The position numbers were made by a program, and so were the translations under genes. From Planctomycetota bacterium (GTDB lineage: Bacteria; Planctomycetota; Planctomycetia; Pirellulales; PNKZ01), in NCBI GenBank assembly GCA_018242585.1, contig JAFEBQ010000009.1, positions 127,690-191,689 on the forward strand: DNA of 64,000 bases, given 5' to 3'. Position 1 is the stretch's first letter; every line of letters starts with the position of its first letter. Shown one piece after another: positions 1-64,000 of the stretch. The notes beneath the pieces are model-generated. The model saw only the letters and a list, made by a program, of their open reading frames with translations, searched no databases and was not told where the DNA came from.

Positions 1-1
1 G

Positions 2-283
2 GGCAAACGGGCGATCATCGTGCGAATGCTGCACAATCTGCGCGGCGTGGCCCAGCGCCAGGAAGATAGCGAGGCGATGTTGCGGTATGCCGAAGCCCTG
101 GTTACGCTCATGCCCAATTCGAGCCAGGAACGGATCGGCCGGGCGTTGCTGCGAATGCAGGCCGGCAACATGCGCGGCGCGCTGGTTGACGTCGACTGGT
201 TGTTGGACCAGCGGCCCAAGGACATCGATCTGGAACGTGTCGAGCAGTTGCGAGCGTTGATCCACCGCGCGCTCGATCGCTAG
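2..283 (+). CDS. SirB1-like transglutaminase-fold/TPR protein, C-terminal fragment
   Basis: The reading frame is open from base 2, so the gene begins upstream of the window and only about 93 C-terminal residues are visible. The fragment shows a helical repeat pattern (RMLHNLRGV, then ALVTLMPNS and LDQRPKDID) like the TPR-type tail of the SirB1 family, in which a transglutaminase-like N-domain precedes it. The N-domain is not in the window, so the family call rests on the tail alone. The stop lies 19 bases before the next start, so it may be cotranscribed with the peptide transporter. A different TPR protein is the main alternative. Confidence 0.6.
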   Translation, partial: GKRAIIVRMLHNLRGVAQRQEDSEAMLRYAEALVTLMPNSSQERIGRALLRMQAGNMRGALVDVDWLLDQRPKDIDLERVEQLRALIHRALDR

Positions 284-302
284 CGCCCTTAAAGGAGTTG
301 GA

Positions 303-1748
303 ATGCCAGAAACGTCGACCAATCCTTACGCGCCGCCGGCCGCTCAACCACCCGTTCACGGCAAATATCGCACGGCCCCCGAGCCACGTACGACGATGCC
401 GACAGGCATTCCGTTCATCGTGGCCAACGAGGCAGCCGAGCGATTCAGTTATTACGGTATGACGGCCATTCTCATTCTGTTCATGTCGAAGCAATTGCGC
501 GGCGTGGATGGACAGTTGGATGTGATGTCGGACCACACGGCACGAGCGGTGATGCACGATTTCATCACGGCCGTCTATGCATTTCCGCTGCTGGGCGCCC
601 TGTTAGCCGATATCGTGCTGGGGAAATACCGCACGATCCTCAGCTTGTCCCTGTTCTATTGCTTGGGGCATCTGGTCCTGTCGATCGACCAGACCGATTA
701 TGGCCTGGCGCTAAAGCAATCGCTGGGGCTGACGTGGACCCCCTTGGGGTTGTTCCTGGGCCTCGGGTTAATCGCCATCGGCGCGGGAGGCATCAAGCCA
801 TGCGTCTCGGCCCACGTTGGGGACCAGTTTGGCGATACCAATAAACACCTGCTCGAACGGGTCTTTGGTTGGTTCTATTTTTCGATCAACCTGGGAGCGG
901 CTGCGTCGCAGTTGTTGATCCCTTGGTTGCGCACCAACGTAAACGTGCATGTGGCATTCGGCATTCCTGGCGTGCTGATGCTGCTAGCGACGATTTTCTT
1001 CTGGCTGGGTCGCCATCGCTTTGTGCATATTCCGGCGAACGCCAAGCAGTGGAAGCGCGAAGTGCGGAGCAAAGAGGGAATTGTCGCGATTGCCAAGTTG
1101 TCGATCATCTTCCTGTTCGTAGCCGTCTTTTGGTCGCTGTTTGACCAAACTCACTCGTCCTGGGTGCAGCAGGCCGAGCAGATGAACCGTGAGATACTCG
1201 GGGTTACGCTCGACCCTGATCAACTCCAGGCAGTTAATCCGCTGCTGATCATGATCTATATTCCACTGTTCACTTACCTGATCTACCCAGCGCTGGAAAA
1301 GTTGCCAGGGCTGAATCCACTGACGCCGCTGAAGCGAATCGCGATTGGCTTCTTCGTGATGGTCCCCGCGTTCGGCCTGGTTGCGGTGGTGCAACAGTGG
1401 ATCGATCAAGGAACGACGCCGCATATTGGCTGGCAAGTATTGGCCTACATGGTCCTGACGGCCTCGGAAGTCATGGTGTCGATTACGGTGCTCGAGTTCT
1501 CCTACACGCAGGCCCCGTTGAAGATCAAATCGCTGGTAATGGCGCTCAATATGGGGGCTGTCTCGCTCGGCAATCAGATGACGGCTCGCGTGAACCATCT
1601 GATGGAGCGGGAAGACATCCGCGCCGCGCTGCACGGCGCCAAGTATTTCTGGTTCTTCACGGCCGCGATGCTCGTAGCGGCGATCGGCTTCCTGCTGGTT
1701 GTCCAGTTCTACAAGCCGCGGACGTACATTCAGCACGAGCAGACGTGA
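303..1748 (+). CDS. POT/PTR2-family proton-dependent oligopeptide transporter
   Basis: This 481-residue polytopic inner-membrane protein should import di- or tripeptides with protons. The family motif ExxERF with YYG is at residues 43-52. The PTR signature follows as GAGGIKP and GDQF, then FGWFYFSINLG, and the FW...Q motif of the second half is present. Length and 12-14 hydrophobic segments fit bacterial POT carriers. The first 35 residues are Pro-rich and cytoplasmic. A strong ribosome site (AAAGGAG) lies about five bases before the ATG, which supports the start. The gene runs in the same direction as the SirB1-like gene just upstream. Confidence 0.93.
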   Translation: MPETSTNPYAPPAAQPPVHGKYRTAPEPRTTMPTGIPFIVANEAAERFSYYGMTAILILFMSKQLRGVDGQLDVMSDHTARAVMHDFITAVYAFPLLGALLADIVLGKYRTILSLSLFYCLGHLVLSIDQTDYGLALKQSLGLTWTPLGLFLGLGLIAIGAGGIKPCVSAHVGDQFGDTNKHLLERVFGWFYFSINLGAAASQLLIPWLRTNVNVHVAFGIPGVLMLLATIFFWLGRHRFVHIPANAKQWKREVRSKEGIVAIAKLSIIFLFVAVFWSLFDQTHSSWVQQAEQMNREILGVTLDPDQLQAVNPLLIMIYIPLFTYLIYPALEKLPGLNPLTPLKRIAIGFFVMVPAFGLVAVVQQWIDQGTTPHIGWQVLAYMVLTASEVMVSITVLEFSYTQAPLKIKSLVMALNMGAVSLGNQMTARVNHLMEREDIRAALHGAKYFWFFTAAMLVAAIGFLLVVQFYKPRTYIQHEQT

Positions 1749-1794
1749 GGCTAACTTTGTGATGCGAACTTGGCAGCGTGCGCGACACAGTGCT

Positions 1795-1928
1795 AACCCT
1801 TCTCCCCCGGGGAGAAGGTGGCGGCGCTAGCCGACGGATGAGGGTCGCGCGTCAGTCGGACACGACTCCGAGCGCAGAGTGGACCCTCATCCGGCCTTCG
1901 GCCACCTTCTCCCGGAGGGAGAAGGGTT
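1795..1928. repeat. Palindromic element A1 between genes, clustered hairpins
   Basis: Outer arms beginning AACCCTTCTCCC (1795) and ending GGGAGAAGGGTT (1928) are inverted, and inner arms GATGAGGGTC and GACCCTCATC are also inverted. The element fills the convergent gap between the POT transporter and the FtsK-like gene. The same CCCTCTCC/GGAGAGGG style of hairpins recurs near 34.0, 39.7 and 61.1 kb. It may act as a two-way terminator. No coding capacity. Confidence 0.75.
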
Positions 1929-1990
1929 GATGCGATGCCGCTCAAGATTGTCTGTCACTTGCGATACATTCGCAGAAACATATTGCGTCG

Positions 1991-4900
1991 TTACGACATC
2001 GCGGGCGATGAATCGCCCGGCGTGGGTTCGTGCGAGGAACCGTTCGCAGGGCCGGACGATGACGGCGCGCCGTTGTCGCCTGACGTTGTCGCGCCGCCGG
2101 CCGCTGGTAGCCGCTCGCGCAGCGTCTTGGTCACCTGCTCCAACCACCACGCTTCGGGCAGTCGGTAGGGACGGAACTTTTCGAGCAGGCCGCGCTCTTC
2201 GCTGTGCAACAGGGCGCGATGCGGCCCGAGCTTGCTGGCCTGGGGCGAGTCGATCAGCGTGCTGGAGTCAGAGACGCTCATCTGGAACAGCACGCGGGTT
2301 TCGAACTCACGCAAGGTTTGTCGGTCGAAGCAGCGCTGCACGTTGTTCAACGTATCGCACCAAACGATCACGTGCAGCCCCAGCGGCGGCCCTTCGCGCA
2401 GTAACGCGACCAATTGCTTGCTCGGGCTCGGCTTTTCGGCCCCGCGCGAGAAACCAAAATCATCGTCGGCCTTGCGCAAGTCGCGGAAGCGTTGCAGATC
2501 GTAGATCATCAGATAGATCGGCGGCTGCTCCAAGCTAGCGTTAGCCTGGCGCCGCTCCAACTCTTCGCTCATCGCGCCGATCATCCGGGCGGTGTCGCGA
2601 ATGCTGCCGGCTTCGATCGTGCCGGGCAACATCGCCGCCACGCGCGGCAATTGATCGACGTGCATCGCGTCGGGCGCCTGGCCGTCGAGGATCAGGAACT
2701 TCGCGCCTGGCTGCTGGGCCGACAGCGAAACGCTGGTGATCATCATCATGGCCAGCGCCGCTTCGGACTGTTGGCCAATCAGCAGGACGTTGGCCCCGCT
2801 TTGCCGACGGAAGATCGCCGCCGTGGGATCCTTGATGGCGATGGCGTCACCCAGCCAAGCCAGGGCCGAGAGGCTGACCGGCCCCGGCTTCTCGATCGCC
2901 GCGGCCAGCAAATGGTTCTTGGTGATGTCAGCCGGGATGTTCCCTTCAAAGACGATTTGCCCGGCGGTCGTCACACCGCGCGACTGGGCAAGTTCGCGGA
3001 TCGCTTTGAGGTAATATTCGTGCCGATCGTCGGATAGCCAGACCACCTGGAACAGGTTGTTCCCTTCGCTGCGGCCGTTGGCGTCGTTGTAGATCGCCTC
3101 GCCGGGACGCGAGAGGAGCCGCGCGGCGGAGTTTTCCTCGCTGAGAATCAAGTTGGCGTCGGCTTCGCTGCATTGCAGGGCGATGCGAATGGCAAACTGC
3201 CCCAGCGTGCTGCGGGCCAGACTGTAAGTGCCGCCCAGCGTCTGGCTGCCCAGGTGAACGTGAATACCGAACGCGCGCCCTTGCCGGACCAGCCGGTCAA
3301 GCAGCAGCGACACGTCCTGGGCAATCTTATCGTCTTCGACGAAGAACTCCTGAAACTCGTCGACGATAAACAAGATGCGTGGCAGCGTCTCTTTGCCGCC
3401 AGCCTGGCGATAGGCGTTCAAATCCTGCACGTTCATATCGCGGAACATATCGCCGCGGTGCTTCAACTCGGCGTCCAGGCGTTGCAGCACGCTCAGGCCG
3501 AACTCGCGCTCGCTTTCAATCGCAATGACCTTCGCGTGGGGCAACTGGAATTGCGCGTACGTCTTGAACTCGACACCTTTCTTGAAGTCGATCAGATACA
3601 GTTGCACTTCATCGGGGCTGTAATTCAGCGCCAAGTTCGTTATCAGCGCGTGTAGCAACGTCGACTTGCCCGAGCCGGTCTTGCCAGCGATGAGCATATG
3701 CTGGGCGGTGCCGCGTCCCAGCCGTAAGAACTGTCGCTTGGTGGCGCCGGCGCGGCCAATGGCCACGTCGATGCCGCGCCCGCTATCCGAGGTCCAATAC
3801 TGGTCGGGCTTGGGCGCGATGAACTCGAACGGCACCTCGACGCGGTTGGCGTTGCGGGCCCCCTCGCCGACTTTGTGAATGATCTGGTTGAACTGCTCGG
3901 CGTCGGGCAGCCCGTCCAATTGCAGCGGAAACCGCTCGAACGTCTCATCCTTCCACACGAATGCCTCGTCGCGCCACACCAGCTTGGCGGCGCTCGCTTC
4001 CAGATCGGCTATACGAAACCCGTGCGGCAGCGGCAGCTTGGTATCGACGCTGATCAACGTGTACACGCCGCATCGCGCGCCGGTCGTGGCCACGGCCATC
4101 AGATAACGCATGGCCGCATCGGTGAAGCCGAACGGAAAGTTCGCCACCACGACCACGCGGAACGGCTCGGCTACCTCGCCGGCCTGATCGTTGTAATGCT
4201 CGATGCTTTCGTATTCGTTGCGCAGATATTTCTGAATGACGTTCGACATGTGAACCGTCATGTCGGACAGTCGCTGCTCGATCTGTTGCGGCTCGGTCCA
4301 GATACGTCCGCTGACCAAGGCCTCTTCGTAGTCGGCCAGATGCATGAAGCCGGCGAAGTTCTGGCCGAGCCCGACGGGATCGATGATCGTGAACCGGACT
4401 TTGCCCGGCGGCGCGGCGGTCAGGATGCGCAGCATCACCGACTGCAACACGTCGACTGCGCGACTACGTCCCACACCGGCTGCGCGCAACAGCAACGAAC
4501 AGCGGCGTGGAAAATCGAGCAAGGCCGGCATGGTGTAAACGGCCTGGTGCTGCTGGGCCAGGCGGCGGTCCTCGAGGTCCGCGGCCAGCCGATCGAAGCG
4601 AACCGTCAACTGGCCAAAGCGGACGCCGTGGACCAACTGTTCCGGCGGCTGCCAAGAGTCGATCGCGGCCTGATCCCACTCGGGGAACGCCTTGTTCGTG
4701 TCGGCGACGAGTTGCGCGATTTCACCTTCGGCCTGGGCCACGCCATCGCGCCAGCGGGTCAGCGCCGCCTGGGCTTCTGACTGGGCCCGCGCGGCGAGCG
4801 ACTGCATTTCGTGCTCGGCCCGCTGCCGCTCGTCGGTCATTCCCTTTTCATGCCCGGCGGTCGCCTCGGCCAATTGATGCGCGTGCTGCTGTTTACATTG

Positions 4901-5971
4901 CGTCAGATCGGCTTCGTACGTGGCCCGCAGTTCGGCCATCTTCGGCGGGTATTTGGCTTCGAGGCGCGCCAACTCTTCGTCGCGGCGCTGGCGCGCGGCG
5001 TCGCGAGCGGATTGATATTTCTCGTTGGCCTTGGACATTTCTTCCTGGTGGCGCGTGGCAATTTCGGCCTGCTCCTTCTGAAATCGCGCCGTGGCGACTT
5101 CCATCGTGTGTTGCCTGAGCAATTCGGCATCGACCAACGCCTGGCCCAGCGGATCGAAGACTTGCCGCACCTTGCCGCGAGCCAGCAGGTACAACGCCAG
5201 ATCGATTCCGCCGCCGATTAGCACGCCCGCCACGCCGCTGATCGCAATCCACGAGATATGCCACTCGGTCAGCCGCCCCGCCGGGTAGATCAGCGCCAGC
5301 CAGACGAACAACACGATGAAGAACGGCCCCACGCCGGCAAAGAACTTCAACAGTGGATGGCCGAGCAACCGGGCCAGCAGGACTTCGGCCTGCTCTTGTC
5401 GCTGGACGAATGCCACCACCGGGTCAGCCACCGTGGTCAGGTCGGGCGACCCCTCGGTGTTGATCGCCGGCGCGCGAAACAGCCGGCATTCGGCCAGCCA
5501 GGCCCGCGCTTCTTCGCCAATTTGCATCAGCCGTTCGGCGCGAGCTTTGACCTGCTTGTCAAACTCCATGAAGTCGCGCTTGGGCTTGTTGCGAGTGGCG
5601 TCGAACGTGGTCTGCGTTTCCCAGCCCACCTCGCTGAGCGACTTCTTGGTGTTCGTCTTTTCAGCTTCGTAACGAGCCAGCGCCCGCTGCTTGAGCGTCT
5701 GGTATTCTTGCTGCGCGGTGCCGAACTCGAGCTGAAACCGCCCTTCGAGTTCCTGCATTGTGTGCGTGTAAGTCGCCTCGGCATGCTGCCGAGTGCGATC
5801 ACGCTGGGAATCGATCAGCAACTGGTTCTGGTCGGCTTGCTCGACCGCGGCTACGCGTCCGCTGGCCAATTGCTTTTCGGCGGTGGCAATCTGGGTCTGG
5901 CATTGGCGCAGCAACTCCTCGAGCGCCCGAAGCGCCCCTTGCTGACGATCGATTAGCGATGGCTCACTCAT
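1991..5971 (-). CDS. FtsK/SpoIIIE (EssC/EccC-like) membrane ATPase with coiled-coil N-terminus
   Basis: This 1326-residue protein is probably the motor of a type VII-like secretion system. Residues 1-200 are Gln/Glu/Ala-rich and likely coiled coil. Two membrane segments follow at about 213-264, then a second long coiled coil at about 285-440. Three ATPase-like modules come after: a degenerate one near 500 (GVGRSRAV where a P-loop is expected), a canonical one with GKTGSGKS near 760 and Walker B ILFIVDEFQE, and a degenerate one near 1062 (GQQSEAAL). Tandem ATPase modules after a membrane hairpin match EssC/EccC, not septal FtsK: there is no gamma domain and no four-helix N-terminus. FHA domains of EssC are absent, replaced by coiled coil. 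It is last in a cluster with a WXG100-like gene. Confidence 0.85.
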   Translation of the reverse strand: MSEPSLIDRQQGALRALEELLRQCQTQIATAEKQLASGRVAAVEQADQNQLLIDSQRDRTRQHAEATYTHTMQELEGRFQLEFGTAQQEYQTLKQRALARYEAEKTNTKKSLSEVGWETQTTFDATRNKPKRDFMEFDKQVKARAERLMQIGEEARAWLAECRLFRAPAINTEGSPDLTTVADPVVAFVQRQEQAEVLLARLLGHPLLKFFAGVGPFFIVLFVWLALIYPAGRLTEWHISWIAISGVAGVLIGGGIDLALYLLARGKVRQVFDPLGQALVDAELLRQHTMEVATARFQKEQAEIATRHQEEMSKANEKYQSARDAARQRRDEELARLEAKYPPKMAELRATYEADLTQCKQQHAHQLAEATAGHEKGMTDERQRAEHEMQSLAARAQSEAQAALTRWRDGVAQAEGEIAQLVADTNKAFPEWDQAAIDSWQPPEQLVHGVRFGQLTVRFDRLAADLEDRRLAQQHQAVYTMPALLDFPRRCSLLLRAAGVGRSRAVDVLQSVMLRILTAAPPGKVRFTIIDPVGLGQNFAGFMHLADYEEALVSGRIWTEPQQIEQRLSDMTVHMSNVIQKYLRNEYESIEHYNDQAGEVAEPFRVVVVANFPFGFTDAAMRYLMAVATTGARCGVYTLISVDTKLPLPHGFRIADLEASAAKLVWRDEAFVWKDETFERFPLQLDGLPDAEQFNQIIHKVGEGARNANRVEVPFEFIAPKPDQYWTSDSGRGIDVAIGRAGATKRQFLRLGRGTAQHMLIAGKTGSGKSTLLHALITNLALNYSPDEVQLYLIDFKKGVEFKTYAQFQLPHAKVIAIESEREFGLSVLQRLDAELKHRGDMFRDMNVQDLNAYRQAGGKETLPRILFIVDEFQEFFVEDDKIAQDVSLLLDRLVRQGRAFGIHVHLGSQTLGGTYSLARSTLGQFAIRIALQCSEADANLILSEENSAARLLSRPGEAIYNDANGRSEGNNLFQVVWLSDDRHEYYLKAIRELAQSRGVTTAGQIVFEGNIPADITKNHLLAAAIEKPGPVSLSALAWLGDAIAIKDPTAAIFRRQSGANVLLIGQQSEAALAMMMITSVSLSAQQPGAKFLILDGQAPDAMHVDQLPRVAAMLPGTIEAGSIRDTARMIGAMSEELERRQANASLEQPPIYLMIYDLQRFRDLRKADDDFGFSRGAEKPSPSKQLVALLREGPPLGLHVIVWCDTLNNVQRCFDRQTLREFETRVLFQMSVSDSSTLIDSPQASKLGPHRALLHSEERGLLEKFRPYRLPEAWWLEQVTKTLRERLPAAGGATTSGDNGAPSSSGPANGSSHEPTPGDSSPAMS

Positions 5972-6067
5972 GGACTACCGACTCGGGCTTTCCTTGCTCG
6001 TGGACTTCGTTCGGATGGGCCGGCGCCGACTCGTCTCGACGCTTCACCTCAGTCTGGATGGAATCGA

Positions 6068-6289
6068 CTAACTGCATTCCTCAACGGCTTTCGTCATGAT
6101 TTGCGACAGCCGATTGACCGCCTTGAGGAACCCGGTCACGTCGGGCTCCAACGGCTCGATGTGCTTTTCCTCGAACCGCTTGCTGACCGGATCGTTCCAG
6201 ACGTCGAGCGTGTCGTCCCACCGCGCCAACAGGGTGCGATAGGAATGGCTGAGCGTGCTCGAAACGATGCTTAAATCGCCGTTGTGCAT
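6068..6289 (-). CDS. Small 73-residue protein of the FtsK/WXG100 cluster
   Basis: I do not recognise this as a named family. The protein is acidic, helical in character and has no signal peptide. A Trp-rich stretch (WDDTLDVWNDP, then F, residues 24-38) resembles the aromatic turn of small helical-hairpin proteins such as WXG100 or LXG partners. It sits 96 bases upstream of the FtsK-like gene and 57 bases downstream of the coiled-coil gene, all on the minus strand. A role as secretion substrate, partner or adaptor is inferred from position only. Confidence 0.6.
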   Translation of the reverse strand: MHNGDLSIVSSTLSHSYRTLLARWDDTLDVWNDPVSKRFEEKHIEPLEPDVTGFLKAVNRLSQIMTKAVEECS

Positions 6290-6346
6290 GGCTCTTAACT
6301 GGTGCGCTGGCGGCCACGTGGGGCGGCCGCCTAGGGTAATAAACGA

Positions 6347-6997
6347 TTATTGCGTCGCTTGGGACTGCCCTTTTTCGGAACTTGTTGCACCGCCGGAAGT
6401 TGCCGCCGCAGCCTGGGCCGGTTTCGCTCCCTCGGGCGCTCCCGTGGGGGTCAACTCGGGGTAAACCGGAGCGGCTTGAACGACCGGCTCTAGCGCCGGT
6501 TGGTCGGTGGCCGCAACAAAGCCGATGTACGCCTCCAGAGCCGCGATCGACTGTTCCAACCAGGTAGCCGCCTGGGGAATTTCGACATCCAGCCGGCTCC
6601 CCAAGACCTGGGACGGGCCACGAAAGTCTTCCACTTCCTGTTGCAGCACCAATGCCCAGTGCCTTACCTTCTCGAGCTTTTCCTCGGCGGCGGCCAGGGC
6701 CGCCTTGGCCTTGGCCAACAGCACTTTCTGCTCGGTGCAGGCTGGCGGCTCGCCGGCGGCATTCTTACTCATCATGCACCGGCTCAGCTCCATCTTGGCT
6801 TCGTTCACGCGCTCTTCGCGGCGGCGAATCTCTTGCTGCCAGTACTTGGCCTGGTCGTGGCACAGCCAGTCAAGCGTGCGACGGATTTCGACCTGGACGG
6901 TGGCCAGTGCCTGGTTTCCCCCGTCACGAAAGTTGAGAATCGCCACGCGAAAGTCGCGCAAGGCGTCAATCGAACGAACATTGGCTGCCTGGTTCAA
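6347..6997 (-). CDS. Coiled-coil protein of the FtsK/WXG100 cluster
   Basis: The 216-residue product has long amphipathic helices (about 25-165) with KYWQQEIRRREERVNEAK and AEEKLEKVR segments. The last 45 residues are Pro/Ala/Ser/Gln-rich and look disordered. There is no signal peptide or membrane segment. Two cysteines, in RCMM and PACTEQK, are the only ones in the central helix region. It lies between the WXG100-like gene and the 73-residue gene in the same direction. A chaperone, spacer or substrate role in the secretion system is possible; no enzymatic motif is visible. Confidence 0.7.
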   Translation of the reverse strand: MNQAANVRSIDALRDFRVAILNFRDGGNQALATVQVEIRRTLDWLCHDQAKYWQQEIRRREERVNEAKMELSRCMMSKNAAGEPPACTEQKVLLAKAKAALAAAEEKLEKVRHWALVLQQEVEDFRGPSQVLGSRLDVEIPQAATWLEQSIAALEAYIGFVAATDQPALEPVVQAAPVYPELTPTGAPEGAKPAQAAAATSGGATSSEKGQSQATQ

Positions 6998-7083
6998 GCC
7001 TCACCTGCCTTCGGGTTGCGCCGCCCAAGAGTCGCCCCAGTTCAAGCCGGGCGAGCCTCCAAATCGGTCGCGACCTCGACCCA

Positions 7084-7356
7084 TTACCGTTGATGCAGAT
7101 ACTCTTCAATCCGTTCCGCCTTGCGCAACAGAAACGGCACATGCTGCCCAGCCGCTTCCTGGAACCGACCGATAGCGACGGTTGTCTGGTCGAACTCGGC
7201 CACGAACTTTTCATGTTCCTGGTCGCGCCAAGTCTGCCCCAGCGTCATCAGTTGCGAACGAAGCAACGACATCTGGTTTTGCAACTCGGCGCTGAATTGC
7301 TTCAGATTGTTGGCGAAGCGCCGCAATTCCTGGGGATCGACGACTGCTTGTGACAT
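7084..7356 (-). CDS. WXG100-family (ESAT-6-like) protein
   Basis: The 90-residue protein begins MSQAVVDPQELRRFANNL and has two predicted helices separated by a turn carrying W-R-D-Q (WRDQEHEKF, near residue 48), matching the W-x-x/G turn of WXG100 proteins. Length fits the family (about 100). The frame is open a further 29 codons upstream, but I chose ATG at 7356 because it gives the family's usual N-terminus and lies after GGGTGGA, a plausible ribosome site. WXG100 proteins are exported by EssC/EccC-type ATPases, and such an ATPase gene is three genes downstream. Confidence 0.8.
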   Translation of the reverse strand: MSQAVVDPQELRRFANNLKQFSAELQNQMSLLRSQLMTLGQTWRDQEHEKFVAEFDQTTVAIGRFQEAAGQHVPFLLRKAERIEEYLHQR

Positions 7357-7513
7357 GTTCCACCCTGCGAGAAAGGCGCGCAGCACCAGGGTTCCGCGAA
7401 ACATTGGAAAACCAACACCCACGGCCCAGCTAGTGGAGCGCAAGACAAGTTCCGCTTTCAGCTTACAGCAACCCGCACGCGAAGTAAATTATTAGGTGGC
7501 GCGGGCAACCGGG

Positions 7514-7963
7514 CTAGCCCGCCGATTGCCGGTGCTGCATGTAATAGCGCTGGACTTCCGCCACGCAGCAGCGTCCGTCGAAGGCGGCCGTCTCGCAGCG
7601 GGCCTCGGCGGATTTGGCCTTGGCAATCATCTCGCGCAGCCGCGCCACGCTGCCGGCGGCGATCTCGTCGTCGATGTCTTGCCGCGTCAGGCCAAAGCAG
7701 GCGCACATCGGCGCTTCGGGATCCTTGGGATAGACCGGCCGCCCGATGTCTTCGATGGTGATCACCCGATCGAACTGATCGAAGTAAACCACCGAGCAGG
7801 CCGGATAAGGACAGAAGTTCGCCGGGTTGGCGACGCGGCCGTGAAAGTCGGCCCCCAAGTGCGCGGCCAACGTCCGGTCGTTGACCACCGTCCCCAGCGA
7901 ACCGCAACGAGGACAATGGACCGGTCCCGATTGATCGGGCTCCTTGATGAAAGCTTTGTTCAT
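7514..7963 (-). CDS. CopZ/BFD-like [2Fe-2S] and zinc-binding protein
   Basis: The 149-residue protein has two parts. The N-terminal part has CPRC (17-20) and CPYPAC (51-56), likely a zinc site. The C-terminal part has C87-x-C89, C123 and C132-C133, arranged like the [2Fe-2S] site of BFD and of the N-terminal region of Archaeoglobus-type CopZ. No HMA copper-chaperone domain follows, so it corresponds only to the CopZ N-terminal module. Its start overlaps the stop of the upstream kinase gene as ATGA, so translation is probably coupled. A role in redox or metal sensing is inference. Confidence 0.75.
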   Translation of the reverse strand: MNKAFIKEPDQSGPVHCPRCGSLGTVVNDRTLAAHLGADFHGRVANPANFCPYPACSVVYFDQFDRVITIEDIGRPVYPKDPEAPMCACFGLTRQDIDDEIAAGSVARLREMIAKAKSAEARCETAAFDGRCCVAEVQRYYMQHRQSAG

Positions 7964-10900
7964 GGCTTGCTGCTGGCGGGTTCTGACTTGGCGGCGGGCT
8001 CAGCCTTCGCCGCCGATGCTTTGTCCACGGGCTTGGTCGGCGCGAGCTTGGCTCGCCATTCAGTGGCCTCGGCCGGTTTGTTCCAGGCTTCGTACAACGT
8101 GACGATCCGTTGCAAGGCCTGCCGCGTCGGCGATCCCAGCCCGTAGCGCAGGTTCAGGATAGCGAAGCTTTCGATCAACAAAGGCTCGGCCTCGGCGTAT
8201 TTCCCTTGCTTGGTCAGACAGGCCCCCCAAGTGTTCTCGGCCTCGGCCGTGTGAACATTCCCTTCGTGTAAGTGTTTGTTCCCTTGCTCGACCGCCTCGC
8301 GCAGCAAAGGCTCCGCCTCGGACACCCGATTACGATTCAGCAGCGCCTCGCCCAACATCGTCAACGTCTCGACCAGTTCGGCCGGGTCGGCGGCCGAACC
8401 GGCGCGCCGCGCTTCGATCAACGAGCGGAGCAGCTTTTCTCCTTCGTCCCATTTCTGCTCACGGAGCGAGGCCGCGGCCAGGTTTCGTTGTGCCCAGAGG
8501 GTTTCGGCGTGCAGCGGGCCGAGTTGTTTCGTCCGTTCGTCGAGCGCCTTGCGCAACAGCGACTCGACCTCGTCTTGCTTGCCTTCGTTGGACAGCACCA
8601 CCACCAAGGTGTCGAGCGTGCGCATGGTCTCGGGATGATCGGCCCCCAAGGTCTGACGACGTGTCTCGAGCAGCGACCGCACCAACGTCTCGGCCTCGGC
8701 TAGTTCCGCCTTGGCCATCAGGACCGAAAGCAAATCGTCCGCGGCATTCAACGTCTCGGGATGTTTCGGGCCAAGCACTTTGCGATGCAGATCATAACTC
8801 TCGCGGATCATTGGCTCGGCCTCGCGCCACTTGTCCTCGGACATGAACAACTGCCCCAGCCCACTCATCGCCAACAGCGTGTCCGGATGTTCGGCCCCGA
8901 GCACGCGACGGCAAATCTCGTAATTTTGGCGCACCAACGGTTCGGCCTCGCCCAACTTGCCGAGCGCTTGCAGCGTGACGGCCAGGTTGTTCATTGTCAC
9001 GAGGGTCAACATATGTTCCGGGCCAAGCACGCGACGCTGGGCGTCGAGTACGTCGCGCAGTAGTTTTTCGGCCTCGTCGAACTTTCCTTCGGCTTGCAGC
9101 ACCATCGCCAGGTTGGCCAGCGCCTGGAGCGTGTTAGGATGTTCGGGGCCCAAGGTTCGCTTGCAGGCTTCGACATTGGCGCGGACTAGCGGCTCGGCCT
9201 CGGTGGCCTTGCCCTCGGCCTGCAATAGTCGAGCTAGGTTGTGCCGGGCAACGAGAGTTTGCTGATGGTCGGAGCCAAACACTTGCTGGCTGGCGGCCAA
9301 GGTCTGTTCGATCAACGGCTTGGCCTCGCGCAGCCGCCCCTGGTCCTGCAACAGAATCGCCAGTTGATTCATCGTCACCAACGTGTCGGGATGCTCGGGC
9401 CCCAGCACTTTGGTGCGTGCCGCCAGGACTTTGCTGTAGAGCTTTTCGGCGTCCTCGCGCCGCCCCATTTCCTTGAGCAACACCGCCAGATTGTGTTGAG
9501 CATTGAGCGTATAGGGCGCGTCGCTGCCGAGCTTGGTGGCCAACTTTTTGGTGGCCGTCGTCATCAAGGGCTCGGCCTCGGCCAACTTGCCTTCGGCCTG
9601 CCAGGCACACGCCAAGCTCGACGCCGCCAACAATGTCTCGGGTTCATCCTCGCCCAAAGTCTGTCCGTACAACTCGTAGGCACGCTTGAACAGCGGTTCG
9701 GCCTCGGCCGATTCGCCACGAGCCAGCAGCAATTGGGCCAGGTTCATCTGCGCGCCAAGCGTCAGCGGATCCTTCTCGCCCAAGTTTCTAAGTCGAGCTT
9801 CGTACGAGCGGCGATACAGCGGCTCGGCTTCGGCCAGTTTCCCCTGGGTCTTCAACAACTCGGCCAAATTGTTGACCGCCGCCAACGTGTCCTGACTGTC
9901 CGGCGTGAGAATCGACTCGTAAATCTGCAGCGCGCGGCGCAGGTGGGGTTCGGCATCGGCATAATCTCCCATCCGATGCAACGTCGTGCCGACCGTCGTG
10001 TGGACGGCCGCCTGGACCTCGGGCTCGTCGCGCAACGCGGCATCGATACGCGGCGTCACCTTGCGCAGCACTTCCTCGACCGTCACTTTGCGTCCTTGGG
10101 CCTTTTCGGGGGCCGCCGCCTCGATGATCTCGCGAACCAGAAAGTGATTGAACGCATCCGAGACCGCGGCGTTGCGCTTGGCGTCACCTTCGGCCAGCTT
10201 GGCATCTTCGCGAGCTTCGATGGCTTCGTTGCGCTGTTCGAGCGCTTCGTCGCGCAATACGTTCGATTCACGCCACTTCCACGTCACGCCAGCAAAGCCG
10301 GCCAGAAACACCACGATCAACAGGATAGTCAACCGCGCCACCACCGGGTTGTGCCGATACCAGCGGGCCAGGCGCTGCGGGATCGACGCGCGTCGCGCGG
10401 TGATCGGTTCGTCGTGCAAAAAGTGTTGCAGGTCGTTGGCCATGTCGGCCGCCGACTGGTAGCGGTGCCCCGGCTCGCGTTCCAGCGCCTTGAGCACGAT
10501 CGTTTCGAGATCGAGCGGCGCCGTCGGGCAAATCTTGCGCAGCGGCGGCAGCTCGGCTTGGGTCACCTGTCGAATCAGGCTCTGCCGATCGTTGGCGTCG
10601 AACGCCGGTCGCAGAGCGATCAATTCGTACAGCGTCAGCCCCAGGGCATAGATGTCGGTTCGCGCGTCGTTCTGTCCCCGGAACGATTCCGGGGCCATGT
10701 ACCGCAACGTGCCGACAATATCGCCGGTTTGGGTCAGGTTGTCGGTGTCGGTTGCCTTGGCCAGTCCAAAGTCGGTGATCCAGACCGTGCCGTCGGTGTC
10801 GAGCAACAAGTTGGCCGGCTTGATGTCGCGGTGCAGCACTCCTTGGCTGTGGGCGTAGGCCAGCGCGTCGGCCACCTGGTAACCAATCCGGGCCACGCTG

Positions 10901-11718
10901 TTCCAATAAGGTCGCGCGGCATTCAGTTCATGGGCTTCGTAAAGCTGCGGTGTCGCTGGCGAAGCGCTGGGGGCCGGGGCAGCTAATGACTTCCAAGAGT
11001 CGTCACCGCCGGTCAGGTCGCTGAGCTTTTGATGTCCCGACAGCAGAATCTGCGCCCAGTCGGTCACGGTCGAATCGGCCGGCGCCGCCTGGGCCGGGGC
11101 CTTGGCGGCGCGCGATGTCAGCGCGCCGGGAGTCTGCCGCTGCTGGCTCAGCCAGCGCAATTCGGTCAACAGCCCATCGATGCCGCGGCCGATGATGAAC
11201 TGCATCACGTAATAGTGAATCCCCTGGTCGTCGCCAACGCCGAACACTGGCACGATGTTCGTGTGGTGCAGACGGGCTGCCGCCCGAGCTTCACGTTGAA
11301 ACCGGGATAATTGCCGAGGATCGAGCAACGTGCTGGCCAGCAGAACTTTCAACGCCACGCGCCGTCCCAGCGAGCCCTGCTCGGCTTCGTAGACCACGCC
11401 CATGCCGCCGCGACCGATCTCGCGCACGATCTGGAAATCGCCCAGTCGCTCCAATCGAGCGTTGACCGGCGCTACGACAGCCCGAGACGCGGGAACCGAA
11501 TGGGCCTCGGTCGCGTCGAAATGGATCGGATCGGACGTGTGGGCTTCGGTGGCGTCGATCAGACGGCGGCGCAGTTCGTCGGCGGCGTGGGGAAACTGAG
11601 CGATGTACGACTCGATTGGCACCGCTTGCCCCAGGTCGCGCAGCCGGTGGAACCGCTCGACCAGTTCCTGGGCGCCGGGCAGGTGGACCGATGTTTGATC
11701 GAGTGGTTCTCGTTCCAT
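7960..11718 (-). CDS. Transmembrane Ser/Thr protein kinase with about 15 kinesin-light-chain TPRs
   Basis: A Hanks-type kinase domain spans about 95-430, with G-loop GRGGMG (102-107), catalytic K124, HRDIKPAN (D near 297), DFGLAK and MAPE. A 70-residue Ala/Pro-rich insert lies between the N-lobe and the HRD loop. A single membrane segment sits near 460-480, then a Glu/Arg coiled coil and about 15 consecutive 42-residue TPR units of the kinesin-light-chain type (…EAEPLxRRAL…LGPEHPDTL…NLA). The Lys/Ala tail is low complexity. All catalytic residues are present, so it should be active. The gene overlaps the CopZ-like gene by ATGA and precedes the WXG100/FtsK cluster on the same strand. Confidence 0.93.
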   Translation of the reverse strand: MEREPLDQTSVHLPGAQELVERFHRLRDLGQAVPIESYIAQFPHAADELRRRLIDATEAHTSDPIHFDATEAHSVPASRAVVAPVNARLERLGDFQIVREIGRGGMGVVYEAEQGSLGRRVALKVLLASTLLDPRQLSRFQREARAAARLHHTNIVPVFGVGDDQGIHYYVMQFIIGRGIDGLLTELRWLSQQRQTPGALTSRAAKAPAQAAPADSTVTDWAQILLSGHQKLSDLTGGDDSWKSLAAPAPSASPATPQLYEAHELNAARPYWNSVARIGYQVADALAYAHSQGVLHRDIKPANLLLDTDGTVWITDFGLAKATDTDNLTQTGDIVGTLRYMAPESFRGQNDARTDIYALGLTLYELIALRPAFDANDRQSLIRQVTQAELPPLRKICPTAPLDLETIVLKALEREPGHRYQSAADMANDLQHFLHDEPITARRASIPQRLARWYRHNPVVARLTILLIVVFLAGFAGVTWKWRESNVLRDEALEQRNEAIEAREDAKLAEGDAKRNAAVSDAFNHFLVREIIEAAAPEKAQGRKVTVEEVLRKVTPRIDAALRDEPEVQAAVHTTVGTTLHRMGDYADAEPHLRRALQIYESILTPDSQDTLAAVNNLAELLKTQGKLAEAEPLYRRSYEARLRNLGEKDPLTLGAQMNLAQLLLARGESAEAEPLFKRAYELYGQTLGEDEPETLLAASSLACAWQAEGKLAEAEPLMTTATKKLATKLGSDAPYTLNAQHNLAVLLKEMGRREDAEKLYSKVLAARTKVLGPEHPDTLVTMNQLAILLQDQGRLREAKPLIEQTLAASQQVFGSDHQQTLVARHNLARLLQAEGKATEAEPLVRANVEACKRTLGPEHPNTLQALANLAMVLQAEGKFDEAEKLLRDVLDAQRRVLGPEHMLTLVTMNNLAVTLQALGKLGEAEPLVRQNYEICRRVLGAEHPDTLLAMSGLGQLFMSEDKWREAEPMIRESYDLHRKVLGPKHPETLNAADDLLSVLMAKAELAEAETLVRSLLETRRQTLGADHPETMRTLDTLVVVLSNEGKQDEVESLLRKALDERTKQLGPLHAETLWAQRNLAAASLREQKWDEGEKLLRSLIEARRAGSAADPAELVETLTMLGEALLNRNRVSEAEPLLREAVEQGNKHLHEGNVHTAEAENTWGACLTKQGKYAEAEPLLIESFAILNLRYGLGSPTRQALQRIVTLYEAWNKPAEATEWRAKLAPTKPVDKASAAKAEPAAKSEPASSKP

Positions 11719-11988
11719 CGCAACTGTCGTCCCCCAGGCCGGTCTTGGATCGTAATGTGCCGTTACTACCCCTTGCCCTTGGCAGGCTTGATCTTAAGCG
11801 TTGGGCGCAATGATTTGAACACGCCGACCGCGGCATCTGGCCAAAAGCAAACCCTCGTTTTGCGACGTAGCATTAAGCGGTTTATGATGGCGTTTTTGCT
11901 GCTTTCAGTGCGGGCCGCCCGTATGGCCCGGCTCAGCGCTGTTGGACCTTGGACACCGCCAGAAACTCGTACCGCGGGGTATTTCGCT

Positions 11989-12753
11989 ATGTTCGGCTGG
12001 TTTCGATTGACGCTTCCTATTGCCCTTTTGGTCGTGTGCCTTACCGAGCCGGCATGGGCCCAGGATCCTGATTTCGAGACCCAGCAGCGCGCCGCCGCCG
12101 ACTTCATTGCGCTGGGGGGGAAAGTGCAGGCCGAGTTCCGCTTGCCCAATCGCCCGGTCCTGAAGGTAATGCTCCGCAACACCCGGGTGACCGATCCGCA
12201 ATTGTCCGCCCTGCAATCGTTTCCGTACCTGCAATTCATCGACTTGGACAGCACCAGCATCACCGACGAGGGGCTGACCCATCTGGCCGGCTTGCAGTAC
12301 CTGCAAACGGTCATCTTGAAGCACACCAAGATTACCAACGAGGGGGTCGCCAACCTCAAGCGAGCCTCCAAGCTGCAAGTGCTCGATCTGACCGGCACCA
12401 AGGTGACGGCCGCTTGCCTGAACTCGCTGCGCAATTGTGGCAAGCTGGAAGAATTGTCGCTGAGCGGCACGTTGGTGACTGACGAGGGGCTCGACTTCCG
12501 CGGCCTGACGGGGCTGCGCAAGCTGGACCTGGGCTCGACCAAGCTCACCGACAAGGGGGTCAAAGCGCTCGATCGGTTCGTCGACCTGAATTACCTGGCG
12601 CTTGATCACACGCCCGTCACCGATGCGTGCGTGCCGGTGCTGCTGCGGTTGGTGACGCTGAAGACGCTGAGGATCGATTCAACCGGCATCAGCGCTGCGT
12701 CGATCGACGCCCTGAAGGCCAAGATGCCCAAGCTGGAAATCGTGGCCAAGTAA
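11989..12753 (+). CDS. Secreted leucine-rich-repeat protein
   Basis: The 254-residue product starts MFGWFRLTLPIALLVVCLTE and has a signal peptide ending near AWA (about 25). The rest is a run of about eight LRRs of the 23-24-residue type (LxxLxLxxTxITDxGLxxL), with a conserved Thr in each unit. The frame is open much further upstream, but the chosen ATG is the first that gives an export signal. LRR proteins of this type are common and functionally unassigned in planctomycetes. It is divergent from the kinase gene, so the 270-base gap should hold two promoters. Confidence 0.85.
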   Translation: MFGWFRLTLPIALLVVCLTEPAWAQDPDFETQQRAAADFIALGGKVQAEFRLPNRPVLKVMLRNTRVTDPQLSALQSFPYLQFIDLDSTSITDEGLTHLAGLQYLQTVILKHTKITNEGVANLKRASKLQVLDLTGTKVTAACLNSLRNCGKLEELSLSGTLVTDEGLDFRGLTGLRKLDLGSTKLTDKGVKALDRFVDLNYLALDHTPVTDACVPVLLRLVTLKTLRIDSTGISAASIDALKAKMPKLEIVAK

Positions 12754-12784
12754 CCGCAGTCGCACTCGCGCGACAACGTCCCGG

Positions 12785-14503
12785 TTAATTGCGCCCGATC
12801 AACTTTTGTATTTGCTCCCAGGGACGCGTGTTGGCCACGTCGGCTTTGGCAAGGCCGGCGCGCCTCGCTTGCATGACGCCACAGCGGACCAGCGCCAGGC
12901 TTTCGGTGTCGTGAGCGTCGGTCGAGATCACGATCGGAATGCCATGCTCCTTGGCCATGGCACAATGGATGTCATCCAGGTCAAGCCGCGCTGGGTTGGA
13001 ATTCAATTCCAGCAGCTTGCCGTAATCCGACGCCGCCTGCAGCACCGCGTCGAAGTCCAACTCGTATGGCTTGCGCCGACTGATGATCCGCCCCGTGGGG
13101 TGCGCGATGGCTGAAACATGAGGGGTTTTCAGGGCATCGACAATTCTCGCGGTGATCTGCTCGCGGGGTTGATTCTGGCCGTAGTGGACACTGGCCACCA
13201 CCCAATCGGCCTCGGACAACACGTCATCGTCCAGGTCGAGCCCTCCCTTCTCAAGAATGTCGACCTCGACTCCCTTCAACACCTGAATCTTGCGACGGCT
13301 CTTGTTCAGCTTGTCGATCGCGCGCCACTCGGCGCGCAGCCGCTCGGCGTCGAGCCCGTGGGCCATCGTGACCCGCTTCGAGTGATCGGTGATGGCAATG
13401 TACTTCAGTCCGCGAGCTTCGGCGGCGTCGACCATTTCTTCGAGCGTGGCCTGCCCATCGGTGGCCGTGGTGTGCATGTGCAAATCGCCGAGCAGATCGT
13501 CAACTACAATCAACTTGGGAAGCTTCCCCTCGGCGGCCCATTCGAACTCGCGCCGCGCTTCGCGCAGCTCGGGCGGAAACAACGGCAAGTCGAGCGCCGC
13601 GTAAATCTGTTCCTCGCTTTGCCCGGCAATACTTTTCTCGCCGCGAAACACGCCGTATTCATTGATTTTCAGGCCGAGCCCCTTGGCGCGGGCGCGAAGC
13701 TCGATGTTGTGATCCCTGGAACCGGTGAAATAGAGCAGCGCCGCGCCGAAACTTTCGGCGGGCACCACGCGCAGATCGACCTGCAATCCCGACTTCAAGC
13801 GGAGCGAGAGCTTGGTGTCGCCGCGGCCGATGATGTCGGCCACGCTGGGAAAGCCAGCCAGCCGGTCCATCACGGCATTGGGCTCGTTGGCAATCGCCAG
13901 CAGGTCGACATCGCCGACCGTCTCCTTGCCGCGGCGGTAACTGCCAGCGGCTTCCAGGCGTTCGAGCCCAGGCGCCCCCTGGAGATGGTGCTTCAGCTCG
14001 CGCACGAAGCCGTCCGCTTCGATCCAGTACCAGCGTTTGTTCGCTTCGCCGGCCAGTTCAAGCCCCAGCAGGATCAGTTCCTCGGTTTTCTTGCCAAAAC
14101 CTTTCAGGTGTTGCACGCGGTGTTGCTGACACGCTTCACGCAACTCGTCGAGCGTGCTGATGTTCAGTTCCTTCACCAGCGAAGCCGCCTTCTTCGGCCC
14201 CACGCCAGGAATGCGCAACAAGGCCATTGCCGAGGCGGGCACCTTGCTCCGCATCTCGGTCAACAGCGGCAACTCGCCGGTCGTCAACAGTCCCTGAATC
14301 TTGGCGGCCAGATCGTCGCCAATTCCCTCGATGTCGGTCAACTTCCGCTCGGGGTCGTTGGCCACGCTGCTGATTTGCTCAGTCAAGTCGCGCAATGTCC
14401 GCGCGGCATTACGATAGGCCCGGACGCGAAACGGATTCGCCCCCGTAAACTCGAGCAAACTGGCCAGTTCGTCGAAAGCGTCGGCAATTTCAGAGTTCGT
14501 CAC
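12785..14503 (-). CDS. polX: DNA polymerase X family protein with PHP domain (PolX)
   Basis: The 572-residue protein carries an N-terminal HhH/8-kDa domain with the family opening TNSEIADAFDELASLL, the palm with GDVDLLAI metal aspartates near 200, and a C-terminal PHP phosphoesterase domain starting DLHMHTT near 341. PolX enzymes fill gaps in base-excision repair and the PHP domain gives 3'-5' exonuclease activity. I chose GTG at 14503 because it matches the family start and total length (about 570-580) and follows a GGGAG site; the open frame extends 39 codons further upstream without homology. Confidence 0.92.
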   Translation of the reverse strand: MTNSEIADAFDELASLLEFTGANPFRVRAYRNAARTLRDLTEQISSVANDPERKLTDIEGIGDDLAAKIQGLLTTGELPLLTEMRSKVPASAMALLRIPGVGPKKAASLVKELNISTLDELREACQQHRVQHLKGFGKKTEELILLGLELAGEANKRWYWIEADGFVRELKHHLQGAPGLERLEAAGSYRRGKETVGDVDLLAIANEPNAVMDRLAGFPSVADIIGRGDTKLSLRLKSGLQVDLRVVPAESFGAALLYFTGSRDHNIELRARAKGLGLKINEYGVFRGEKSIAGQSEEQIYAALDLPLFPPELREARREFEWAAEGKLPKLIVVDDLLGDLHMHTTATDGQATLEEMVDAAEARGLKYIAITDHSKRVTMAHGLDAERLRAEWRAIDKLNKSRRKIQVLKGVEVDILEKGGLDLDDDVLSEADWVVASVHYGQNQPREQITARIVDALKTPHVSAIAHPTGRIISRRKPYELDFDAVLQAASDYGKLLELNSNPARLDLDDIHCAMAKEHGIPIVISTDAHDTESLALVRCGVMQARRAGLAKADVANTRPWEQIQKLIGRN

Positions 14504-14607
14504 GCACCTGGCTCCCACGTCAATGGTTGAAATGCGCCTGGGAAGTATTCTTTGGCTCTCGCGTCGCATCTTGCTCTTGAGCAATTCTCTCGCCCGAGCG
14601 GCGAGCG

Positions 14608-14613
14608 TACAAT
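14608..14613 (+). promoter_or_regulatory. Possible -10 element for a leaderless cysteine desulfurase mRNA
   Basis: TACAAT ends seven bases before the ATG at 14620, so transcription would start at or very near the A of the start codon. The -35 region is weak (TTCTCT at 14585 with 17-base spacing). No ribosome site is visible. Confidence 0.35.
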
Positions 14614-14619
14614 GGCCCA

Positions 14620-15834
14620 ATGCCCAACGACACGACGATCTATCTCGACAATCACGCTACAACTCGCGTCGACCCGCGGGTGCTGGCGGCGATGCTCCCC
14701 TATTTCAGCGAGGAGTATGGCAACGCCGGCTCGACGCACCGATATGGACACGTGGCCAAGGACGCCGTTGACGCGGCCCGGCAAGCCATCGCCGCGTCGA
14801 TCGGCGCGCAGCCCCGCGAAATTGTCTTTACCAGTGGCGCTACCGAGAGCAATAACCTGGCGCTGCGCGGCGTGTGCGAACGGCAACCGCTGCGCGGCAA
14901 TCACCTGCTGAGCGTCGTCACCGAGCATCGCGCCATTCTCGATCCGCTGAGCCGGCTGACCAGCCGCGGCTTCGACGTCACGCTGCTGCCAGTGTTGCAA
15001 GCCTACGACCGCCTGGCGGGACGCTTGGAAGTCGATCGGTTTCGCGACGCGCTGACCGACAAGACGGTGCTCGTCTCGGTTATGTTGGCGAACAACGAGA
15101 TCGGCGTGCTGCAACCGATTGCCGAGTTGGCCGCCTTGTGTCGCGAGCGGGGCATTCTGCTCCATTGCGACGCCACGCAAGCCGTCGGCAAAATCGCGGT
15201 TGACGTGCGTGCGCTGGGCGTCGATCTGATGAGCTTTACGGCGCACAAGATTTACGGGCCGAAGGGAATCGGCGCGTTGTACGTGCGGCGCAGCGCGCCG
15301 CCGGTTCGCTTGTTGCCCCAGATCACCGGTGGAGGTCACGAAGCCGGCTTTCGCAGCGGGACGTTGAACGTGCCGGGCATTGTCGGCCTGGCCGCGGCGC
15401 TCGAGCTGTGCCGAGTCGAGCAGGCAACGGAAGCCACGCGGCTCGGCGCACTGCGCGATCGCTTGTTCGCCGGCCTCGAAGCTGCGCTCGGCGGCATTAC
15501 ATTGAATGGCCCCGCCTTGGAACCCGCGCTGCGGTTGCCGGGAAACCTGAATGTCGGCTTTGCCGGGGTCGACGGCGAAGCGCTGATGATGGCCATGAAA
15601 CGTCTGGCGGTCAGTTCCGGCGCTGCTTGCACCTCGATCAATCCCGAGCCGAGTCATGTCCTACGATCCCTCGGCTTGGGGGATGACCTGGCGCGTGCTA
15701 GCTTGCGATTCGGCATCGGCCGATTCAACACCGCCGACGAGATCGAAACAGCCATCGAGTTGGTAACCGAAGCGGTACAACGGCTTCGGCAACTTGCTAG
15801 CAGTGCCGACGTCTCGTGCGCTAAACGCTCGTAA
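14620..15834 (+). CDS. Cysteine desulfurase (NifS/IscS class)
   Basis: This PLP enzyme moves sulfur from cysteine to acceptors for Fe-S clusters or tRNA thiolation. It is 404 residues long. It has the N-terminal YLDNHATT, TSGATESNN, the PLP lysine in HKIYGPKG (about 209) and the active cysteine in SSGAACTS (about 337). The short loop around this cysteine is class I (IscS/NifS-like). There is no scaffold gene (IscU/NifU) nearby. The gene is divergent from polX. No Shine-Dalgarno sequence precedes the ATG, and a TACAAT hexamer lies so close that the message may be leaderless. Confidence 0.94.
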   Translation: MPNDTTIYLDNHATTRVDPRVLAAMLPYFSEEYGNAGSTHRYGHVAKDAVDAARQAIAASIGAQPREIVFTSGATESNNLALRGVCERQPLRGNHLLSVVTEHRAILDPLSRLTSRGFDVTLLPVLQAYDRLAGRLEVDRFRDALTDKTVLVSVMLANNEIGVLQPIAELAALCRERGILLHCDATQAVGKIAVDVRALGVDLMSFTAHKIYGPKGIGALYVRRSAPPVRLLPQITGGGHEAGFRSGTLNVPGIVGLAAALELCRVEQATEATRLGALRDRLFAGLEAALGGITLNGPALEPALRLPGNLNVGFAGVDGEALMMAMKRLAVSSGAACTSINPEPSHVLRSLGLGDDLARASLRFGIGRFNTADEIETAIELVTEAVQRLRQLASSADVSCAKRS

Positions 15835-16019
15835 TGTTATGCCCGTTTAGTCGCAGGGCCATAGGTCCGCGCGCCGCTGGCAGCGCGAGCCCACACGTCC
15901 AACTGTTCTAGGTCGCACCACGCGCACGCGGTATCATTCCCCGGCGCGAAAACCGGCCTCGGCCGCGCGTCATCAATTAGCCCCGCAACGACTTAAGGCC
16001 AAGGATAGGCCCACCCTCC

Positions 16020-18029
16020 ATGAGCACGGACGAAGCGCTCGACCCAACGCAGGTCGAACAGGCGCAGCGGCAAATTCGTCGGCTGGTCGAACAGACCGCC
16101 CAACTGTCGCGCCAGAACCTGGCGCCCGACGAGTTCTTTGCCCGCTTCCTCGACCATGCGGTCGCGGCCCTGGCCGCGCCGGCGGGGGCGGTTTGGCTGC
16201 GCGATGCCGACGCGGCGTTTGAGTTGGTGGGCCAGCAAAACATTGCCGAGACCGGCCTCGTGCCGTCGGACGAAGCGAGCGACGGCCACCAGGCGCTGCT
16301 ACAAAAGGCGATTACTTCGAGCCGCGGGATGCTCGTCCCGCCGCGCTATCGCGACGAAAACAGCGCGGCCGAAAACCCGACCGAACTGTTGCTGGTCCTC
16401 GCCCCCATTCAACTGAGCGGCGGCGCCGGCGCGGTGATCGAGATTTTTCAGCGCCCTGATTCACTGCCGCGCACCCAGCGGGGTTACCTGCGGTTTCTGC
16501 TGCAAATGAGCGAAATCGCCGCGACTTATCTGCGGCAACGACAGCAGAGCGATTCGCACCAGCGACAGGCCATGTGGCAACGGCTCGAACAGTTTGTCGA
16601 TGCCGTTCACGCCTCGCTCGATCCACAACAAACGGCCTACGCAATCGCCAACGAAGGTCGGCAACTGATCGACTGTGACCGCGTGACTGTGGTGGTCAAT
16701 CGCCACGGACATTGCCAGGTCGAGGCTATCAGCGGCCAGGACGTGTTCGATCATCGCGCGCTGGCGATTCGCCGGCTGGGCGCGCTGGCCGAAGGGGTGA
16801 TCGCCGGCCGCGAGTCGATCTGGTACCGTGGGGTGGAAGTCGAATTGCCGCCGCAGATCGAGAACTTGATGCAAGACTATCTCGATGCTTCGCACGCGCG
16901 GCAGGTTGCCATCGTGCCGATCGTACGCGGCGAGGAAAGCTGCCACGCCAATTGGGTGACGCCAGTCGGCGCGATCGTGGTCGAGCAACTGGGCGACGCG
17001 GCCATCGAGCCGGGCCAGGACGAGCGTGTGGCCACCGTGGCCAAGCACGCCGGTGCGGCTCTCGGCAACGCGCTCGAACATGGCCAACTGTTCCTGATGC
17101 CCCTGTGGCGAGCCATCGGCAACAGCCGCGCGATCGGCTGGCTCAGGTCGCTACCGCGGGCGACGGCCATCGCCACCATGGTCGCGGGCATCGTGGCGGC
17201 GCTAGTCGTGATTCCGTTTCCGCTACGAGTGCAAAGTCCCGGCGCGCTCCAGCCCGTGGTCCGGCGCGATGTCTTCGCGCCGCTCGATGGAACCGTCGAC
17301 GAGATTCGCATCCGCCACGGCCAACAAGTGGCGGCCGGCGAGTTGCTGGTGACGCTACGCAACACCGACCTGGATGTTGCCTTTGCCGACCTGTTGGGAG
17401 AGCGTGAAGCGACAACCGCCCAGTTGCAGGCCATCGAGAGCGAACGCTACCTTGTCGAAAAAAGCCGTAGCGCCTCGGTCGAAGAGCGCAACCGACTGGA
17501 AGGGCGGCGCAGCGAATTGAAGCAACGGCTGATCAGTCTGGACAAGCAACTCGAACTCTCGACGCGCAAGCGCGAGACGCTGCAGGTCAAGGCGCCGGTC
17601 GCCGGCACGGTCACCTCCTGGAATGTCGAACAACTGCTGCGTCAGCGCCCGGTGCGCCAGGGGCAGGCCCTGCTGGGCGTGGCCGACGTGAAGGGTGATT
17701 GGGAGTTGGAACTCCGCGTGCCCGAGCATCGGATGGGGAACCTGGTCGATGCCGAAGCGCGGCAACTGCCAGTGACGTTCCGCTTGGCCACCTCGCCGGG
17801 CGTCGATCACTACGGCACGATCACCGAGGTGCAGCGCTCGGCCGAGGTCCGCGGCGACGACGGCAACACGGTACTGGTGCGAGTGAAGATCGACCGACAA
17901 GCGCTCGGTGATCTGCGCCCCGGCAGCGACGTGACCGCGCGGATCGACTGTGGCTGGCGTCCGTTGGGTTATGTCCTGTTCCAGGATTTAATTGCCTTTG
18001 TCCAGTCGCACGTACTGTTCAAGTTGTAA
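16020..18029 (+). CDS. GAF-GAF-TM-HlyD membrane-fusion protein
   Basis: The 669-residue protein combines two modules seldom seen together. Residues 25-170 and 200-355 look like two cytoplasmic GAF domains. A membrane segment (about 383-403) follows, then a periplasmic HlyD-type adaptor: a biotinyl-lipoyl-like half (VFAPLDGTVDEIRIRHGQ), a coiled coil at about 460-520, the second lipoyl half (VKAPVAGTVTSW) and a beta-barrel. It heads an operon with the next two genes (gaps of about 49 and 47 bases). A plausible reading is an efflux or peptide-export adaptor gated by a cytoplasmic small-molecule sensor. No ABC, MFS or TolC partner is adjacent. Confidence 0.85.
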   Translation: MSTDEALDPTQVEQAQRQIRRLVEQTAQLSRQNLAPDEFFARFLDHAVAALAAPAGAVWLRDADAAFELVGQQNIAETGLVPSDEASDGHQALLQKAITSSRGMLVPPRYRDENSAAENPTELLLVLAPIQLSGGAGAVIEIFQRPDSLPRTQRGYLRFLLQMSEIAATYLRQRQQSDSHQRQAMWQRLEQFVDAVHASLDPQQTAYAIANEGRQLIDCDRVTVVVNRHGHCQVEAISGQDVFDHRALAIRRLGALAEGVIAGRESIWYRGVEVELPPQIENLMQDYLDASHARQVAIVPIVRGEESCHANWVTPVGAIVVEQLGDAAIEPGQDERVATVAKHAGAALGNALEHGQLFLMPLWRAIGNSRAIGWLRSLPRATAIATMVAGIVAALVVIPFPLRVQSPGALQPVVRRDVFAPLDGTVDEIRIRHGQQVAAGELLVTLRNTDLDVAFADLLGEREATTAQLQAIESERYLVEKSRSASVEERNRLEGRRSELKQRLISLDKQLELSTRKRETLQVKAPVAGTVTSWNVEQLLRQRPVRQGQALLGVADVKGDWELELRVPEHRMGNLVDAEARQLPVTFRLATSPGVDHYGTITEVQRSAEVRGDDGNTVLVRVKIDRQALGDLRPGSDVTARIDCGWRPLGYVLFQDLIAFVQSHVLFKL

Positions 18030-18078
18030 GTCGGTCGCGCCCGCGGCGGCCTTGTGATATCAAGAAACGAGTGGTTGC

Positions 18079-18999
18079 ATGTTGCCTGTTAGTTTCTCGC
18101 TCGCGTTGTTGCTGGCCGCGTTTCCGGCTGAGTCGTCTCAACCTTCGGCGGGGCACGCCCATGTCGCCCGGGCGGTGGTCAAGCTAATCGACGATGTCGA
18201 GGTTCCGGCCGAAGAGGCCGGCCGGATGATGGCCGTCCATGTTTGCGAAGGGGACCGGGTCGAAGAAGGAAAGACGATTCTGGCCCAACTCGAAGATTCG
18301 CGCGCCGCGGCGGCGATGCGCATTGCCACCGCTGATTACAAGGCGGCCCAGGAAAAGGCCCAGAACGATATCAACGTCCGCTTTGCCAAGGCGGCCGCCA
18401 ACGTGGCCCAGGCCGACCTGGAGGCCAACCGCGAGGCCAACCGCCGCGTCCCCGGCACGCGACCGGCCATCGAGATGAAAAAGCTTGAGTTGACCTACAA
18501 TCAGGCCGCGCTTCAGATCGAACAGGCGGAGCATGAGCAGTTGGTCGCCATGCTCGAAGCCGACGCCGGCGCGGCCAAGCTGGAAGCGGCCCAGGTCGAT
18601 CTGCGCCGTCGGCAATTGATCGCGCCGCTGAATGGCGAAGTGGTCGAGATTCGCTTCCGTCCCGGTGAATGGGTCCAACCCGGTGACAAAGTGCTGCGCG
18701 TGATTCGCCTGGATCGGTTGCGGATCGAAGGCTCGGTCAACGCCCGAGACTACACACCCGCCGACATCGCCAACCGCCCCGTGACGGTGCGCGTGAAGTT
18801 GTCACGCGGCCGCGAAGAAGTCTTCACCGGCCAGGTGGTGTTCGTGAGCCCGATCGTGCAATTCGGCGGCGACTTTCAAGTGCTGGCCGAAGTGACCAAT
18901 CGCCGCGACGGCGCCGGCTGGCTGTTGCGGCCGGGGATCGAGGCCGACTTGTTGATTGACACTTCTGCGGCCGCCGCTTCGACCGCGCGGCGGCCATAA
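18079..18999 (+). CDS. HlyD/RND-type periplasmic adaptor
   Basis: The 306-residue product has a signal peptide (about 1-18), a lipoyl half-motif (AGRMMAVHVCEGDRVEEGKTI region), an Ala/Glu/Gln-rich coiled hairpin at about 75-180, the second lipoyl half (IAPLNGEVVEIRFRPGEW) and a beta-barrel domain. It is shorter than typical HlyD or AcrA proteins and lacks a membrane anchor beyond the signal. It lies between the GAF-HlyD and PqqD-M50-HlyD genes, so the three adaptor modules probably assemble together. Confidence 0.85.
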   Translation: MLPVSFSLALLLAAFPAESSQPSAGHAHVARAVVKLIDDVEVPAEEAGRMMAVHVCEGDRVEEGKTILAQLEDSRAAAAMRIATADYKAAQEKAQNDINVRFAKAAANVAQADLEANREANRRVPGTRPAIEMKKLELTYNQAALQIEQAEHEQLVAMLEADAGAAKLEAAQVDLRRRQLIAPLNGEVVEIRFRPGEWVQPGDKVLRVIRLDRLRIEGSVNARDYTPADIANRPVTVRVKLSRGREEVFTGQVVFVSPIVQFGGDFQVLAEVTNRRDGAGWLLRPGIEADLLIDTSAAAASTARRP

Positions 19000-19046
19000 T
19001 TCGGCAGGGCCAACGTCAAGCTTTTCTCCACGAGCGCGCGACGACG

Positions 19047-21284
19047 ATGCCAACCTTGGCCCCCAGTATGGTCACCAGCAGCCAGCGCCGGCTGGCGGTG
19101 CGCAAGCGCCCCGATCTGCAGGCCACGCGCCACCGCTACCAAGGGCGGCCTTACTGGATTGTCAAAGATCCGCTCGGCCTGAATTACTTTCGCCTGGAAG
19201 AAGAAGAGTATTTCCTGCTCGATCACCTCGACGGCCAAAACAGCCTGGATGAGATTCGCACGCGGTTCGAGCAGCAGTTCTCGCCTCAGAAGATTCGCCC
19301 GGAAGAACTGGGACAGTACCTGACGACCCTGAGCCGCAATCGGCTGGTGCTGTCCGATGCGTCAGGGCAGGGGCAACAACTTTTCGAGCAGCGCACCGAG
19401 CGCATGAACACGGCTCGGCTACAGCGCTGGACACAGTTGCTCGCCATCCGCTTTCGCGGCTTCAACCCGGACCCGGTGCTCGCTTGGCTGTCGCCGCGCG
19501 TCGGGTGGCTGTTCTCGCCGGCGGCGGTGACGCTGAACGTGTTGTTTGCCCTGTCGGCGCTATTGCTGGTGGGCGTGAAGTTCAATGAGTTCCAGGCCCG
19601 GCTGCCATCGTTCCAGCAATTCTTCACCGTCGGCAACGCCTTTTGGATGCTGCTGGTGATGGCTGGCGTGAAAGTCCTGCACGAGTTTGGTCACGGGCTG
19701 GCGTGCAAGCGGCTGGGGGGCGAGTGCCACGAGATGGGCTTGCTGCTGCTGGTTTTCACGCCGGCCTTGTACTGCAACGTCAGCGATTCGTGGATGCTGC
19801 CCAACAAGTGGCACCGGGCAGCCATTGGCGCGGCGGGCATGTACGTCGAGCTGGTGATCGCGGCCTTGGCCACGTGGCTGTGGTGGTGTACCGCGCCTGG
19901 CTTGTTGAATCATTTGTGCCTGAGCGCCATGTTCGTCAGCTCGGTCAGCACGCTGGCCTTCAATGGCAACCCGCTGATGCGTTACGACGGCTACTACATT
20001 CTGGCCGACCTGCTCGAAGTGCCCAATCTGTCGGCCAAAGCCTCGTCGCTGCTTGGCCGGCGGGCGGGCGAATACTTGCTGGGGCTCGAATTGCCTGACG
20101 ACCCGTTCTTGCCTCGCGAGCATCGGGGCTGGTTCATGGCCTATGCCGTGGCGTCGACCGTGTACCGCTGGCTGGTCGTCTGGTCGATGGTCTTTTTTCT
20201 GAACGAAATGTTCAAACCCTACCGGCTCGAGCTGATCGGACGCGCACTGGGGGCGTTCAGCCTGGTCAGTCTGGTCGGCGTGCCGTTGTGGCGGCTAGTA
20301 CACTTTTTTGCGCGGCCTGGGAGGATCGATCTCGTGCATCCCCAACGATTTCGCTGGTCGCTGGCCATTGCCGGCGGGCTGGTTGCGGCGCTGTTTTTGA
20401 TGCCGCTACCACATCGCGTGTACGGCACGCTGGAACTGGAGCCGCACGATGCCGCACGGCAGTACGTCGAAGTCCCCGGCCGGCTCGTCGAGGTGCTGGT
20501 CAAGCCGGGCGATCGGGTCCAGTCGGGCCAGCCGCTGGCGCGTCTAGAAAATGTCGACGTTGAACTGCGCGTGGCCCAACTGGCCGGACGCTGCGAACAA
20601 CTTCGATCGCAGGTCGCCGCTTTGCGCTTTCGCCGATTCGAGGACGACTCGGCTGCGGTGCGTATTCCCGAGCTGGAAAGCTCGCTGGCCGCGGCCGAGC
20701 AGCAACTGGCCGAAAAGCAACGGGACGTCGCGCGCTTGGAAATCCGCGCTGCCCAGACGGGGACCGTCTTGCCTGCCCCTGAAGTGCCCGAGCCAGCGAC
20801 GACCGAAGGCGAGTTGGTCGCCTGGTGGGGAAGTCCCTTCGACGTGCAAAACCGAGGCTGCTGGCTGACGACGCAGGACATGTTTTGCCAGGTTGGCGAT
20901 CCGCGCTCGATGCAGGCCCTGGCCGTGGTCGAGCAGGCCGACGTTGTCTACCTGCACCCTGGGCAAGTGACTGACGTCCGCCTGGATGCGTTGCCGGGCA
21001 AGACGTTTCGTGGCCGAGTGGTGGAAGTGTCGAGCGACGAGGTGCGCGAGAGCCCGCGCCATTTGTCGAACAAGGCTGGTGGCGAGTTGGCCACCAAGAC
21101 CGACGAACATGGCGCCGAGCGTCCGCAGACGACCTCGTATCACGTGCTGATTTACCCCCTGGAAGGGGCTGACGCGGCTTTGGTCGCCGGGCAGCGTGGC
21201 TGGGCCAAAATCTACGCCCCCTGGCAGCCGCTGGGCTGGCGGGCTGGGCGCTGGTTTGCCCGCACCTTTCAGTTTCGGTTCTAA
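19047..21284 (+). CDS. PqqD-like / M50 site-2 protease / HlyD fusion protein
   Basis: The 745-residue protein has an N-terminal PqqD/RRE-like winged-helix region (about 10-100), a polytopic M50 metalloprotease region with HEFGH (about 212-216) and GNPLMRYDGYYILAD (about 307-321), and a C-terminal periplasmic HlyD half with lipoyl motifs and a coiled coil (about 450-745). PqqD-like domains bind leader peptides of ribosomal peptides, and M50 proteases cleave within membranes, so a peptide maturation and export role is plausible. No precursor peptide, radical SAM or ABC gene is visible nearby. It closes a three-gene operon. Confidence 0.85.
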   Translation: MPTLAPSMVTSSQRRLAVRKRPDLQATRHRYQGRPYWIVKDPLGLNYFRLEEEEYFLLDHLDGQNSLDEIRTRFEQQFSPQKIRPEELGQYLTTLSRNRLVLSDASGQGQQLFEQRTERMNTARLQRWTQLLAIRFRGFNPDPVLAWLSPRVGWLFSPAAVTLNVLFALSALLLVGVKFNEFQARLPSFQQFFTVGNAFWMLLVMAGVKVLHEFGHGLACKRLGGECHEMGLLLLVFTPALYCNVSDSWMLPNKWHRAAIGAAGMYVELVIAALATWLWWCTAPGLLNHLCLSAMFVSSVSTLAFNGNPLMRYDGYYILADLLEVPNLSAKASSLLGRRAGEYLLGLELPDDPFLPREHRGWFMAYAVASTVYRWLVVWSMVFFLNEMFKPYRLELIGRALGAFSLVSLVGVPLWRLVHFFARPGRIDLVHPQRFRWSLAIAGGLVAALFLMPLPHRVYGTLELEPHDAARQYVEVPGRLVEVLVKPGDRVQSGQPLARLENVDVELRVAQLAGRCEQLRSQVAALRFRRFEDDSAAVRIPELESSLAAAEQQLAEKQRDVARLEIRAAQTGTVLPAPEVPEPATTEGELVAWWGSPFDVQNRGCWLTTQDMFCQVGDPRSMQALAVVEQADVVYLHPGQVTDVRLDALPGKTFRGRVVEVSSDEVRESPRHLSNKAGGELATKTDEHGAERPQTTSYHVLIYPLEGADAALVAGQRGWAKIYAPWQPLGWRAGRWFARTFQFRF

Positions 21285-21288
21285 CAAT

Positions 21289-21313
21289 CCCGCCAACTGT
21301 CGCGCTTGGCGGG
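21289..21313 (+). terminator. Hairpin after the PqqD-M50-HlyD operon
   Basis: An 8-bp perfect stem CCCGCCAA / TTGGCGGG starts four bases after the stop codon at 21284. There is no T-tract, so it may be a weak terminator or an mRNA end-stabilising hairpin. Confidence 0.35.
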
Positions 21314-21515
21314 TGGTGGCCACGACAACGGCCGTTTAGAGCGAAGCTGCGGGTCGTGGGGGCGGGAAAACCGATTCCAGCCGGGTGATCTGGCGTGAGT
21401 TCACCGAGGGGCGCGGTATTATTACCAAGAGTTGTGCCGCGAACCGAGCCCGGTTCATGCGCCGGCGCAACGCGCCCACGCACGTCGATCAATCGCCTGC
21501 GGAGTTACGCACGCC

Positions 21516-22511
21516 ATGAATACCATCGACTACGTCTATCGCTTTGACCCGAAGAACCCCAGCGTCAAGCTGCTCCCCGCCGATGCCGAAGAGGCCAAGC
21601 GCCGGCTGGAAGAAGGGAACGGACTATTCGCAAGTTGGATGCAAAGTTGCCGCGACCAGGATTGCGCGGGCGACATCGAGCCGCGCTACGTGGTGCAATG
21701 CAACGGTCTGGAAGTGGGCATGGTCCGCAACGAGTGCGAAATGCCCAAGCAGTCGCCGTTTGCCGTGGTCATTGGCTGCTCCGACGCCCGCGTGCCGACC
21801 GAAATGATCTTCGGCCAGGGGTTTAACGACCTGTTCGTGATTCGCGTGGCGGGCAACGTGCTGGGGGACGAGTGCCTGGGTAGCATTGGCTTTGCCTTGA
21901 ACGTCCTCAGCGACAGTGTTCGCGTGATGGTCATGCTGGGGCATACCGGCTGCGGCGCCGTGACCGGCGCGGTCGAGGCTTATCTGCAGCCCCAACGATT
22001 TTGGTCGCGGTCGACACCGCTGATGCTGCGGTCGATTCTGCAACGCTTGTTCGTTCCGGTTCGCGAAGCGGCCAACGGGCTGAAAACGGTCTGGGGCCAG
22101 AACGCCCGCAACATGCCCGGTTACCGCGAAGCGTTGATCCAAAGCGCGGTCTGCATGAACGCGGCCCAGACCGCGTATGACTTGCGATTGGAAGTCGAAC
22201 GATCCGGGAAGTTTGACATTGAAGTGCTATTTGGCGTGTTCAGTTTCCTGTCGCACCATGTCTCGACGCCGGCTTACTTGCGCAACTATCTGAGTTCGGG
22301 CGGAGCGGCCACCGGGCTGGCTTACGCCATGACGAATCCGCGCGACTTCACGGTAATGTCGCAGAAACTGGCCGAGGAACTGCTGGTCACGATGGGCCCC
22401 AAGCGACAGGACGCGCCCCAGGCGAACGCCATCAGCCACGCCGGCAATGGCACCGGCGCCAATGGCGCTCACCAGTCGCGCCGTCGAACCAAGGGCAACT
22501 CGCGCGGTTAA
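21516..22511 (+). CDS. Beta-class carbonic anhydrase
   Basis: The 331-residue enzyme interconverts CO2 and bicarbonate. Zinc ligands are C88, H143 and C146, and the D90-R92 dyad lies in CSDARVP; HTGCGAV carries the other two ligands. It is longer than minimal beta-CAs (about 200-220), with an extra N-terminal 50 residues and a C-terminal 60-residue Asn/Gly/Arg-rich tail. The ATG at 21516 was chosen over an upstream open frame without family similarity. It converges with the Ehr operon, so any link to bicarbonate or pH in that complex is only positional. Confidence 0.93.
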   Translation: MNTIDYVYRFDPKNPSVKLLPADAEEAKRRLEEGNGLFASWMQSCRDQDCAGDIEPRYVVQCNGLEVGMVRNECEMPKQSPFAVVIGCSDARVPTEMIFGQGFNDLFVIRVAGNVLGDECLGSIGFALNVLSDSVRVMVMLGHTGCGAVTGAVEAYLQPQRFWSRSTPLMLRSILQRLFVPVREAANGLKTVWGQNARNMPGYREALIQSAVCMNAAQTAYDLRLEVERSGKFDIEVLFGVFSFLSHHVSTPAYLRNYLSSGGAATGLAYAMTNPRDFTVMSQKLAEELLVTMGPKRQDAPQANAISHAGNGTGANGAHQSRRRTKGNSRG

Positions 22512-22591
22512 TCGCTGTTGCGACGCCGGGCGCGTGACGCATGCGCTAATCGATGCTGTCTCTCACTGGCGGCACCGGGGCGAATCGCCGG

Positions 22592-24043
22592 CTACTGGCT
22601 GGCGCCCACTTCGCGGACGCTTTGCAGGAACGTGACCGCGTCGTTGAGCAGGCCGCGCAGCCACTCGGGTAGGTAAACCCCCAACAGCGTCACGATGGCC
22701 ATGAACACGATCACCGGCGCGCCGGTGAGCAGGCCATCGGGGAACGGCACTTCGGGCTTCGACGGCTTGCCCAGCACGATCGACAGCACGGTCGAACCCA
22801 TGCCAACGAAGATAATCATCAGCATCGCCAGGAATACGGTGGCCAGCACGTAATGGTGATTGGCAAAGGCTTCGGTGACGATGGTGAATTCGCTGACAAA
22901 GGGTCCGAACGGGGGCGAGCCGCAACCAGCCAGGAAGCCCGCCACGAGCAGCGAACTGGACAGTGGCAAACTGGCCATCGCGCCGTGAACTTCGGCGGTC
23001 GACTTGCTTTTGAAGGCGCGGTGGATGTTGCCGGCCGAGAGGAACAACACTCCCTTGGTCATCGCGTTGTTAACCATGTGCAACAGCGAGCCAAAAATCG
23101 CCACCGGGCCGCCGATGCCGATGCCAAACACGAGAATGCCCATGTGCTCGACGCTGGAATAGGCCAGCAAGCGTTTGAAGTCGCGCTGGCGGATCATGAA
23201 CACGGCGGCCGTGGCCATGGACAACAGCCCTAGAAATAGCAGCAATTGCCGCGCATAGGCCGCGTCGCCAGCGGCGTACATGATGTGATAGAACCGCAAA
23301 ATGGCGAAGAACGCCACGTTGGTCACCCCGCCGGCCAATAGCGCTCCGACCAGCCCCGGCGCTTCGCCATAGGCGTCAGGCTTCCAGGTGTGCATCGGGG
23401 CCAGGCCCATCTTGGTGCCATAGCCCACCAGCAACAGCACAAACGCGGCGTGCAGCCATTCCTTGGATAATTGCGGCGCTTCAAGCACCAGGGTTTCGAA
23501 CTGCAGCGTCGATTCACGGCCGGCCGAGTAAGCCAGGAAGAACGACCCCAACAAGGCGATGGCGATCCCCACCGAGCAGATCAACAAATACTTCCAGGTG
23601 GCTTCGATCGAGCGGGGGTTGTGATTGAAGTAGATGCTCGGCGCGCTGATCAGGGTGGTGGCTTCGACCGCGACCCACATCAGCCCCAAGTGATGGGAAA
23701 GGACCACCAACGTCATCGCCGACAATGACATCAGCAAGCAGGCGCACAGCACGCGGTTCGAGCGTTCCGGGCGCAAGCGCAAATAACCGGGCGCGTAGCA
23801 CATGCACAGGAAGTGCATGACACTGATGACCCCGAGGAACAACTTGCCTAGGTCGTCGAGCACGATCCAATCGTCGAGCGCGCGGATGCTTGGGATATTG
23901 AGCGCCTGGATCGTCAACAGCAGGTGCGCGCCCGAACCGAATGGCAATAGCCACGGGCGCAGCCGGTTGGACGGCACCAGCGCCACAATCGCGGCGCAGA
24001 TCAGCGGTACGATCAACAACCCCATCGCCATGCCAGGAACCAT
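22592..24043 (-). CDS. HyfF/NuoN-like proton-translocating subunit of an Ehr/hydrogenase-4-like complex
   Basis: This 483-residue antiporter-like subunit has about 14 membrane segments. It keeps the glutamate of TM5 (MWVAVEATTL) and the TM7 lysine (GYGTKMGLAPMHTWKPDAY), which form the proton channel in Mrp/complex I-type proteins. HyfF is the closest named relative. It is the last gene of the minus-strand operon, 58 bases after hyfE-like, and ends 80 bases from the convergent carbonic anhydrase gene. Confidence 0.85.
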   Translation of the reverse strand: MVPGMAMGLLIVPLICAAIVALVPSNRLRPWLLPFGSGAHLLLTIQALNIPSIRALDDWIVLDDLGKLFLGVISVMHFLCMCYAPGYLRLRPERSNRVLCACLLMSLSAMTLVVLSHHLGLMWVAVEATTLISAPSIYFNHNPRSIEATWKYLLICSVGIAIALLGSFFLAYSAGRESTLQFETLVLEAPQLSKEWLHAAFVLLLVGYGTKMGLAPMHTWKPDAYGEAPGLVGALLAGGVTNVAFFAILRFYHIMYAAGDAAYARQLLLFLGLLSMATAAVFMIRQRDFKRLLAYSSVEHMGILVFGIGIGGPVAIFGSLLHMVNNAMTKGVLFLSAGNIHRAFKSKSTAEVHGAMASLPLSSSLLVAGFLAGCGSPPFGPFVSEFTIVTEAFANHHYVLATVFLAMLMIIFVGMGSTVLSIVLGKPSKPEVPFPDGLLTGAPVIVFMAIVTLLGVYLPEWLRGLLNDAVTFLQSVREVGASQ

Positions 24044-24101
24044 TTGCTTTCGTCCGATGCGTTTCGCGCCGTCGATCGCGCAGTGGGCGATCGCGCCGGG
24101 A

Positions 24102-24770
24102 TCAATCTTTCAAACTCGACAAGTGTTGCGTGCTGTCCGAGGCGAACCCTCGGCTGATGTGGCCGATGATGATTCCCATCACGAAAATACCGACAAACAA
24201 GTCGAGCAGGACGCCGACTTCGACCATGAACGGCATGGCCTCGACCAGCAACAAGCCGAACAAGAACACGCCGTTTTCAAAGACCAGGTAGCCGAGCGCC
24301 TGGGTAATGGCCCGGCGGCGCGTCACCATCAACAAGCACCCGGTGATCACCGTCGACAAGGCCGCCGGCACCACCAGGAACGTGGTGTGGGTATCCGTCT
24401 CGCGCAGTGGCAGCGTCGACGCCAGCACCAGCGAGCCGGCTGTTCCCGCCACACCCAGCAGCAACTGGGGCACAAAGCCAATGATCGGGTGCGTTTCACG
24501 GTCGATCCCCACTTCGCGCAAGGCGTAGATGAGCATCCGTGGAATGACGAACCCCTTGAGGGTCACCGTGCCAGCGCTCAACAGCGCGCCGCGCATGTCG
24601 AAGGCGTCGTTGGCGATTTGATGTACGACCAGCGGGCTGAGCCCGATCAACACCCCTTGCAAGCCGACCAGATAGATCGCCGAGGGCAACCGGCTGGTCA
24701 CCAGCACGAAGAAGTTGAGCAACAACACGAACACCAACTCGGCGTCGAGGACTTGATTCCACTGGTTCAT
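24102..24770 (-). CDS. HyfE-like membrane subunit
   Basis: The 222-residue hydrophobic protein has about six membrane segments and resembles HyfE, an integral component of hydrogenase-4-type complexes. The ATG at 24770 overlaps the stop of the upstream hyfC-like gene as ATGA, which supports this start and translational coupling; an open frame continues 45 codons upstream inside hyfC-like. The tail (HISRGFASDSTQHLSSL) is cytoplasmic and polar. Confidence 0.8.
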   Translation of the reverse strand: MNQWNQVLDAELVFVLLLNFFVLVTSRLPSAIYLVGLQGVLIGLSPLVVHQIANDAFDMRGALLSAGTVTLKGFVIPRMLIYALREVGIDRETHPIIGFVPQLLLGVAGTAGSLVLASTLPLRETDTHTTFLVVPAALSTVITGCLLMVTRRRAITQALGYLVFENGVFLFGLLLVEAMPFMVEVGVLLDLFVGIFVMGIIIGHISRGFASDSTQHLSSLKD

Positions 24771-25702
24771 ATGGTCACCCGCACTACCAGCAAGAACGCC
24801 AGCCCGGCCAACACACAGGCCGTGGCCAACAGTTTCGGCACCTCGGGCATCCGCAGCCTGGCCATGATCGACTCGACCACGCCGATCAGCGCCGCCACGG
24901 CGCAAACCGCCAAAAAGAAGATGCCCCAGTTCAGCCAGGGATCGCTCGTCAACGGCACCGCAATGCGCACCACCAAGGCCGCGAACATCAGCAGCTTGAT
25001 TTCGGCGGCGTAGAGCATGAGCCCCAACAGCGGGCCGCTGTGATCGAGGATGATCACTTCGTGGATCATCGTCAGTTCAAGATGCGTGTTCGGGTCGTCA
25101 AACGGAATACGCGAGTTTTCGGCCAGCATCACGATGAACCAACTGACAATTACTAGCAGCAACGACGACGCGCCGACTTCCCATTCGGACATCATCTTCT
25201 CGTTGAGCATCGTCCCCATCTGAGCGCTCTTGGACAGGAACGCCGTCACCAGCAGGCCGAAGAACAGCGCCGGCTCGGTCAAACAGGCGAAGCTGATCTC
25301 GCGAGCCACGCCCATGCCCTCGAACGGCGACCCGGTGTCGAGCGCGGTGAGCACCAGGAACAGTCGGCTTAGTCCCAGCAGATAGGCGAACAAGATCATG
25401 TCGCCGCCAAACGAGAATGGCGCGTCAGTCCACCCGAACGGCACGATCATGGCCGCCAAAAACGTCGCCACGAACACCACCACCGTGCCCCAGACGAAGA
25501 TGCCCGAGGTGGTGTTGCTGATCACAAAGCCCTTTTGGAACAGCTTGATCAGATCGTAATACGGCTGCCAGATCGGCGGCCCGACGCGCCCGCCAAAGTT
25601 GGCTTTCACCCGATTGATTACGCCGCGCAAAAACGGCGGCAGCAGCAGCACCACCAGGACGTGGATGCCGACGTGTACATAATGAAGATAATCGCTATTC
25701 AC
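24767..25702 (-). CDS. HyfC/NuoH-like membrane subunit
   Basis: The 311-residue subunit links the membrane arm to the peripheral arm. It carries the NuoH/HyfC signature RVGPPIWQPYYDLIKLFQKG near residue 40 and the acidic loop ENSRIPFDDPNTHLELTMIHE, conserved as the proton/quinone-side E-channel of this family. The start is GTG at 25702, 13 bases after the end of the hyfB-like gene. About eight hydrophobic segments are visible. Confidence 0.9.
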   Translation of the reverse strand: MNSDYLHYVHVGIHVLVVLLLPPFLRGVINRVKANFGGRVGPPIWQPYYDLIKLFQKGFVISNTTSGIFVWGTVVVFVATFLAAMIVPFGWTDAPFSFGGDMILFAYLLGLSRLFLVLTALDTGSPFEGMGVAREISFACLTEPALFFGLLVTAFLSKSAQMGTMLNEKMMSEWEVGASSLLLVIVSWFIVMLAENSRIPFDDPNTHLELTMIHEVIILDHSGPLLGLMLYAAEIKLLMFAALVVRIAVPLTSDPWLNWGIFFLAVCAVAALIGVVESIMARLRMPEVPKLLATACVLAGLAFLLVVRVTI

Positions 25703-25715
25703 GCCCAGCGCTCGC

Positions 25716-27725
25716 CTATCGCCACAGGAACAACAAGATCGTGACCGCCATAATGTAAATCAGGTACGCCTGCACGCTCCCCTGCTGGACCCAGCGGAAC
25801 CAGGTCAGGTATTGCGCCGTGCGCCGACTGGCCGGCAACACCGCGTCGTCCAGGACCACGTCGTGTACTTCGACCAGGAACCGCGCGCCCTGGGGGAACA
25901 GCGTGCGCAGATGGGGCAAGTGCCACTGGGGACGCAATGCCCAGCCAAACAGGCGCACCAGCCATTCGGACATGGATGACGCGGTGTATTGCATCCGTGC
26001 CGTCGGCGCGGCATAACCGCAGCCCCACGTGCCGGATCGCTCGGCCCCCTGCGTGTTCATCATTCCCCGCACGACCAGCGTCCCAGCCAGGGTCAGGACC
26101 AGTACCATGAGGTTGATCCCCGTCAGCCAGCCCAGCGGGGCCAGCCCACCAAGCGGCTGGGCCGCCAACGTGGGCCCGGTCCACGCCACGACGGCTTGAT
26201 CAAGGTACGGCGCGACGATCTTCGGCGCTAGGCCCAGAAGCACGCAGATCAGCACCTGAATGCCCATTGGCCACAATATCGAGCCGACCGGGTCGTGAGC
26301 GTGCCGGCCGTGATCGCTGCGCGGGGCCCCCAGAAAAACAATCCCGTAAAAGGTGACGTAACAAGCCACGACCATCGCGCCGACCATCGCCAACGCCGGC
26401 GCGGCCGCCGCGGTCCAGAGCGCGCCTTTGACTTCCAGCGTGCGGAACAGACCTATGTAGATGAACAACTCACTAGTAAATGCGTTCAGCGGGGGCAACG
26501 CCGCAGCCGCCACGACACCGACCAGGATCATCCTCGACGTGATCGGCATCTTTTTGCCCAGGCCGCCCAGCAAGTCCATCCGTCGCGTATGCGTGGCATG
26601 TACAATCGCGCCCGAGCCGAAGAACAGCAGCGACTTGAACACGGCATGATTCAAGACATGTAGCATGGCGCCGCCGATGCCCAAGGCGACCCAATCGGCA
26701 CGGCCATACGAGCGGCCAATCAACGCCAGGCCCAGCCCCATGAAGATCACGCCGATGTTTTCGATCGAGCTATAGGCCAACAGTCGCTTGAGGTCGGACT
26801 GGCCAATGGCAAAGGCAATACCCAACACCCCAGAGATGCCCCCCAACAGCAACACCACCGCTCCCCACCAGATTGGTGGATGCGGAAACAGGGTCAAGAT
26901 GCGCAGCAAACCATAGATGCCCATCTTGATGATCACGCCCGACATGATGGCCGAGACGTGACTGGGGGCCAGGGCGTGCGCGCCAGGCAGCCAAAAGTGC
27001 AGCGGCATGATGCCGGCCTTGCAGCCAAAGCCGATCAACGCCAGGACGAAGATCGCGGCGCTCCAGGCGGCCGAGGTAGTCACGTTGGCGGGCAAGGGAT
27101 CGGTGAATTCAAATGTCCCCGTCACGCCGCGCAACAAGCCGAACAACGCGAACAGCAAGAGCGTCGCCAGATGCGTCGCCACGAGATAAATCCAGCCGAC
27201 CTCGCGGACCTGGGATTCGTGGTCCTCGGTCGTCACCAGGAAGTAGGCCGCCAGCGCCATCGCTTCCCAACCCATCAGAAACAGAATGGCGTTTCGGGAG
27301 ATGACCAGCAGGGCCATGCCCGCGGCCAGCAGACCATAGAAAACTCGCAGCTTACGGCCGTTGTCGGGATGTTCAGATTGAGGCCAGTAGCCAATACCGT
27401 AGATCGTGCCGAGCATCGACACGAGAAAAACTGGAATCAAAAACCAAGCCGACAGCCCATCAATGGCCACGTGAAACTGCGCGCCGGGCAGCGCCCATTC
27501 GTAACGCAACTCCATTTCTTCGCCACCAATGAACCAGCCGAGTGTCGTCGCCAGGCCGAGTAATGCGCCGCCAACCGCCAGCAAAGCCGACAACAATTGC
27601 GGTCCATTCGCGCGGCGCGGCCCCCCCAGCGCCGGCAAGCCGCTGGCGGCCAGCAACACAATGGCCACCAGCAGCCAGTGCAAGACAGTAAAGACTGGGC
27701 TTCCTGTTTCCAGCGCAGGATCCAT
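25716..27725 (-). CDS. HyfB/NuoL-like proton-translocating subunit
   Basis: The 669-residue protein has about 14 core segments plus a C-terminal extension. Motifs include LFLMGWEAMALAAYFLV (TM5 Glu), FGCKAGIMPLHFWLPGAH (TM7 Lys) and HVSAIMSGVIIKMGIYG, as in HyfB/NuoL antiporter subunits. ATG at 27725 gives a membrane-start typical of the family; the open frame upstream lies in the neighbouring gene. It begins only five bases after the stop of the Fe-S subunit gene. The C-terminal residues 560-669 extend past the core toward the lateral helix. Confidence 0.88.
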   Translation of the reverse strand: MDPALETGSPVFTVLHWLLVAIVLLAASGLPALGGPRRANGPQLLSALLAVGGALLGLATTLGWFIGGEEMELRYEWALPGAQFHVAIDGLSAWFLIPVFLVSMLGTIYGIGYWPQSEHPDNGRKLRVFYGLLAAGMALLVISRNAILFLMGWEAMALAAYFLVTTEDHESQVREVGWIYLVATHLATLLLFALFGLLRGVTGTFEFTDPLPANVTTSAAWSAAIFVLALIGFGCKAGIMPLHFWLPGAHALAPSHVSAIMSGVIIKMGIYGLLRILTLFPHPPIWWGAVVLLLGGISGVLGIAFAIGQSDLKRLLAYSSIENIGVIFMGLGLALIGRSYGRADWVALGIGGAMLHVLNHAVFKSLLFFGSGAIVHATHTRRMDLLGGLGKKMPITSRMILVGVVAAAALPPLNAFTSELFIYIGLFRTLEVKGALWTAAAAPALAMVGAMVVACYVTFYGIVFLGAPRSDHGRHAHDPVGSILWPMGIQVLICVLLGLAPKIVAPYLDQAVVAWTGPTLAAQPLGGLAPLGWLTGINLMVLVLTLAGTLVVRGMMNTQGAERSGTWGCGYAAPTARMQYTASSMSEWLVRLFGWALRPQWHLPHLRTLFPQGARFLVEVHDVVLDDAVLPASRRTAQYLTWFRWVQQGSVQAYLIYIMAVTILLFLWR

Positions 27726-27730
27726 CGTAT

Positions 27731-28522
27731 CTATCCCTGCCTTGGCGCCGCGGCGGCCGGCGTCCCTTCGAGTCGTCCTAACAATCGCAGAATGCCATCC
27801 AGGATCGTCCACGGGCTCGGCGGACAACCGGGCACATACAAGTCGACGGGCACCACCCGATCGCAACCTTGCTGGACAATCTGATGGCCAATGTACGGCC
27901 CCCCCGAAATCGCGCAGGCGCCAACGGCAATCACGACCTTTGGCGCTGGCATGGCCTCGTAGGCCTGGAGCAGCGCGTACTTCATGTTGTCGGCCACTGG
28001 ACCGGTGATCAGCAGCCCATCGGCATGACGCGGCGACGCGACGAACTGGATGCCGAACCGCTGCAGGTCGAACACCAACGTGTTCAACACGTTCACATCA
28101 GCTTCACAAGCGTTACAGCCCGAGGCGCTCACCTGGCGCAGCTTGAGCGAACGGCCGAACAAGCGGCGGGTCTTGGCGTCGAGCGCGTCGGCCAACTCCA
28201 GCTTTCGCTTGGCCGAAACCACCAGGTCTTCACGAGTTCGCGTCGACAGCCGGTACTCGGTCGTGTAACGCATCGCACCGCTGGGGCAGGCTTGCTGGCA
28301 ATCGACGCAAAACAGGCACTGCCCAAGATCGAGCTTCAACTCGCCATCGTTGCTCAGCGCGTCGGTCGGACAGGCGTCGATACACGCGCGGCAGCCATCC
28401 TCGCACTTGGTGTCGTCGATGACCGGCAGCCCGCGAAAGCGATCCGCCACCGCCGGCGGCTTGGCCGGGTAGGCGGCGGTGCGGTGTCCTTGGCGCAGAC
28501 GCTCTCGAATGACGTCGAACAT
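27731..28522 (-). CDS. Fused HyfH-HyfI-like subunit: 2x[4Fe-4S] ferredoxin plus NuoB-like
   Basis: The 263-residue protein joins two normally separate subunits. The N-terminal ferredoxin module has two cluster motifs (C40, C44, C47, C51 and C69, C72, C75, C79). The C-terminal NuoB/small-subunit module keeps C136-x2-C139 (GCNACE), C203 (GAC) and C233 (PGCPP), the ligands of the proximal [4Fe-4S] cluster. It should pass electrons from a ferredoxin-like chain to the large subunit. ATG at 28522 follows GGAACGAG; an in-frame GTG 15 codons upstream is an alternative. Confidence 0.85.
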   Translation of the reverse strand: MFDVIRERLRQGHRTAAYPAKPPAVADRFRGLPVIDDTKCEDGCRACIDACPTDALSNDGELKLDLGQCLFCVDCQQACPSGAMRYTTEYRLSTRTREDLVVSAKRKLELADALDAKTRRLFGRSLKLRQVSASGCNACEADVNVLNTLVFDLQRFGIQFVASPRHADGLLITGPVADNMKYALLQAYEAMPAPKVVIAVGACAISGGPYIGHQIVQQGCDRVVPVDLYVPGCPPSPWTILDGILRLLGRLEGTPAAAAPRQG

Positions 28523-28604
28523 GCGATGCTCGTTCCAGTCTTGGCAATCCAGGCGATCGACCACCACGGCGCGGGCTGGCGGCCATCACCGACAAGTCCC
28601 ATGC

Positions 28605-30128
28605 TTACAAATCGTGTCCACAGTACGACAGGTTGAAGCTCTTATTACACAACGGGAAGTCTGAAATCTGTTGATCGCGCAGCGACATCGCCAACCCGAT
28701 CCAGTTTCGGAACGACGGGTCAATCACTTTGTAGTGCAGGAACTTACCCTGGTCATTTGTCTGGACAACGTGGCAAACCAGGCCGCGCCAGCCTTCCGCC
28801 AAACCCACGGCCAGCGAATTGGGCCGCACTTCGCCCACCTCGGCGCGAATTGGCCCGGCCGGCAGTGACTTGAGTTGAGACAGCACGAACTCGCCCGACT
28901 GTTCAATTTCGAGCGCCCGCACATAGGCCCGGGCGTAAACATCGCCCGTCGGCCAGGACGAGACGTTGATCGGCGCCAACCGGTAAATGCCCGACGGATA
29001 ATCGCGCCGCACGTCGCGCGGAACGCCACAAGCCCGCGCCGCCGGTCCCACCATCCCCAACTCGACACAGTTCTGTTTCGACACAGGCCCAGTGTTGGAA
29101 AAACGCGCCTGCACGCTCGTCGTGTCCCACAACAACTGCGCCGCGCCAGCCGTGTCGATCAGCGGCTGAGTTAGTCGATCGATCAACTGCTGGGCGCGTT
29201 CCCCTTCGGCGTCGAACATCACGCCACCGGGACGGACCATGCCGCGGCCGAACCGGCTGCCACACAAATGGGCCGAAGCGTTCAAGTAGTCGCCGCGCAG
29301 CCGCCCACAGAACGCCGCAGTCGGCAGAAAGCCCACATCGTCGGACAACGCGCCCAGATCGCCCGTGTGGCACGCCATTCGTTCCAATTCGAGCGCGATT
29401 GCCCGCAGCGCCTGGCCCCGCAAAGGCACGGCCGTATTGCTCAGAGTTTCGAGCGCCTGGCAATAGGCCGACGCGTGACCGATGCTCGTATCGCCGGCCA
29501 GCGTTTCCATGTAATGGATCGTGCGCTTGTTCGGCCCGCCGACCAGGTGCCGTTCGGCATCGCGGTGTTGAAAGCCCAGCGAGATTTCCAGATGGAAGAC
29601 CGTCTCGCCGTGGCACTGAAAGCGGAAATGACCGGGCTCGATCACGCTGGCGTGTATTGGCCCGACCGCCACCTCGTGAACTTCAGCCCCTTGAACTTGA
29701 AAGAAGTCGGTCACTGATGGCAGGATCGCCGCGCCAACCGCCCGCCCCCAAGCATCGTGGCCGGGCCGATAGGAAGAATGAAAACGAATCGGCTTAAGCC
29801 AGGGATGGTGCTCGGGAACCACGCCCCACTGTTCGGCGATTTCGCGCTCGAACCAGTGCGCCTGGGGACATTCGGGCGTGAGCGCCGGATAGCGATTGCT
29901 GACGTCGCACTCGAACACGGTTACTTGCGCCGCGTCGGGAAAGCCCAGCACGGCCATCAGCCGGACCTGGTCGCCGTCAACTTGCCGGCCGAACAAAGCG
30001 AGGAGTTGAGCCCCGTCGACGACGTGATCGATGGTCGCCTGACGAAAGTCGCTCACACCGAGGCGCGGCACCGAGTCAAGCGGGATCGCCTCTTCGTGAT
30101 GCCACCGCGTTAATGCAAGCACAGCCAT
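28605..30128 (-). CDS. HyfG/NuoCD-like large subunit lacking the nickel cysteines
   Basis: The 507-residue protein has an N-terminal NuoC-like part (about 1-150, HWFEREIAEQWGVVPEHHP) and a C-terminal NuoD/hydrogenase large-subunit part. In real [NiFe] group 4 enzymes two CxxC pairs bind nickel. Aligning LAGDTSIGH with the hydrogenase VCGICGFAH puts A211 and T214 at the first pair. The C-terminal end has C494 and C503 eight residues apart, not CxxC. The complex therefore probably cannot hold a Ni-Fe site and fits the hydrogenase-related (Ehr) class. It is the first gene of the six-gene operon. ATG at 30128 has AAGG next to it. Confidence 0.88.
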   Translation of the reverse strand: MAVLALTRWHHEEAIPLDSVPRLGVSDFRQATIDHVVDGAQLLALFGRQVDGDQVRLMAVLGFPDAAQVTVFECDVSNRYPALTPECPQAHWFEREIAEQWGVVPEHHPWLKPIRFHSSYRPGHDAWGRAVGAAILPSVTDFFQVQGAEVHEVAVGPIHASVIEPGHFRFQCHGETVFHLEISLGFQHRDAERHLVGGPNKRTIHYMETLAGDTSIGHASAYCQALETLSNTAVPLRGQALRAIALELERMACHTGDLGALSDDVGFLPTAAFCGRLRGDYLNASAHLCGSRFGRGMVRPGGVMFDAEGERAQQLIDRLTQPLIDTAGAAQLLWDTTSVQARFSNTGPVSKQNCVELGMVGPAARACGVPRDVRRDYPSGIYRLAPINVSSWPTGDVYARAYVRALEIEQSGEFVLSQLKSLPAGPIRAEVGEVRPNSLAVGLAEGWRGLVCHVVQTNDQGKFLHYKVIDPSFRNWIGLAMSLRDQQISDFPLCNKSFNLSYCGHDL

Positions 30129-30240
30129 CCTTAACCCCGCTGGCACACACCGCGCGCCGCTCTTCCTCGGCGGCGCGATCCATTCCCTTGCCCCGTACTG
30201 CCGCTCCCCCCAAATCAGTCGCGGCTTGCCCCGCAATCTA

Positions 30241-30277
30241 TGTAAAGCAAACGATACGTCGTGTGAAGCAAACGATA
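30241..30277 (-). promoter_or_regulatory. 21-bp-period direct repeat upstream of the Ehr-like operon
   Basis: Two copies of TGT(A/G)AAGCAAACGATA lie at 30241-30256 and 30262-30277, 15 of 16 bases identical, spaced 21 bases apart (two helical turns). They sit about 115-150 bases upstream of the large-subunit start in the only sizeable gap before the operon. A dimeric or tandem activator site is a reasonable reading, but no regulator gene is adjacent. Confidence 0.5.
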
Positions 30278-30535
30278 ATCGACCGGCGCGGAAAAGAACA
30301 TGCCCCGACTACGTCAACCGCGTTGCTCCCCTCAATTCGCTCATCGGGCGCTCACGTTCTCGGTTTTCCCAATCGCGCACTTTGAATCCACAAAAGCGAA
30401 TTCACTTATACCAAGTGCAGAAAGGCCGATAACCATCGCACCGGTGGTATCTTCAAAGCCCACTGGCGGGCTGTCAAAGACGACGAGCACGAGATTACAG
30501 ACCCGTAATGAACCAGCATGATCTCATGGGCGCAT
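30278..30535. other. Non-coding gap upstream of the Ehr-like operon
   Basis: Between the direct repeat and the terminator of the TIGR03000 gene I see no convincing gene, only scattered short frames with no motif. The stretch is less GC-rich than its surroundings. Confidence 0.5.
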
Positions 30536-30573
30536 AAAAAAGACCAGACGCCCGGTGGACGTCTGGCCCTTTT
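30536..30573 (-). terminator. Rho-independent terminator of the TIGR03000-domain gene
   Basis: Read on the minus strand, the stem CCAGACG / CGTCTGG (7 bp perfect, 10-base loop) is followed by TTTTTT. It begins 28 bases after the gene's stop. The opposite strand also ends in CTTTT, so it may work both ways. Confidence 0.85.
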
Positions 30574-30600
30574 AGCATTGGCTCGGATTGAGCGAATCGA

Positions 30601-31482
30601 CTACCGATTGTTAGTGAACATCGGGCCTTGCTTGGCGTCGAAATCAACGACCAGATCCTGGCTCATGCCCGGCAGCAAGTCGACGTTGCGTTCTTCGACC
30701 AACGTCTTGCCGTCGCGGGAATACTCGACCCTCAAGTGGTACGAGATCGGTTCCTTGCTCCCCTCGGCAAACTTGGCCGAGTAGGTGCGAACCTCGCCGG
30801 TCGAGCGCGTGATCTGGCCATCGACTAGCACCTTGGCGTCGGCCGGAACGTGCAGGGTCAACGTGCCGCGGCGTGGATCAGCGGCCACGATCACTTCGGC
30901 TTGTTGCTTGGCGGTGGAGTTGAAGGCCAGCGTCTGGCGATCGCCGGTCTTGGCCACGACGCGGCGGTTCTCGACCACCGGTTCGCCGTTCACATAGGTC
31001 TCAACGCTAACTTCATAGGCGTAGGTCCGACCTGGTTCCAGGTCGGTGGCCATGAACGTGCGCGTGGCGCCGGTCGAGCGAGTGGGGAAGCCGTTCACAA
31101 ACACCAGCGCGTCGGCCGGAACTTGCAGATTGAACAGCAATGAGTTGTTTGGAATCGCGTTCCCCGGATTCGGAATACGTTGATAGCCGGTATCGGTTCG
31201 ATCGACGCCCACGGCGCCTGGCCCCGAGGGAGGCATCGCGCCGGCGGGCCCGCACCAGTTCAGACCATAGCACCAGGGGCCGGTGCATACTGGATTGTAC
31301 GGGCAGCCCCAGTAGCCACCCCCTTGATACCGCGCGCCGGGGTAACCATACAGAACCCCGAAGCGGTAATAGTTCTTCATGCCCATGTGCCATCCCGCGC
31401 TCGCACTGCTTGCGACGCACAGCGTCACGCCGGCCACAAGGGCCGCGGTGACGAGCAGCTTCCGTTTTACTGTTCGTTGCAT
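30601..31482 (-). CDS. Secreted protein with two TIGR03000 domains
   Basis: The 293-residue product has a signal peptide (about 1-28, ending ASA), a Tyr/Gly/Pro/Cys-rich segment at about 30-75 (GYPGARYQGGGYWGCPYNP), then two beta-rich TIGR03000 repeats (about 117-195 and 205-290). Each has VPADA...V(N/D)G...TRSTG and a long YxYxVxxE strand. TIGR03000 is a planctomycete domain of unknown function, often on envelope proteins. Its promoter and terminator are unusually clear, suggesting high expression and single-gene transcription. Confidence 0.9.
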   Translation of the reverse strand: MQRTVKRKLLVTAALVAGVTLCVASSASAGWHMGMKNYYRFGVLYGYPGARYQGGGYWGCPYNPVCTGPWCYGLNWCGPAGAMPPSGPGAVGVDRTDTGYQRIPNPGNAIPNNSLLFNLQVPADALVFVNGFPTRSTGATRTFMATDLEPGRTYAYEVSVETYVNGEPVVENRRVVAKTGDRQTLAFNSTAKQQAEVIVAADPRRGTLTLHVPADAKVLVDGQITRSTGEVRTYSAKFAEGSKEPISYHLRVEYSRDGKTLVEERNVDLLPGMSQDLVVDFDAKQGPMFTNNR

Positions 31483-31581
31483 TGCTGACTCCCGCTCTTC
31501 AAGCTGGTGTGGAAGAATTTCGACCCTGCGTTTGTCACAGCTCCGTCTGTCGACGCCCGAGGGACTGGGTGAGCGCCTGAC

Positions 31582-31610
31582 AGAATAATTCTACCTCACA
31601 CTGCTGTCAA
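31582..31610 (-). promoter_or_regulatory. Sigma70-type promoter for the TIGR03000-domain gene
   Basis: On the minus strand TTGACA (31610-31605) and TATTCT (31587-31582) are separated by 17 bases. The expected start is near 31575, giving a leader of about 95 bases before the ATG at 31482. This is among the best promoter matches in the window. Confidence 0.75.
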
Positions 31611-31857
31611 AGACGGCAAAACACGCAAAGATTGCGCATTAGCTAGTTTGGTGAGTTTTTCTGATTGAAAATCGAGAAAAAATCGGCCGGTCGGCACGAC
31701 GGCGTGCCGTCAGCGTCAACCGGGTAAACTTTGACGCCGATGGATCATCGGTCGATCAGTGCGCCATTTACCGCGGCGCGATGACACGGGCCTGAATCAG
31801 CGACGCAATTCGCCGGTTTGCACTGCCTGAGAGGCCTCGCCCGACAACCGCACGCCC
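31611..31857. other. Non-coding gap between the promoter and the thioesterase gene
   Basis: An AT-rich tract (about 31610-31685) precedes the promoter and could be an UP-like region. Near 31690-31712 an inverted pair GGCACGAC/GTGCC forms a small hairpin. No gene is seen. Confidence 0.45.
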
Positions 31858-32316
31858 TCAAGACGGCGCCGGAAACGAGCGGCCTTCGACCTGCTCGATG
31901 ATTTGCCGAATCTCGGCCGGTACGGGCGAGGATCTCGCCGCCTTGTAATCGTACACCACGATGGTCGACGTGCCGTCGGCCACCAGGGTTTGCTGGGCGT
32001 GGCTGTAGATGCGGTGCTCCATGTCGACGCTCGAACGCCCTATGCGCGTGATCCTGGCGCCAATCACGACCGTGTCGGGAAACACCACCGGGCGGCGATA
32101 ATTACAAGTGATCGACGCCAGGATCGGCCCGATCCGTTCCCGCTCGTACCAGGTGTTCAACCCCATCCGGTTCAGATACTCGATGCGGCAGGTCTCGAAC
32201 CAGCGGAAATAGATCGTGTTGTTGACGTGGCCAAATGCGTCTTGGTCCCCCCATTGCACCGGCCAGGTGACCACGACCGGAAAGTCCGCTAATTCACTGG
32301 GCGCTGAGTTCGACAC
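31858..32316 (-). CDS. Hotdog-fold acyl-CoA thioesterase (4HBT/YbgC-like)
   Basis: The 152-residue enzyme should hydrolyse acyl-CoA thioesters. The hallmark WGDQDAFGHVNNTIYFRWFE (residues 22-41) holds the catalytic Asp (GD/QDAFGHVN) and the first helix of the single hotdog domain. Length fits the YbgC/4-hydroxybenzoyl-CoA thioesterase family (about 130-150). No Tol-Pal genes are near, which are the usual neighbours of true YbgC, so the substrate is uncertain. Confidence 0.88.
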   Translation of the reverse strand: MSNSAPSELADFPVVVTWPVQWGDQDAFGHVNNTIYFRWFETCRIEYLNRMGLNTWYERERIGPILASITCNYRRPVVFPDTVVIGARITRIGRSSVDMEHRIYSHAQQTLVADGTSTIVVYDYKAARSSPVPAEIRQIIEQVEGRSFPAPS

Positions 32317-32392
32317 GAAAGGGACTCCGCAGGAGATGAATCCTGCGATAGTCTATCATTCGGCTGCCCGCTCAGCCAACAGGCCGGGGAGT

Positions 32393-32581
32393 TTGCCACG
32401 GAGACACGGAGGTCACAGAGGGTTTCACGGAGGGAGGCTCTTAATGACCAAGTACCAATGTCCAATGACCAAAGAAGGTGTTGGCTCCTAATCCTTGGAC
32501 ATTGGGATTTGGTCATTGGTGCTTCATCATTCACCAATAACCGCACGTTTCTCCGTGCTAACCTCCGTGCCTCCGTGGCAA
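32393..32581. repeat. 189-bp inverted-repeat element (MITE-like)
   Basis: Terminal arms TTGCCACGGAG(A/G)CACGGAGGT are inverted with 20 of 21 bases matching. Inside, CCAATGTCCAATGACCAA and its inverted counterpart near 32500-32520 form a second pair. It sits between the thioesterase and DUF1501 genes. No transposase is encoded. Confidence 0.75.
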
Positions 32582-32587
32582 GGCCGA

Positions 32588-33949
32588 TCAGCCGAGGAGT
32601 TCATCCACCGGGCTGCCGCCGTCGACGATTGCGATCGGCCGGCCGATGGCGCTCATGTATTCCTTCTTAGCGTTGACGCCGAGCGTTTGATAGATCGTCT
32701 GGAACAGATCTTTCTCATTGATCGGACGCTCGACCACGCGCTCGCCGCCGGCATCGGTCGCGCCGACCACCTGTCCCACTTGCATCCCGCCGCCGGCCAA
32801 CACGGCGCTGAACGATTGCGGATGGTGATCACGTCCGCCGCGCGGATTGATCCGCGGCGTGCGACCAAATTCGCCCATCCAAATGACCAGCGTCTTGTCC
32901 AGCCGGCCACGCTGGCGCAGGTCTTCGACCAATGCCGCGAACGGCTGGTCGATCTGCTCGCACAAGCGCCGCGACAGGTCGAAGTTATCTTGATGGGTAT
33001 CCCAGTTCCCCATGGCCACTTCGACGAATGTCACGCCCGACTCGATCAGCCGTCGCGCCAGCAGGCAGCCTGCGGCGAATTGTCCTTGCTGGATGCGCAA
33101 CCCGTTCGGCGCGGGGCGTCCCGCATCGGCGGAACTCGCGCCAATTCCGTAGGCCTTGCGCACTGACTCGGGCTCGTTGCTGATGTCAAACGACGACATG
33201 CTGGGGCTCAGCACGAACCGCGAGGCCTGATTGTAGAGTGACTCGTGATCGGCGCGGCGGGCGACCGCTTCGCCTGGCGCGGCCTCCTCCAACCGATCCA
33301 GCAGCGTCAAGCGGCGACGATAGCGATCTTCTTCGGTCGTGGGACGAGTGTTCTCGGGGGGGCGGTTGCCGTCCTGGATCGGATAGGCGTTGAACTTTTG
33401 ACCCAGCAGGCCCCCTTCGTTGCCGGCGCCGATGCCGACATTGCCAATCCGCACAAAGGAGGGGAGCTCGCTGGCTGCCTGGTCGGCCAATTCCTTGGCC
33501 ACCACGGCCCCCAGCGTCGGATAGCGAACCGTCGCCGTTGGAATGTACGACGTGTGCATCATGTACGAAGCGCGTTGATGCTCCCCTTCTTTGGTCGACA
33601 GTGAACGGACAATCGCCAACTGGTCGGCGATTCGCGCCAGGTGGGGCAGGTTCTCCGAGATTTGCGTCCCGGGCACATTCGTGGCGATGGCCTTGGTTTC
33701 GCCCCCGTTCGCGTGCCCCGGCTTGGGATCGAAGGTTTCAAACTGGCTGGGACCACCCTGCATCCACAGCAAAATGCACGACATGCCGCGCCGCTTCAAC
33801 TCGCTGGCGTTCAAGCTGACCATGTCGGTGAACGACAGCCCGCCGAGCGCCAACCCGCCGGCCGTGACATTGCGCAGAAAGTGCCGCCGGTTCAATACGC
33901 CGCGCGGCCCCATGCCGATTTGCATTTGATGCGTGAAGCTGTTTTGCAT
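32588..33949 (-). CDS. DUF1501 secreted protein (Tat-exported, sulfatase-like fold)
   Basis: The 453-residue protein has a twin-arginine-type leader (NRRHFLRNVTAGGLALGGL, residues 20-38). Family landmarks include GGPSQFETFDPKP, MGNWDTHQDN, GEFGRTPRI and GGRDHHP. DUF1501 proteins belong to the alkaline-phosphatase-like superfamily and are abundant in planctomycetes, typically next to DUF1549/DUF1553 genes, as here. A role in polysaccharide or sulfate-ester use has been suggested for such pairs, but the activity is unknown. Confidence 0.9.
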   Translation of the reverse strand: MQNSFTHQMQIGMGPRGVLNRRHFLRNVTAGGLALGGLSFTDMVSLNASELKRRGMSCILLWMQGGPSQFETFDPKPGHANGGETKAIATNVPGTQISENLPHLARIADQLAIVRSLSTKEGEHQRASYMMHTSYIPTATVRYPTLGAVVAKELADQAASELPSFVRIGNVGIGAGNEGGLLGQKFNAYPIQDGNRPPENTRPTTEEDRYRRRLTLLDRLEEAAPGEAVARRADHESLYNQASRFVLSPSMSSFDISNEPESVRKAYGIGASSADAGRPAPNGLRIQQGQFAAGCLLARRLIESGVTFVEVAMGNWDTHQDNFDLSRRLCEQIDQPFAALVEDLRQRGRLDKTLVIWMGEFGRTPRINPRGGRDHHPQSFSAVLAGGGMQVGQVVGATDAGGERVVERPINEKDLFQTIYQTLGVNAKKEYMSAIGRPIAIVDGGSPVDELLG

Positions 33950-34015
33950 TGGTTGCGTCCTTGAATAACTTGCGTTTGCTCAACCGTGGTCTTCGCTCCG
34001 CGGCTCGCTCGATCA

Positions 34016-34130
34016 ACACCCCTCCCTTCCAGGGAGGGGCTGGGGGAGGGTAGACGCGTTAATGGCCTGGAACGCTTCTACCCTCACCCGCTCGCTTCGC
34101 TCACAACCTCTCCCTGGAAGGGAGAGGTGT
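34016..34130. repeat. Palindromic element A2 between genes
   Basis: Arms ACACCCCTCCCTTCCAGGGA (34016) and the inverted TCCCTGGAAGGGAGAGGTGT (to 34130) match at 19 of 20 bases. Inner GGGAGGGTAGA/TCTACCCTCACCC is also inverted. It lies in the gap between the DUF1549/1553 and DUF1501 genes and is of the same family style as A1, A3 and A4. Confidence 0.75.
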
Positions 34131-34147
34131 AATGCAAAGCATGTTTG

Positions 34148-35821
34148 CTAATTCCGATACAGCAACTCGCTCCGGTTCAACAGCGTCCAGACGATGTCTT
34201 CAAAACCGTCGCTGCGCCGCTCCGAACTCTTCACATGTTCGAGGCAAATATTGATTTCGGCGTCGTTTGGTTCGCGGGCCAGAAACCGCAGGTACAGTTC
34301 GCCGACCAATTGCTCGTCGTCGCGAACGTCGCTCAGCATCTGGGCCAGCGCGCCGCCGCTCTGGGCACTGACAGCTTGCCCCCATTGACGCGAGTTCATC
34401 AGGATGAGCGTTTGCGGAATCGAACTGGCCACGTTCTCGCGCCGTTCGCTGGGGTCGTAGCCAAACGTCAGCGAGAACTGGTATCGCCCCTGGTTCAAAA
34501 ACCGCTGCTGACCACCACCGTAGGGATTGCCGCTAACCTCACCCTGGCGAGGAAAGCCAAGCGCTTGGGCTAGGTTGTCGTACAACACGTCCGAGCGAAC
34601 CCGATAGCTGGTGTTGGCCAAAAACGGCGTGTCGTTCGGCGAGCGGCGCGGCCGCGAAGCCCGCTGATACGTGTCGGTCGCCATGATCGTCCGGAACAGC
34701 CACTTCAAGTCGTACTGGTGCGCGGCAAACTGCTGAGCCAGGTAGTCCAGTGTCTGCGGCGCTGTTGCCTTGCGCCCGGGCCCCATGTCGTCGACCGGTT
34801 CATAAAACCCTTCACCGGCCAGTTCGCCCCAAACGCGGTTCACCAACGCCTTGGCGAACAACACGTTCTTGGGCGAAGTCATCCAATCGGCCAACTGGCC
34901 ACGACGGTCCAGATCGGCCACGCCGGTTTCCAGCTTCTCGCCAGTGGCAAAGAAAATCGGCGTCATCAAGGTTCCACGACTGGCCGGATCCTTGAGGTCG
35001 GGCATGTAGTGTTCCATCGAGCCGCGGAAGGCGGCCGGCCGGCCTTGGAACGGCTCGCGCGTGACCGAGGCCACTTCAAAGCCGCGCTGCTGGCCATTGA
35101 CCAACACGGGCCGCAGCGACACGCGTGGGAAGAAGGCCGCGAACTGGTGGAACTGTTCACGCTTCCAAGGGTCGTATGGATGATCGTGGCACTGGGCGCA
35201 GGAGATTTGCACGCCCAGAAAAATGCGAGACACTTCCGACGCGATGTTACTGGCGTCGGCCTGCTGGGCCATTATCAGCGCCGTGGTCCCCTTTTCAGAA
35301 ATGTTCCCCAGACCTGTCAGGAAGCCGCGGACGATTTCATCCCAATGCTTATTCTCGTTCAGGTTTTCGGCCAGAAAGCGCTCGGCGCTGGCGGCGGCGA
35401 TCAATGCCCGATCGTCCGCGCGGCGGTACATAATCACATCGCGCCAGAACCGGGCCCAGTTGCGTCCATAGCGCGGATCGGCCAGCAACCGCTCGACCAG
35501 CTTGGCGCGCTTGTCGGCCGCCGTATCGAGCGCGAACAACGACACTTCGGTCGGCGTGGGCAGCTCGCCCGCCAAGTCCAAATAGACGCGACGCAAGAAG
35601 GTCTGGTCGTCGGTTCGCGGCGCCAGGTGCGACTTGATCTCGGGCTTGTCAAAGCCCAGCTCACCAGTCAGCGATTCGTCGATGCGACGCGAGACCTCGC
35701 CCGTCGACTGTTGCGACGACGCGGTGTTGTACTCGGCCTGGGCCGAGTCCGCCACGACGGCGGCATTGAACGAAGTGACCAGCCCCACCAGCACGAGCCA
35801 GCACGTCCTTGAACTTTTCAT
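34148..35821 (-). CDS. DUF1549/DUF1553 domain protein
   Basis: The 557-residue protein has a signal peptide (MKSSRTCWLVLVGLVTSF to about 30), an N-terminal DUF1549 region with CAQCHDHPYDPW (a CxxCH, heme-like motif) and a C-terminal DUF1553 region (NRVWGELAGEGF, MNSRQWGQAV, FLAREPNDAEI). The usual cytochrome (PSCyt1) domain in front of DUF1549 is missing, so this is the short form. It is the upstream partner of the DUF1501 gene. ATG at 35821 is preferred because the signal peptide starts there. Confidence 0.9.
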   Translation of the reverse strand: MKSSRTCWLVLVGLVTSFNAAVVADSAQAEYNTASSQQSTGEVSRRIDESLTGELGFDKPEIKSHLAPRTDDQTFLRRVYLDLAGELPTPTEVSLFALDTAADKRAKLVERLLADPRYGRNWARFWRDVIMYRRADDRALIAAASAERFLAENLNENKHWDEIVRGFLTGLGNISEKGTTALIMAQQADASNIASEVSRIFLGVQISCAQCHDHPYDPWKREQFHQFAAFFPRVSLRPVLVNGQQRGFEVASVTREPFQGRPAAFRGSMEHYMPDLKDPASRGTLMTPIFFATGEKLETGVADLDRRGQLADWMTSPKNVLFAKALVNRVWGELAGEGFYEPVDDMGPGRKATAPQTLDYLAQQFAAHQYDLKWLFRTIMATDTYQRASRPRRSPNDTPFLANTSYRVRSDVLYDNLAQALGFPRQGEVSGNPYGGGQQRFLNQGRYQFSLTFGYDPSERRENVASSIPQTLILMNSRQWGQAVSAQSGGALAQMLSDVRDDEQLVGELYLRFLAREPNDAEINICLEHVKSSERRSDGFEDIVWTLLNRSELLYRN

Positions 35822-35925
35822 GGCCAGCACTCTCCCAGCGCGATAGCGAATCGACCTTTCGCCGCCCATAGCCCCCGCCAGGTACGTAACCTTGGTCGAG
35901 AGGAGACGACGATCCGTGAAGCTAT

Positions 35926-35953
35926 AAACCCCGGCCCAGACCGGGGGTTTCGC
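35926..35953 (-). terminator. Hairpin terminator after the isomerase-like gene
   Basis: The inverted repeat AACCCCGG...CCGGGGGTT lies about 80 bases beyond the stop (36032) of the minus-strand isomerase-like gene. The minus-strand reading continues TTTATAGC, a weak T-rich tail. Confidence 0.4.
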
Positions 35954-36031
35954 GTAGTGAGGGAGAAAAAGGGCCAGAAACGCCCCGGTGTAGGTGCTCT
36001 GGGCTCATGGCGGGGAAATCGCCGGCACGAA

Positions 36032-37717
36032 CTACCAGTCTTCCCCACCTTTTCGGGTGCCACAGACCGACACCCGCATGCCCAGAGCCTCGGCCATCGC
36101 CGCTTTGGTCAGCAGGGCCAGATCGGCCGCCTCGGCGTCGGCGGCATAGGCCACCTGAATATGGTTGCTAGGGTGCCGGGCCATCATCTGGTCGCGCGAC
36201 ACGCCATAAGTCACCGCATGCATGATCGGCCAGGCCGGCGTCGTGGCCTGCCAGCGACGTTCGGTCTCGGTCGCTGGCAACTCGACCACCCCAGCCCGCC
36301 CCAGGTCCATATTCAGCCGACCATCGGCCACAAACACTCGCGACCAGACAATTTCGCCGGGCTTGGAAATACCTCGCAACGTCCCGCCCCCCAGCCGGAA
36401 ATACATCGGCGGCTGCCGCAGGCTTGAAGCCCCCTGCCAGCCGTCAATGAAGTGGGCCGGCGGTGCAGACCCGCTAATCAGGAACACCCAGACATAGTCC
36501 TCGACCGTGCCGCTGCGGTCGATGTCCCCCCAGCGCAGATCGTGCAACGTGTTCTCGGCCGGTTGTTCGAGCGCCCGGTGGACGCGATAGGTCATCAGGC
36601 CGTCGATGCCCGCGCACTCGTCCACCTCGTTAAAGTGAGGCAGCGGCTCGTTGGCATAAAGCACCCGGCTACCGTCGCGTGAAGCGACCGGCGGGCGATC
36701 CGCATTGTTCAAAGTCCCCTCGACCAGATCGCTGGCGGGCAGCAAATCCTTCAGCCCCTGCTGATACTGAATGCCGATCGTCGCGCAGCCAAAGTCATCA
36801 GCCAATCGCAACGCCGCCACGTACATCTTGCACTGCTGGTGAATCTGCTCGTCGGTCAGCTCGGTCTGCGGATCAGTCCCCGTGTGGAACTTAAGCCCCC
36901 GCTCGTCGTACCAGGCGCGCACCCGCCGGGCTTCGTCATCGCTGACTTGCGTTGTCTCGTAAAAGAGCGACGACTGGCTGAGCCGTTCCTTGTAGATGCC
37001 TGTCGCGTGCAGCAGCTCGTCGGGTACGATGGCGTTGTACATGCCCATGCACCCTTCGTCGAACACGCCCATGATCGCCTTGTTGCGTTGCAGCTCGCCG
37101 GCTAGTTCCGCGCCGAGCTTGCGCGCCTTGCCGGGCAGCTTCACATCTTTAAGCGGCGCGACGTGGGACGTCTTGTGATGGATACGTCCGGTCTTGAGCC
37201 ACTTGCGCAATCGCGAGGTGAAGAACTCGTCGGTGAAGTCCTCGCACCAGAGCGTCGAGTATTTCACGCCGGCCTTGGTCAACGAGCCGTTCAGGTTCAA
37301 CATTCCAACCAGTCCCGGCCACGTGCCCGACCAATTGGCACAGGTCAGAATCGGCCCACGGTGGCTCATCAGCCCCGCCAGGACGTGGTGCGAATACTGC
37401 CATACCGCCTCGGCCACGATCAGCGGCGCGTGCCGGTCGAGTCCGGCAAAGACGCACATCCCCTCCTTTTGCGAGCCGATGAACCCGTGCCCTTCGTCGG
37501 GCTTGTACGGATGCCCGCGTACGATCTCGTATCCCTCGGCGGCGACGGCCGCGGCCAAGGCGGCTTCCATCGCCTGCTGGGCCGGCCAGCAAGTCTGATT
37601 GGCGCTGGACCGTAAATCGCCGCTGGCCACCAGCAGCACTTGCCGCTTTTTCAACTTGGCAGGATTGGCTGGCGTTGGCGATTCGGAGGCGGGAGCCGAG
37701 CCGTTGTTGTCACTCAT
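36032..37717 (-). CDS. L-fucose isomerase-like protein
   Basis: The 561-residue protein resembles the L-fucose/L-arabinose isomerase fold. The N-terminal Rossmann-like halves contain [10 protein letters not shown] and [17 protein letters not shown]. The C-terminal domain contains [27 protein letters not shown] and [21 protein letters not shown], the last matching the C-terminal motif of FucI-type enzymes. The first 22 residues are Ser/Pro-rich without a signal. Whether the metal-binding residues are intact was not established, so the exact sugar is open. The gene stands alone, divergent from the EVE gene. Confidence 0.65.
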
Positions 37718-37939
37718 CGGGAGGTTGATCCTTGGGCGTCGTCAGGTGGCGATGGGTTGTTTGGTCGCGAAGAAGGTGATCGGACGGTGGCCCAGACATC
37801 TTGAACTGCGGCCAATTCAATCGAGAATAATCAGCCGGCCCACGTGACGACAGAGGCTGAGGCCGCCCCCTGGACCACAAATCGCCGGAAATACTGGTCC
37901 GCCTCAACAATTCGATCCTCCAACTTAGCCCACAACACC

Positions 37940-38473
37940 ATGCCACCGACCAAGAAATACTGGCTTCTCAAGAGTGAACCCGAGTCGTTTTCGATCGACG
38001 ATTTGGCCCGCGCGCCGCAACAGACCACCTGCTGGAGCGGCGTGCGCAACTATCAGGCCCGCAACTTCATGCGCGACGAGATGCACCTCGGCGACGAGGT
38101 TCTGTACTACCACTCGAACGCCGAACCGTCGGCCGTGGTCGGCACCGCGGTCGTCGTGCGCGAGGCCTACCCGGACCACACCCAGTTCGACGCCAAGAGC
38201 GACTATTTCGATCCCAAGGCGACGCCGGCCAAACCGGTTTGGCAAATGGTAGATATCCGTTTGCAACAAGTATTTCCGGCGGCGCTCTCGATCGAGCGCC
38301 TGCGCACCGTGCCTGCGTTGAAGAATATGGAACTGCTGCGGCGCGGCTCGCGCTTGTCGGTCCAGCCGGTGAGCAAAGCCGAGTTCGAAGCCATCTTGCG
38401 GTTGGCCAAAGACGAGGCGCCGGCCAAAAAGAAATCAACCCAGCCGCGACGTGTCACTCGCGCCAAGAAATAG
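37940..38473 (+). CDS. EVE-domain protein
   Basis: The 177-residue protein is a single EVE domain (PUA-like fold), opening MPPTKKYWLLKSEPESFSID and continuing CWSGVRNYQARNFMR, GDEVLYYHSN and PVWQMVDIRL. EVE domains bind modified bases or nucleotides. The Lys/Arg tail (KKKSTQPRRVTRAKK) is basic. ATG at 37940 gives the family start. It ends only four bases before the bioF start, so the two are likely cotranscribed. Confidence 0.9.
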   Translation: MPPTKKYWLLKSEPESFSIDDLARAPQQTTCWSGVRNYQARNFMRDEMHLGDEVLYYHSNAEPSAVVGTAVVVREAYPDHTQFDAKSDYFDPKATPAKPVWQMVDIRLQQVFPAALSIERLRTVPALKNMELLRRGSRLSVQPVSKAEFEAILRLAKDEAPAKKKSTQPRRVTRAKK

Positions 38474-38477
38474 TCTT

Positions 38478-39644
38478 ATGGCTCACGACAGTCTCCACTG
38501 GCTCGACACCGCGCTCGCCGATTTGGATCGTGCCGACCTGCGCCGTACTTTGCGCGAGCGCCACGGCCGGCAATCGGCCACGTTCGAGCTTGACGGTCGG
38601 CAAGTCCTGAACTTTGGCTCGAACGATTACCTGGGACTGGCCGCCGACCCGCGCCTGGTCGCGGCCGCGTCGGCGGCGCTGGCCGAGCAAGGGCTGGGGA
38701 GCGGGGCGAGCCCCCTGATCTGCGGCCGCAGCGACCTGCACGCGCGGCTCGAATCGCGCCTCGCTGAGTTCAAACAAACCGAAGCGGCGCTGTTGTTCCC
38801 TTCGGGCTTTGCCGCCAATCAAGGGACGATTCCCGCGCTGGCCGGCGAAGGGGACGCCATCTTCAGCGATGCGCTCAATCACGCCTCGATCGTCGACGGC
38901 TGCCGGCTCAGTCGGGCGACGGTCCACGTCTATCCGCACGTTGACGTCACTATGCTCGAGAACTTGCTGCGCGACAGCGCGCACTATCGCCGTCGCCTGA
39001 TCGTGACCGACACCTTGTTCAGCATGAACGGCGATGTCGCGCCGTTGCGTGATCTAGTGGCGCTGGCCCAAAAGTACCATTGCATGCTGATGGTCGATGA
39101 AGCCCACGCCACGGGTATCTTCGGCGCTGGCGGTCGCGGGCTGGCTGAGGAGTTAGGCGTCGAAGCCGAGATTCCAATTCGGATGGGAACGCTTAGCAAG
39201 GCCCTGGGCGCTGCGGGAGGTTTCGTCTGCGGCAGTCGCGCGTTGATCGACTGGTTGGCCAACCGCGCTCGTTCATATGTGTTCTCGACGGCGCAACCTG
39301 CCGTAGTGTGCGCGGCAGCGCTCGCGGCGCTCGACATCGTGCGCAATGAGCCCGCGCGGCGCACGCAGTTATTGGCACAATCCACGGCGCTGCGCGAGCG
39401 CCTGCGCCGTCAAGGCTGGCAAGTTCCCGTTGACCGGAGCCAGATCGTACCGGTGATCGTCGGCGAACCTGCCGCCGCGGTGGCGCTATCGCGCCGATTG
39501 TGGGACGCCGGGCTATTCGTCCCGGCCATCCGGCCACCCTCGGTTCCCGTCGGCGAGTCGTTGTTGCGCATCAGCGTCAGCTACGCGCACACGCCGGCGA
39601 TGCTGGACCGTTTGGCCAATGCGCTGGGTACATCTTCTGCCTGA
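38478..39644 (+). CDS. bioF: 8-amino-7-oxononanoate synthase (biotin biosynthesis)
   Basis: The 388-residue PLP enzyme condenses pimeloyl-ACP/CoA with L-alanine. It has NFGSNDYLGLAADPRL, the glycine-rich GLGSGASPLICG, DALNHASIVDGCRLS, DEAHATGIFG and the PLP lysine K241 in GTLSKALGAAGG, all of the alpha-oxoamine synthase family. BioF fits best, but a 2-amino-3-ketobutyrate ligase cannot be excluded by eye. No other bio genes are adjacent. The start lies four bases after the EVE stop. Confidence 0.88.
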   Translation: MAHDSLHWLDTALADLDRADLRRTLRERHGRQSATFELDGRQVLNFGSNDYLGLAADPRLVAAASAALAEQGLGSGASPLICGRSDLHARLESRLAEFKQTEAALLFPSGFAANQGTIPALAGEGDAIFSDALNHASIVDGCRLSRATVHVYPHVDVTMLENLLRDSAHYRRRLIVTDTLFSMNGDVAPLRDLVALAQKYHCMLMVDEAHATGIFGAGGRGLAEELGVEAEIPIRMGTLSKALGAAGGFVCGSRALIDWLANRARSYVFSTAQPAVVCAAALAALDIVRNEPARRTQLLAQSTALRERLRRQGWQVPVDRSQIVPVIVGEPAAAVALSRRLWDAGLFVPAIRPPSVPVGESLLRISVSYAHTPAMLDRLANALGTSSA

Positions 39645-39687
39645 GCGCAATACGGCATGCCTTTGCTCCTCGCGGCGAAGGCCGCGC

Positions 39688-39801
39688 ACCCTCGCCCCTT
39701 GCGGGAGAGGGTGGCGAGCGCAGCAAGCCGGGTGAGGGGTTGATGCCGTGTACCAGCTTCTACCCCCTCACCCCAACCCTCTCCCACGGAGGGGAGAGGG
39801 A
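39688..39801. repeat. Palindromic element A3 between genes
   Basis: It carries hairpins CCCTCGCCCC/GGGAGAGGG at the left, GGTGAGGGGT/CCCCCTCACC in the middle and CCCTCTCCC/GGGGAGAGGG at the right. It fills the convergent gap between bioF and folC. Same style as A1 and A2. Confidence 0.7.
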
Positions 39802-39812
39802 GTCAGAAGGGA

Positions 39813-41213
39813 TTAATCTTTCGCGTCCCCCGACGTTGCCAACTGGCGAATCTCGGCGGCGATGAAGAATGACCCCGTCACGCAGAGCAGATCATCCTTG
39901 CCGAGCCCTTCGTTGGCCAACTCCCAGGCCGTGGCCGGATCGTCGGCCGTTTCGATCGGCTTGTCGCTCAACTGCTGGGCTAACGTCGCCAATTCTTCGA
40001 CCGGCACGCCGCGCGGATTCGTTTGATAGCGCGTGACGATTACCCGATCGAAGCGGGGGAGTAAAACCTGCAACATGCCGACCACGTCTTTATCCTTGGT
40101 CGCGGCCAACAGCAGCACGCGCCGCCGCGCCGGCAGGCTTTCCTCGAGCGTCGCCACCAGCGCCTCGACGGCAGCGACGTTATGCGCCGCGTCGATCACC
40201 ACGGCCGGGTGACGCCGCAAGACCTCGACCCGAGCGGGCCAGTTCACCGTCGCCAGCCCGTGCCGCAGGGCGGTGTCGGAAATCTGCCAGTCTTGTCGCC
40301 GCAGTTCCTGGACGACGGCCAGGGCCAGGGCCGCGTTCTCGGCCTGGTGACGTCCCAGCAAGTGCAACTCGACGGCGGCCCAGCGGTGTTCGCGCCCTGG
40401 CGCCAGATAGTCAACGTCGATCGTCCCCATGCCGTGCGATTTGGAAGCATCGCGGGGCGGATGATAAGTCACGCGGAACTCGCGTCCGGCCTGCACCCAG
40501 CGCGAGCCACACCGGCGCGTCGCCGCTTCGACCGCGGCCAAGGCCCGCGGGCCGACGCCGCTGACAACCGGCACACCCGGCTTGACGATGCCGGCCTTCT
40601 CCTCGGCAATGGCTTCGACCGTGGCGCCAAGCTGCTTGGTGTGATCGAGGCTGACATTCGTGATCACCGACACCACGGGCAAACAAACATTCGTCGAGTC
40701 GAGCCGGCCCCCCATGCCGACTTCCATCACCGCCACGTCGGCGCGATGGGCGACAAAGTGCAACCAGGCCAGGGCCGTCGTCAATTCAAAGTAAGTGGGG
40801 CCCATCTCACCCGGGCCGTGGGCGGCCGCCTCGGTGTCCATCCGCTCGACCACTGGCTGCAAGCGCTCGACCAGCGCGATGAACTCGGCCTGAGGGCAAT
40901 TCTGCCCGTCGATGCTGAACCGTTCTTCGATGCGGTGCAAATGAGGCGAGCTGAACAGCCCGGTGCGATAGCCAGCCGCAGTCAGGATCGACGCCACCAT
41001 GGCGGCAGTCGAGCCCTTTCCCTTGGTGCCGGTGATATGCACGACGGGAAGCTGCCGCTCGGGATGTCCCAGATGGGCCAGCAGCTCGTGCATCCGGTCG
41101 AGCTTGAATTCGCGCTCATTGTAGCCGACCGCGGCCGCGCGTTCAAAGTCGACGCGACGCAGCAGCACGGCCAGCGCCGCTTCGTACTCTTGGTTGGTAC
41201 TGAGCACCGACAT
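39813..41213 (-). CDS. folC: Folylpolyglutamate synthase / dihydrofolate synthase
   Basis: The 466-residue Mur-ligase-fold enzyme adds glutamate to folates. The P-loop HITGTKGKGSTAAM (58-71) is followed by SSPHLHRIEERFSIDG, VMEVGMGGRLDSTN, TNVSLDHTKQLG, the KPGVPVVSG segment and VIDAAHNVAAVE. Length fits FolC. ATG at 41213 is the start that gives the usual N-terminus (MSVLSTNQEYEAALAVL). It is downstream of the small 67-residue gene and rpsR on the same strand. Confidence 0.93.
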   Translation of the reverse strand: MSVLSTNQEYEAALAVLLRRVDFERAAAVGYNEREFKLDRMHELLAHLGHPERQLPVVHITGTKGKGSTAAMVASILTAAGYRTGLFSSPHLHRIEERFSIDGQNCPQAEFIALVERLQPVVERMDTEAAAHGPGEMGPTYFELTTALAWLHFVAHRADVAVMEVGMGGRLDSTNVCLPVVSVITNVSLDHTKQLGATVEAIAEEKAGIVKPGVPVVSGVGPRALAAVEAATRRCGSRWVQAGREFRVTYHPPRDASKSHGMGTIDVDYLAPGREHRWAAVELHLLGRHQAENAALALAVVQELRRQDWQISDTALRHGLATVNWPARVEVLRRHPAVVIDAAHNVAAVEALVATLEESLPARRRVLLLAATKDKDVVGMLQVLLPRFDRVIVTRYQTNPRGVPVEELATLAQQLSDKPIETADDPATAWELANEGLGKDDLLCVTGSFFIAAEIRQLATSGDAKD

Positions 41214-41328
41214 TGACGAGTGACTGCCCGGGAAAGAATCGCTAGAGTTGTCGCCAAGTCGAGTGTATCGCGCCGGAGCGAGCAGGGAAACGGGCCGGTA
41301 TTCGCGGCGATTGTCGCTAGTTTGGGGG

Positions 41329-41535
41329 CTAAGCCGCCAGTGGATGGCCGGCGCGCTCGAGAGGGGGCGCCCGGTCGAGCGATTCACAAAGCCGCCGCAT
41401 TTCTTCCACGTCGCGGCGCATCGAGTCGATCAGGTAGCTTTCATTGCGCCGATCGGCCAGCAACCATTGCTCGTGACACAGCGTGAGGTGTTCGAGCAAA
41501 TCCTGCATCCACAAATACTTCGCCTGACGATCCAT
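41329..41535 (-). CDS. Small 67-67-residue-class conserved-looking acidic protein
   Basis: The 68-codon reading gives a helical, soluble product beginning MDRQAKYLWMQDLLEHL and containing RRNESYLIDSMRRDVEEMRRLCESL, with a short Pro/Ala tail. The regular heptad-like pattern and ATG placement suggest a real gene. It is 115 bases upstream of folC and 320 bases downstream of rpsR. I do not recognise the family; a planctomycete-specific housekeeping mini-protein is a guess. Confidence 0.6.
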   Translation of the reverse strand: MDRQAKYLWMQDLLEHLTLCHEQWLLADRRNESYLIDSMRRDVEEMRRLCESLDRAPPLERAGHPLAA

Positions 41536-41818
41536 CGCGGTGTGACTCCTCGGGTGAACTGCGAAGCGCGCATGACTGCTACTTCGTTTGGTGGACGTAC
41601 CCGAGGAAAGGTTTGCAGATGGCGTGCCAAAGTGGGCCGCCTCTCGATGCAAGGCGATCGGAATGCGCCGAGTCAGTTCGGGCGCAACCGGTTACGAGTT
41701 GCGACGCGCCGAAAAGGGCGCGCCGCCTGCTACTCCCAAACCGGGAACCGCTTTGTAAAACCTGCAAAGCGACAGGCTGGCGCGCAGTAATCCCCGACAT
41801 CACCATCAGGCAGAAACA
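41536..41818. other. Gap between the mini-protein gene and the rpsR terminator
   Basis: No coding frame with family likeness is visible. A promoter for the mini-protein and folC should lie here if they are not read through from rpsR; I cannot point to one. Confidence 0.45.
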
Positions 41819-41844
41819 CGGTAGCAACTTCGAGACAGCTACCG
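41819..41844 (-). terminator. Terminator-like hairpin after rpsR
   Basis: On the minus strand CGGTAGC and GCTACCG form a perfect 7-bp stem with a 12-base loop, followed by TGTTTCT. It starts 12 bases after the rpsR stop. The T-tract is imperfect, so read-through toward folC is possible. Confidence 0.55.
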
Positions 41845-41855
41845 AGCCCGAGCGA

Positions 41856-42104
41856 CTAGTCGCCAACGTACGGCAACAGGGCCATGAACCGAGCGCGCTT
41901 CACGGCTTCGGTCACGGCGTGCTGGCTGACGGCGGTGCAGCCGGTCTTGCGACGGCTGATGATCTTGCCTTGCCGGCTGACCATCTTGGACAACAGTTCC
42001 AAGTCCTTGTAATCGACGTACATCGGACGAGGACGCTTACCGTCGACGAAAACGGGGTCCTTCTTCTTACTGCGAATATTGTTCTTTGCGCGCTTTTTGG
42101 CCAT
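41856..42104 (-). CDS. rpsR: 30S ribosomal protein bS18
   Basis: The 82-residue protein matches bS18: basic N-terminus ([19 protein letters not shown]), [27 protein letters not shown] and [18 protein letters not shown]. It binds with bS6 on the 30S platform. The usual neighbours rpsF, ssb and rplI are absent, so the ribosomal cluster is broken up in this genome. One Cys (TGC) replaces the common TGL/TGT context. Confidence 0.96.
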
Positions 42105-42504
42105 GACTACTCGGACGGGCTGAATGCTCTCAAGGCCGGTCGGCCTAGGTAAATCGGAAACCGCAAATCGTACCCGAAGCAGCCAAAACCGTCAAATGGT
42201 CGGCCCAGGTTTCGCAGCCTGCGTCCACCGACCGCCGGCGCTGGGCAAACTCCCCATTTGCCCACTGTTTTGCCACGATTTCGCGCGTTTTTGCTACGCC
42301 GAGCCCAGCCGCATGTTGCCGATTTTCACCACCGGCGGCCTTCCCAGTAGCGAGCCAAACGCCGAAACCGCCTCCCCGACGTTTTCGAGCTATGGTTGCT
42401 TTTGTCCTGAGTTTTCGTCGATTCGCTCCGGGCTGGCGGCCCGGGGACCAGTCGCGATCACTCCGGACAAAAACACCACACGATATACACCAGGGGAACG
42501 TCCG
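42105..42504. other. Divergent 400-base gap between rpsR and the TPR gene
   Basis: It should carry promoters for both flanking genes. I see no clear -35/-10 pair. A GC-rich hairpin (CCGGGCTGGCGGCCCGG, near 42429-42445) lies about 60 bases before the TPR start. An open plus-strand frame runs through the gap but has no family likeness and joins the TPR gene, so I treat it as non-coding. Confidence 0.45.
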
Positions 42505-43191
42505 ATGTCACGCGTTGCTGCAATCGCCGCCCTGCTGCTCATGACCACTTCGGCCAGTGCATGGGAAGTCGGCGATACGGTCGTCGCTGTCCGCCGCGCT
42601 CGACTTGTCGACAATGGCCAGACCGTCGATTCGGTATCGCCGGGCGTGCAACTGAGCGTGCTCGCCATCGAAGGGAACCGCTTGCAGGTCACCAACGGCA
42701 CGGCTGGTTGGATCGAATCGAGCGCCGTGGCCGCTCCCGCCGCCGCCATCGAACAATTCACCGCGGCCGTCCGCCGCAACCCGCGCGACGCCGAAACGAT
42801 TTATGCCCGGGGCAATGTGTTGCGGGCCTTGGGGCGCTTTGACGAAGCGATCGCCGACTTTAACCGGCTGGTCCAGTTAGCCCCGCAAGCCGCCGCCTAC
42901 AACGGTCGCGGCCGGGTTTGGTTTGAACTGGGCAACTACGACAACGCGATCAACGATTTCACCCGCGCCCTCGAACAAGCGCCGAACAACCCCATGCTCT
43001 ACAACAATCGGAGCGCAGCTTGGGAGTTGCAGGGGAACCACGAGCGGGCGATGGCCGACCTGGAACAAGCCCTGCGTCACAGCCCGGATCATGACCTGGT
43101 CCAGCACAATCGCAATCGCCTGCTGCAGGCCCGCAAGGCCGGGCACAAACTAGCCGCAACCAGCAGCGAAAAGCCGGCGCTGCAGAACTAA
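42505..43191 (+). CDS. Secreted TPR protein with SH3-like N-terminus
   Basis: The 228-residue product has a signal peptide (MSRVAAIAALLLMTTSASA), a small beta-rich part at about 20-75 (GDTVVAVRRARLVDN...GNRLQVTNGTAGWIES) that looks like an SH3-type domain, and three TPRs at about 90-195 (FDEAIADFNRLVQLAP, YDNAINDFTRALEQAP, HERAMADLEQALRHSP). ATG at 42505 has AGGGGAA six bases upstream. It ends in a strong terminator, so it is monocistronic. It probably acts as a periplasmic protein-binding scaffold. Confidence 0.85.
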   Translation: MSRVAAIAALLLMTTSASAWEVGDTVVAVRRARLVDNGQTVDSVSPGVQLSVLAIEGNRLQVTNGTAGWIESSAVAAPAAAIEQFTAAVRRNPRDAETIYARGNVLRALGRFDEAIADFNRLVQLAPQAAAYNGRGRVWFELGNYDNAINDFTRALEQAPNNPMLYNNRSAAWELQGNHERAMADLEQALRHSPDHDLVQHNRNRLLQARKAGHKLAATSSEKPALQN

Positions 43192-43228
43192 CCGCCGCCG
43201 CGGCCCGAACAATTTGGCAACTACCCCT

Positions 43229-43270
43229 GAGCCGGGACGTCCCAGTGACGCCCCGGCTCGTTCTTTTTTT
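43229..43270 (+). terminator. Rho-independent terminator of the TPR gene
   Basis: GAGCCGGGACGT and ACGCCCCGGCTC form a 12-bp stem (one G-T pair) with a 7-base loop, followed by GTTCTTTTTTT. It starts 38 bases after the stop. Confidence 0.88.
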
Positions 43271-43455
43271 GCGGCACGCTTAGTCGTGCGATAGCCCAGG
43301 ACTTTCGGATACCGGCGGGAGCCTAGCTGGAATCCCGATTACAATTGCTGGATTCCAGCGACTGCTTTTTGTGATTATGGTGGCAGCGCCGGTCCTGCAA
43401 CACAAAAATAATCTGGGCACTCTATGCTCAAAAATCCGACGAAGGCGCGCCAGTC

Positions 43456-43794
43456 ATGAACGAGCACTTATCCGAATCGAACACGCGCGACTCGCCAAAT
43501 CGAAGCCGACCTGTAATTGCTCGCGCGGGACTTTGCTTTTCTAGCATCAGCCTGATTGGCGTTCTAATTGCCTCTTGTTCGCAGATACTTAGACAATTTG
43601 GAGCTACAAAAACGGTCGTCGAAAACACGACCATTTTAGTTGCTAGCCTGTCGATCCCGGGGTTTCTGCTGAGCGCAGTTGGACTCTATTTCAAAGGCGG
43701 GCCACGGCGAGCAGCAATTTGGGGGTGCATACTGGGCCTCATTACTCTTGTATGCCTACCAACGTTTCTATTGCCGTGGATTTCGCAGCGCTAA
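43456..43794 (+). CDS. Small hypothetical membrane protein
   Basis: The 112-residue product has a polar 22-residue head, then three hydrophobic segments at about 24-42, 58-78 and 85-107. No family motif was recognised. The local sequence (about 43270-43790) is visibly less GC-rich than the neighbours, and the codon choice (many A/T third positions) differs, which hints at recent acquisition. It lies alone between the TPR terminator and the secreted hydrolase gene. Confidence 0.6.
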   Translation: MNEHLSESNTRDSPNRSRPVIARAGLCFSSISLIGVLIASCSQILRQFGATKTVVENTTILVASLSIPGFLLSAVGLYFKGGPRRAAIWGCILGLITLVCLPTFLLPWISQR

Positions 43795-43933
43795 GTGCGG
43801 CTTTGCTGCCGGCGGCCGCGCCGGTGGACCTCAAAGCTCTGGCGCCGCCGGCCGAATAGTTGCAATTCGTCCGGGGCGTCGTGACACTGGTGGGGTCTTT
43901 GATTCCTGCCCGCCACGACCCGCCGGAGTTGCC

Positions 43934-45271
43934 ATGCGCACGCTCGTTCTTGGTTCCTTTGCCGCGCTCGCGTTCTTCGTTACGACGATCGGTTCCGCGC
44001 TCGCGGGCGGCACCTACTACGATGTCAGCTATCTTCCCTCGGAGAAAACAGGCGAGCTGCCGCTCGGCGTCACTTACACCGTGTGGATACCCGACGGCGA
44101 CGAACGGCTGCGCGGGGCGATCGTCCACCAGCATGGCTGTGGCGAAGGGGCGTGCCAGGGTGGCAGAACGGCCGCCTACGATCTGCACTGGCAGGCGCTG
44201 GCCCGCAAGTGGAACTGCGCTCTGGTCGGGCCGTCGTATCACCAATCGAAAAAGCAGAACTGCCGGCTCTGGTGCGATCCGCGCAATGGGTCAAACCAGA
44301 CCTTTCTCAAAGCTTTGCACGACATCGGAGCGCGGTCGAAACATGCCGAGCTGGCCGAGGTTCCCTGGTGCCTGTGGGGGCACTCGGGCGGCGGGTACTG
44401 GGCCAGCTTGATGCAGACGATGTATCCCGAGCGGATCGTCGCCATCTGGTTTCGCTCGGGGACCGCTTATGCCACCTGGGAGAAAGGCGAGATCGACAAG
44501 CCCGAGATCCCGGCCGCAGCGTACGAGATTCCGATGATGTGCAACCCGGGCGCGAAGGAGAACGGCGACAAGCGATTCAACGGCGCCTGGACCGGCACGA
44601 TGAGCATGTTCAAAGCCTATCGGGCCAAGGGAGCGCCGATTGGTTTTGCGCCCGATCCGCGCACCAGCCACGAATGTGGCGACTCGCGCTATCTGGCGAT
44701 TCCGTTTTTTGACGCCTGCCTGGCCCAGCGACTCCCCACGCCGGGAAGCAACAGCCAGAAGCTCCGGCCAGTTGACGCGGCGCAAAGCTACCTGGCGCCT
44801 CTGTTGGGCGAGCAAGCCTCGCCAGCCGCCGAGTACAAAAGCGACGCGGCCGAAGCGGTCTGGCTTCCCAACGCCGCGGTGGCCAAGGCCTGGGCCGAAT
44901 ACGTCAAAGACGGCGCGACCAGCGACACCACTCCCCCCACGGCCCCGACCAACGTGCAATGGTCGCGGAATAGCGACGGGCGGATTGCGCTGGCCTGGCT
45001 GTGCGACGCCGACTTCGAGAGCGGCTTGCAGGCGTTCGTCATCACTCGCAACGGCGAGCGCGTGGGCCGTGTGCCCGAGCAAGGCAACACTCGATTTGGC
45101 CGGCCCCTGTTTCAAGGGATGTCGTACCACGACACGCCCGATCCCAAGCTGGCGATGATGGCCTTCACGACCAAGTCGCCCGACGAAGCGCCGGCCGAGT
45201 ATCAGGTGATCGCCGTCAACAGCGCCGGACTCGAATCGGCCCCCGCGACAGCGAAACCGGCTCGCCCATAA
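43934..45271 (+). CDS. Secreted alpha/beta hydrolase with a C-terminal Fn3-like part
   Basis: The 445-residue product has a signal peptide (MRTLVLGSFAALAFFVTTIG to about 25). Its nucleophile elbow is GHSGGGYW (Ser near residue 157), preceded by HQHGCGEG as oxyanion region. Five or more extra cysteines in the catalytic part (CGEGAC, NCRLWC) suggest disulfides and export. Residues from about 340 (PPTAPTNVQW...) read like an Fn3-type module. Substrate unknown. It is followed 37 bases later by the ThuA gene, so an operon with ThuA and the SGNH gene is likely. Confidence 0.82.
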   Translation: MRTLVLGSFAALAFFVTTIGSALAGGTYYDVSYLPSEKTGELPLGVTYTVWIPDGDERLRGAIVHQHGCGEGACQGGRTAAYDLHWQALARKWNCALVGPSYHQSKKQNCRLWCDPRNGSNQTFLKALHDIGARSKHAELAEVPWCLWGHSGGGYWASLMQTMYPERIVAIWFRSGTAYATWEKGEIDKPEIPAAAYEIPMMCNPGAKENGDKRFNGAWTGTMSMFKAYRAKGAPIGFAPDPRTSHECGDSRYLAIPFFDACLAQRLPTPGSNSQKLRPVDAAQSYLAPLLGEQASPAAEYKSDAAEAVWLPNAAVAKAWAEYVKDGATSDTTPPTAPTNVQWSRNSDGRIALAWLCDADFESGLQAFVITRNGERVGRVPEQGNTRFGRPLFQGMSYHDTPDPKLAMMAFTTKSPDEAPAEYQVIAVNSAGLESAPATAKPARP

Positions 45272-45308
45272 ACTAAACCATTCGCCTAACTTTTAGCTGG
45301 AGCCTGTC

Positions 45309-46214
45309 ATGCACCGGACGTTTTCGATTTGGAACTACACGATTGCGTTGCTGATTGCCTTATCGACCTCGCACGCCATCGCGGCCGAGAAGGTGCGGAC
45401 GCTGATCGTCGACGGCCAGAACAATCATAAGGTCTGGCCCACGACGACCAAGATGATGAAGCAATACCTCGAGCAAACGGGTCTGTTCACGGTGGACGTG
45501 GCCACGACCGCGCCGGCGGGGGCCGATCCGAACTTCCACCCGGCGTTCAACGATTACCAATTGGTGGTGTCGAACTACAACGGCGCGCCGTGGCCTGAGT
45601 CGACCCAAGCCGACTTCGAAAAGTTCGCCCGCTCGGGGGGCGGCGTGGTGATTGTCCACGCGGCCGACAACGCCTTTGGCAACTGGGCCGAGTACAACCG
45701 GATGATCGGCCTGGGCGGCTGGGGGGGCCGAAATCAGCAATCGGGACCATTCGTGTATCTGGACAAGGGCGAGAAGCTGGTCCGTGACGAAGCCCCCGGC
45801 AACGGCGGCCACCACGGCAGCCAGCATCCGTTCCAGGTCGTGGTTCGCGACGCCGAACACCCAATCACCCGCGGCATGCCCCGCGCGTGGATGCACGCCA
45901 AGGACGAACTGTACGATTCTCTCCGCGGCCCGGCCTTGGAGATGGAAGTCCTGGCGACGGCCTATGCCGACCCGGCAACCGGCGGCACCGGACGGCACGA
46001 GCCAATGATGATGACCGTCAAATACCACGCGGGTCGCGTCTTCCATACGCCGATGGGACACGCCGAATACTCGCAAGAGTGCGTGGGCTTCATCATCACG
46101 CTGCAACGTGGCGCCGAATGGGCCGCCACCGGCAAGGTGACGCAATCGATCCCGACGGATTTCCCAACCGCGACCGAAGAACGCGCCCGCAAGTTTGCGG
46201 CCGGAGCCGAGTGA
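45309..46214 (+). CDS. Secreted ThuA-domain protein
   Basis: The 301-residue product has a signal peptide (about 1-25, ending HAIA) and one ThuA (trehalose-utilisation, glutamine-amidotransferase-like) domain. It contains LIVDGQNNHKVWPTT, GGGVVIVHAADNAF, PFQVVVRDAEHPITRGMP and GRVFHTPMGHAEYS. The amidotransferase-like fold is used for sugar-related binding or hydrolysis, with no assigned activity. The next gene starts five bases after its stop. Confidence 0.92.
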   Translation: MHRTFSIWNYTIALLIALSTSHAIAAEKVRTLIVDGQNNHKVWPTTTKMMKQYLEQTGLFTVDVATTAPAGADPNFHPAFNDYQLVVSNYNGAPWPESTQADFEKFARSGGGVVIVHAADNAFGNWAEYNRMIGLGGWGGRNQQSGPFVYLDKGEKLVRDEAPGNGGHHGSQHPFQVVVRDAEHPITRGMPRAWMHAKDELYDSLRGPALEMEVLATAYADPATGGTGRHEPMMMTVKYHAGRVFHTPMGHAEYSQECVGFIITLQRGAEWAATGKVTQSIPTDFPTATEERARKFAAGAE

Positions 46215-46219
46215 TCGCC

Positions 46220-47236
46220 ATGTGTATCAAGATTCGAAATAGGTCGTTGCGCGCTGTGATGGCTGCTTGCTTGGCGATGTTCGCAATTGCTGGCTCGTCG
46301 CGCGCCGGCGAGTTTAAGCTTCCGGCGCTCGACGGCGTGCGCCGCGTGGTCTTCCTGGGGGACAGCATCACCCACGGCGGCGGGTACATCGATTTCACCG
46401 AAGCCTATCTTCGGCTGCGTCGGCCCGATCTGGTTTGCGAGTTCGTGAACCTGGGACTGCCGAGCGAGACAGTCTCGGGCTTGTCCGAACCGGGGCATGC
46501 CAGCGGCGCGTTTCCGCGCCCTGACGTGCATGAACGCTTGCAACGCGTTCTCGACCAGACGAAGCCTGACCTGGTGGTAGCCTGTTACGGAATGAACTGC
46601 GGAATGTATTACCCGTTCAGCGAGGATCGCTTCGCCAAGTACCAGCAAGGGATTCGACTGTTGCGCGAGCGGGCCAGCAAGGCCGGCGCCAAGGTGTTGC
46701 ACATCACACCACCAGTGTTCGATCCCGAACCGATCCGCGCACGCACCCTGCCCGCCGGCCAAGAGGAATATCGCCAGCCGTACGTGGGCTACAACGAAGT
46801 GCTCGATCGTTACGCGGCCTGGTTGGTCGAGCAGCGTTCGCAAGGCTGGGACGTGATCGACACCCACACGCCGATGAACGCCCTGCTGGCCGCCGGACGC
46901 AAAACTGATCCTGCGTTTCGATTGGCGAATGACGGTGTTCACCTGGGGCCGCGCGGGCATTGGCTGATCGCTCAGCAGTTGCTCATCCACTGGGGCGTAC
47001 CGGCCGCCGACGTGCAAAACGCCGAGAGCTTCGAACAAGCCACGGCCGGCTACCCGGCGGCGGCGAGGGTGCTGCGACTGGTCAACGAGCGGCAAGGGCT
47101 GATGCGCAACGCCTGGTTGAGCGCGACGGGGCATTTGCGCCCTGGCGTCAAAGCAGGCCTGCCGCTGGCCGAAGCGCAAGAAAAGGCCAACGCGATTGCC
47201 GACAAGCTGCGAGCGACGCTCGCACCGCAGCCCTAA
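46220..47236 (+). CDS. Secreted SGNH/GDSL-type hydrolase
   Basis: The 338-residue product has a signal peptide (about 1-29) and the SGNH blocks FLGDSITHGGG (nucleophile Ser), GLPSE (Gly), YGMNCGMYYP (Asn) and NDGVHLGPRGHWL (Asp-His). These enzymes remove acyl groups from sugars or lipids. An in-frame GTG at 46211 is an alternative start, but ATG at 46220 is preferred. It is third in the alpha/beta hydrolase-ThuA-SGNH set, which together looks like carbohydrate deacetylation. Confidence 0.9.
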   Translation: MCIKIRNRSLRAVMAACLAMFAIAGSSRAGEFKLPALDGVRRVVFLGDSITHGGGYIDFTEAYLRLRRPDLVCEFVNLGLPSETVSGLSEPGHASGAFPRPDVHERLQRVLDQTKPDLVVACYGMNCGMYYPFSEDRFAKYQQGIRLLRERASKAGAKVLHITPPVFDPEPIRARTLPAGQEEYRQPYVGYNEVLDRYAAWLVEQRSQGWDVIDTHTPMNALLAAGRKTDPAFRLANDGVHLGPRGHWLIAQQLLIHWGVPAADVQNAESFEQATAGYPAAARVLRLVNERQGLMRNAWLSATGHLRPGVKAGLPLAEAQEKANAIADKLRATLAPQP

Positions 47237-47259
47237 GGTCAAAGCCAACCATTGGAATC

Positions 47260-47337
47260 GGGTGCCATGCTCAAGGCCTTGAGCATGCCTGCACACGCTT
47301 CGCGTGCTCAAGCCTGGGGGGCTTGAGCATGGCACCC
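47260..47337. repeat. 78-bp hairpin element B
   Basis: A perfect 16-bp inverted pair GGGTGCCATGCTCAAG / CTTGAGCATGGCACCC flanks a GC-rich loop that contains further partial hairpins. It sits in the convergent gap after the SGNH gene. It looks like a mobile palindromic element. Confidence 0.75.
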
Positions 47338-47491
47338 TTGAAGATGGCGGCACGTGACGCGGCCTTTCAGCCGCTCTGCCGCAAGTTCTTGGGAAATCGC
47401 TGCGTGTGGCGGATCAGCCACAGCAGGAAATCATGCGTTTTCACAAAGAGCGGCGTGCTCGGTGGCCCTTGCGACATCGTATCGATCGCGC

Positions 47492-47512
47492 GCAGGGGGC
47501 TACGCCCCCTGC
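47492..47512. repeat. Perfect 9-bp hairpin near the SUMF1-like gene end
   Basis: GCAGGGGGC-TAC-GCCCCCTGC, followed on the plus strand by ACCCCCAAAAAAC. It is 62 bases beyond the stop of the minus-strand SUMF1-like gene and may help end both converging transcripts, but no T-tract follows on the minus strand. Confidence 0.5.
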
Positions 47513-47574
47513 ACCCCCAAAAAACAGAGGACAGAGTTTCGGAGCATCAGAGTACGGACGACGCGGGAAGCAAA

Positions 47575-48576
47575 CTACCGCTCACACACCACACGAAAAC
47601 CGAGGTCGGAGACACGGTACGATGGATCTTCGAAGAAACGGGGGGCACACCGCAGATCCACTGGGGTGTTGTCGAAACCGCCGCCACGCAACACACGCGA
47701 CAAGCCGGCGCTGGGCCCCCGTGGATCGTCAACGGGGGAATGAGCGTAGTAGTTTTCGTCGTACCCATCGGAACACCACTCCCAGACGTTGCCGTGCATG
47801 TCGTGCAAACCAAACGCATTGGGCTGGAACTTGCCCACCGGTGCGGTCCACTTATAGCCGTCGCGGCGTTGAATAAACGGGAAGGGAATGTGGGTGTCCT
47901 TCTTTTTTCCGTGTTCATCATACGTAGCGATGGTGTCCTTTTCGTATCCGACGCTCCGATCTTTGTCGGCCACGTTCCCATAGCGCACTAAATCGATGGG
48001 GTTGTTGCCGCAATGATAGCGGCTGTTCGTGCCGGCGCGGCAGGCGTACTCCCACTCGGCCTCGGTGGGCAGTCGGTACGTTTTTCCTTCCTTTTTACTC
48101 AGCCATTGGCAAAACGCGGTGGCGTCGTTCCAGGTGACATACACCACGGGATGATCGCGGCCGATTTCCCAGCCTGGCTTCCAGAATCGCCACTTGTTCG
48201 ACTCGATCCGGCCGTCGCGATCGTATCCCCAGCTTTTTTTGCCGTCGCGTTCGATCTCGGTTCGATAGTTGCCGTCGTGATAGAAGTCCAGAAACTCGTC
48301 CATCGTCACTTCGTATTTGCCCAGGTAAAAGGGCTTGGTGATGCGGACCTTGTGACGTGGCGTTTCGCCGTCGAGCCATTTGGGATCGCAATAAGGGAAA
48401 TAGTTGAGCGTTTCGCTCCGGTCCTCTTCGGCCCCCATCATGAACTCGCCGGCGGGAATCAGCACGAGCTTCATGCCGAGACTGTTGGTGATGACTTTCG
48501 CTTCTTCGGCGCGAGCCGTAGAAACCAGGGGAGCGGCGAGGAACGCGACAAGCAAAAACAACCGAGCGTGCAGCAT
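47575..48576 (-). CDS. Secreted SUMF1/FGE-family protein without the catalytic cysteine pair
   Basis: The 333-residue product has a signal peptide (about 1-24) and the C-type-lectin-like formylglycine-generating-enzyme fold: NSLGMKLVLIPAGEFMMG, KPFYLGKYEVT, PVVYVTWNDATAFCQWL, YRLPTEAEWEYACRAGT and NVWEWCSDGYDENYY, RVLRGGGFDN. In active FGE a Cys follows the RGGS motif; here the equivalent is RGGGFDN, so it probably does not make formylglycine and instead binds or modifies something else, as is common in this family. No sulfatase gene is adjacent. Confidence 0.88.
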   Translation of the reverse strand: MLHARLFLLVAFLAAPLVSTARAEEAKVITNSLGMKLVLIPAGEFMMGAEEDRSETLNYFPYCDPKWLDGETPRHKVRITKPFYLGKYEVTMDEFLDFYHDGNYRTEIERDGKKSWGYDRDGRIESNKWRFWKPGWEIGRDHPVVYVTWNDATAFCQWLSKKEGKTYRLPTEAEWEYACRAGTNSRYHCGNNPIDLVRYGNVADKDRSVGYEKDTIATYDEHGKKKDTHIPFPFIQRRDGYKWTAPVGKFQPNAFGLHDMHGNVWEWCSDGYDENYYAHSPVDDPRGPSAGLSRVLRGGGFDNTPVDLRCAPRFFEDPSYRVSDLGFRVVCER

Positions 48577-48691
48577 AGTGTCCTCTGGTTTCGTGAAAAC
48601 AAAGACAAGTCATCCCTGCGCCCAATAGGGCTGGGATTGGACCGCGAGGTAAACGAGCTGGGGCGGCTTGGTGACGAACACGCAGTGCATT
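48577..48691. other. Leader region of the SUMF1-like gene
   Basis: Between the SUMF1-like start and element C I see no gene. A promoter for the minus-strand gene should lie here or inside the element. Confidence 0.4.
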
Positions 48692-48902
48692 AGAGCAGTT
48701 CTCAGAACACTGTGGCATGGGTGGCCCAGGTGCTTGCACCTGGGTGGCCGAAGGCCACAAGAAACATCGAGCGCCGCTCCACACGGGTGGCGAGTTTCCA
48801 GTTGGGTTGCGCGTGCCCATCGAGTTTCTTGTTGCTGCGCGACACCGATGACCGAGCCATCGATGCCACCCAAGACACTAGAGTGTTGCGAGACCTGCTC
48901 TA
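48692..48902. repeat. 211-bp inverted-repeat element C (MITE-like), supplying a stop codon
   Basis: Outer arms TAGAGCAGTTCTCAGAACACT (left) and the inverted AGTGTTGCGAGACCTGCTCTA (right) match at about 18 of 21 positions. Inner GGCATGGGTGGC/ATGCCACCCA is inverted too. The right end (48900-48902) is the TAG stop codon of the UDG gene, so the element starts exactly at the end of that gene. Confidence 0.65.
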
Positions 48903-49598
48903 GACTTTGCCTCGCTTGGGCGGTTCGAGCAACTTGCGGGCGCGCGTGAAAATCGCGTCGAACATTGGCTCGGTCAAGCGGCCCGTGAAGGTGTTCTGCT
49001 GACTCGGGTGGTAGCTTCCCAGCAGCGTGCGCCCAGGGCCGAGCGAGACCTCGGCCCCGTGGGCGAACTTGGGGAGCGCCCCGGCGTACCAGTCGCGCGC
49101 TCGGGCTTGCCCGACAATGGCCCGCCAGCCGATTTGTCCCAGCGCCAGGTAAACCCGCGCCGGCACTAAATCAAACGTCTCGGTCAGCCAGTCCTGGCAA
49201 GCGGCAATCTCGTCTGGCAACGGTTTATTGTCCGGCGGCGCACAGTGGCAGGTCGCGGTGATGGCGCAATCGATTAACCGCAGCTTGTCATCGCGCGACT
49301 CGGACATTGGCTGCGAAGCAAAGCCAGCGCGATGCAGCGCGCGGTACAGCCATTCGCCGCTGCGATCGCCGGTGAACATCCGCCCCGTGCGGTTTGCTCC
49401 GTGCGCGGCCGGCGCGAGGCCGACGATCAACAAGCGGCCGCTCGGTGCGCCAAAGTTCGGCACGGGCCGCATCCAATAGTCGTGATCGGCGAAGGCTTTC
49501 TTCCGCTCGCGGCCGATGCGCTGGCAATAGGCGCGCAACCGCGGACAGCGCTCACAGCCGACGATTTGTTCGTTCAGGCGTGTCCAGGCTTGGCTCAT
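48900..49598 (-). CDS. Family 5 uracil-DNA glycosylase (UdgB-like)
   Basis: The 232-residue enzyme removes uracil and other deaminated bases from DNA. Motif A is [14 protein letters not shown] (about 60-73) and motif B is [16 protein letters not shown], both diagnostic for family 5. Fe-S cysteines are C15, C18 and two later ones. ATG at 49598 gives the usual start; the frame runs 43 codons further upstream into the neighbouring gene. The gene ends at the edge of element C. Confidence 0.92.
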
Positions 49599-49626
49599 CG
49601 ATTGGTCCTTCGCCGCATGAACACTT

Positions 49627-50925
49627 CTACTTGCTCGGCCGGGAGGCAGGGGTTGCGCCGTCAGCAACCGGCAGTTCGACGCAGACCAACTCGCTATCAT
49701 CGCGTGCGTACACGTGCCGACCGGCAAAAGCCGGATGGGCCCACGTTGGGCCGATGATCTTGGTCCGACTTTGCTCGTGGTAACCCTCGGGCGTGAGCCG
49801 GGCCAGGATCAATTCCCCTTCGGCGTTCAGGATGATCGCCCGATCCGAGTCGTTCAACCACACCAACTCGGCCTGGGGATTGCGCCCGCGTGGCGTCATT
49901 TCATTCTTGTCGTCCCACTTCTTCGTTCCCGTCGCCAACTCGAAGCACGTCAGTCCGAACTGTTTGTCAAGCAGGTAGACGTGGCCGTCGCGATACAGCG
50001 GCTGAGACATCAGGCCGCGCAACAGCTTCGTGTCTTCCCAAGCCAGCCCTGCGTCGTTTCGCGCCGGTCCCAAGCGAATCGCCTTGGAACCTTGCCAGTA
50101 GCCAGCCACGAAGACGAGCCCTTGCTGATAGATCGGCGTGGCAATCGAGACGCCGTACGTCACCTTGTAGGGAACCGACCATTCTTCGCGTCCATCGCTT
50201 GGGTCGATGCCCACGATGTGTTCGGGGGTCCAGGCGATGAGTTGTTCACCCGTGGGACTGTCGACGAGGATCGGCGTGGCATACCCGGCCGGGTCGACGC
50301 CCGAGCGCCAGATTACTTGCCCCGAGTTGCGATCGAGCGCCACCAGGCAACCATCGGCCGCGCCGATGTGCAGCACGACCCGATCGCGCCAAAGGAACGG
50401 CGACGCGGCCAGGCCCCACTCGGGAATCCGCGCCCCCAGTTGCTTGACCGTGTCGACGGACCAGAGCACGTGGCCCGCCGCAGCGTCAAGACAGCACGCA
50501 TGCCCCTGCGTCCCCAGCGTGTACACTCGGCCGTCGTATTCCGTCGGCTGGGCTCGCGGCCCGCTGCCGTAGGCCATGTCGCCATAAGCTACTGGATAAC
50601 TGTGCGTCCAAAGTGACTTGCCGGTCGCGGCGTCGAAACAGACGACACGCTCGACTTCGGCCGGCTCTTTCTGGCGATCCATCGTGTAGACGCGCCCGCC
50701 CACGACCGACACGCCCGCATAGCCGCCGCCGATGGGCTGTCGCCAGGTTTGCTTCAAGCCGCCCTTGGGCCAGCGCTCGGGCAACGGCGGCGCTTGCCAG
50801 GTACCATCGCCGCGCACGCCACGCCAACGAGGCCAATCTTCGGCGCGCGTTTGATTGGTCAACAACAACACTACAATTGCCGTACAGCAAGCGGCGGTTC
50901 GTTGAATGAAGCAGCGACGTTTCAT
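49627..50925 (-). CDS. Secreted PQQ-type beta-propeller protein
   Basis: The 432-residue product has a signal peptide ([13 protein letters not shown]... to about 26) followed by [14 protein letters not shown], the usual opening of planctomycete PQQ-like propellers. Repeating blades with (G)xVxxxDxxTGxxxWxH follow ([50 protein letters not shown]). There is no sign of dehydrogenase catalytic residues, so a structural or sugar-binding role is likely. ATG at 50925 is preferred over a TTG three bases earlier. Confidence 0.9.
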
Positions 50926-50956
50926 CAAACGATTGGCGGGGAGTCGTGGCGGGGAG

Positions 50957-51898
50957 TTACAACTTCAGGCCGCGCGCTTCGGCAAAGGCCAGCACTTCGG
51001 CGGCGGTGGGCAGCGAGGTGTGAGCGCCGAGCCGAGTCACGGTCAACGCGCCCACGAGGTTAGCATAGGCGACGGCGCGATCCAACGCCTGCCCCCGGGC
51101 CAGCGCCACGGCCAGTCCCGCCGAAAAGGCGTCGCCAGCCGCGGTGGTGTCGACCGTGGCGACTTCCTCGCCAGGCACCAATCGCACCAGTTGGCCGTCG
51201 TCGCAGACAGCCCCTTGGCCACCCAATGTGATTACCACGTGCCGCGCGCCGCGCCGGCGCAGTTCGGCGGCGGCTCGACAGGCCGTCACTTCGTCGAGCA
51301 CCTTGATACCCGTAAGCTGCTCGGCTTCGGTCTCGTTCGGCTTCAGGTAATCGACCAGACTTAGAATCGCATCGTCAACGCCGCCGGCCGGCACCGGCGC
51401 GGGATCGAGCAGCGTCCTCACACCGGCAGCACGCGCCATTTCCAGCGCGTGCTTCACCGTTGCCAGCGGCACTTCCAACTGGACGACGAGCATGTCGGCA
51501 TGGCGGAGCAAACCGGCCGCCCGATCAATATCCTCGGGCAACAGCGCGGCGTTGGCCCCCGAGGCCACCGAAATCTGGTTTTCACCACGCTCGTCGATGG
51601 CAATGATCGCCACGCCCGTCTTTAGGTGCGCGGCGCGCGTCACCTGGTCGACGTCGAGTCCTTCGCCCGCTAGCTCCTCCAGCGCGTCGTCGCCAAAGCG
51701 GTCGCTGCCGACCTTGGCGATCATCGAGCAATTCGCGCCCAAGCGAGCCAGGGCGACGGCCTGGTTGGCCCCTTTGCCCCCGTGGACTTCATGGAAGTCG
51801 CCCCCGATCACGGTTTCGCCCGGCGTGGGCAGTCGAGCACTCTTCACGACCAGATCGACGTTCATGCTGCCGACGACGACAATGCGAGGATAGTCCAT
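50957..51898 (-). CDS. rbsK: Ribokinase
   Basis: The 313-residue PfkB-family enzyme phosphorylates ribose at O5. Motifs are VVVGSMNVDLVVK, GGKGANQAVALARLG, the di-Gly hinge, and DTTAAGDAFSAGLAVALA with the catalytic Asp near 254. Length fits RbsK. It lies 16 bases from the SGNH esterase gene on the same strand. No rbsD, rbsABC or rbsR gene is close by. Confidence 0.94.
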   Translation of the reverse strand: MDYPRIVVVGSMNVDLVVKSARLPTPGETVIGGDFHEVHGGKGANQAVALARLGANCSMIAKVGSDRFGDDALEELAGEGLDVDQVTRAAHLKTGVAIIAIDERGENQISVASGANAALLPEDIDRAAGLLRHADMLVVQLEVPLATVKHALEMARAAGVRTLLDPAPVPAGGVDDAILSLVDYLKPNETEAEQLTGIKVLDEVTACRAAAELRRRGARHVVITLGGQGAVCDDGQLVRLVPGEEVATVDTTAAGDAFSAGLAVALARGQALDRAVAYANLVGALTVTRLGAHTSLPTAAEVLAFAEARGLKL

Positions 51899-51914
51899 CG
51901 ATCAGGCCTCGTCG

Positions 51915-52547
51915 TTAGCCGCCGAGGGCGACGCGCGCCAGGTCGGCCATGCGCGCGCCGAGCCGGGTATGTTGATCGGCGGCCCAATGAACGCCGTCGA
52001 GCGGACTGGCAGTGACCTGCGTGGCCACGTCAAAGAACTCGACGTTGAACTGAGCGGCGGCCTGTTGGTAATGGCGCGCGAGCTGTTGTGACTTTCCCTC
52101 GGCCCCTTCGAAAATGTCGGCCAGACCCGTCAGGGGGCCAATATGCGGCGGGCTCATCAACAGAACCTTCGGAGACGCGCTGGCCGGGCCCGTGCCACTT
52201 TTTTGAATGGTGCTGAGCAGAGCCGTGATGTTCACGGCAATGTCACCCGCCGACAAACCGAAGCGGTGCTTCAGGTCGTTCGTGCCAAGCATCAACAACA
52301 CCAGGTCGATCGGAGCGTGCGTGTCGAGGCATGGTCCCAAGTACGTCAAGCCATTTCGCCCGGGGCCACGTGTCGGGTCATCGAGCACGGTGGTCCGGCT
52401 GTTGAGCCCCTCTTCAATCACCAAGAACCCAGCGCCCAGCGCGGCTTGCATCACTCCCGGCCAGCGATTGTGACGTTCGTAACGAGCGGCAGTGCCGGGG
52501 ATGTAACCCCAGGTGTTCGAGTCGCCAAAACAGAGAATCGTTTTCAT
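51915..52547 (-). CDS. SGNH esterase/acyltransferase similar to the Ms-AcT type
   Basis: The 210-residue intracellular enzyme has no signal peptide. Blocks are CFGDSNTWGY (nucleophile Ser10), EEGLNSRTTVLDDPTRGPGRNG, MLGTNDLKHRFG (Asn) and DGVHWAADQH (Asp-His). The WPGVMQ...EEGLxxRTT pattern resembles the mycobacterial small esterase/acyltransferase family. It lies directly upstream of ribokinase. Confidence 0.88.
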   Translation of the reverse strand: MKTILCFGDSNTWGYIPGTAARYERHNRWPGVMQAALGAGFLVIEEGLNSRTTVLDDPTRGPGRNGLTYLGPCLDTHAPIDLVLLMLGTNDLKHRFGLSAGDIAVNITALLSTIQKSGTGPASASPKVLLMSPPHIGPLTGLADIFEGAEGKSQQLARHYQQAAAQFNVEFFDVATQVTASPLDGVHWAADQHTRLGARMADLARVALGG

Positions 52548-52704
52548 CGAATGCGGTGAAAGTCGTTGCGGTAATGCTGTTTTGCATCGCTTACCACGGC
52601 GGCGAGCAGGCCCTTAGTGTGCCGAGACCAACGATGGGCCGCAAGGCGCGCGATGGTGATTGTGAATTGCGTCACAAGAGACCCGCAAATTGTTGGCGTT
52701 CTGT

Positions 52705-52735
52705 TTGCGAGCGCTACCTACGGCTCGCCTATAAT
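52705..52735 (+). promoter_or_regulatory. Promoter candidate for the His-rich mini membrane protein
   Basis: A perfect TATAAT lies at 52730-52735. A TTGCGA hexamer (52705-52710) is 19 bases upstream, wider than ideal. The start would be near 52742, giving a leader of about 66 bases with a GGGGGAG ribosome site before the ATG at 52808. Confidence 0.55.
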
Positions 52736-52807
52736 GCGGGCAGGTACTGATCGTGTCTCTACCGATGAAGACGGTTCATTGATCTCACACAGGGGGAGTC
52801 AAGCGTC

Positions 52808-53026
52808 ATGTTTCATCATGCCAATCACCTGGGGCCCAACACCTTTGTCACCGGCGATCATCATGGGCATGGCGACCAGTGGTTGTCGCACTTCGATCGC
52901 AATGAGCGCCACCATCTGGTGGAAGAAGATCATCGCGTTCGGAACAACGTCGCCAAGCTGCTCTTTAGCTGCATGATGTTCGGGTTGCTGATCACAGCCG
53001 GCGCCGTGTGGTGGGTCGCGACCTGA
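52808..53026 (+). CDS. His-rich single-pass mini membrane protein
   Basis: The 72-residue product has ten His in the first 42 residues (FHH, GDHHGHG, RHHL, EEDH) and a hydrophobic segment at about 50-69 (LLFSCMMFGLLITAGAVWWV). The orientation and metal content are unknown, but the His/Asp/Glu clusters suggest metal binding. It has a strong ribosome site and a perfect -10 hexamer. I do not recognise the family. Its 3' end is only 21 bases from the convergent esterase gene. Confidence 0.75.
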   Translation: MFHHANHLGPNTFVTGDHHGHGDQWLSHFDRNERHHLVEEDHRVRNNVAKLLFSCMMFGLLITAGAVWWVAT

Positions 53027-53047
53027 AGTCGTATCACCGCGGCGTCG

Positions 53048-53959
53048 CTAATTCCTGGCAGTCAGAAAGCCCTGCGCTTTCAGCCATTCGCCCGCGCGGG
53101 CGGGCCAGGTGCTGACCGTGTGCTCGCTGGGGCGCAGACCATAGCCGTGCCCGCCGGTGGGATACAAGTGCATCTCGGCCGGAACCTTGGCCTGCTTCAG
53201 CGCCAGGTAATAGAACAACGGCCCTTCGACGCGCACTCCGTCGTCCTCGGTCATCACGATGAACGTCTTGGGAGTGTTGGCGGTGATTTTCATTTCCGGC
53301 GCGAGCGCGTTGTTCTCTTTGTTGACCAGATAGGCCGGATAGATCAGCAACGAGAAATCGGGGCGACAGTTCACCACGTCGGCCGCGTCAACCGTGGGAT
53401 AGGTGCGCTGGTCATAGTTGTTCGATGCCGCCGCCGCCAGATGTCCCCCCGCCGAGAAACCAAGAATGCCGATTCGATTCGGATCGAGGCCCCACTCGCT
53501 GGCCCGTTGACGGACCAGGCCGATGGCGCGCTGGGCGTCCTGTAGCGGTGCCGCGTGACGTTCCAATCCCTTGCGCGCCGGCACGCGGTACTTGAGCACC
53601 ATGCCGGTCACGCCAATCGAATTGAGCCACTCGGCGACTTCGGTTCCTTCTTTGTTGAAGGCTAGAATGTTATAGCCACCACCAGGACAGATGATCACGG
53701 TCGCGCCGGTGTCCTTGTCCTTGGCCGGGCGAAAGATCGTCAGCGTCGGTCGCGTGACATTGGCAACGCGAATCGTATTGTCGTTCGGCTTCAGCGGCTG
53801 CTCGTGCTCGTCGCCGACGTCCCCTTTCTCGCCCGGCACGTCCGCCGGCCAGACAGGAATCACCTGCGGCGCTTCGGCCGCCATGCCAAACAACGGCGCG
53901 AGCGCCAACAGGGCCGAGACCAACAGGGTATGGCGCACAAATCGCAGCGAACAGAGCAT
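53048..53959 (-). CDS. Secreted alpha/beta hydrolase (acetyl-esterase-like)
   Basis: The 303-residue product has a signal peptide (MLCSLRFVRHTLLVSALLAL to about 28). Motifs are VIICPGGGYN (oxyanion), GFSAGGHLAAAAS (Ser nucleophile), an Asp in VMTEDDGV and HGYG for the catalytic His. The family includes acetyl-xylan and feruloyl esterase-like enzymes. An upstream ATG at 53968 is an alternative start. Confidence 0.88.
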   Translation of the reverse strand: MLCSLRFVRHTLLVSALLALAPLFGMAAEAPQVIPVWPADVPGEKGDVGDEHEQPLKPNDNTIRVANVTRPTLTIFRPAKDKDTGATVIICPGGGYNILAFNKEGTEVAEWLNSIGVTGMVLKYRVPARKGLERHAAPLQDAQRAIGLVRQRASEWGLDPNRIGILGFSAGGHLAAAASNNYDQRTYPTVDAADVVNCRPDFSLLIYPAYLVNKENNALAPEMKITANTPKTFIVMTEDDGVRVEGPLFYYLALKQAKVPAEMHLYPTGGHGYGLRPSEHTVSTWPARAGEWLKAQGFLTARN

Positions 53960-54092
53960 GATGATCATCCAAGTGAGCGCGATTGGGATGGCAACAGGCG
54001 GGGCAACGTGCAGCCAATGGTAACCGCACGCACCAACCAATGCCACCAACTGGGCCGGGTCGTCGGATCGACGCCGGCATACGCTCGTCAGA

Positions 54093-55253
54093 TTACTCGG
54101 CGATGGCGGGCTCGGGCGTCTGGGACGTTGTCACGCTTGGCTGCCGCAACCGACTGGCCGCGAAGCGCCAGGCCGACTGGGCCGTTCCCTCGGCCGCGTA
54201 GCGCAGCCGCGACGAAGCGTCACGCCCAATGACCTGCACACGCATCAGCGGGCGCGGCTGCGCCTGCCACAACGCCTTGTACGGCTCGTCGCCGCGCAAG
54301 AAGTCATACGTTGTGCAGCCGGCATCGATCGATCCCCGGATGCTGGCCATGAATTGCAGCCAGCCGGGGTTCTCGTCGGCCGCCGCCGGGTCGAAGCCCC
54401 CTTGATAGTAATACATCTCGCTCGGCGAGCGCAAGCAATACTCAATGGCGATCGGCCGCCGGTTGTGTTCGATCCAGGCCAGCCGCAACCCTCCCTTGCC
54501 GAGCAGTTGCCGCATGATGTCGGCGTGGAACGAGGTAAAGCGCGCCGAGGCAAAGCAGCCCGGCTCGCCCAGGAACTCGCGCCGCTTCTGGTGCAGCTCG
54601 ACCAGAATGTTGAACCCGCGGTAGAAGTCATCCATCGACTTCACTTCGCACAATTGAAAGCCGCCGTCAGCTTCCATCCGCCGTTCCAGCTTGCGGACCT
54701 TGGACCGCGGCGACCGGCCCAGACTGGCCACGTACGCGGCCCAATCACTCGGCAACGTCACGCGCCAGGTGTTGCCTTGCTGCTCGATTTCGACGGCATG
54801 GTGGCGGCGGCGCATGGCCTCGGCCAGCGCGAGCCCGGCCAGATCGTCGGCGGACTGGCCATCGAGATCGAGCCGGTCCCAGTGCGGTCGTCCCGGCCCA
54901 TCGAGCCAGTCGGCGAAATTGTCGGCCACCTGTTGCTCGGCACCCGGCGCGGCGAGCAACGACGTGTAATCGGAACAGACTTCGCCGGAGCCCAGAAAGC
55001 GAACCCGCCGCCCGCGCAGCATGCTCCGCTCGACAAAGCAGGGGGCAATGCCCACGAGTTGCCGCTGGGCATCGTGCGCCAACAGGACGAACAGTTGCCG
55101 CTGGCGATCGGCGTAATGCCGCCACCAGGTGGAGTTCCATTCCCAACCGCGAAACGGCATGCCCCCGGCCAGCGCATTCCAGCGATCGGCCAACGGCCGC
55201 AGTGTTTCGAGCGAGGTAGCGCAGGTAACTTTGAGACGCCGAGAACGAGCCAT
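54093..55253 (-). CDS. GNAT-fold acetyltransferase (CelD/BioF2-like)
   Basis: The 386-residue protein shows the BioF2-like/CelD acetyltransferase pattern: an N-terminal part with WEWNSTWWRHYAD and LLAHDAQRQLVGIAPCF, and a second half with RSKVRKLERRMEADGG, LRLAWIEHNRRPIAIEYCL and YYYQGGFDP. Such proteins often act in polysaccharide or exopolymer synthesis. No signal peptide is present. ATG at 55253 gives the usual start; the open frame upstream (77 codons) lacks similarity. It stands next to a 700-base gap. Confidence 0.85.
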   Translation of the reverse strand: MARSRRLKVTCATSLETLRPLADRWNALAGGMPFRGWEWNSTWWRHYADRQRQLFVLLAHDAQRQLVGIAPCFVERSMLRGRRVRFLGSGEVCSDYTSLLAAPGAEQQVADNFADWLDGPGRPHWDRLDLDGQSADDLAGLALAEAMRRRHHAVEIEQQGNTWRVTLPSDWAAYVASLGRSPRSKVRKLERRMEADGGFQLCEVKSMDDFYRGFNILVELHQKRREFLGEPGCFASARFTSFHADIMRQLLGKGGLRLAWIEHNRRPIAIEYCLRSPSEMYYYQGGFDPAAADENPGWLQFMASIRGSIDAGCTTYDFLRGDEPYKALWQAQPRPLMRVQVIGRDASSRLRYAAEGTAQSAWRFAASRLRQPSVTTSQTPEPAIAE

Positions 55254-55450
55254 CAGTCTTGCCCCGAAGCCAAACGAGAATCCAAAGTGGTCATTGACAC
55301 CGCGAACGCAGGACGCGCGATCGTGCCTACGCCTGTCGGGCGGTGCGCGCTGGTTTCGCCGCCCAGCGCAATCGGCCACAATGGAACGCGGTAAATGCGA
55401 GTGGCGTGCCGATTGAACTGACCAGCGAGTCAGATTCGGCGGCTGAAGAC
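55254..55450. other. Leader region of the CelD-like gene
   Basis: No gene is visible. The minus-strand promoter for the CelD-like gene should be here; no clear -35/-10 pair was found. Confidence 0.4.
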
Positions 55451-55499
55451 GATTTGCCGATATTCCCGCGGTTTTCTCGGCCAATCTGGTGATCGGAAT

Positions 55500-55791
55500 G
55501 CGATGCTAAGGTTCACGCCGTTCGCGCGGCGTGTTGCTTTTCCGCATCGCCGTCGCTAAAAGGCGACAGCAACATTTCATCAAGGTGCATTGTTCAGGGG
55601 GTAAGCATCGCCCCCCGACAGTTCGTCGATCTTTCATCCTGCAAGTGCAAAGCGCAAACTGAGGCCGGACTCACGAAGCGCTATTGGAATGCCGAAAAGA
55701 TAATCCGTCATCAAAGAAAAGCGTCTGCTCGAGCAATCGAGCGGATGGCGGCCGTCGCAGGGTCCTGCCCCACCTGCGGCGGCTTTTTTTT
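55500..55791 (+). ncRNA. Possible structured RNA ending at an orphan terminator
   Basis: Three small hairpins (CACGCCG/CGGCGTG at 55514-55533, nested GTTGC/GCAAC at 55533-55573 enclosing GTCGC/GCGAC, and GGGGG/CCCCC at 55597-55615) precede a strong terminator. No plus-strand gene lies upstream for 2.4 kb. I see no match to 6S, tmRNA, RNase P or SRP RNA. The 5' end is a guess; a minimal region is 55500-55791. Confidence 0.3.
55751..55791 (+). terminator. Orphan rho-independent terminator
   Basis: GCCGTCGCAGG and CCTGCGGCGGC form an 11-bp stem with one G-T pair, followed by TTTTTTTT. No plus-strand coding gene ends upstream, so it must end an unannotated RNA or antisense transcript. Confidence 0.75.
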
Positions 55792-55986
55792 CGCCATGCG
55801 ATCGTCACGGATGACACGACCACGAATCGAGTGCCATGCCATTGCGCAAGCCGCGCAGCGGTGCGGCTGTCTTCGGCCAGAATCAAATCAGCAAGAGCAT
55901 TGCTCGCTCACGCGGCGCGCAATGCAAAATGAGTTCCCATCAGAGGGGGCTGCCCGACATCTCATTCAGACATACACCTGAATGAT
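55792..55986. other. Gap downstream of the orphan terminator
   Basis: Two overlapping short open frames cross the terminator, but neither shows family likeness, so no gene is called. Confidence 0.45.
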
Positions 55987-57402
55987 CTACGCCTGAGCGC
56001 GGCATTCGGCAATCGGCTCGCCAAACGGCAATAGCGGCATCGGCCGACCGGTGTGATCGGGGAAGGCATGCTCGCGATCGATTCCCAAGTGGGCGAGCAC
56101 CGTGGCCCACAGATCGTTCGGCGTGAACGGCCGCTCAGTCGGATACTCTCCCTTGGCATTCGTTGCGCCGATCACCTGGCCGGTGCGCATGCCGCCGCCG
56201 CTGACGATCATCGACATCGCGCCGGGCCAATGATCCCGGCCGGGCTGCATCACGCCGCTGGAAGTCCCCTTCTGGTAGCTAAGCCGCGGCGTACGGCCAA
56301 ATTCACCCGTCACAACCAAGAGCACGCGCTTGTCGAGCCCGCGCGCGTACAAGTCCTCAATCAAGGCCGTCACTGCCTGGTCATAGCGCGGAAATCGCAC
56401 TCGCGCGTCGTCGAACAGGTGACAGTTGACCGCGTGCGAGTCCCAGTTGTAGCTGACGTAATTCGGCAATTGCTCGCCCGGCATCGGGTTTTCCATCACC
56501 ATCGTGACAAACGTGCAACCGGCCTCGACCAGCCGGCGGGCCATCAGAGCCCGCTGGCCATAGGCGTGCTGTCCGTAGCGCTCGCGGACGGCTTCGGGCT
56601 CGGCCGATAGATCGAACGCGCGGCGAGCCTTTTCGCTGGTCACCAGTTCGAGCGCGCGGCGGTTGAACTCATCAAGGCCGTCGAACACGCCGGTCTTCTC
56701 GGCGCGGCGTTGCCAATTGTCGAATTGATTGAGTAACGCCACTCGGTCTTCGAGTCGCCCCTCCAAGGCCGGCAACGGCGCCAGGTTCTCGATCTTGAAG
56801 TCCTTCGCCGCCGGGTTGCCGGCGACCATGAACGGATGCGTCGAGTTCCCCAGGTACGCGCTGCCGAACGAAAAGACGTCGATTCCTTGGCGACCGTTGT
56901 CGGCGCCGCAGACGTAATTCGGCAAGCCGCGCCGACGGCCGGCGACCATCTTGGCGATCATCGACGGGACTGCTGGATAATCGTTGACGAAGCCAGTCGG
57001 CTCTTTCGGGTCGCGGCCGGTCATGAATCGCTTGTGCCCGCCGCCGTGATCGGCGAACTTGTGGGCGACCGAGCGGATGATGTTGTATTTGTCGGCCACC
57101 TTGGCGTGCAGCGGCAACAGCTCGCCGACTTGCATGCCCGAGACGTTCGTGTTGATCGGCCGGAACTCGCCCCGGTACTCGCTGGGGGCGTTCGGCTTCA
57201 GATCGTACATCTCCATGTGGGGCGGCCCGCCGGGCATCCACACAAAGATCACCGCACGATCCGCGGCCACGGTCGACATCAAGGCCTGAGCCTGTAGGCG
57301 GAAGAAGTCCCCCATGCCCAGCCCGCCCAGAGCGGCGGTGCCGAACATCAAGGCCGAGCGTCGCGTGATCGGGCCGGCGCAGCGTTGCGGAGCACGACTC
57401 AT
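55987..57402 (-). CDS. DUF1501 secreted protein, stand-alone
   Basis: The 471-residue protein has a Tat-type leader (ITRRSALMFGTAALGGLGMGD, residues 13-33). Landmarks are IFVWMPGGPPHMEMYDLKP, GYSYNWDSH-like region (YVSYNWDSHAVN), GEFGRTPRLSYQ and GRDHWPGAMSM. Unlike the DUF1501 gene at 32.6 kb it has no adjacent DUF1549/DUF1553 gene. The two DUF1501 proteins share the fold but are not close copies. Confidence 0.9.
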   Translation of the reverse strand: MSRAPQRCAGPITRRSALMFGTAALGGLGMGDFFRLQAQALMSTVAADRAVIFVWMPGGPPHMEMYDLKPNAPSEYRGEFRPINTNVSGMQVGELLPLHAKVADKYNIIRSVAHKFADHGGGHKRFMTGRDPKEPTGFVNDYPAVPSMIAKMVAGRRRGLPNYVCGADNGRQGIDVFSFGSAYLGNSTHPFMVAGNPAAKDFKIENLAPLPALEGRLEDRVALLNQFDNWQRRAEKTGVFDGLDEFNRRALELVTSEKARRAFDLSAEPEAVRERYGQHAYGQRALMARRLVEAGCTFVTMVMENPMPGEQLPNYVSYNWDSHAVNCHLFDDARVRFPRYDQAVTALIEDLYARGLDKRVLLVVTGEFGRTPRLSYQKGTSSGVMQPGRDHWPGAMSMIVSGGGMRTGQVIGATNAKGEYPTERPFTPNDLWATVLAHLGIDREHAFPDHTGRPMPLLPFGEPIAECRAQA

Positions 57403-57540
57403 CGGTGGGTGGTTCCTGAGCGGGAAGTTCGCACGGCCACGAGGGCCGGCACAGACCGGTCGGTGAGATGGTTCGGGCAGTCGCGGCGGGACTCTGGTAT
57501 TGTGTCAGAATTGGCCAAACGGATCAAGCTTTTCCGATGC

Positions 57541-57568
57541 TTGGCAGAGGAAGGATTCGGTCTATAGT
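57541..57568 (+). promoter_or_regulatory. Sigma70-type promoter for the Gfo/Idh/MocA gene
   Basis: TTGGCA (57541-57546) and TATAGT (57563-57568) are separated by 16 bases. The start would be near 57575, about 70 bases before the ATG at 57645. Confidence 0.6.
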
Positions 57569-57644
57569 AGCGGTCGACCTGAGCTATTTTTCTGCCGCGA
57601 AGTCGCGGTTTTCGTGGCTTTTTGCTTTCCCAACAGGTGACACG

Positions 57645-58736
57645 ATGATCGACCGTCGCACGTTTCAGAATTGTCTGGTGGGGGCTGCTGCCGCGGCGGC
57701 GGTGACCAGCATTGCGCCGCATGTGTCGCACGCCGCGAGCAAGAACGGCAAGATTCGCATCGGGCAAATCGGCACGTCACACGCCCACGCGGCCGGCAAA
57801 CTGGAATCGTATCGCTCGATGAGCGACGTGTACGAAGTGGTCGGGGTCGTCGAGCCTGACGCGGCGCAGCGCGAGCGCGTGCAAAAGCAACGAGCTTATG
57901 CCGACTTGCCCTGGTTGACCGAAGAGCAGTTGCTGAACACGTCGGGCCTGCAAGCGGTGGCCGTCGAGACCGAAGTTTGCGACCTGGTGCCCAAGGCCAC
58001 GCGATGCGTGCAGGCCGGGCTGCACGTCCACGTTGATAAGCCGGCCGGGGAATCGATGTCGGCGGTGCGGACGCTGCACGAGGAAGCCAGCCGCCGCAAG
58101 TTGACAGTGCAGATGGGCTACATGTTTCGCTATAATCCGGCGTTTCAATTCTTGTTCCAGGCGGCGCGCGACGGCTGGTTGGGAGAGGTGTTTGAAGTTC
58201 ACGCCACGATGAGCAAAAAGCTCGGCGAGCGCGAACGCAAGGAGTTGCTGCCGTACAAGGGGGGCTCGATGTTCGAGCTAGGCTGTCACGTGGTCGACCA
58301 GTTGGTCACCCTGCTGGGTCCGCCCCAAAAGGTGACGCCCTATCCGCGACAGGTGCGCCCTGACTTAGACACGCTGGTCGACAATCAGCTCGCGGTGTTC
58401 GAGTACCCCAAGGCGACCGCCACGGTGCGCAGCGCCATGGTCGAACACGACGGGGGCCGGCGACGGCAGTTCGTCGCGTGCGGCACCGAAGGGACGATCG
58501 AAATCCTGCCGATCGAAGCGCCGAAGCTGATGGCCACATTCTCGAAGAAGCGTGGCGAATATGCCGCGGGTCACCGCGAAATACCGCTCCCCAAGATGAC
58601 CGGCCGCTACGACGGCGAGTTTCAGGACCTGGCCGCGGTCATCCGCGGCGAGAAGCAGTTCGCCTGGAGCGCCGCCCACGACTTGGCGACGCATGAATCG
58701 ATTCTTCGCGCCAGTAGCTTGCCGCTGGATACGTGA
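57645..58736 (+). CDS. Gfo/Idh/MocA-family oxidoreductase, Tat-exported
   Basis: The 363-residue protein has a twin-Arg leader (DRRTFQNCLVGAAAAAAV) and an N-terminal dinucleotide fold (KIRIGQIGTSHAHAAGK). The substrate motif is HVDKPAGES (a D-K-P variant of EKP), and the C-terminal half has GGSMFELGCHVVDQLVTLLG. Such NAD(P)-linked enzymes act on sugars or inositols, but export by Tat with its cofactor is typical of planctomycetes. It stands alone on the plus strand. Confidence 0.92.
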   Translation: MIDRRTFQNCLVGAAAAAAVTSIAPHVSHAASKNGKIRIGQIGTSHAHAAGKLESYRSMSDVYEVVGVVEPDAAQRERVQKQRAYADLPWLTEEQLLNTSGLQAVAVETEVCDLVPKATRCVQAGLHVHVDKPAGESMSAVRTLHEEASRRKLTVQMGYMFRYNPAFQFLFQAARDGWLGEVFEVHATMSKKLGERERKELLPYKGGSMFELGCHVVDQLVTLLGPPQKVTPYPRQVRPDLDTLVDNQLAVFEYPKATATVRSAMVEHDGGRRRQFVACGTEGTIEILPIEAPKLMATFSKKRGEYAAGHREIPLPKMTGRYDGEFQDLAAVIRGEKQFAWSAAHDLATHESILRASSLPLDT

Positions 58737-58741
58737 GCGAT

Positions 58742-58913
58742 GGAAGTGATGAGTGATGAGTGATGAGTGATGAGCGATGAGCGATGAGCGCGCGGGCCTT
58801 TGGCCCTGCGGCTAAACCGCAAGCGTGCATCGAAGCGTAAACAGCGGCAAAATGTTGAACACTTCTTCCCCTGCCCTCTATTCATCAATCATCACTCAGC
58901 ATTCATCACTTCC
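58742..58913. repeat. Element D: heptamer tandem repeat within an inverted-repeat element
   Basis: Six heptamer units (four TGATGAG, two CGATGAG) occupy 58747-58788. The left arm GGAAGTGATGAGTGATGAG (58742-58760) is inverted at 58895-58913 with 17 of 19 matches. The element fills the convergent gap between the Gfo/Idh gene and the esterase gene. Confidence 0.75.
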
Positions 58914-58932
58914 CCCTCACTCCGTGCCGTGG

Positions 58933-59895
58933 CTATCTTTCTTGAACGGGCATCCCGAAGTGCTTGCGGAAGAAGTTCAGCATTTCGAGCGATACGTTCC
59001 GCCGCGGCGTCTCTTCGGTGTGGACGTAGACATTCTCGATTCCTAGCTGATCCATTTCTTTCTTCAGCAGTTTGCCGAATTTCGGATGGTGGATTCCCTG
59101 CCCAAGTCGCGCGTCGGCCGGCAATGGGGCATCGGGCTCGCTATAGACCATGAACAACGGCGGATCGTCCTTGGTCAGGTGCGTGATCGCCGACGATTCG
59201 TCGTACAGCTTCTGCTTCTCGGGCGTCGGGTGAAGCGCCTCCTCGGCGCTGGTGACGCCATAGACTTTGAAGATCGACGGGTGCTCCCAGGCCCGGCCGC
59301 CGACCAGTTCCTTGATCTTGATGGGGTCGTACATCGCTTGCCCGCCCATCGTGCCGATGGCCGTGATACGCGTGGACTGTCGTAGCACCGGGTCGGAACC
59401 GCGGAGGTCGGCCAGGTCGTCGTGAAAACCGATCCACATCGAAATGCCCGCCCCCGCCGAACCGCCATAACAGGCGACACGTTTTGGGTCGATGTTCCAA
59501 TCGCTGGCCTTGCTGCGCAGGAACTGCACGGCCCGCGCGCCGTCGAGTTGCGGCGCCGGGAAGATCACCTCTTTGCCGTTAACAAATCGATAGTTGATGG
59601 CCGCAATGCTGATGCCGCCACGGGTCGCCGCTTGCACCATGCCTGGCGCGATCGACGATTTATCACCAGCTACGAAGCCGCCGCCGTGAATGTAAACGAT
59701 CAGCGGCGTCGGCATGTCGGACGGGGCTTGCCAGAAGTCGAGCACATTCCGCTCGGCCGGCCCGTAGGGGACGTTGGCAAACGTCGGCTTCGCGGCATCG
59801 GCCCGCTTGGCCGAAGCTTTGGTCTGGGCGCTGGCCGGGGATGCGCAGAGCAACGCTGCGATCAACACCAGCGACATCGAAATGCGATGAGTCAT
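58933..59895 (-). CDS. Secreted alpha/beta hydrolase (carboxylesterase-like)
   Basis: The 320-residue product has a signal peptide (MTHRISMSLVLIAALLCASP to about 24, ASAQT). Motifs are VYIHGGGFVAGDKSS (HGGG oxyanion hole), CYGGSAGAGISMW (Ser) and a His in HPKFGKLL or HTEETPRRN. This is the HSL/BD-FAE-like esterase group. ATG at 59895 is the first start giving a signal peptide. Confidence 0.9.
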   Translation of the reverse strand: MTHRISMSLVLIAALLCASPASAQTKASAKRADAAKPTFANVPYGPAERNVLDFWQAPSDMPTPLIVYIHGGGFVAGDKSSIAPGMVQAATRGGISIAAINYRFVNGKEVIFPAPQLDGARAVQFLRSKASDWNIDPKRVACYGGSAGAGISMWIGFHDDLADLRGSDPVLRQSTRITAIGTMGGQAMYDPIKIKELVGGRAWEHPSIFKVYGVTSAEEALHPTPEKQKLYDESSAITHLTKDDPPLFMVYSEPDAPLPADARLGQGIHHPKFGKLLKKEMDQLGIENVYVHTEETPRRNVSLEMLNFFRKHFGMPVQER

Positions 59896-60015
59896 CAATG
59901 TTTGTCCTGATGATTTGAATGTCGTGAATGGAATGGTATTCGTGGCCATCACCCCACGGTTCGAATCTGCCCTTCTCCCCTTGTAGGGGTTTTGCCTGCA
60001 AAGCTCCGGTTTTAG

Positions 60016-60056
60016 ATAACTTTGTGGGCAAGCAACAATTCTGCCGACAAAGTTAT
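60016..60056. repeat. 10-bp perfect inverted repeat at the zinc-ribbon gene end
   Basis: ATAACTTTGT (60016-60025) and ACAAAGTTAT (60047-60056) flank a 21-base loop. The right arm contains the stop codon (60053-60055) of the minus-strand zinc-ribbon gene. It may fold as a 3'-end hairpin. Confidence 0.55.
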
Positions 60057-60307
60057 TTGGCCTGAAGTACCAGTTTGAACTGGGAAAGGTTACTTTGCTG
60101 GAGTGCCGACAATCCTTTGACGAAGTTCTGCCGGGCGACATTCATATTCGGCCTGCGGAACTCTTTACCGCAGCCAGGACAATTCAGGGCCGCTGTAGCA
60201 AGGCGATCCAACGAGACTTCGACTGAAGTATCGCAGTCGGCACATGCCTGCTGGAACAACGTGGCCTCGGCTGCGGGTACTCGGAGTAGCTTTCCCATGT
60301 TCGGCAT
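60053..60307 (-). CDS. Small zinc-ribbon protein
   Basis: The 84-residue product has two CxxC knuckles: CADC (at about 27-30) and CPGC (at about 46-49), so one zinc ribbon, then a basic helical tail (EFRRPNMNVARQNFVKGLSALQQ). ATG at 60307 or three codons later at 60298 could be the start. It is 40 bases downstream of the methyltransferase gene on the same strand. Function unknown. Confidence 0.55.
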   Translation of the reverse strand: MPNMGKLLRVPAAEATLFQQACADCDTSVEVSLDRLATAALNCPGCGKEFRRPNMNVARQNFVKGLSALQQSNLSQFKLVLQAK

Positions 60308-60347
60308 TATACGAGAAGAGTACGCCGCACGGATAATCCACTTCAAT

Positions 60348-60920
60348 TCAGACTCGCTCGAAAACGTAGCCATAATGGTAGGGCGGCAGATCGATGAGAC
60401 CGGGCGGCAACGTCGCGAACCCCGCCGACTCTGCCCACGCACCACATTGTTCAGGGCGTGGCCTGATTCCTATGGTCGGTCCTCTTGGCGTATGGGCATC
60501 GTAATTCCAATGAATCACGGCGAGCTTGCCGCCCACGGTTAGCACTCGCCACGCTTCTCTCAACAACGTCATCCGTTCTTCGGCGTGAAGAATGTTGAAC
60601 AACATGGCGTAGTCCATCGAACTATCGGGCAAACCTGAACCATCGGCCACGAAGTCTCGGTGATGGGCTTCGACGTTGTCAAGATCGGCGGCCGCGGCTT
60701 TGGTGTTCGTCGCCGCCACCATCTCCGGTTCAATGTCCAGGGCATACACCTTGCCGCCGATTATCTTGGCTGCGGGGATGGTGAACGTCCCATAGCCACA
60801 CCCGAAGTCCACGACGGCTCGGATGTCCTTGGTAAGGCCCAATTTCTCCAATGTGGTTTTGGGGTCGAAGAAGCCTGCCCATGCTTCCTCCGGAGGCATT
60901 CCACTTTCTCTGGTTTTCAT
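60348..60920 (-). CDS. Class I SAM-dependent methyltransferase
   Basis: The 190-residue enzyme has motif I VVDFGCGYGTFTIPA (about 37-51), an acidic loop YALDIEPEMV (motif II), the third motif DYAMLFNILHAEERM and GGKLAVIHW. It lacks obvious substrate-binding extensions, like small UbiE/Methyltransf_25-type enzymes. It lies upstream of the zinc-ribbon gene in the same direction. Confidence 0.85.
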   Translation of the reverse strand: MKTRESGMPPEEAWAGFFDPKTTLEKLGLTKDIRAVVDFGCGYGTFTIPAAKIIGGKVYALDIEPEMVAATNTKAAAADLDNVEAHHRDFVADGSGLPDSSMDYAMLFNILHAEERMTLLREAWRVLTVGGKLAVIHWNYDAHTPRGPTIGIRPRPEQCGAWAESAGFATLPPGLIDLPPYHYGYVFERV

Positions 60921-61078
60921 TTCTGCTTGCGAGGGTCGTCCTGCGGATTGAAGTTAGAAGCAGACTTCAGCCTTTCGAGGCAGAATCGGAGTTTGGAGGC
61001 AAAGCCCCTTGTGGGAGAAGTTGTCCGCAGGGCGGATGGTGGGAAATAAAGTTGACGATCGCGCAAGCCTGAGTCACA

Positions 61079-61160
61079 CCCCTCCTGTTCCCTTGTAAGG
61101 GAACAGGAGGGGGCTCACCCGGTTCGCGATGCGAACCACCTTCTCCAACAAGGGGCGAGG
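61079..61160. repeat. Palindromic element A4 with a perfect 16-bp hairpin
   Basis: CCCCTCCTGTTCCCTT-GT-AAGGGAACAGGAGGGG (61079-61112) is a perfect stem-loop. It is followed by GGTTCGCGATGCGAACC (an 8-bp hairpin) and CTTCTCC...GGGGCGAGGG, as in the other A elements. It lies just beyond the 3' end of the Gfo/Idh/MocA gene. Confidence 0.75.
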
Positions 61161-61177
61161 GTTGAAGTCTCGCATGC

Positions 61178-62506
61178 TCACACCAACGGCGTCACGCCGG
61201 GCACGGCCACGTCGGCGTTCATGCCGGGGCCCCATTCGTACTTGGCCGGCGTCAGGTTTTCTTTCGAGTTGAATGCCTGGTCCCAGGTTAGCTTCTGGCC
61301 CGTGTAGGTCGCCATCCGGCCCATGATCGCCAACATGGTCGTGTGGGCCATGTATTCGCCGTCGGTCACTTGCTTGCCGGCGCGGAGGGCCGCGAACAGC
61401 TCATCGTGCTCGGTCTGGTGCATCACGTTCTTGGGGCCGCGGTAACGCCACAGCGACTCGCCACCGCGCGAGCGAATGGCCCCCTTCTCGATGACGGCGA
61501 CTCCCTTGGTGCCGCGAACCGTTACCGAGACATCGCGCACGGTGCCGACCTGCTGCGTGCAATTGAAATGCACGCCGACGCCTGACGCGTATTCAAAGTT
61601 GACCGCGTGGTGGTCGAAGATTTGCCCGCGATCGGGGGCCGTGCGAGCCTGCAAGCCGCCGACGCCGATACACGTCTCGGGCGCGACATCGCGCAGAATC
61701 CACGAGGCTTTGTCGACGCTGTGGACCGCCTGCTCGACGATGTGATCGCCCGACAACCAGGTGAACCAGTACCAGTTGCGAATCTGGTACTCCATGTCCG
61801 ACCACGCGGGATCGCGCGGCATGGGCCAAGCCTTGCCCGGCGGGGACGAATAGTAATTCGCTTCGATGGCGATCACATCGCCGATCAGCCCTTCGTTGAT
61901 CTGGGCAATCGTGGCCCGGGCGGTGTTTTCATAGCGCCAGCACAGACCCGAGCAGATCGACAATCCTTTCTCTTTGGCTTGTCGTACGGTAGCGAGCACC
62001 TTACGCACGCCTTGCGCGTCGACCGCCACGGGCTTTTCGGCAAAGACGTGCTTGCCGGCGTCAACGGCCGCTTGCAGGTGCAACGGCCGGAAGTGAGGCG
62101 GCGTGCCCAGAAGAATCACGTCGACCCCTGAGTCGATCACTTTCTGGTACGCGTCGAAGCCCGAGAACTGCCGCTCCTCGGGCACATCGACCCGATCGGC
62201 GACTTCTTGCTGATCTTTCAACAGCTTCGCGGCCCGCGTGAGCTGCTCGGGAAATAAGTCCCCCATTGCCGTCAACCGCGTGTATTTGTCGGCCTTTAAA
62301 GCCTGCACGGCGGCGCCATTGCCGCGCCCGCCGCAACCGATCAAGCCAAGCCGTAACACATCGCCACCGGCCGCGTGCGCCGAGCGCGCGATCGTCAGCG
62401 GCGAACTGATGGCACCGGCGACCGCGGCGGCCGTGGTCCCCTTCAGGAAGTTGCGGCGTGAATTCTGGGGACTGGTGACGGGGTGATTCGAGGGGGCGTC
62501 CGACAT
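61178..62506 (-). CDS. Gfo/Idh/MocA-family oxidoreductase, Tat-exported
   Basis: The 442-residue protein has a Tat leader (SRRNFLKGTTAAAVAGAISS, residues 16-35), the dinucleotide motif RLGLIGCGGRGNGAAVQ and the catalytic AEKPVAVD. The C-terminal part includes WLSGDHIVEQAVHSVDKASW. It is not a near copy of the protein at 57.6 kb. The ATG at 62506 is preferred over one six codons upstream. Confidence 0.92.
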   Translation of the reverse strand: MSDAPSNHPVTSPQNSRRNFLKGTTAAAVAGAISSPLTIARSAHAAGGDVLRLGLIGCGGRGNGAAVQALKADKYTRLTAMGDLFPEQLTRAAKLLKDQQEVADRVDVPEERQFSGFDAYQKVIDSGVDVILLGTPPHFRPLHLQAAVDAGKHVFAEKPVAVDAQGVRKVLATVRQAKEKGLSICSGLCWRYENTARATIAQINEGLIGDVIAIEANYYSSPPGKAWPMPRDPAWSDMEYQIRNWYWFTWLSGDHIVEQAVHSVDKASWILRDVAPETCIGVGGLQARTAPDRGQIFDHHAVNFEYASGVGVHFNCTQQVGTVRDVSVTVRGTKGVAVIEKGAIRSRGGESLWRYRGPKNVMHQTEHDELFAALRAGKQVTDGEYMAHTTMLAIMGRMATYTGQKLTWDQAFNSKENLTPAKYEWGPGMNADVAVPGVTPLV

Positions 62507-62696
62507 AGCGAAAAACTCCAGCACAAGAATGGGCGCGCGAAAGTCGAGAGGGGTGCGTCGCGACGGGCGGGGATGTTCAGCAAGCTGCCGACACTATAAC
62601 CAAGCGCTGCCGACATTCGCAAATTGCCGGCGAAAATGAGACAGAGCGGCGGTTGAATCCACCGGCTACGGAGAGGGCGTCTGGCGACGCGCGGCT

Positions 62697-63545
62697 TTAC
62701 AGCCCTTGCACTTGCGGCTGTTGTTGCAGGCTGTTGCCGGTTCGCTCGTTGTAGAAGAATCGCTGGTTGTTGTACTGCTGCAGCCGGTCGCGCATCGGAT
62801 TCGGCACTCGCAACGTCACCGCATTGGTCGAAGCGTCGAACGTGCCGTGCCCCGGTGCGACCAAGCGCGCGTGGACCAGGCCGAACATGCCCAGCCGTTG
62901 ATCGAAGTCGGGTGGAATGGTCTGAAAGTCGAATCGGTACTGGTATGACTGGGGACCGAACTCACCCGCGCGCACCTGGCGCACCCAGCGACCCAAAACG
63001 GGGAATGTGCGCAACAGAGCGGTGCTCCCTTGCCCTTCGCCAATCAGTTCGACATCGATCGAGCCGTCGATCGGTACAACCTGCCCCGCGCGGTCAATGG
63101 CGTAAAGCGTGAGTAGAATCCCGTCGGCTTCGACATCGGCGTCCCAGTTAGCCACAATGGCTTCAACGGCAATCGAGGCAATGGGCAGCGTCGGCTCGGG
63201 CGCGATTATTGATTGCAGTTCGGGCCGCGGAAGTGGAGGCCCTGCTAGCTTGAACACCCGAATTGGTTGTGCCCCAGTTGCCGGAGGTACGGTTTCCACC
63301 TTGTCGATTTCCGCGCGCGCGAAGGAGCGGACGAGCGTGATGCCCGGCCGCTCGACACGCAGCCAGAGGGTTTGCTCGTCGCTGCGGCTGTCAAGTTCGC
63401 CGGTGATGCCATGCCCATTGCGCGTGTAGACGGTAACCGTTTCAGCCTGGACTGGCGCGAATGACGACCAAAGCCAAACCCCGAGCGCCGCGGTGGCGGC
63501 CCAGGGCGTGACGCGGCGACAGCGATAGCGCGCGGAGGTGCTCAC
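62697..63545 (-). CDS. Secreted protein of unknown function
   Basis: The 282-residue reading begins with GTG at 63545 and gives a signal peptide-like start (ARYRCRRVTPWAATAALGVW, ending near APVQA). The mature part has an early RNGHGITGELDSRSDEQTLWLR stretch like an LSm/SH3-type strand pair and a long beta-rich middle, then a Gln-rich tail (LQQYNNQRFFYN, NSLQQQPQVQGL). No family motif is recognised. The start is uncertain, since the frame is open 76 codons further upstream without an obvious ribosome site. Confidence 0.65.
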   Translation of the reverse strand: MSTSARYRCRRVTPWAATAALGVWLWSSFAPVQAETVTVYTRNGHGITGELDSRSDEQTLWLRVERPGITLVRSFARAEIDKVETVPPATGAQPIRVFKLAGPPLPRPELQSIIAPEPTLPIASIAVEAIVANWDADVEADGILLTLYAIDRAGQVVPIDGSIDVELIGEGQGSTALLRTFPVLGRWVRQVRAGEFGPQSYQYRFDFQTIPPDFDQRLGMFGLVHARLVAPGHGTFDASTNAVTLRVPNPMRDRLQQYNNQRFFYNERTGNSLQQQPQVQGL

Positions 63546-63832
63546 AACTTGCCATGATTGGCAAACGGCGAGCCCGATCGCAACAGGCCACCGGCGCGAA
63601 ATTGGGCGGGAAGTCGCTAACTGGCGGGCCGTCTTGCGCTTAATGGCGCAACAGGCTGCCGATCGTAAGTGGCCCAGCGAGACGCGATGTTGCGTTTTGG
63701 CAACACCAATGGTGGCGAAATGACAACAACGACGCGAATAGCGGGGCTCGCGCGATCTGCTGCCTGGGGCCAACGTCGGTTATGATCGAAGGCGACACCG
63801 CCGCTCATTACCTACCGGCCAAGAAGCCCACC
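63546..63832. other. Divergent gap before the metallophosphoesterase gene
   Basis: No gene is visible. Promoters for the flanking divergent genes should be here; I found no convincing -35/-10 pair. Confidence 0.4.
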
Positions 63833-64000
63833 ATGCAAATTGGCATTTTCGCCGATATTCACGATCACCTCGACAACGCCCGGGCCGCGGTTGACGAGTT
63901 CAATCGTCGCGGCTGCGGGTTGGTTATCTTCGCCGGCGACTTCGTATCGACGTTCACGATTCCGGTGCTGCGGGGGCTCAACTGCCCGCTGCTCGGTTGC
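63833..64000 (+). CDS. Metallophosphoesterase (YfcE-like), N-terminal fragment
   Basis: The frame is open to the window end, showing 56 residues. MQIGIFADIHDHLDN carries the metal ligands D-x-H, and VIFAGDFVS the next Asp, both of the calcineurin-like YfcE/MJ0936 phosphodiesterase group. The remaining GNH and H motifs lie outside. An in-frame ATG 17 codons earlier (63782) is an alternative start. Confidence 0.85.
   Translation, partial: MQIGIFADIHDHLDNARAAVDEFNRRGCGLVIFAGDFVSTFTIPVLRGLNCPLLGC

Follow-up and report, generated by a model that had tools for sequence, protein, structure and literature searches.

We consider it fairly likely that the three genes described here encode the core, in inner membrane and periplasm, of a SecA2-driven, ABC-less, type-I-like exporter, in which an RRE domain reads the LEPR-XLL leader of the cargo and an M50 domain does the processing or gating. 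The genes lie in a 64,000-nucleotide stretch of a planctomycete contig (JAFEBQ010000009.1; hereafter the window), from a genome of 5.57 Mb that is 99.9% complete. Very large surface proteins (giants) are encoded by planctomycetes and many proteobacteria, and the secondary-SecA locus reported in 2015 is a machine without a cargo; a concrete hypothesis arises when these are put together. If true, RRE-guided recognition would no longer be confined to small peptides but would include proteins that are thousands of residues long.

The same gene set, together with a secondary SecA_DEAD gene, was described as a type-I-secretion-related locus by Kamneva, Poudel and Ward 2015 (PMC4452313), who called its biological role completely unknown and reported that unlinked SecA copies occur; a term search of that paper gave no mention of PqqD or of giant proteins. 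It was the only directly relevant publication found for PqqD+M50+HlyD, LEPR-XLL, DUF3467, DUF4347, daptides and giants, in a search that most subscription papers and all preprints fell outside, and in the same literature no stated function was found for the LEPR-XLL motif. The anatomy of the gene set is thus already published, whereas the searched literature gives no cargo for it. What we propose as new is the cargo and its recognition signal, i.e. a link between LEPR-XLL and the RRE/M50 exporter.

Gene layout and conservation of the trio

Three co-directional ORFs at window positions 16020–21284, separated by gaps of 49 and 47 bp, encode a GAF-HlyD protein, a HlyD protein and a PqqD-like/M50/HlyD protein (Table 1). 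Pfam and NCBIfam models place HlyD in all three, in agreement with the initial annotation, which had further counted two GAF domains in the first protein; one of these is recognized by Pfam (residues 201–348), while the other (residues ~33–170) is GAF-like by eye with no Pfam match. The trio is conserved across relatives: of 47 named loci that were defined around the M50 gene and are 15 kb or longer, 43 contain the middle HlyD gene and 38 the GAF-HlyD gene. The 306-aa HlyD protein starts with a signal-like hydrophobic stretch (residues 1–19, by hydropathy), and hydropathy suggests a cytosolic location for GAF and RRE and a periplasmic one for the adaptors. Matches to the HlyD model of NHLP bacteriocin secretion (TIGR03794) reached at most 30.2 bits, against a curated cut-off of 156.2.

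The initial annotation had also reported the lack of an ABC transporter and an outer-membrane channel. Neither adjoins the trio, no ABC transporter was found among the scanned flanking ORFs and no ABC family recurs beside the trio, but a SecA2 ATPase and TolC-like channels are encoded in homologous loci and elsewhere in the genome. Giant, SecA2, TolC-like and DUF3467 genes are likewise absent next to the window trio, and SecA gave no match on the window, which therefore lacks the secondary SecA_DEAD gene of the published locus. The window trio is an orphan, and its partners, if any, are elsewhere in the genome.

Directly downstream, a carbonic anhydrase-like protein is encoded (21432–22511, plus strand) that is not a recurrent neighbor in homologous loci. 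The minus strand of the window encodes a 1326-aa FtsK/EssC-like ATPase (1991–5971; T7SS EssC/EccC models 1e-29 to 1e-33, far below cut-off), a Ser/Thr-kinase-like protein with many tetratricopeptide-like repeats (7960–11718, from sequence reading), a Family X DNA polymerase with a PHP domain (12785–14620) and a cluster of complex-I/hydrogenase-4-like membrane subunits (22592–30236, from reading only).

Table 1 Features of the trio locus, in window coordinates; residue numbers refer to the respective protein.
Feature	Position	Strand	Basis or description
GAF-HlyD protein, 669 aa	16020–18029	+	Cytoplasmic GAF part, one TM (residues 384–402), periplasmic HlyD adaptor (residues 418–635)
GAF domain, residues 201–348	16620–17063	+	PF01590 3.5e-6
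Possible second, divergent GAF-like domain, residues ~33–170	16116–16529	+	Sequence pattern only
HlyD/RND-type periplasmic adaptor, 306 aa	18079–18999	+	PF13437 2.1e-13, TIGR01730 1.5e-26
RRE(PqqD-like)-M50-HlyD fusion, 745 aa	19047–21284	+	Domain matches, fold matches, conserved residues
RRE/PqqD-like winged-helix domain, residues 16–105	19092–19361	+	Fold and profile matches
Polytopic M50 site-2-protease domain, residues ~150–455	19494–20411	+	RseP and SpoIVFB fold matches; hydropathy
HEFGH zinc-site motif, residues 212–216	19680–19694	+	H212, E213, H216 invariant in 43 sequences
NPLMRYDG motif, residues 308–315, with putative third zinc ligand D314	19968–19991	+	N308, D314 invariant; P309, L310, G315 nearly so
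HlyD/MacA-like periplasmic adaptor, residues 452–734	20400–21248	+	MacA Z 17.0 (455–726)

An RRE fused to a membrane protease and an adaptor

As a single sequence, the N-terminus of the 745-aa protein is barely PqqD-like (E = 0.0067 to TIGR03859). PF05402 was matched by 11 of its 43 relatives, and the best two PDB matches of a 30-sequence N-terminal profile were TfuB1 (1.2e-3) and PqqD (5e-3). As the adaptor filled the Foldseek matches of the full-length model, the N-terminal domain was modelled and searched separately. The AF2 model had a mean pLDDT of 86.9, with values of 93–97 over residues 21–100, and could be aligned with leader-bound TbiB1 (5v1v; Z 10.9, rmsd 2.8, 86 residues), TfuB1 (6jx3; Z 10.4) and PqqD (5sxy; Z 8.5). 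It displays the winged-helix fold with an N-terminal three-strand sheet that is expected of the RRE/PqqD superfamily. The domain is assigned the RRE fold, which bears out the PqqD-like N-terminus claimed by the initial annotation, and is regarded as a putative leader binder.

The HEFGH membrane protease noted at the same time also stands. M50 is weak in the window protein by Pfam (24.7 bits, cut-off 27.2) and was found in 42 of the 43 relatives, and fold comparison matched RseP (Z 10.7, residues 189–324) and SpoIVFB (Z 9.6), both within residues 142–389. In the 43 relatives, which extend down to 21% identity, invariance covers the HExxH motif, the distal aspartate and N306, the first position of the N-x-NP...DG residues (306–314). 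Judged by these positions, the site-2-protease core is intact.

Kamneva et al. proposed the M50 protein to be a pore (PMC4452313). It is conceivable, if rather doubtful, that the M50 fold serves as a translocation pore or scaffold without working as a protease, with the RRE recognizing a leader that is never cleaved: the absence of an ABC channel would fit such a role, whereas the invariance of HExxH and the distal aspartate in such divergent relatives argues for catalysis.

Paralogues, plasmid cassettes and partner genes

Including the window copy (C9), the genome encodes five relatives of the 745-aa protein, the others being found at C30, C29, C16 and C6. SecA2 adjoins the paralogues at C30 and C6, an OEP/TolC-like gene those at C29 and C16, and GAF-HlyD homologues occur at C30 and C29. 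A stand-alone SecA2, 53% identical to the C30 copy, is located at C42, and DUF3467 at C35 and C50. At C29 there is a further SecA match, which falls into three parts of a 1,253-aa frame and probably represents the housekeeping SecA.

On proteobacterial plasmids the genes form a cassette that comprises a giant, usually as its first gene, often DUF3467, then GAF-HlyD, RRE/M50/HlyD, usually SecA2, HlyD and TolC; SecA2 or the GAF adaptor was found beside the RRE/M50 gene in 8 of the 10 plasmid loci fetched first. No SecA2 was seen nearby in the Azospirillum, Burkholderia, Variovorax, Cupriavidus and E. coli cassettes, and the energy source may therefore differ there. The E. coli cassette (L188; NZ_CP060066.1, 28454–45530, on an IncHI1B plasmid) encodes an Ig-like 3,668-aa giant with a LESRQLF leader, TolC and three HlyD proteins; neither SecA2 nor the GAF adaptor was seen in it, and relatives are also carried by Citrobacter and Hafnia plasmids. 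Two near-complete loci of one genome of the planctomycete phylum (L213 and L214, G113:C1) contain DUF3467, GAF-HlyD, RRE/M50, OEP and HlyD; the former also has a LEPR-like giant, the latter SecA2, and both would be good model loci. A more divergent M50-HlyD clade (about 30% identity; L039, L040, L043, L056) includes some members with OEP or SecA2 neighbors.

The three adaptor modules, the TolC-like channels and SecA2 that are conserved alongside the protease speak against a device for envelope stress or regulated proteolysis, in which GAF would control the cutting of a membrane regulator by the M50 part, with the HlyD modules acting only as sensors or scaffolds. Both GAF domains and S2P proteases are frequently encountered in signalling systems. 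From M. extorquens expression data, Kamneva et al. suggested a regulatory role for the GAF protein (PMC4452313). Among the gene families common to at least four homologous loci, however, there was no anti-sigma or regulator family, nor a RiPP-modifying family or an RND pump, the last having been considered by the initial annotation as a possible conserved, unrelated partner. We regard regulated proteolysis as improbable, and membership of the trio in an ABC-less, type-I-like exporter as highly probable.

Giant proteins with LEPR-XLL leaders as candidate cargo

The cargo of this exporter is probably the giants with LEPR-XLL leaders. In 15 of 16 proteobacterial cassettes, LEPR-XLL was found near the N-terminus of the giant, following a basic leader. 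All of the first six N-termini carried it (LEPRVLLNAD, IEPRILLSAD from Thalassospira, LEPRFLLSAD, LEPRLLLSAD, LEPRFMFDAA and LESRQLFDGA), as did the giants of 9 of the 10 cassettes fetched afterwards: LEPRYLLSAD in the near-duplicate Ensifer and Sinorhizobium giants (9,023 and 9,022 aa), LEPRLLLSAD in Rhizobium, LEPRLLLAAD in Alisedimentitalea, LEPRMMFDAA in Tistrella, LEPRLLYDAA in Cupriavidus, LEPRVVYDAS in Burkholderia, LEPRFMFDAA in Azospirillum lipoferum and LEARYMFDAA in Variovorax (encoded by a gene of 48.7 kb). In the remaining cassette, of Phyllobacterium (L219), the adaptors are encoded together with a large protein that lacks the motif. Two flavors can be discerned, LLSAD and MFDAA-like, of which the latter, as far as the few cassettes indicate, goes with those showing no SecA2.

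Planctomycete giants beside the loci similarly have a basic leader followed by L-E-x-R-x-[LVM]-[LM]. As these GC-rich loci contain many spurious large antisense ORFs, expected motif counts were derived from shuffles: 12 of 51 ORFs of at least 900 aa in planctomycete neighborhoods had the motif within their first 150 aa, vs 0.4 expected, and its frequency in shorter ORFs was near expectation. The highest average hydropathy over 17 residues (KD17) was at most 1.4, and mostly below 0.8, in a set of 21 leaders, whose Arg+Lys content was 13–34%; there is therefore no classical Sec signal-peptide core, and the composition would fit a route other than an ordinary Sec signal peptide. In the genome containing the window, the LEPR-XLL model (NF012209) gave sub-threshold matches only (E up to 10), which is explained by the looser motifs of the local giants (LEKRRVL, LEDRTLM); the leader at C29, for example, ends in LEKRRVLSVN. 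These LEPR-like giants lie away from the window trio.

The initial annotation had envisaged a peptide maturation and export machine. Leader recognition, processing and export are still the best reading, while a small peptide is probably the wrong cargo. A small gene is indeed conserved near homologous operons, as had been anticipated for a precursor, in 15 loci by the first clustering, in 16 of the 47 long loci by profile and in several proteobacterial cassettes, but it encodes DUF3467 (about 110 aa), which is not precursor-like; no solved relative was found for it by profile search, and a role as adaptor or chaperone is a guess. A RiPP-type system, in which the RRE and M50 protein mature and export a small modified peptide from an unannotated precursor, could draw on several precedents: an RRE combined with a membrane M50 protease is known in RiPP pathways, M50 proteases take part in epipeptide and pearlin maturation (PMC10885120), and the best NCBIfam match of the 745-aa protein is daptide_HExxH (NF041824; 7e-49), at 166.9 bits far below the 300-bit cut-off. 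Considering that no RiPP-modifying family recurs among those common to at least four loci, that the small conserved gene is DUF3467 and that the cassettes are headed by giants, such a system seems very unlikely, and giants remain our preferred cargo.

Co-occurrence of RRE/M50 and LEPR-XLL proteins

With NCBI's own LEPR-XLL model (NF012209), genomes of the phylum were compared for the presence of both proteins; the p-values in the following ignore phylogeny. In a first set of 149 genomes, the RRE/M50 protein was present in all 14 with LEPR-XLL over the model cut-off vs 16 of the 135 others (p 9e-12). In a set of 392 genomes, which contains most of the first, 45 of 51 LEPR-XLL genomes encoded it vs 44 of 341 others (p 1.4e-27), LEPR-XLL here being accepted at E up to 0.05 with 49 of the 51 over the cut-off. 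The association also held outside the class of the window genome (31 of 37 vs 20 of 315, p 4.5e-25), and 22 of the 25 families with LEPR-XLL also had RRE/M50. As the two are encoded on different contigs in several genomes (e.g. G008, G010 and G036), linkage alone does not explain the co-occurrence. As a control, the Big_9 domain, which is widespread among giant surface proteins, showed no association with RRE/M50 (10 of 59 genomes, p=0.84). DUF4347 by itself marked RRE/M50 genomes less well (6 of 11, p=0.009). Conversely, 44 of the 89 RRE/M50 genomes, the window genome among them, had no LEPR-XLL protein at the threshold used.

Proposed mechanism

The giant would carry, in place of a classical signal peptide, a basic leader at its N-terminus that ends in LEPRxLLSAD, LEPRxMFDAA or a similar motif. 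The cytoplasmic RRE of the 745-aa protein would bind this leader, as RREs bind RiPP leaders, and we lean towards LEPR-XLL as its ligand. The chain would be pushed by SecA2, in the window genome probably by the copy at C42 or the one at C30, both unlinked, and DUF3467 might assist as a small adaptor or chaperone; the polytopic M50 part would cut the leader or gate membrane entry. The three HlyD modules would connect to a TolC-like channel as the passage of the giant to the cell surface, and the GAF part, attached to one adaptor in the cytosol, could tune assembly or activity to a small ligand. Owing to its orphan layout, the window copy would work on giants encoded elsewhere.

Leader cleavage by the M50 part is about as likely as not. 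The hydrophilic leaders speak against it, given that proteases of this family typically cleave close to membrane helices. Against the exporter as a whole, SecA2 alone, without a membrane channel, leaves the translocon unaccounted for. The broader view, in which the RRE/M50/adaptor protein selects giants by their N-terminal LEPR-XLL leader and passes them, with a dedicated SecA as the driving force, into an adaptor-TolC conduit, its signal and machinery being separate from Sec/Tat signal peptides and from ABC-type type I secretion and found in Planctomycetota and Proteobacteria, plasmids included, has in our estimate an equal chance of being right or wrong.

Comparison with known systems

The window trio shares with the locus of Kamneva et al. 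the grouping of M50-HlyD, HlyD and GAF-HlyD genes and the phylum, and related loci have SecA_DEAD and occasionally OEP; the window copy differs in lacking an adjoining SecA gene. Type I secretion systems (HlyB-HlyD-TolC) likewise combine HlyD-type adaptors and TolC-like channels with large adhesin-like cargo, whereas here no ABC transporter recurs, the candidate signal is the N-terminal LEPR-XLL and a SecA2-like ATPase and an RRE/M50 protein are found instead. As in the RRE-dependent leader peptidases of RiPP pathways (lasso B1/B2), a TbiB1/TfuB1-type RRE is linked to a protease, but an M50 membrane metalloprotease fused to an exporter adaptor replaces the cysteine protease, and the cargo candidates are giants. 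The M50 proteases of daptides and of YydH/LiaK epipeptides are also membrane HExxH proteases, and the daptide model aligns with residues 29–419, including the RRE-like part; in contrast to these, the 745-aa protein falls below both curated cut-offs and has a C-terminal HlyD module. The LEPR-XLL domain (NCBIfam NF012209), finally, is the motif present in the cargo candidates.
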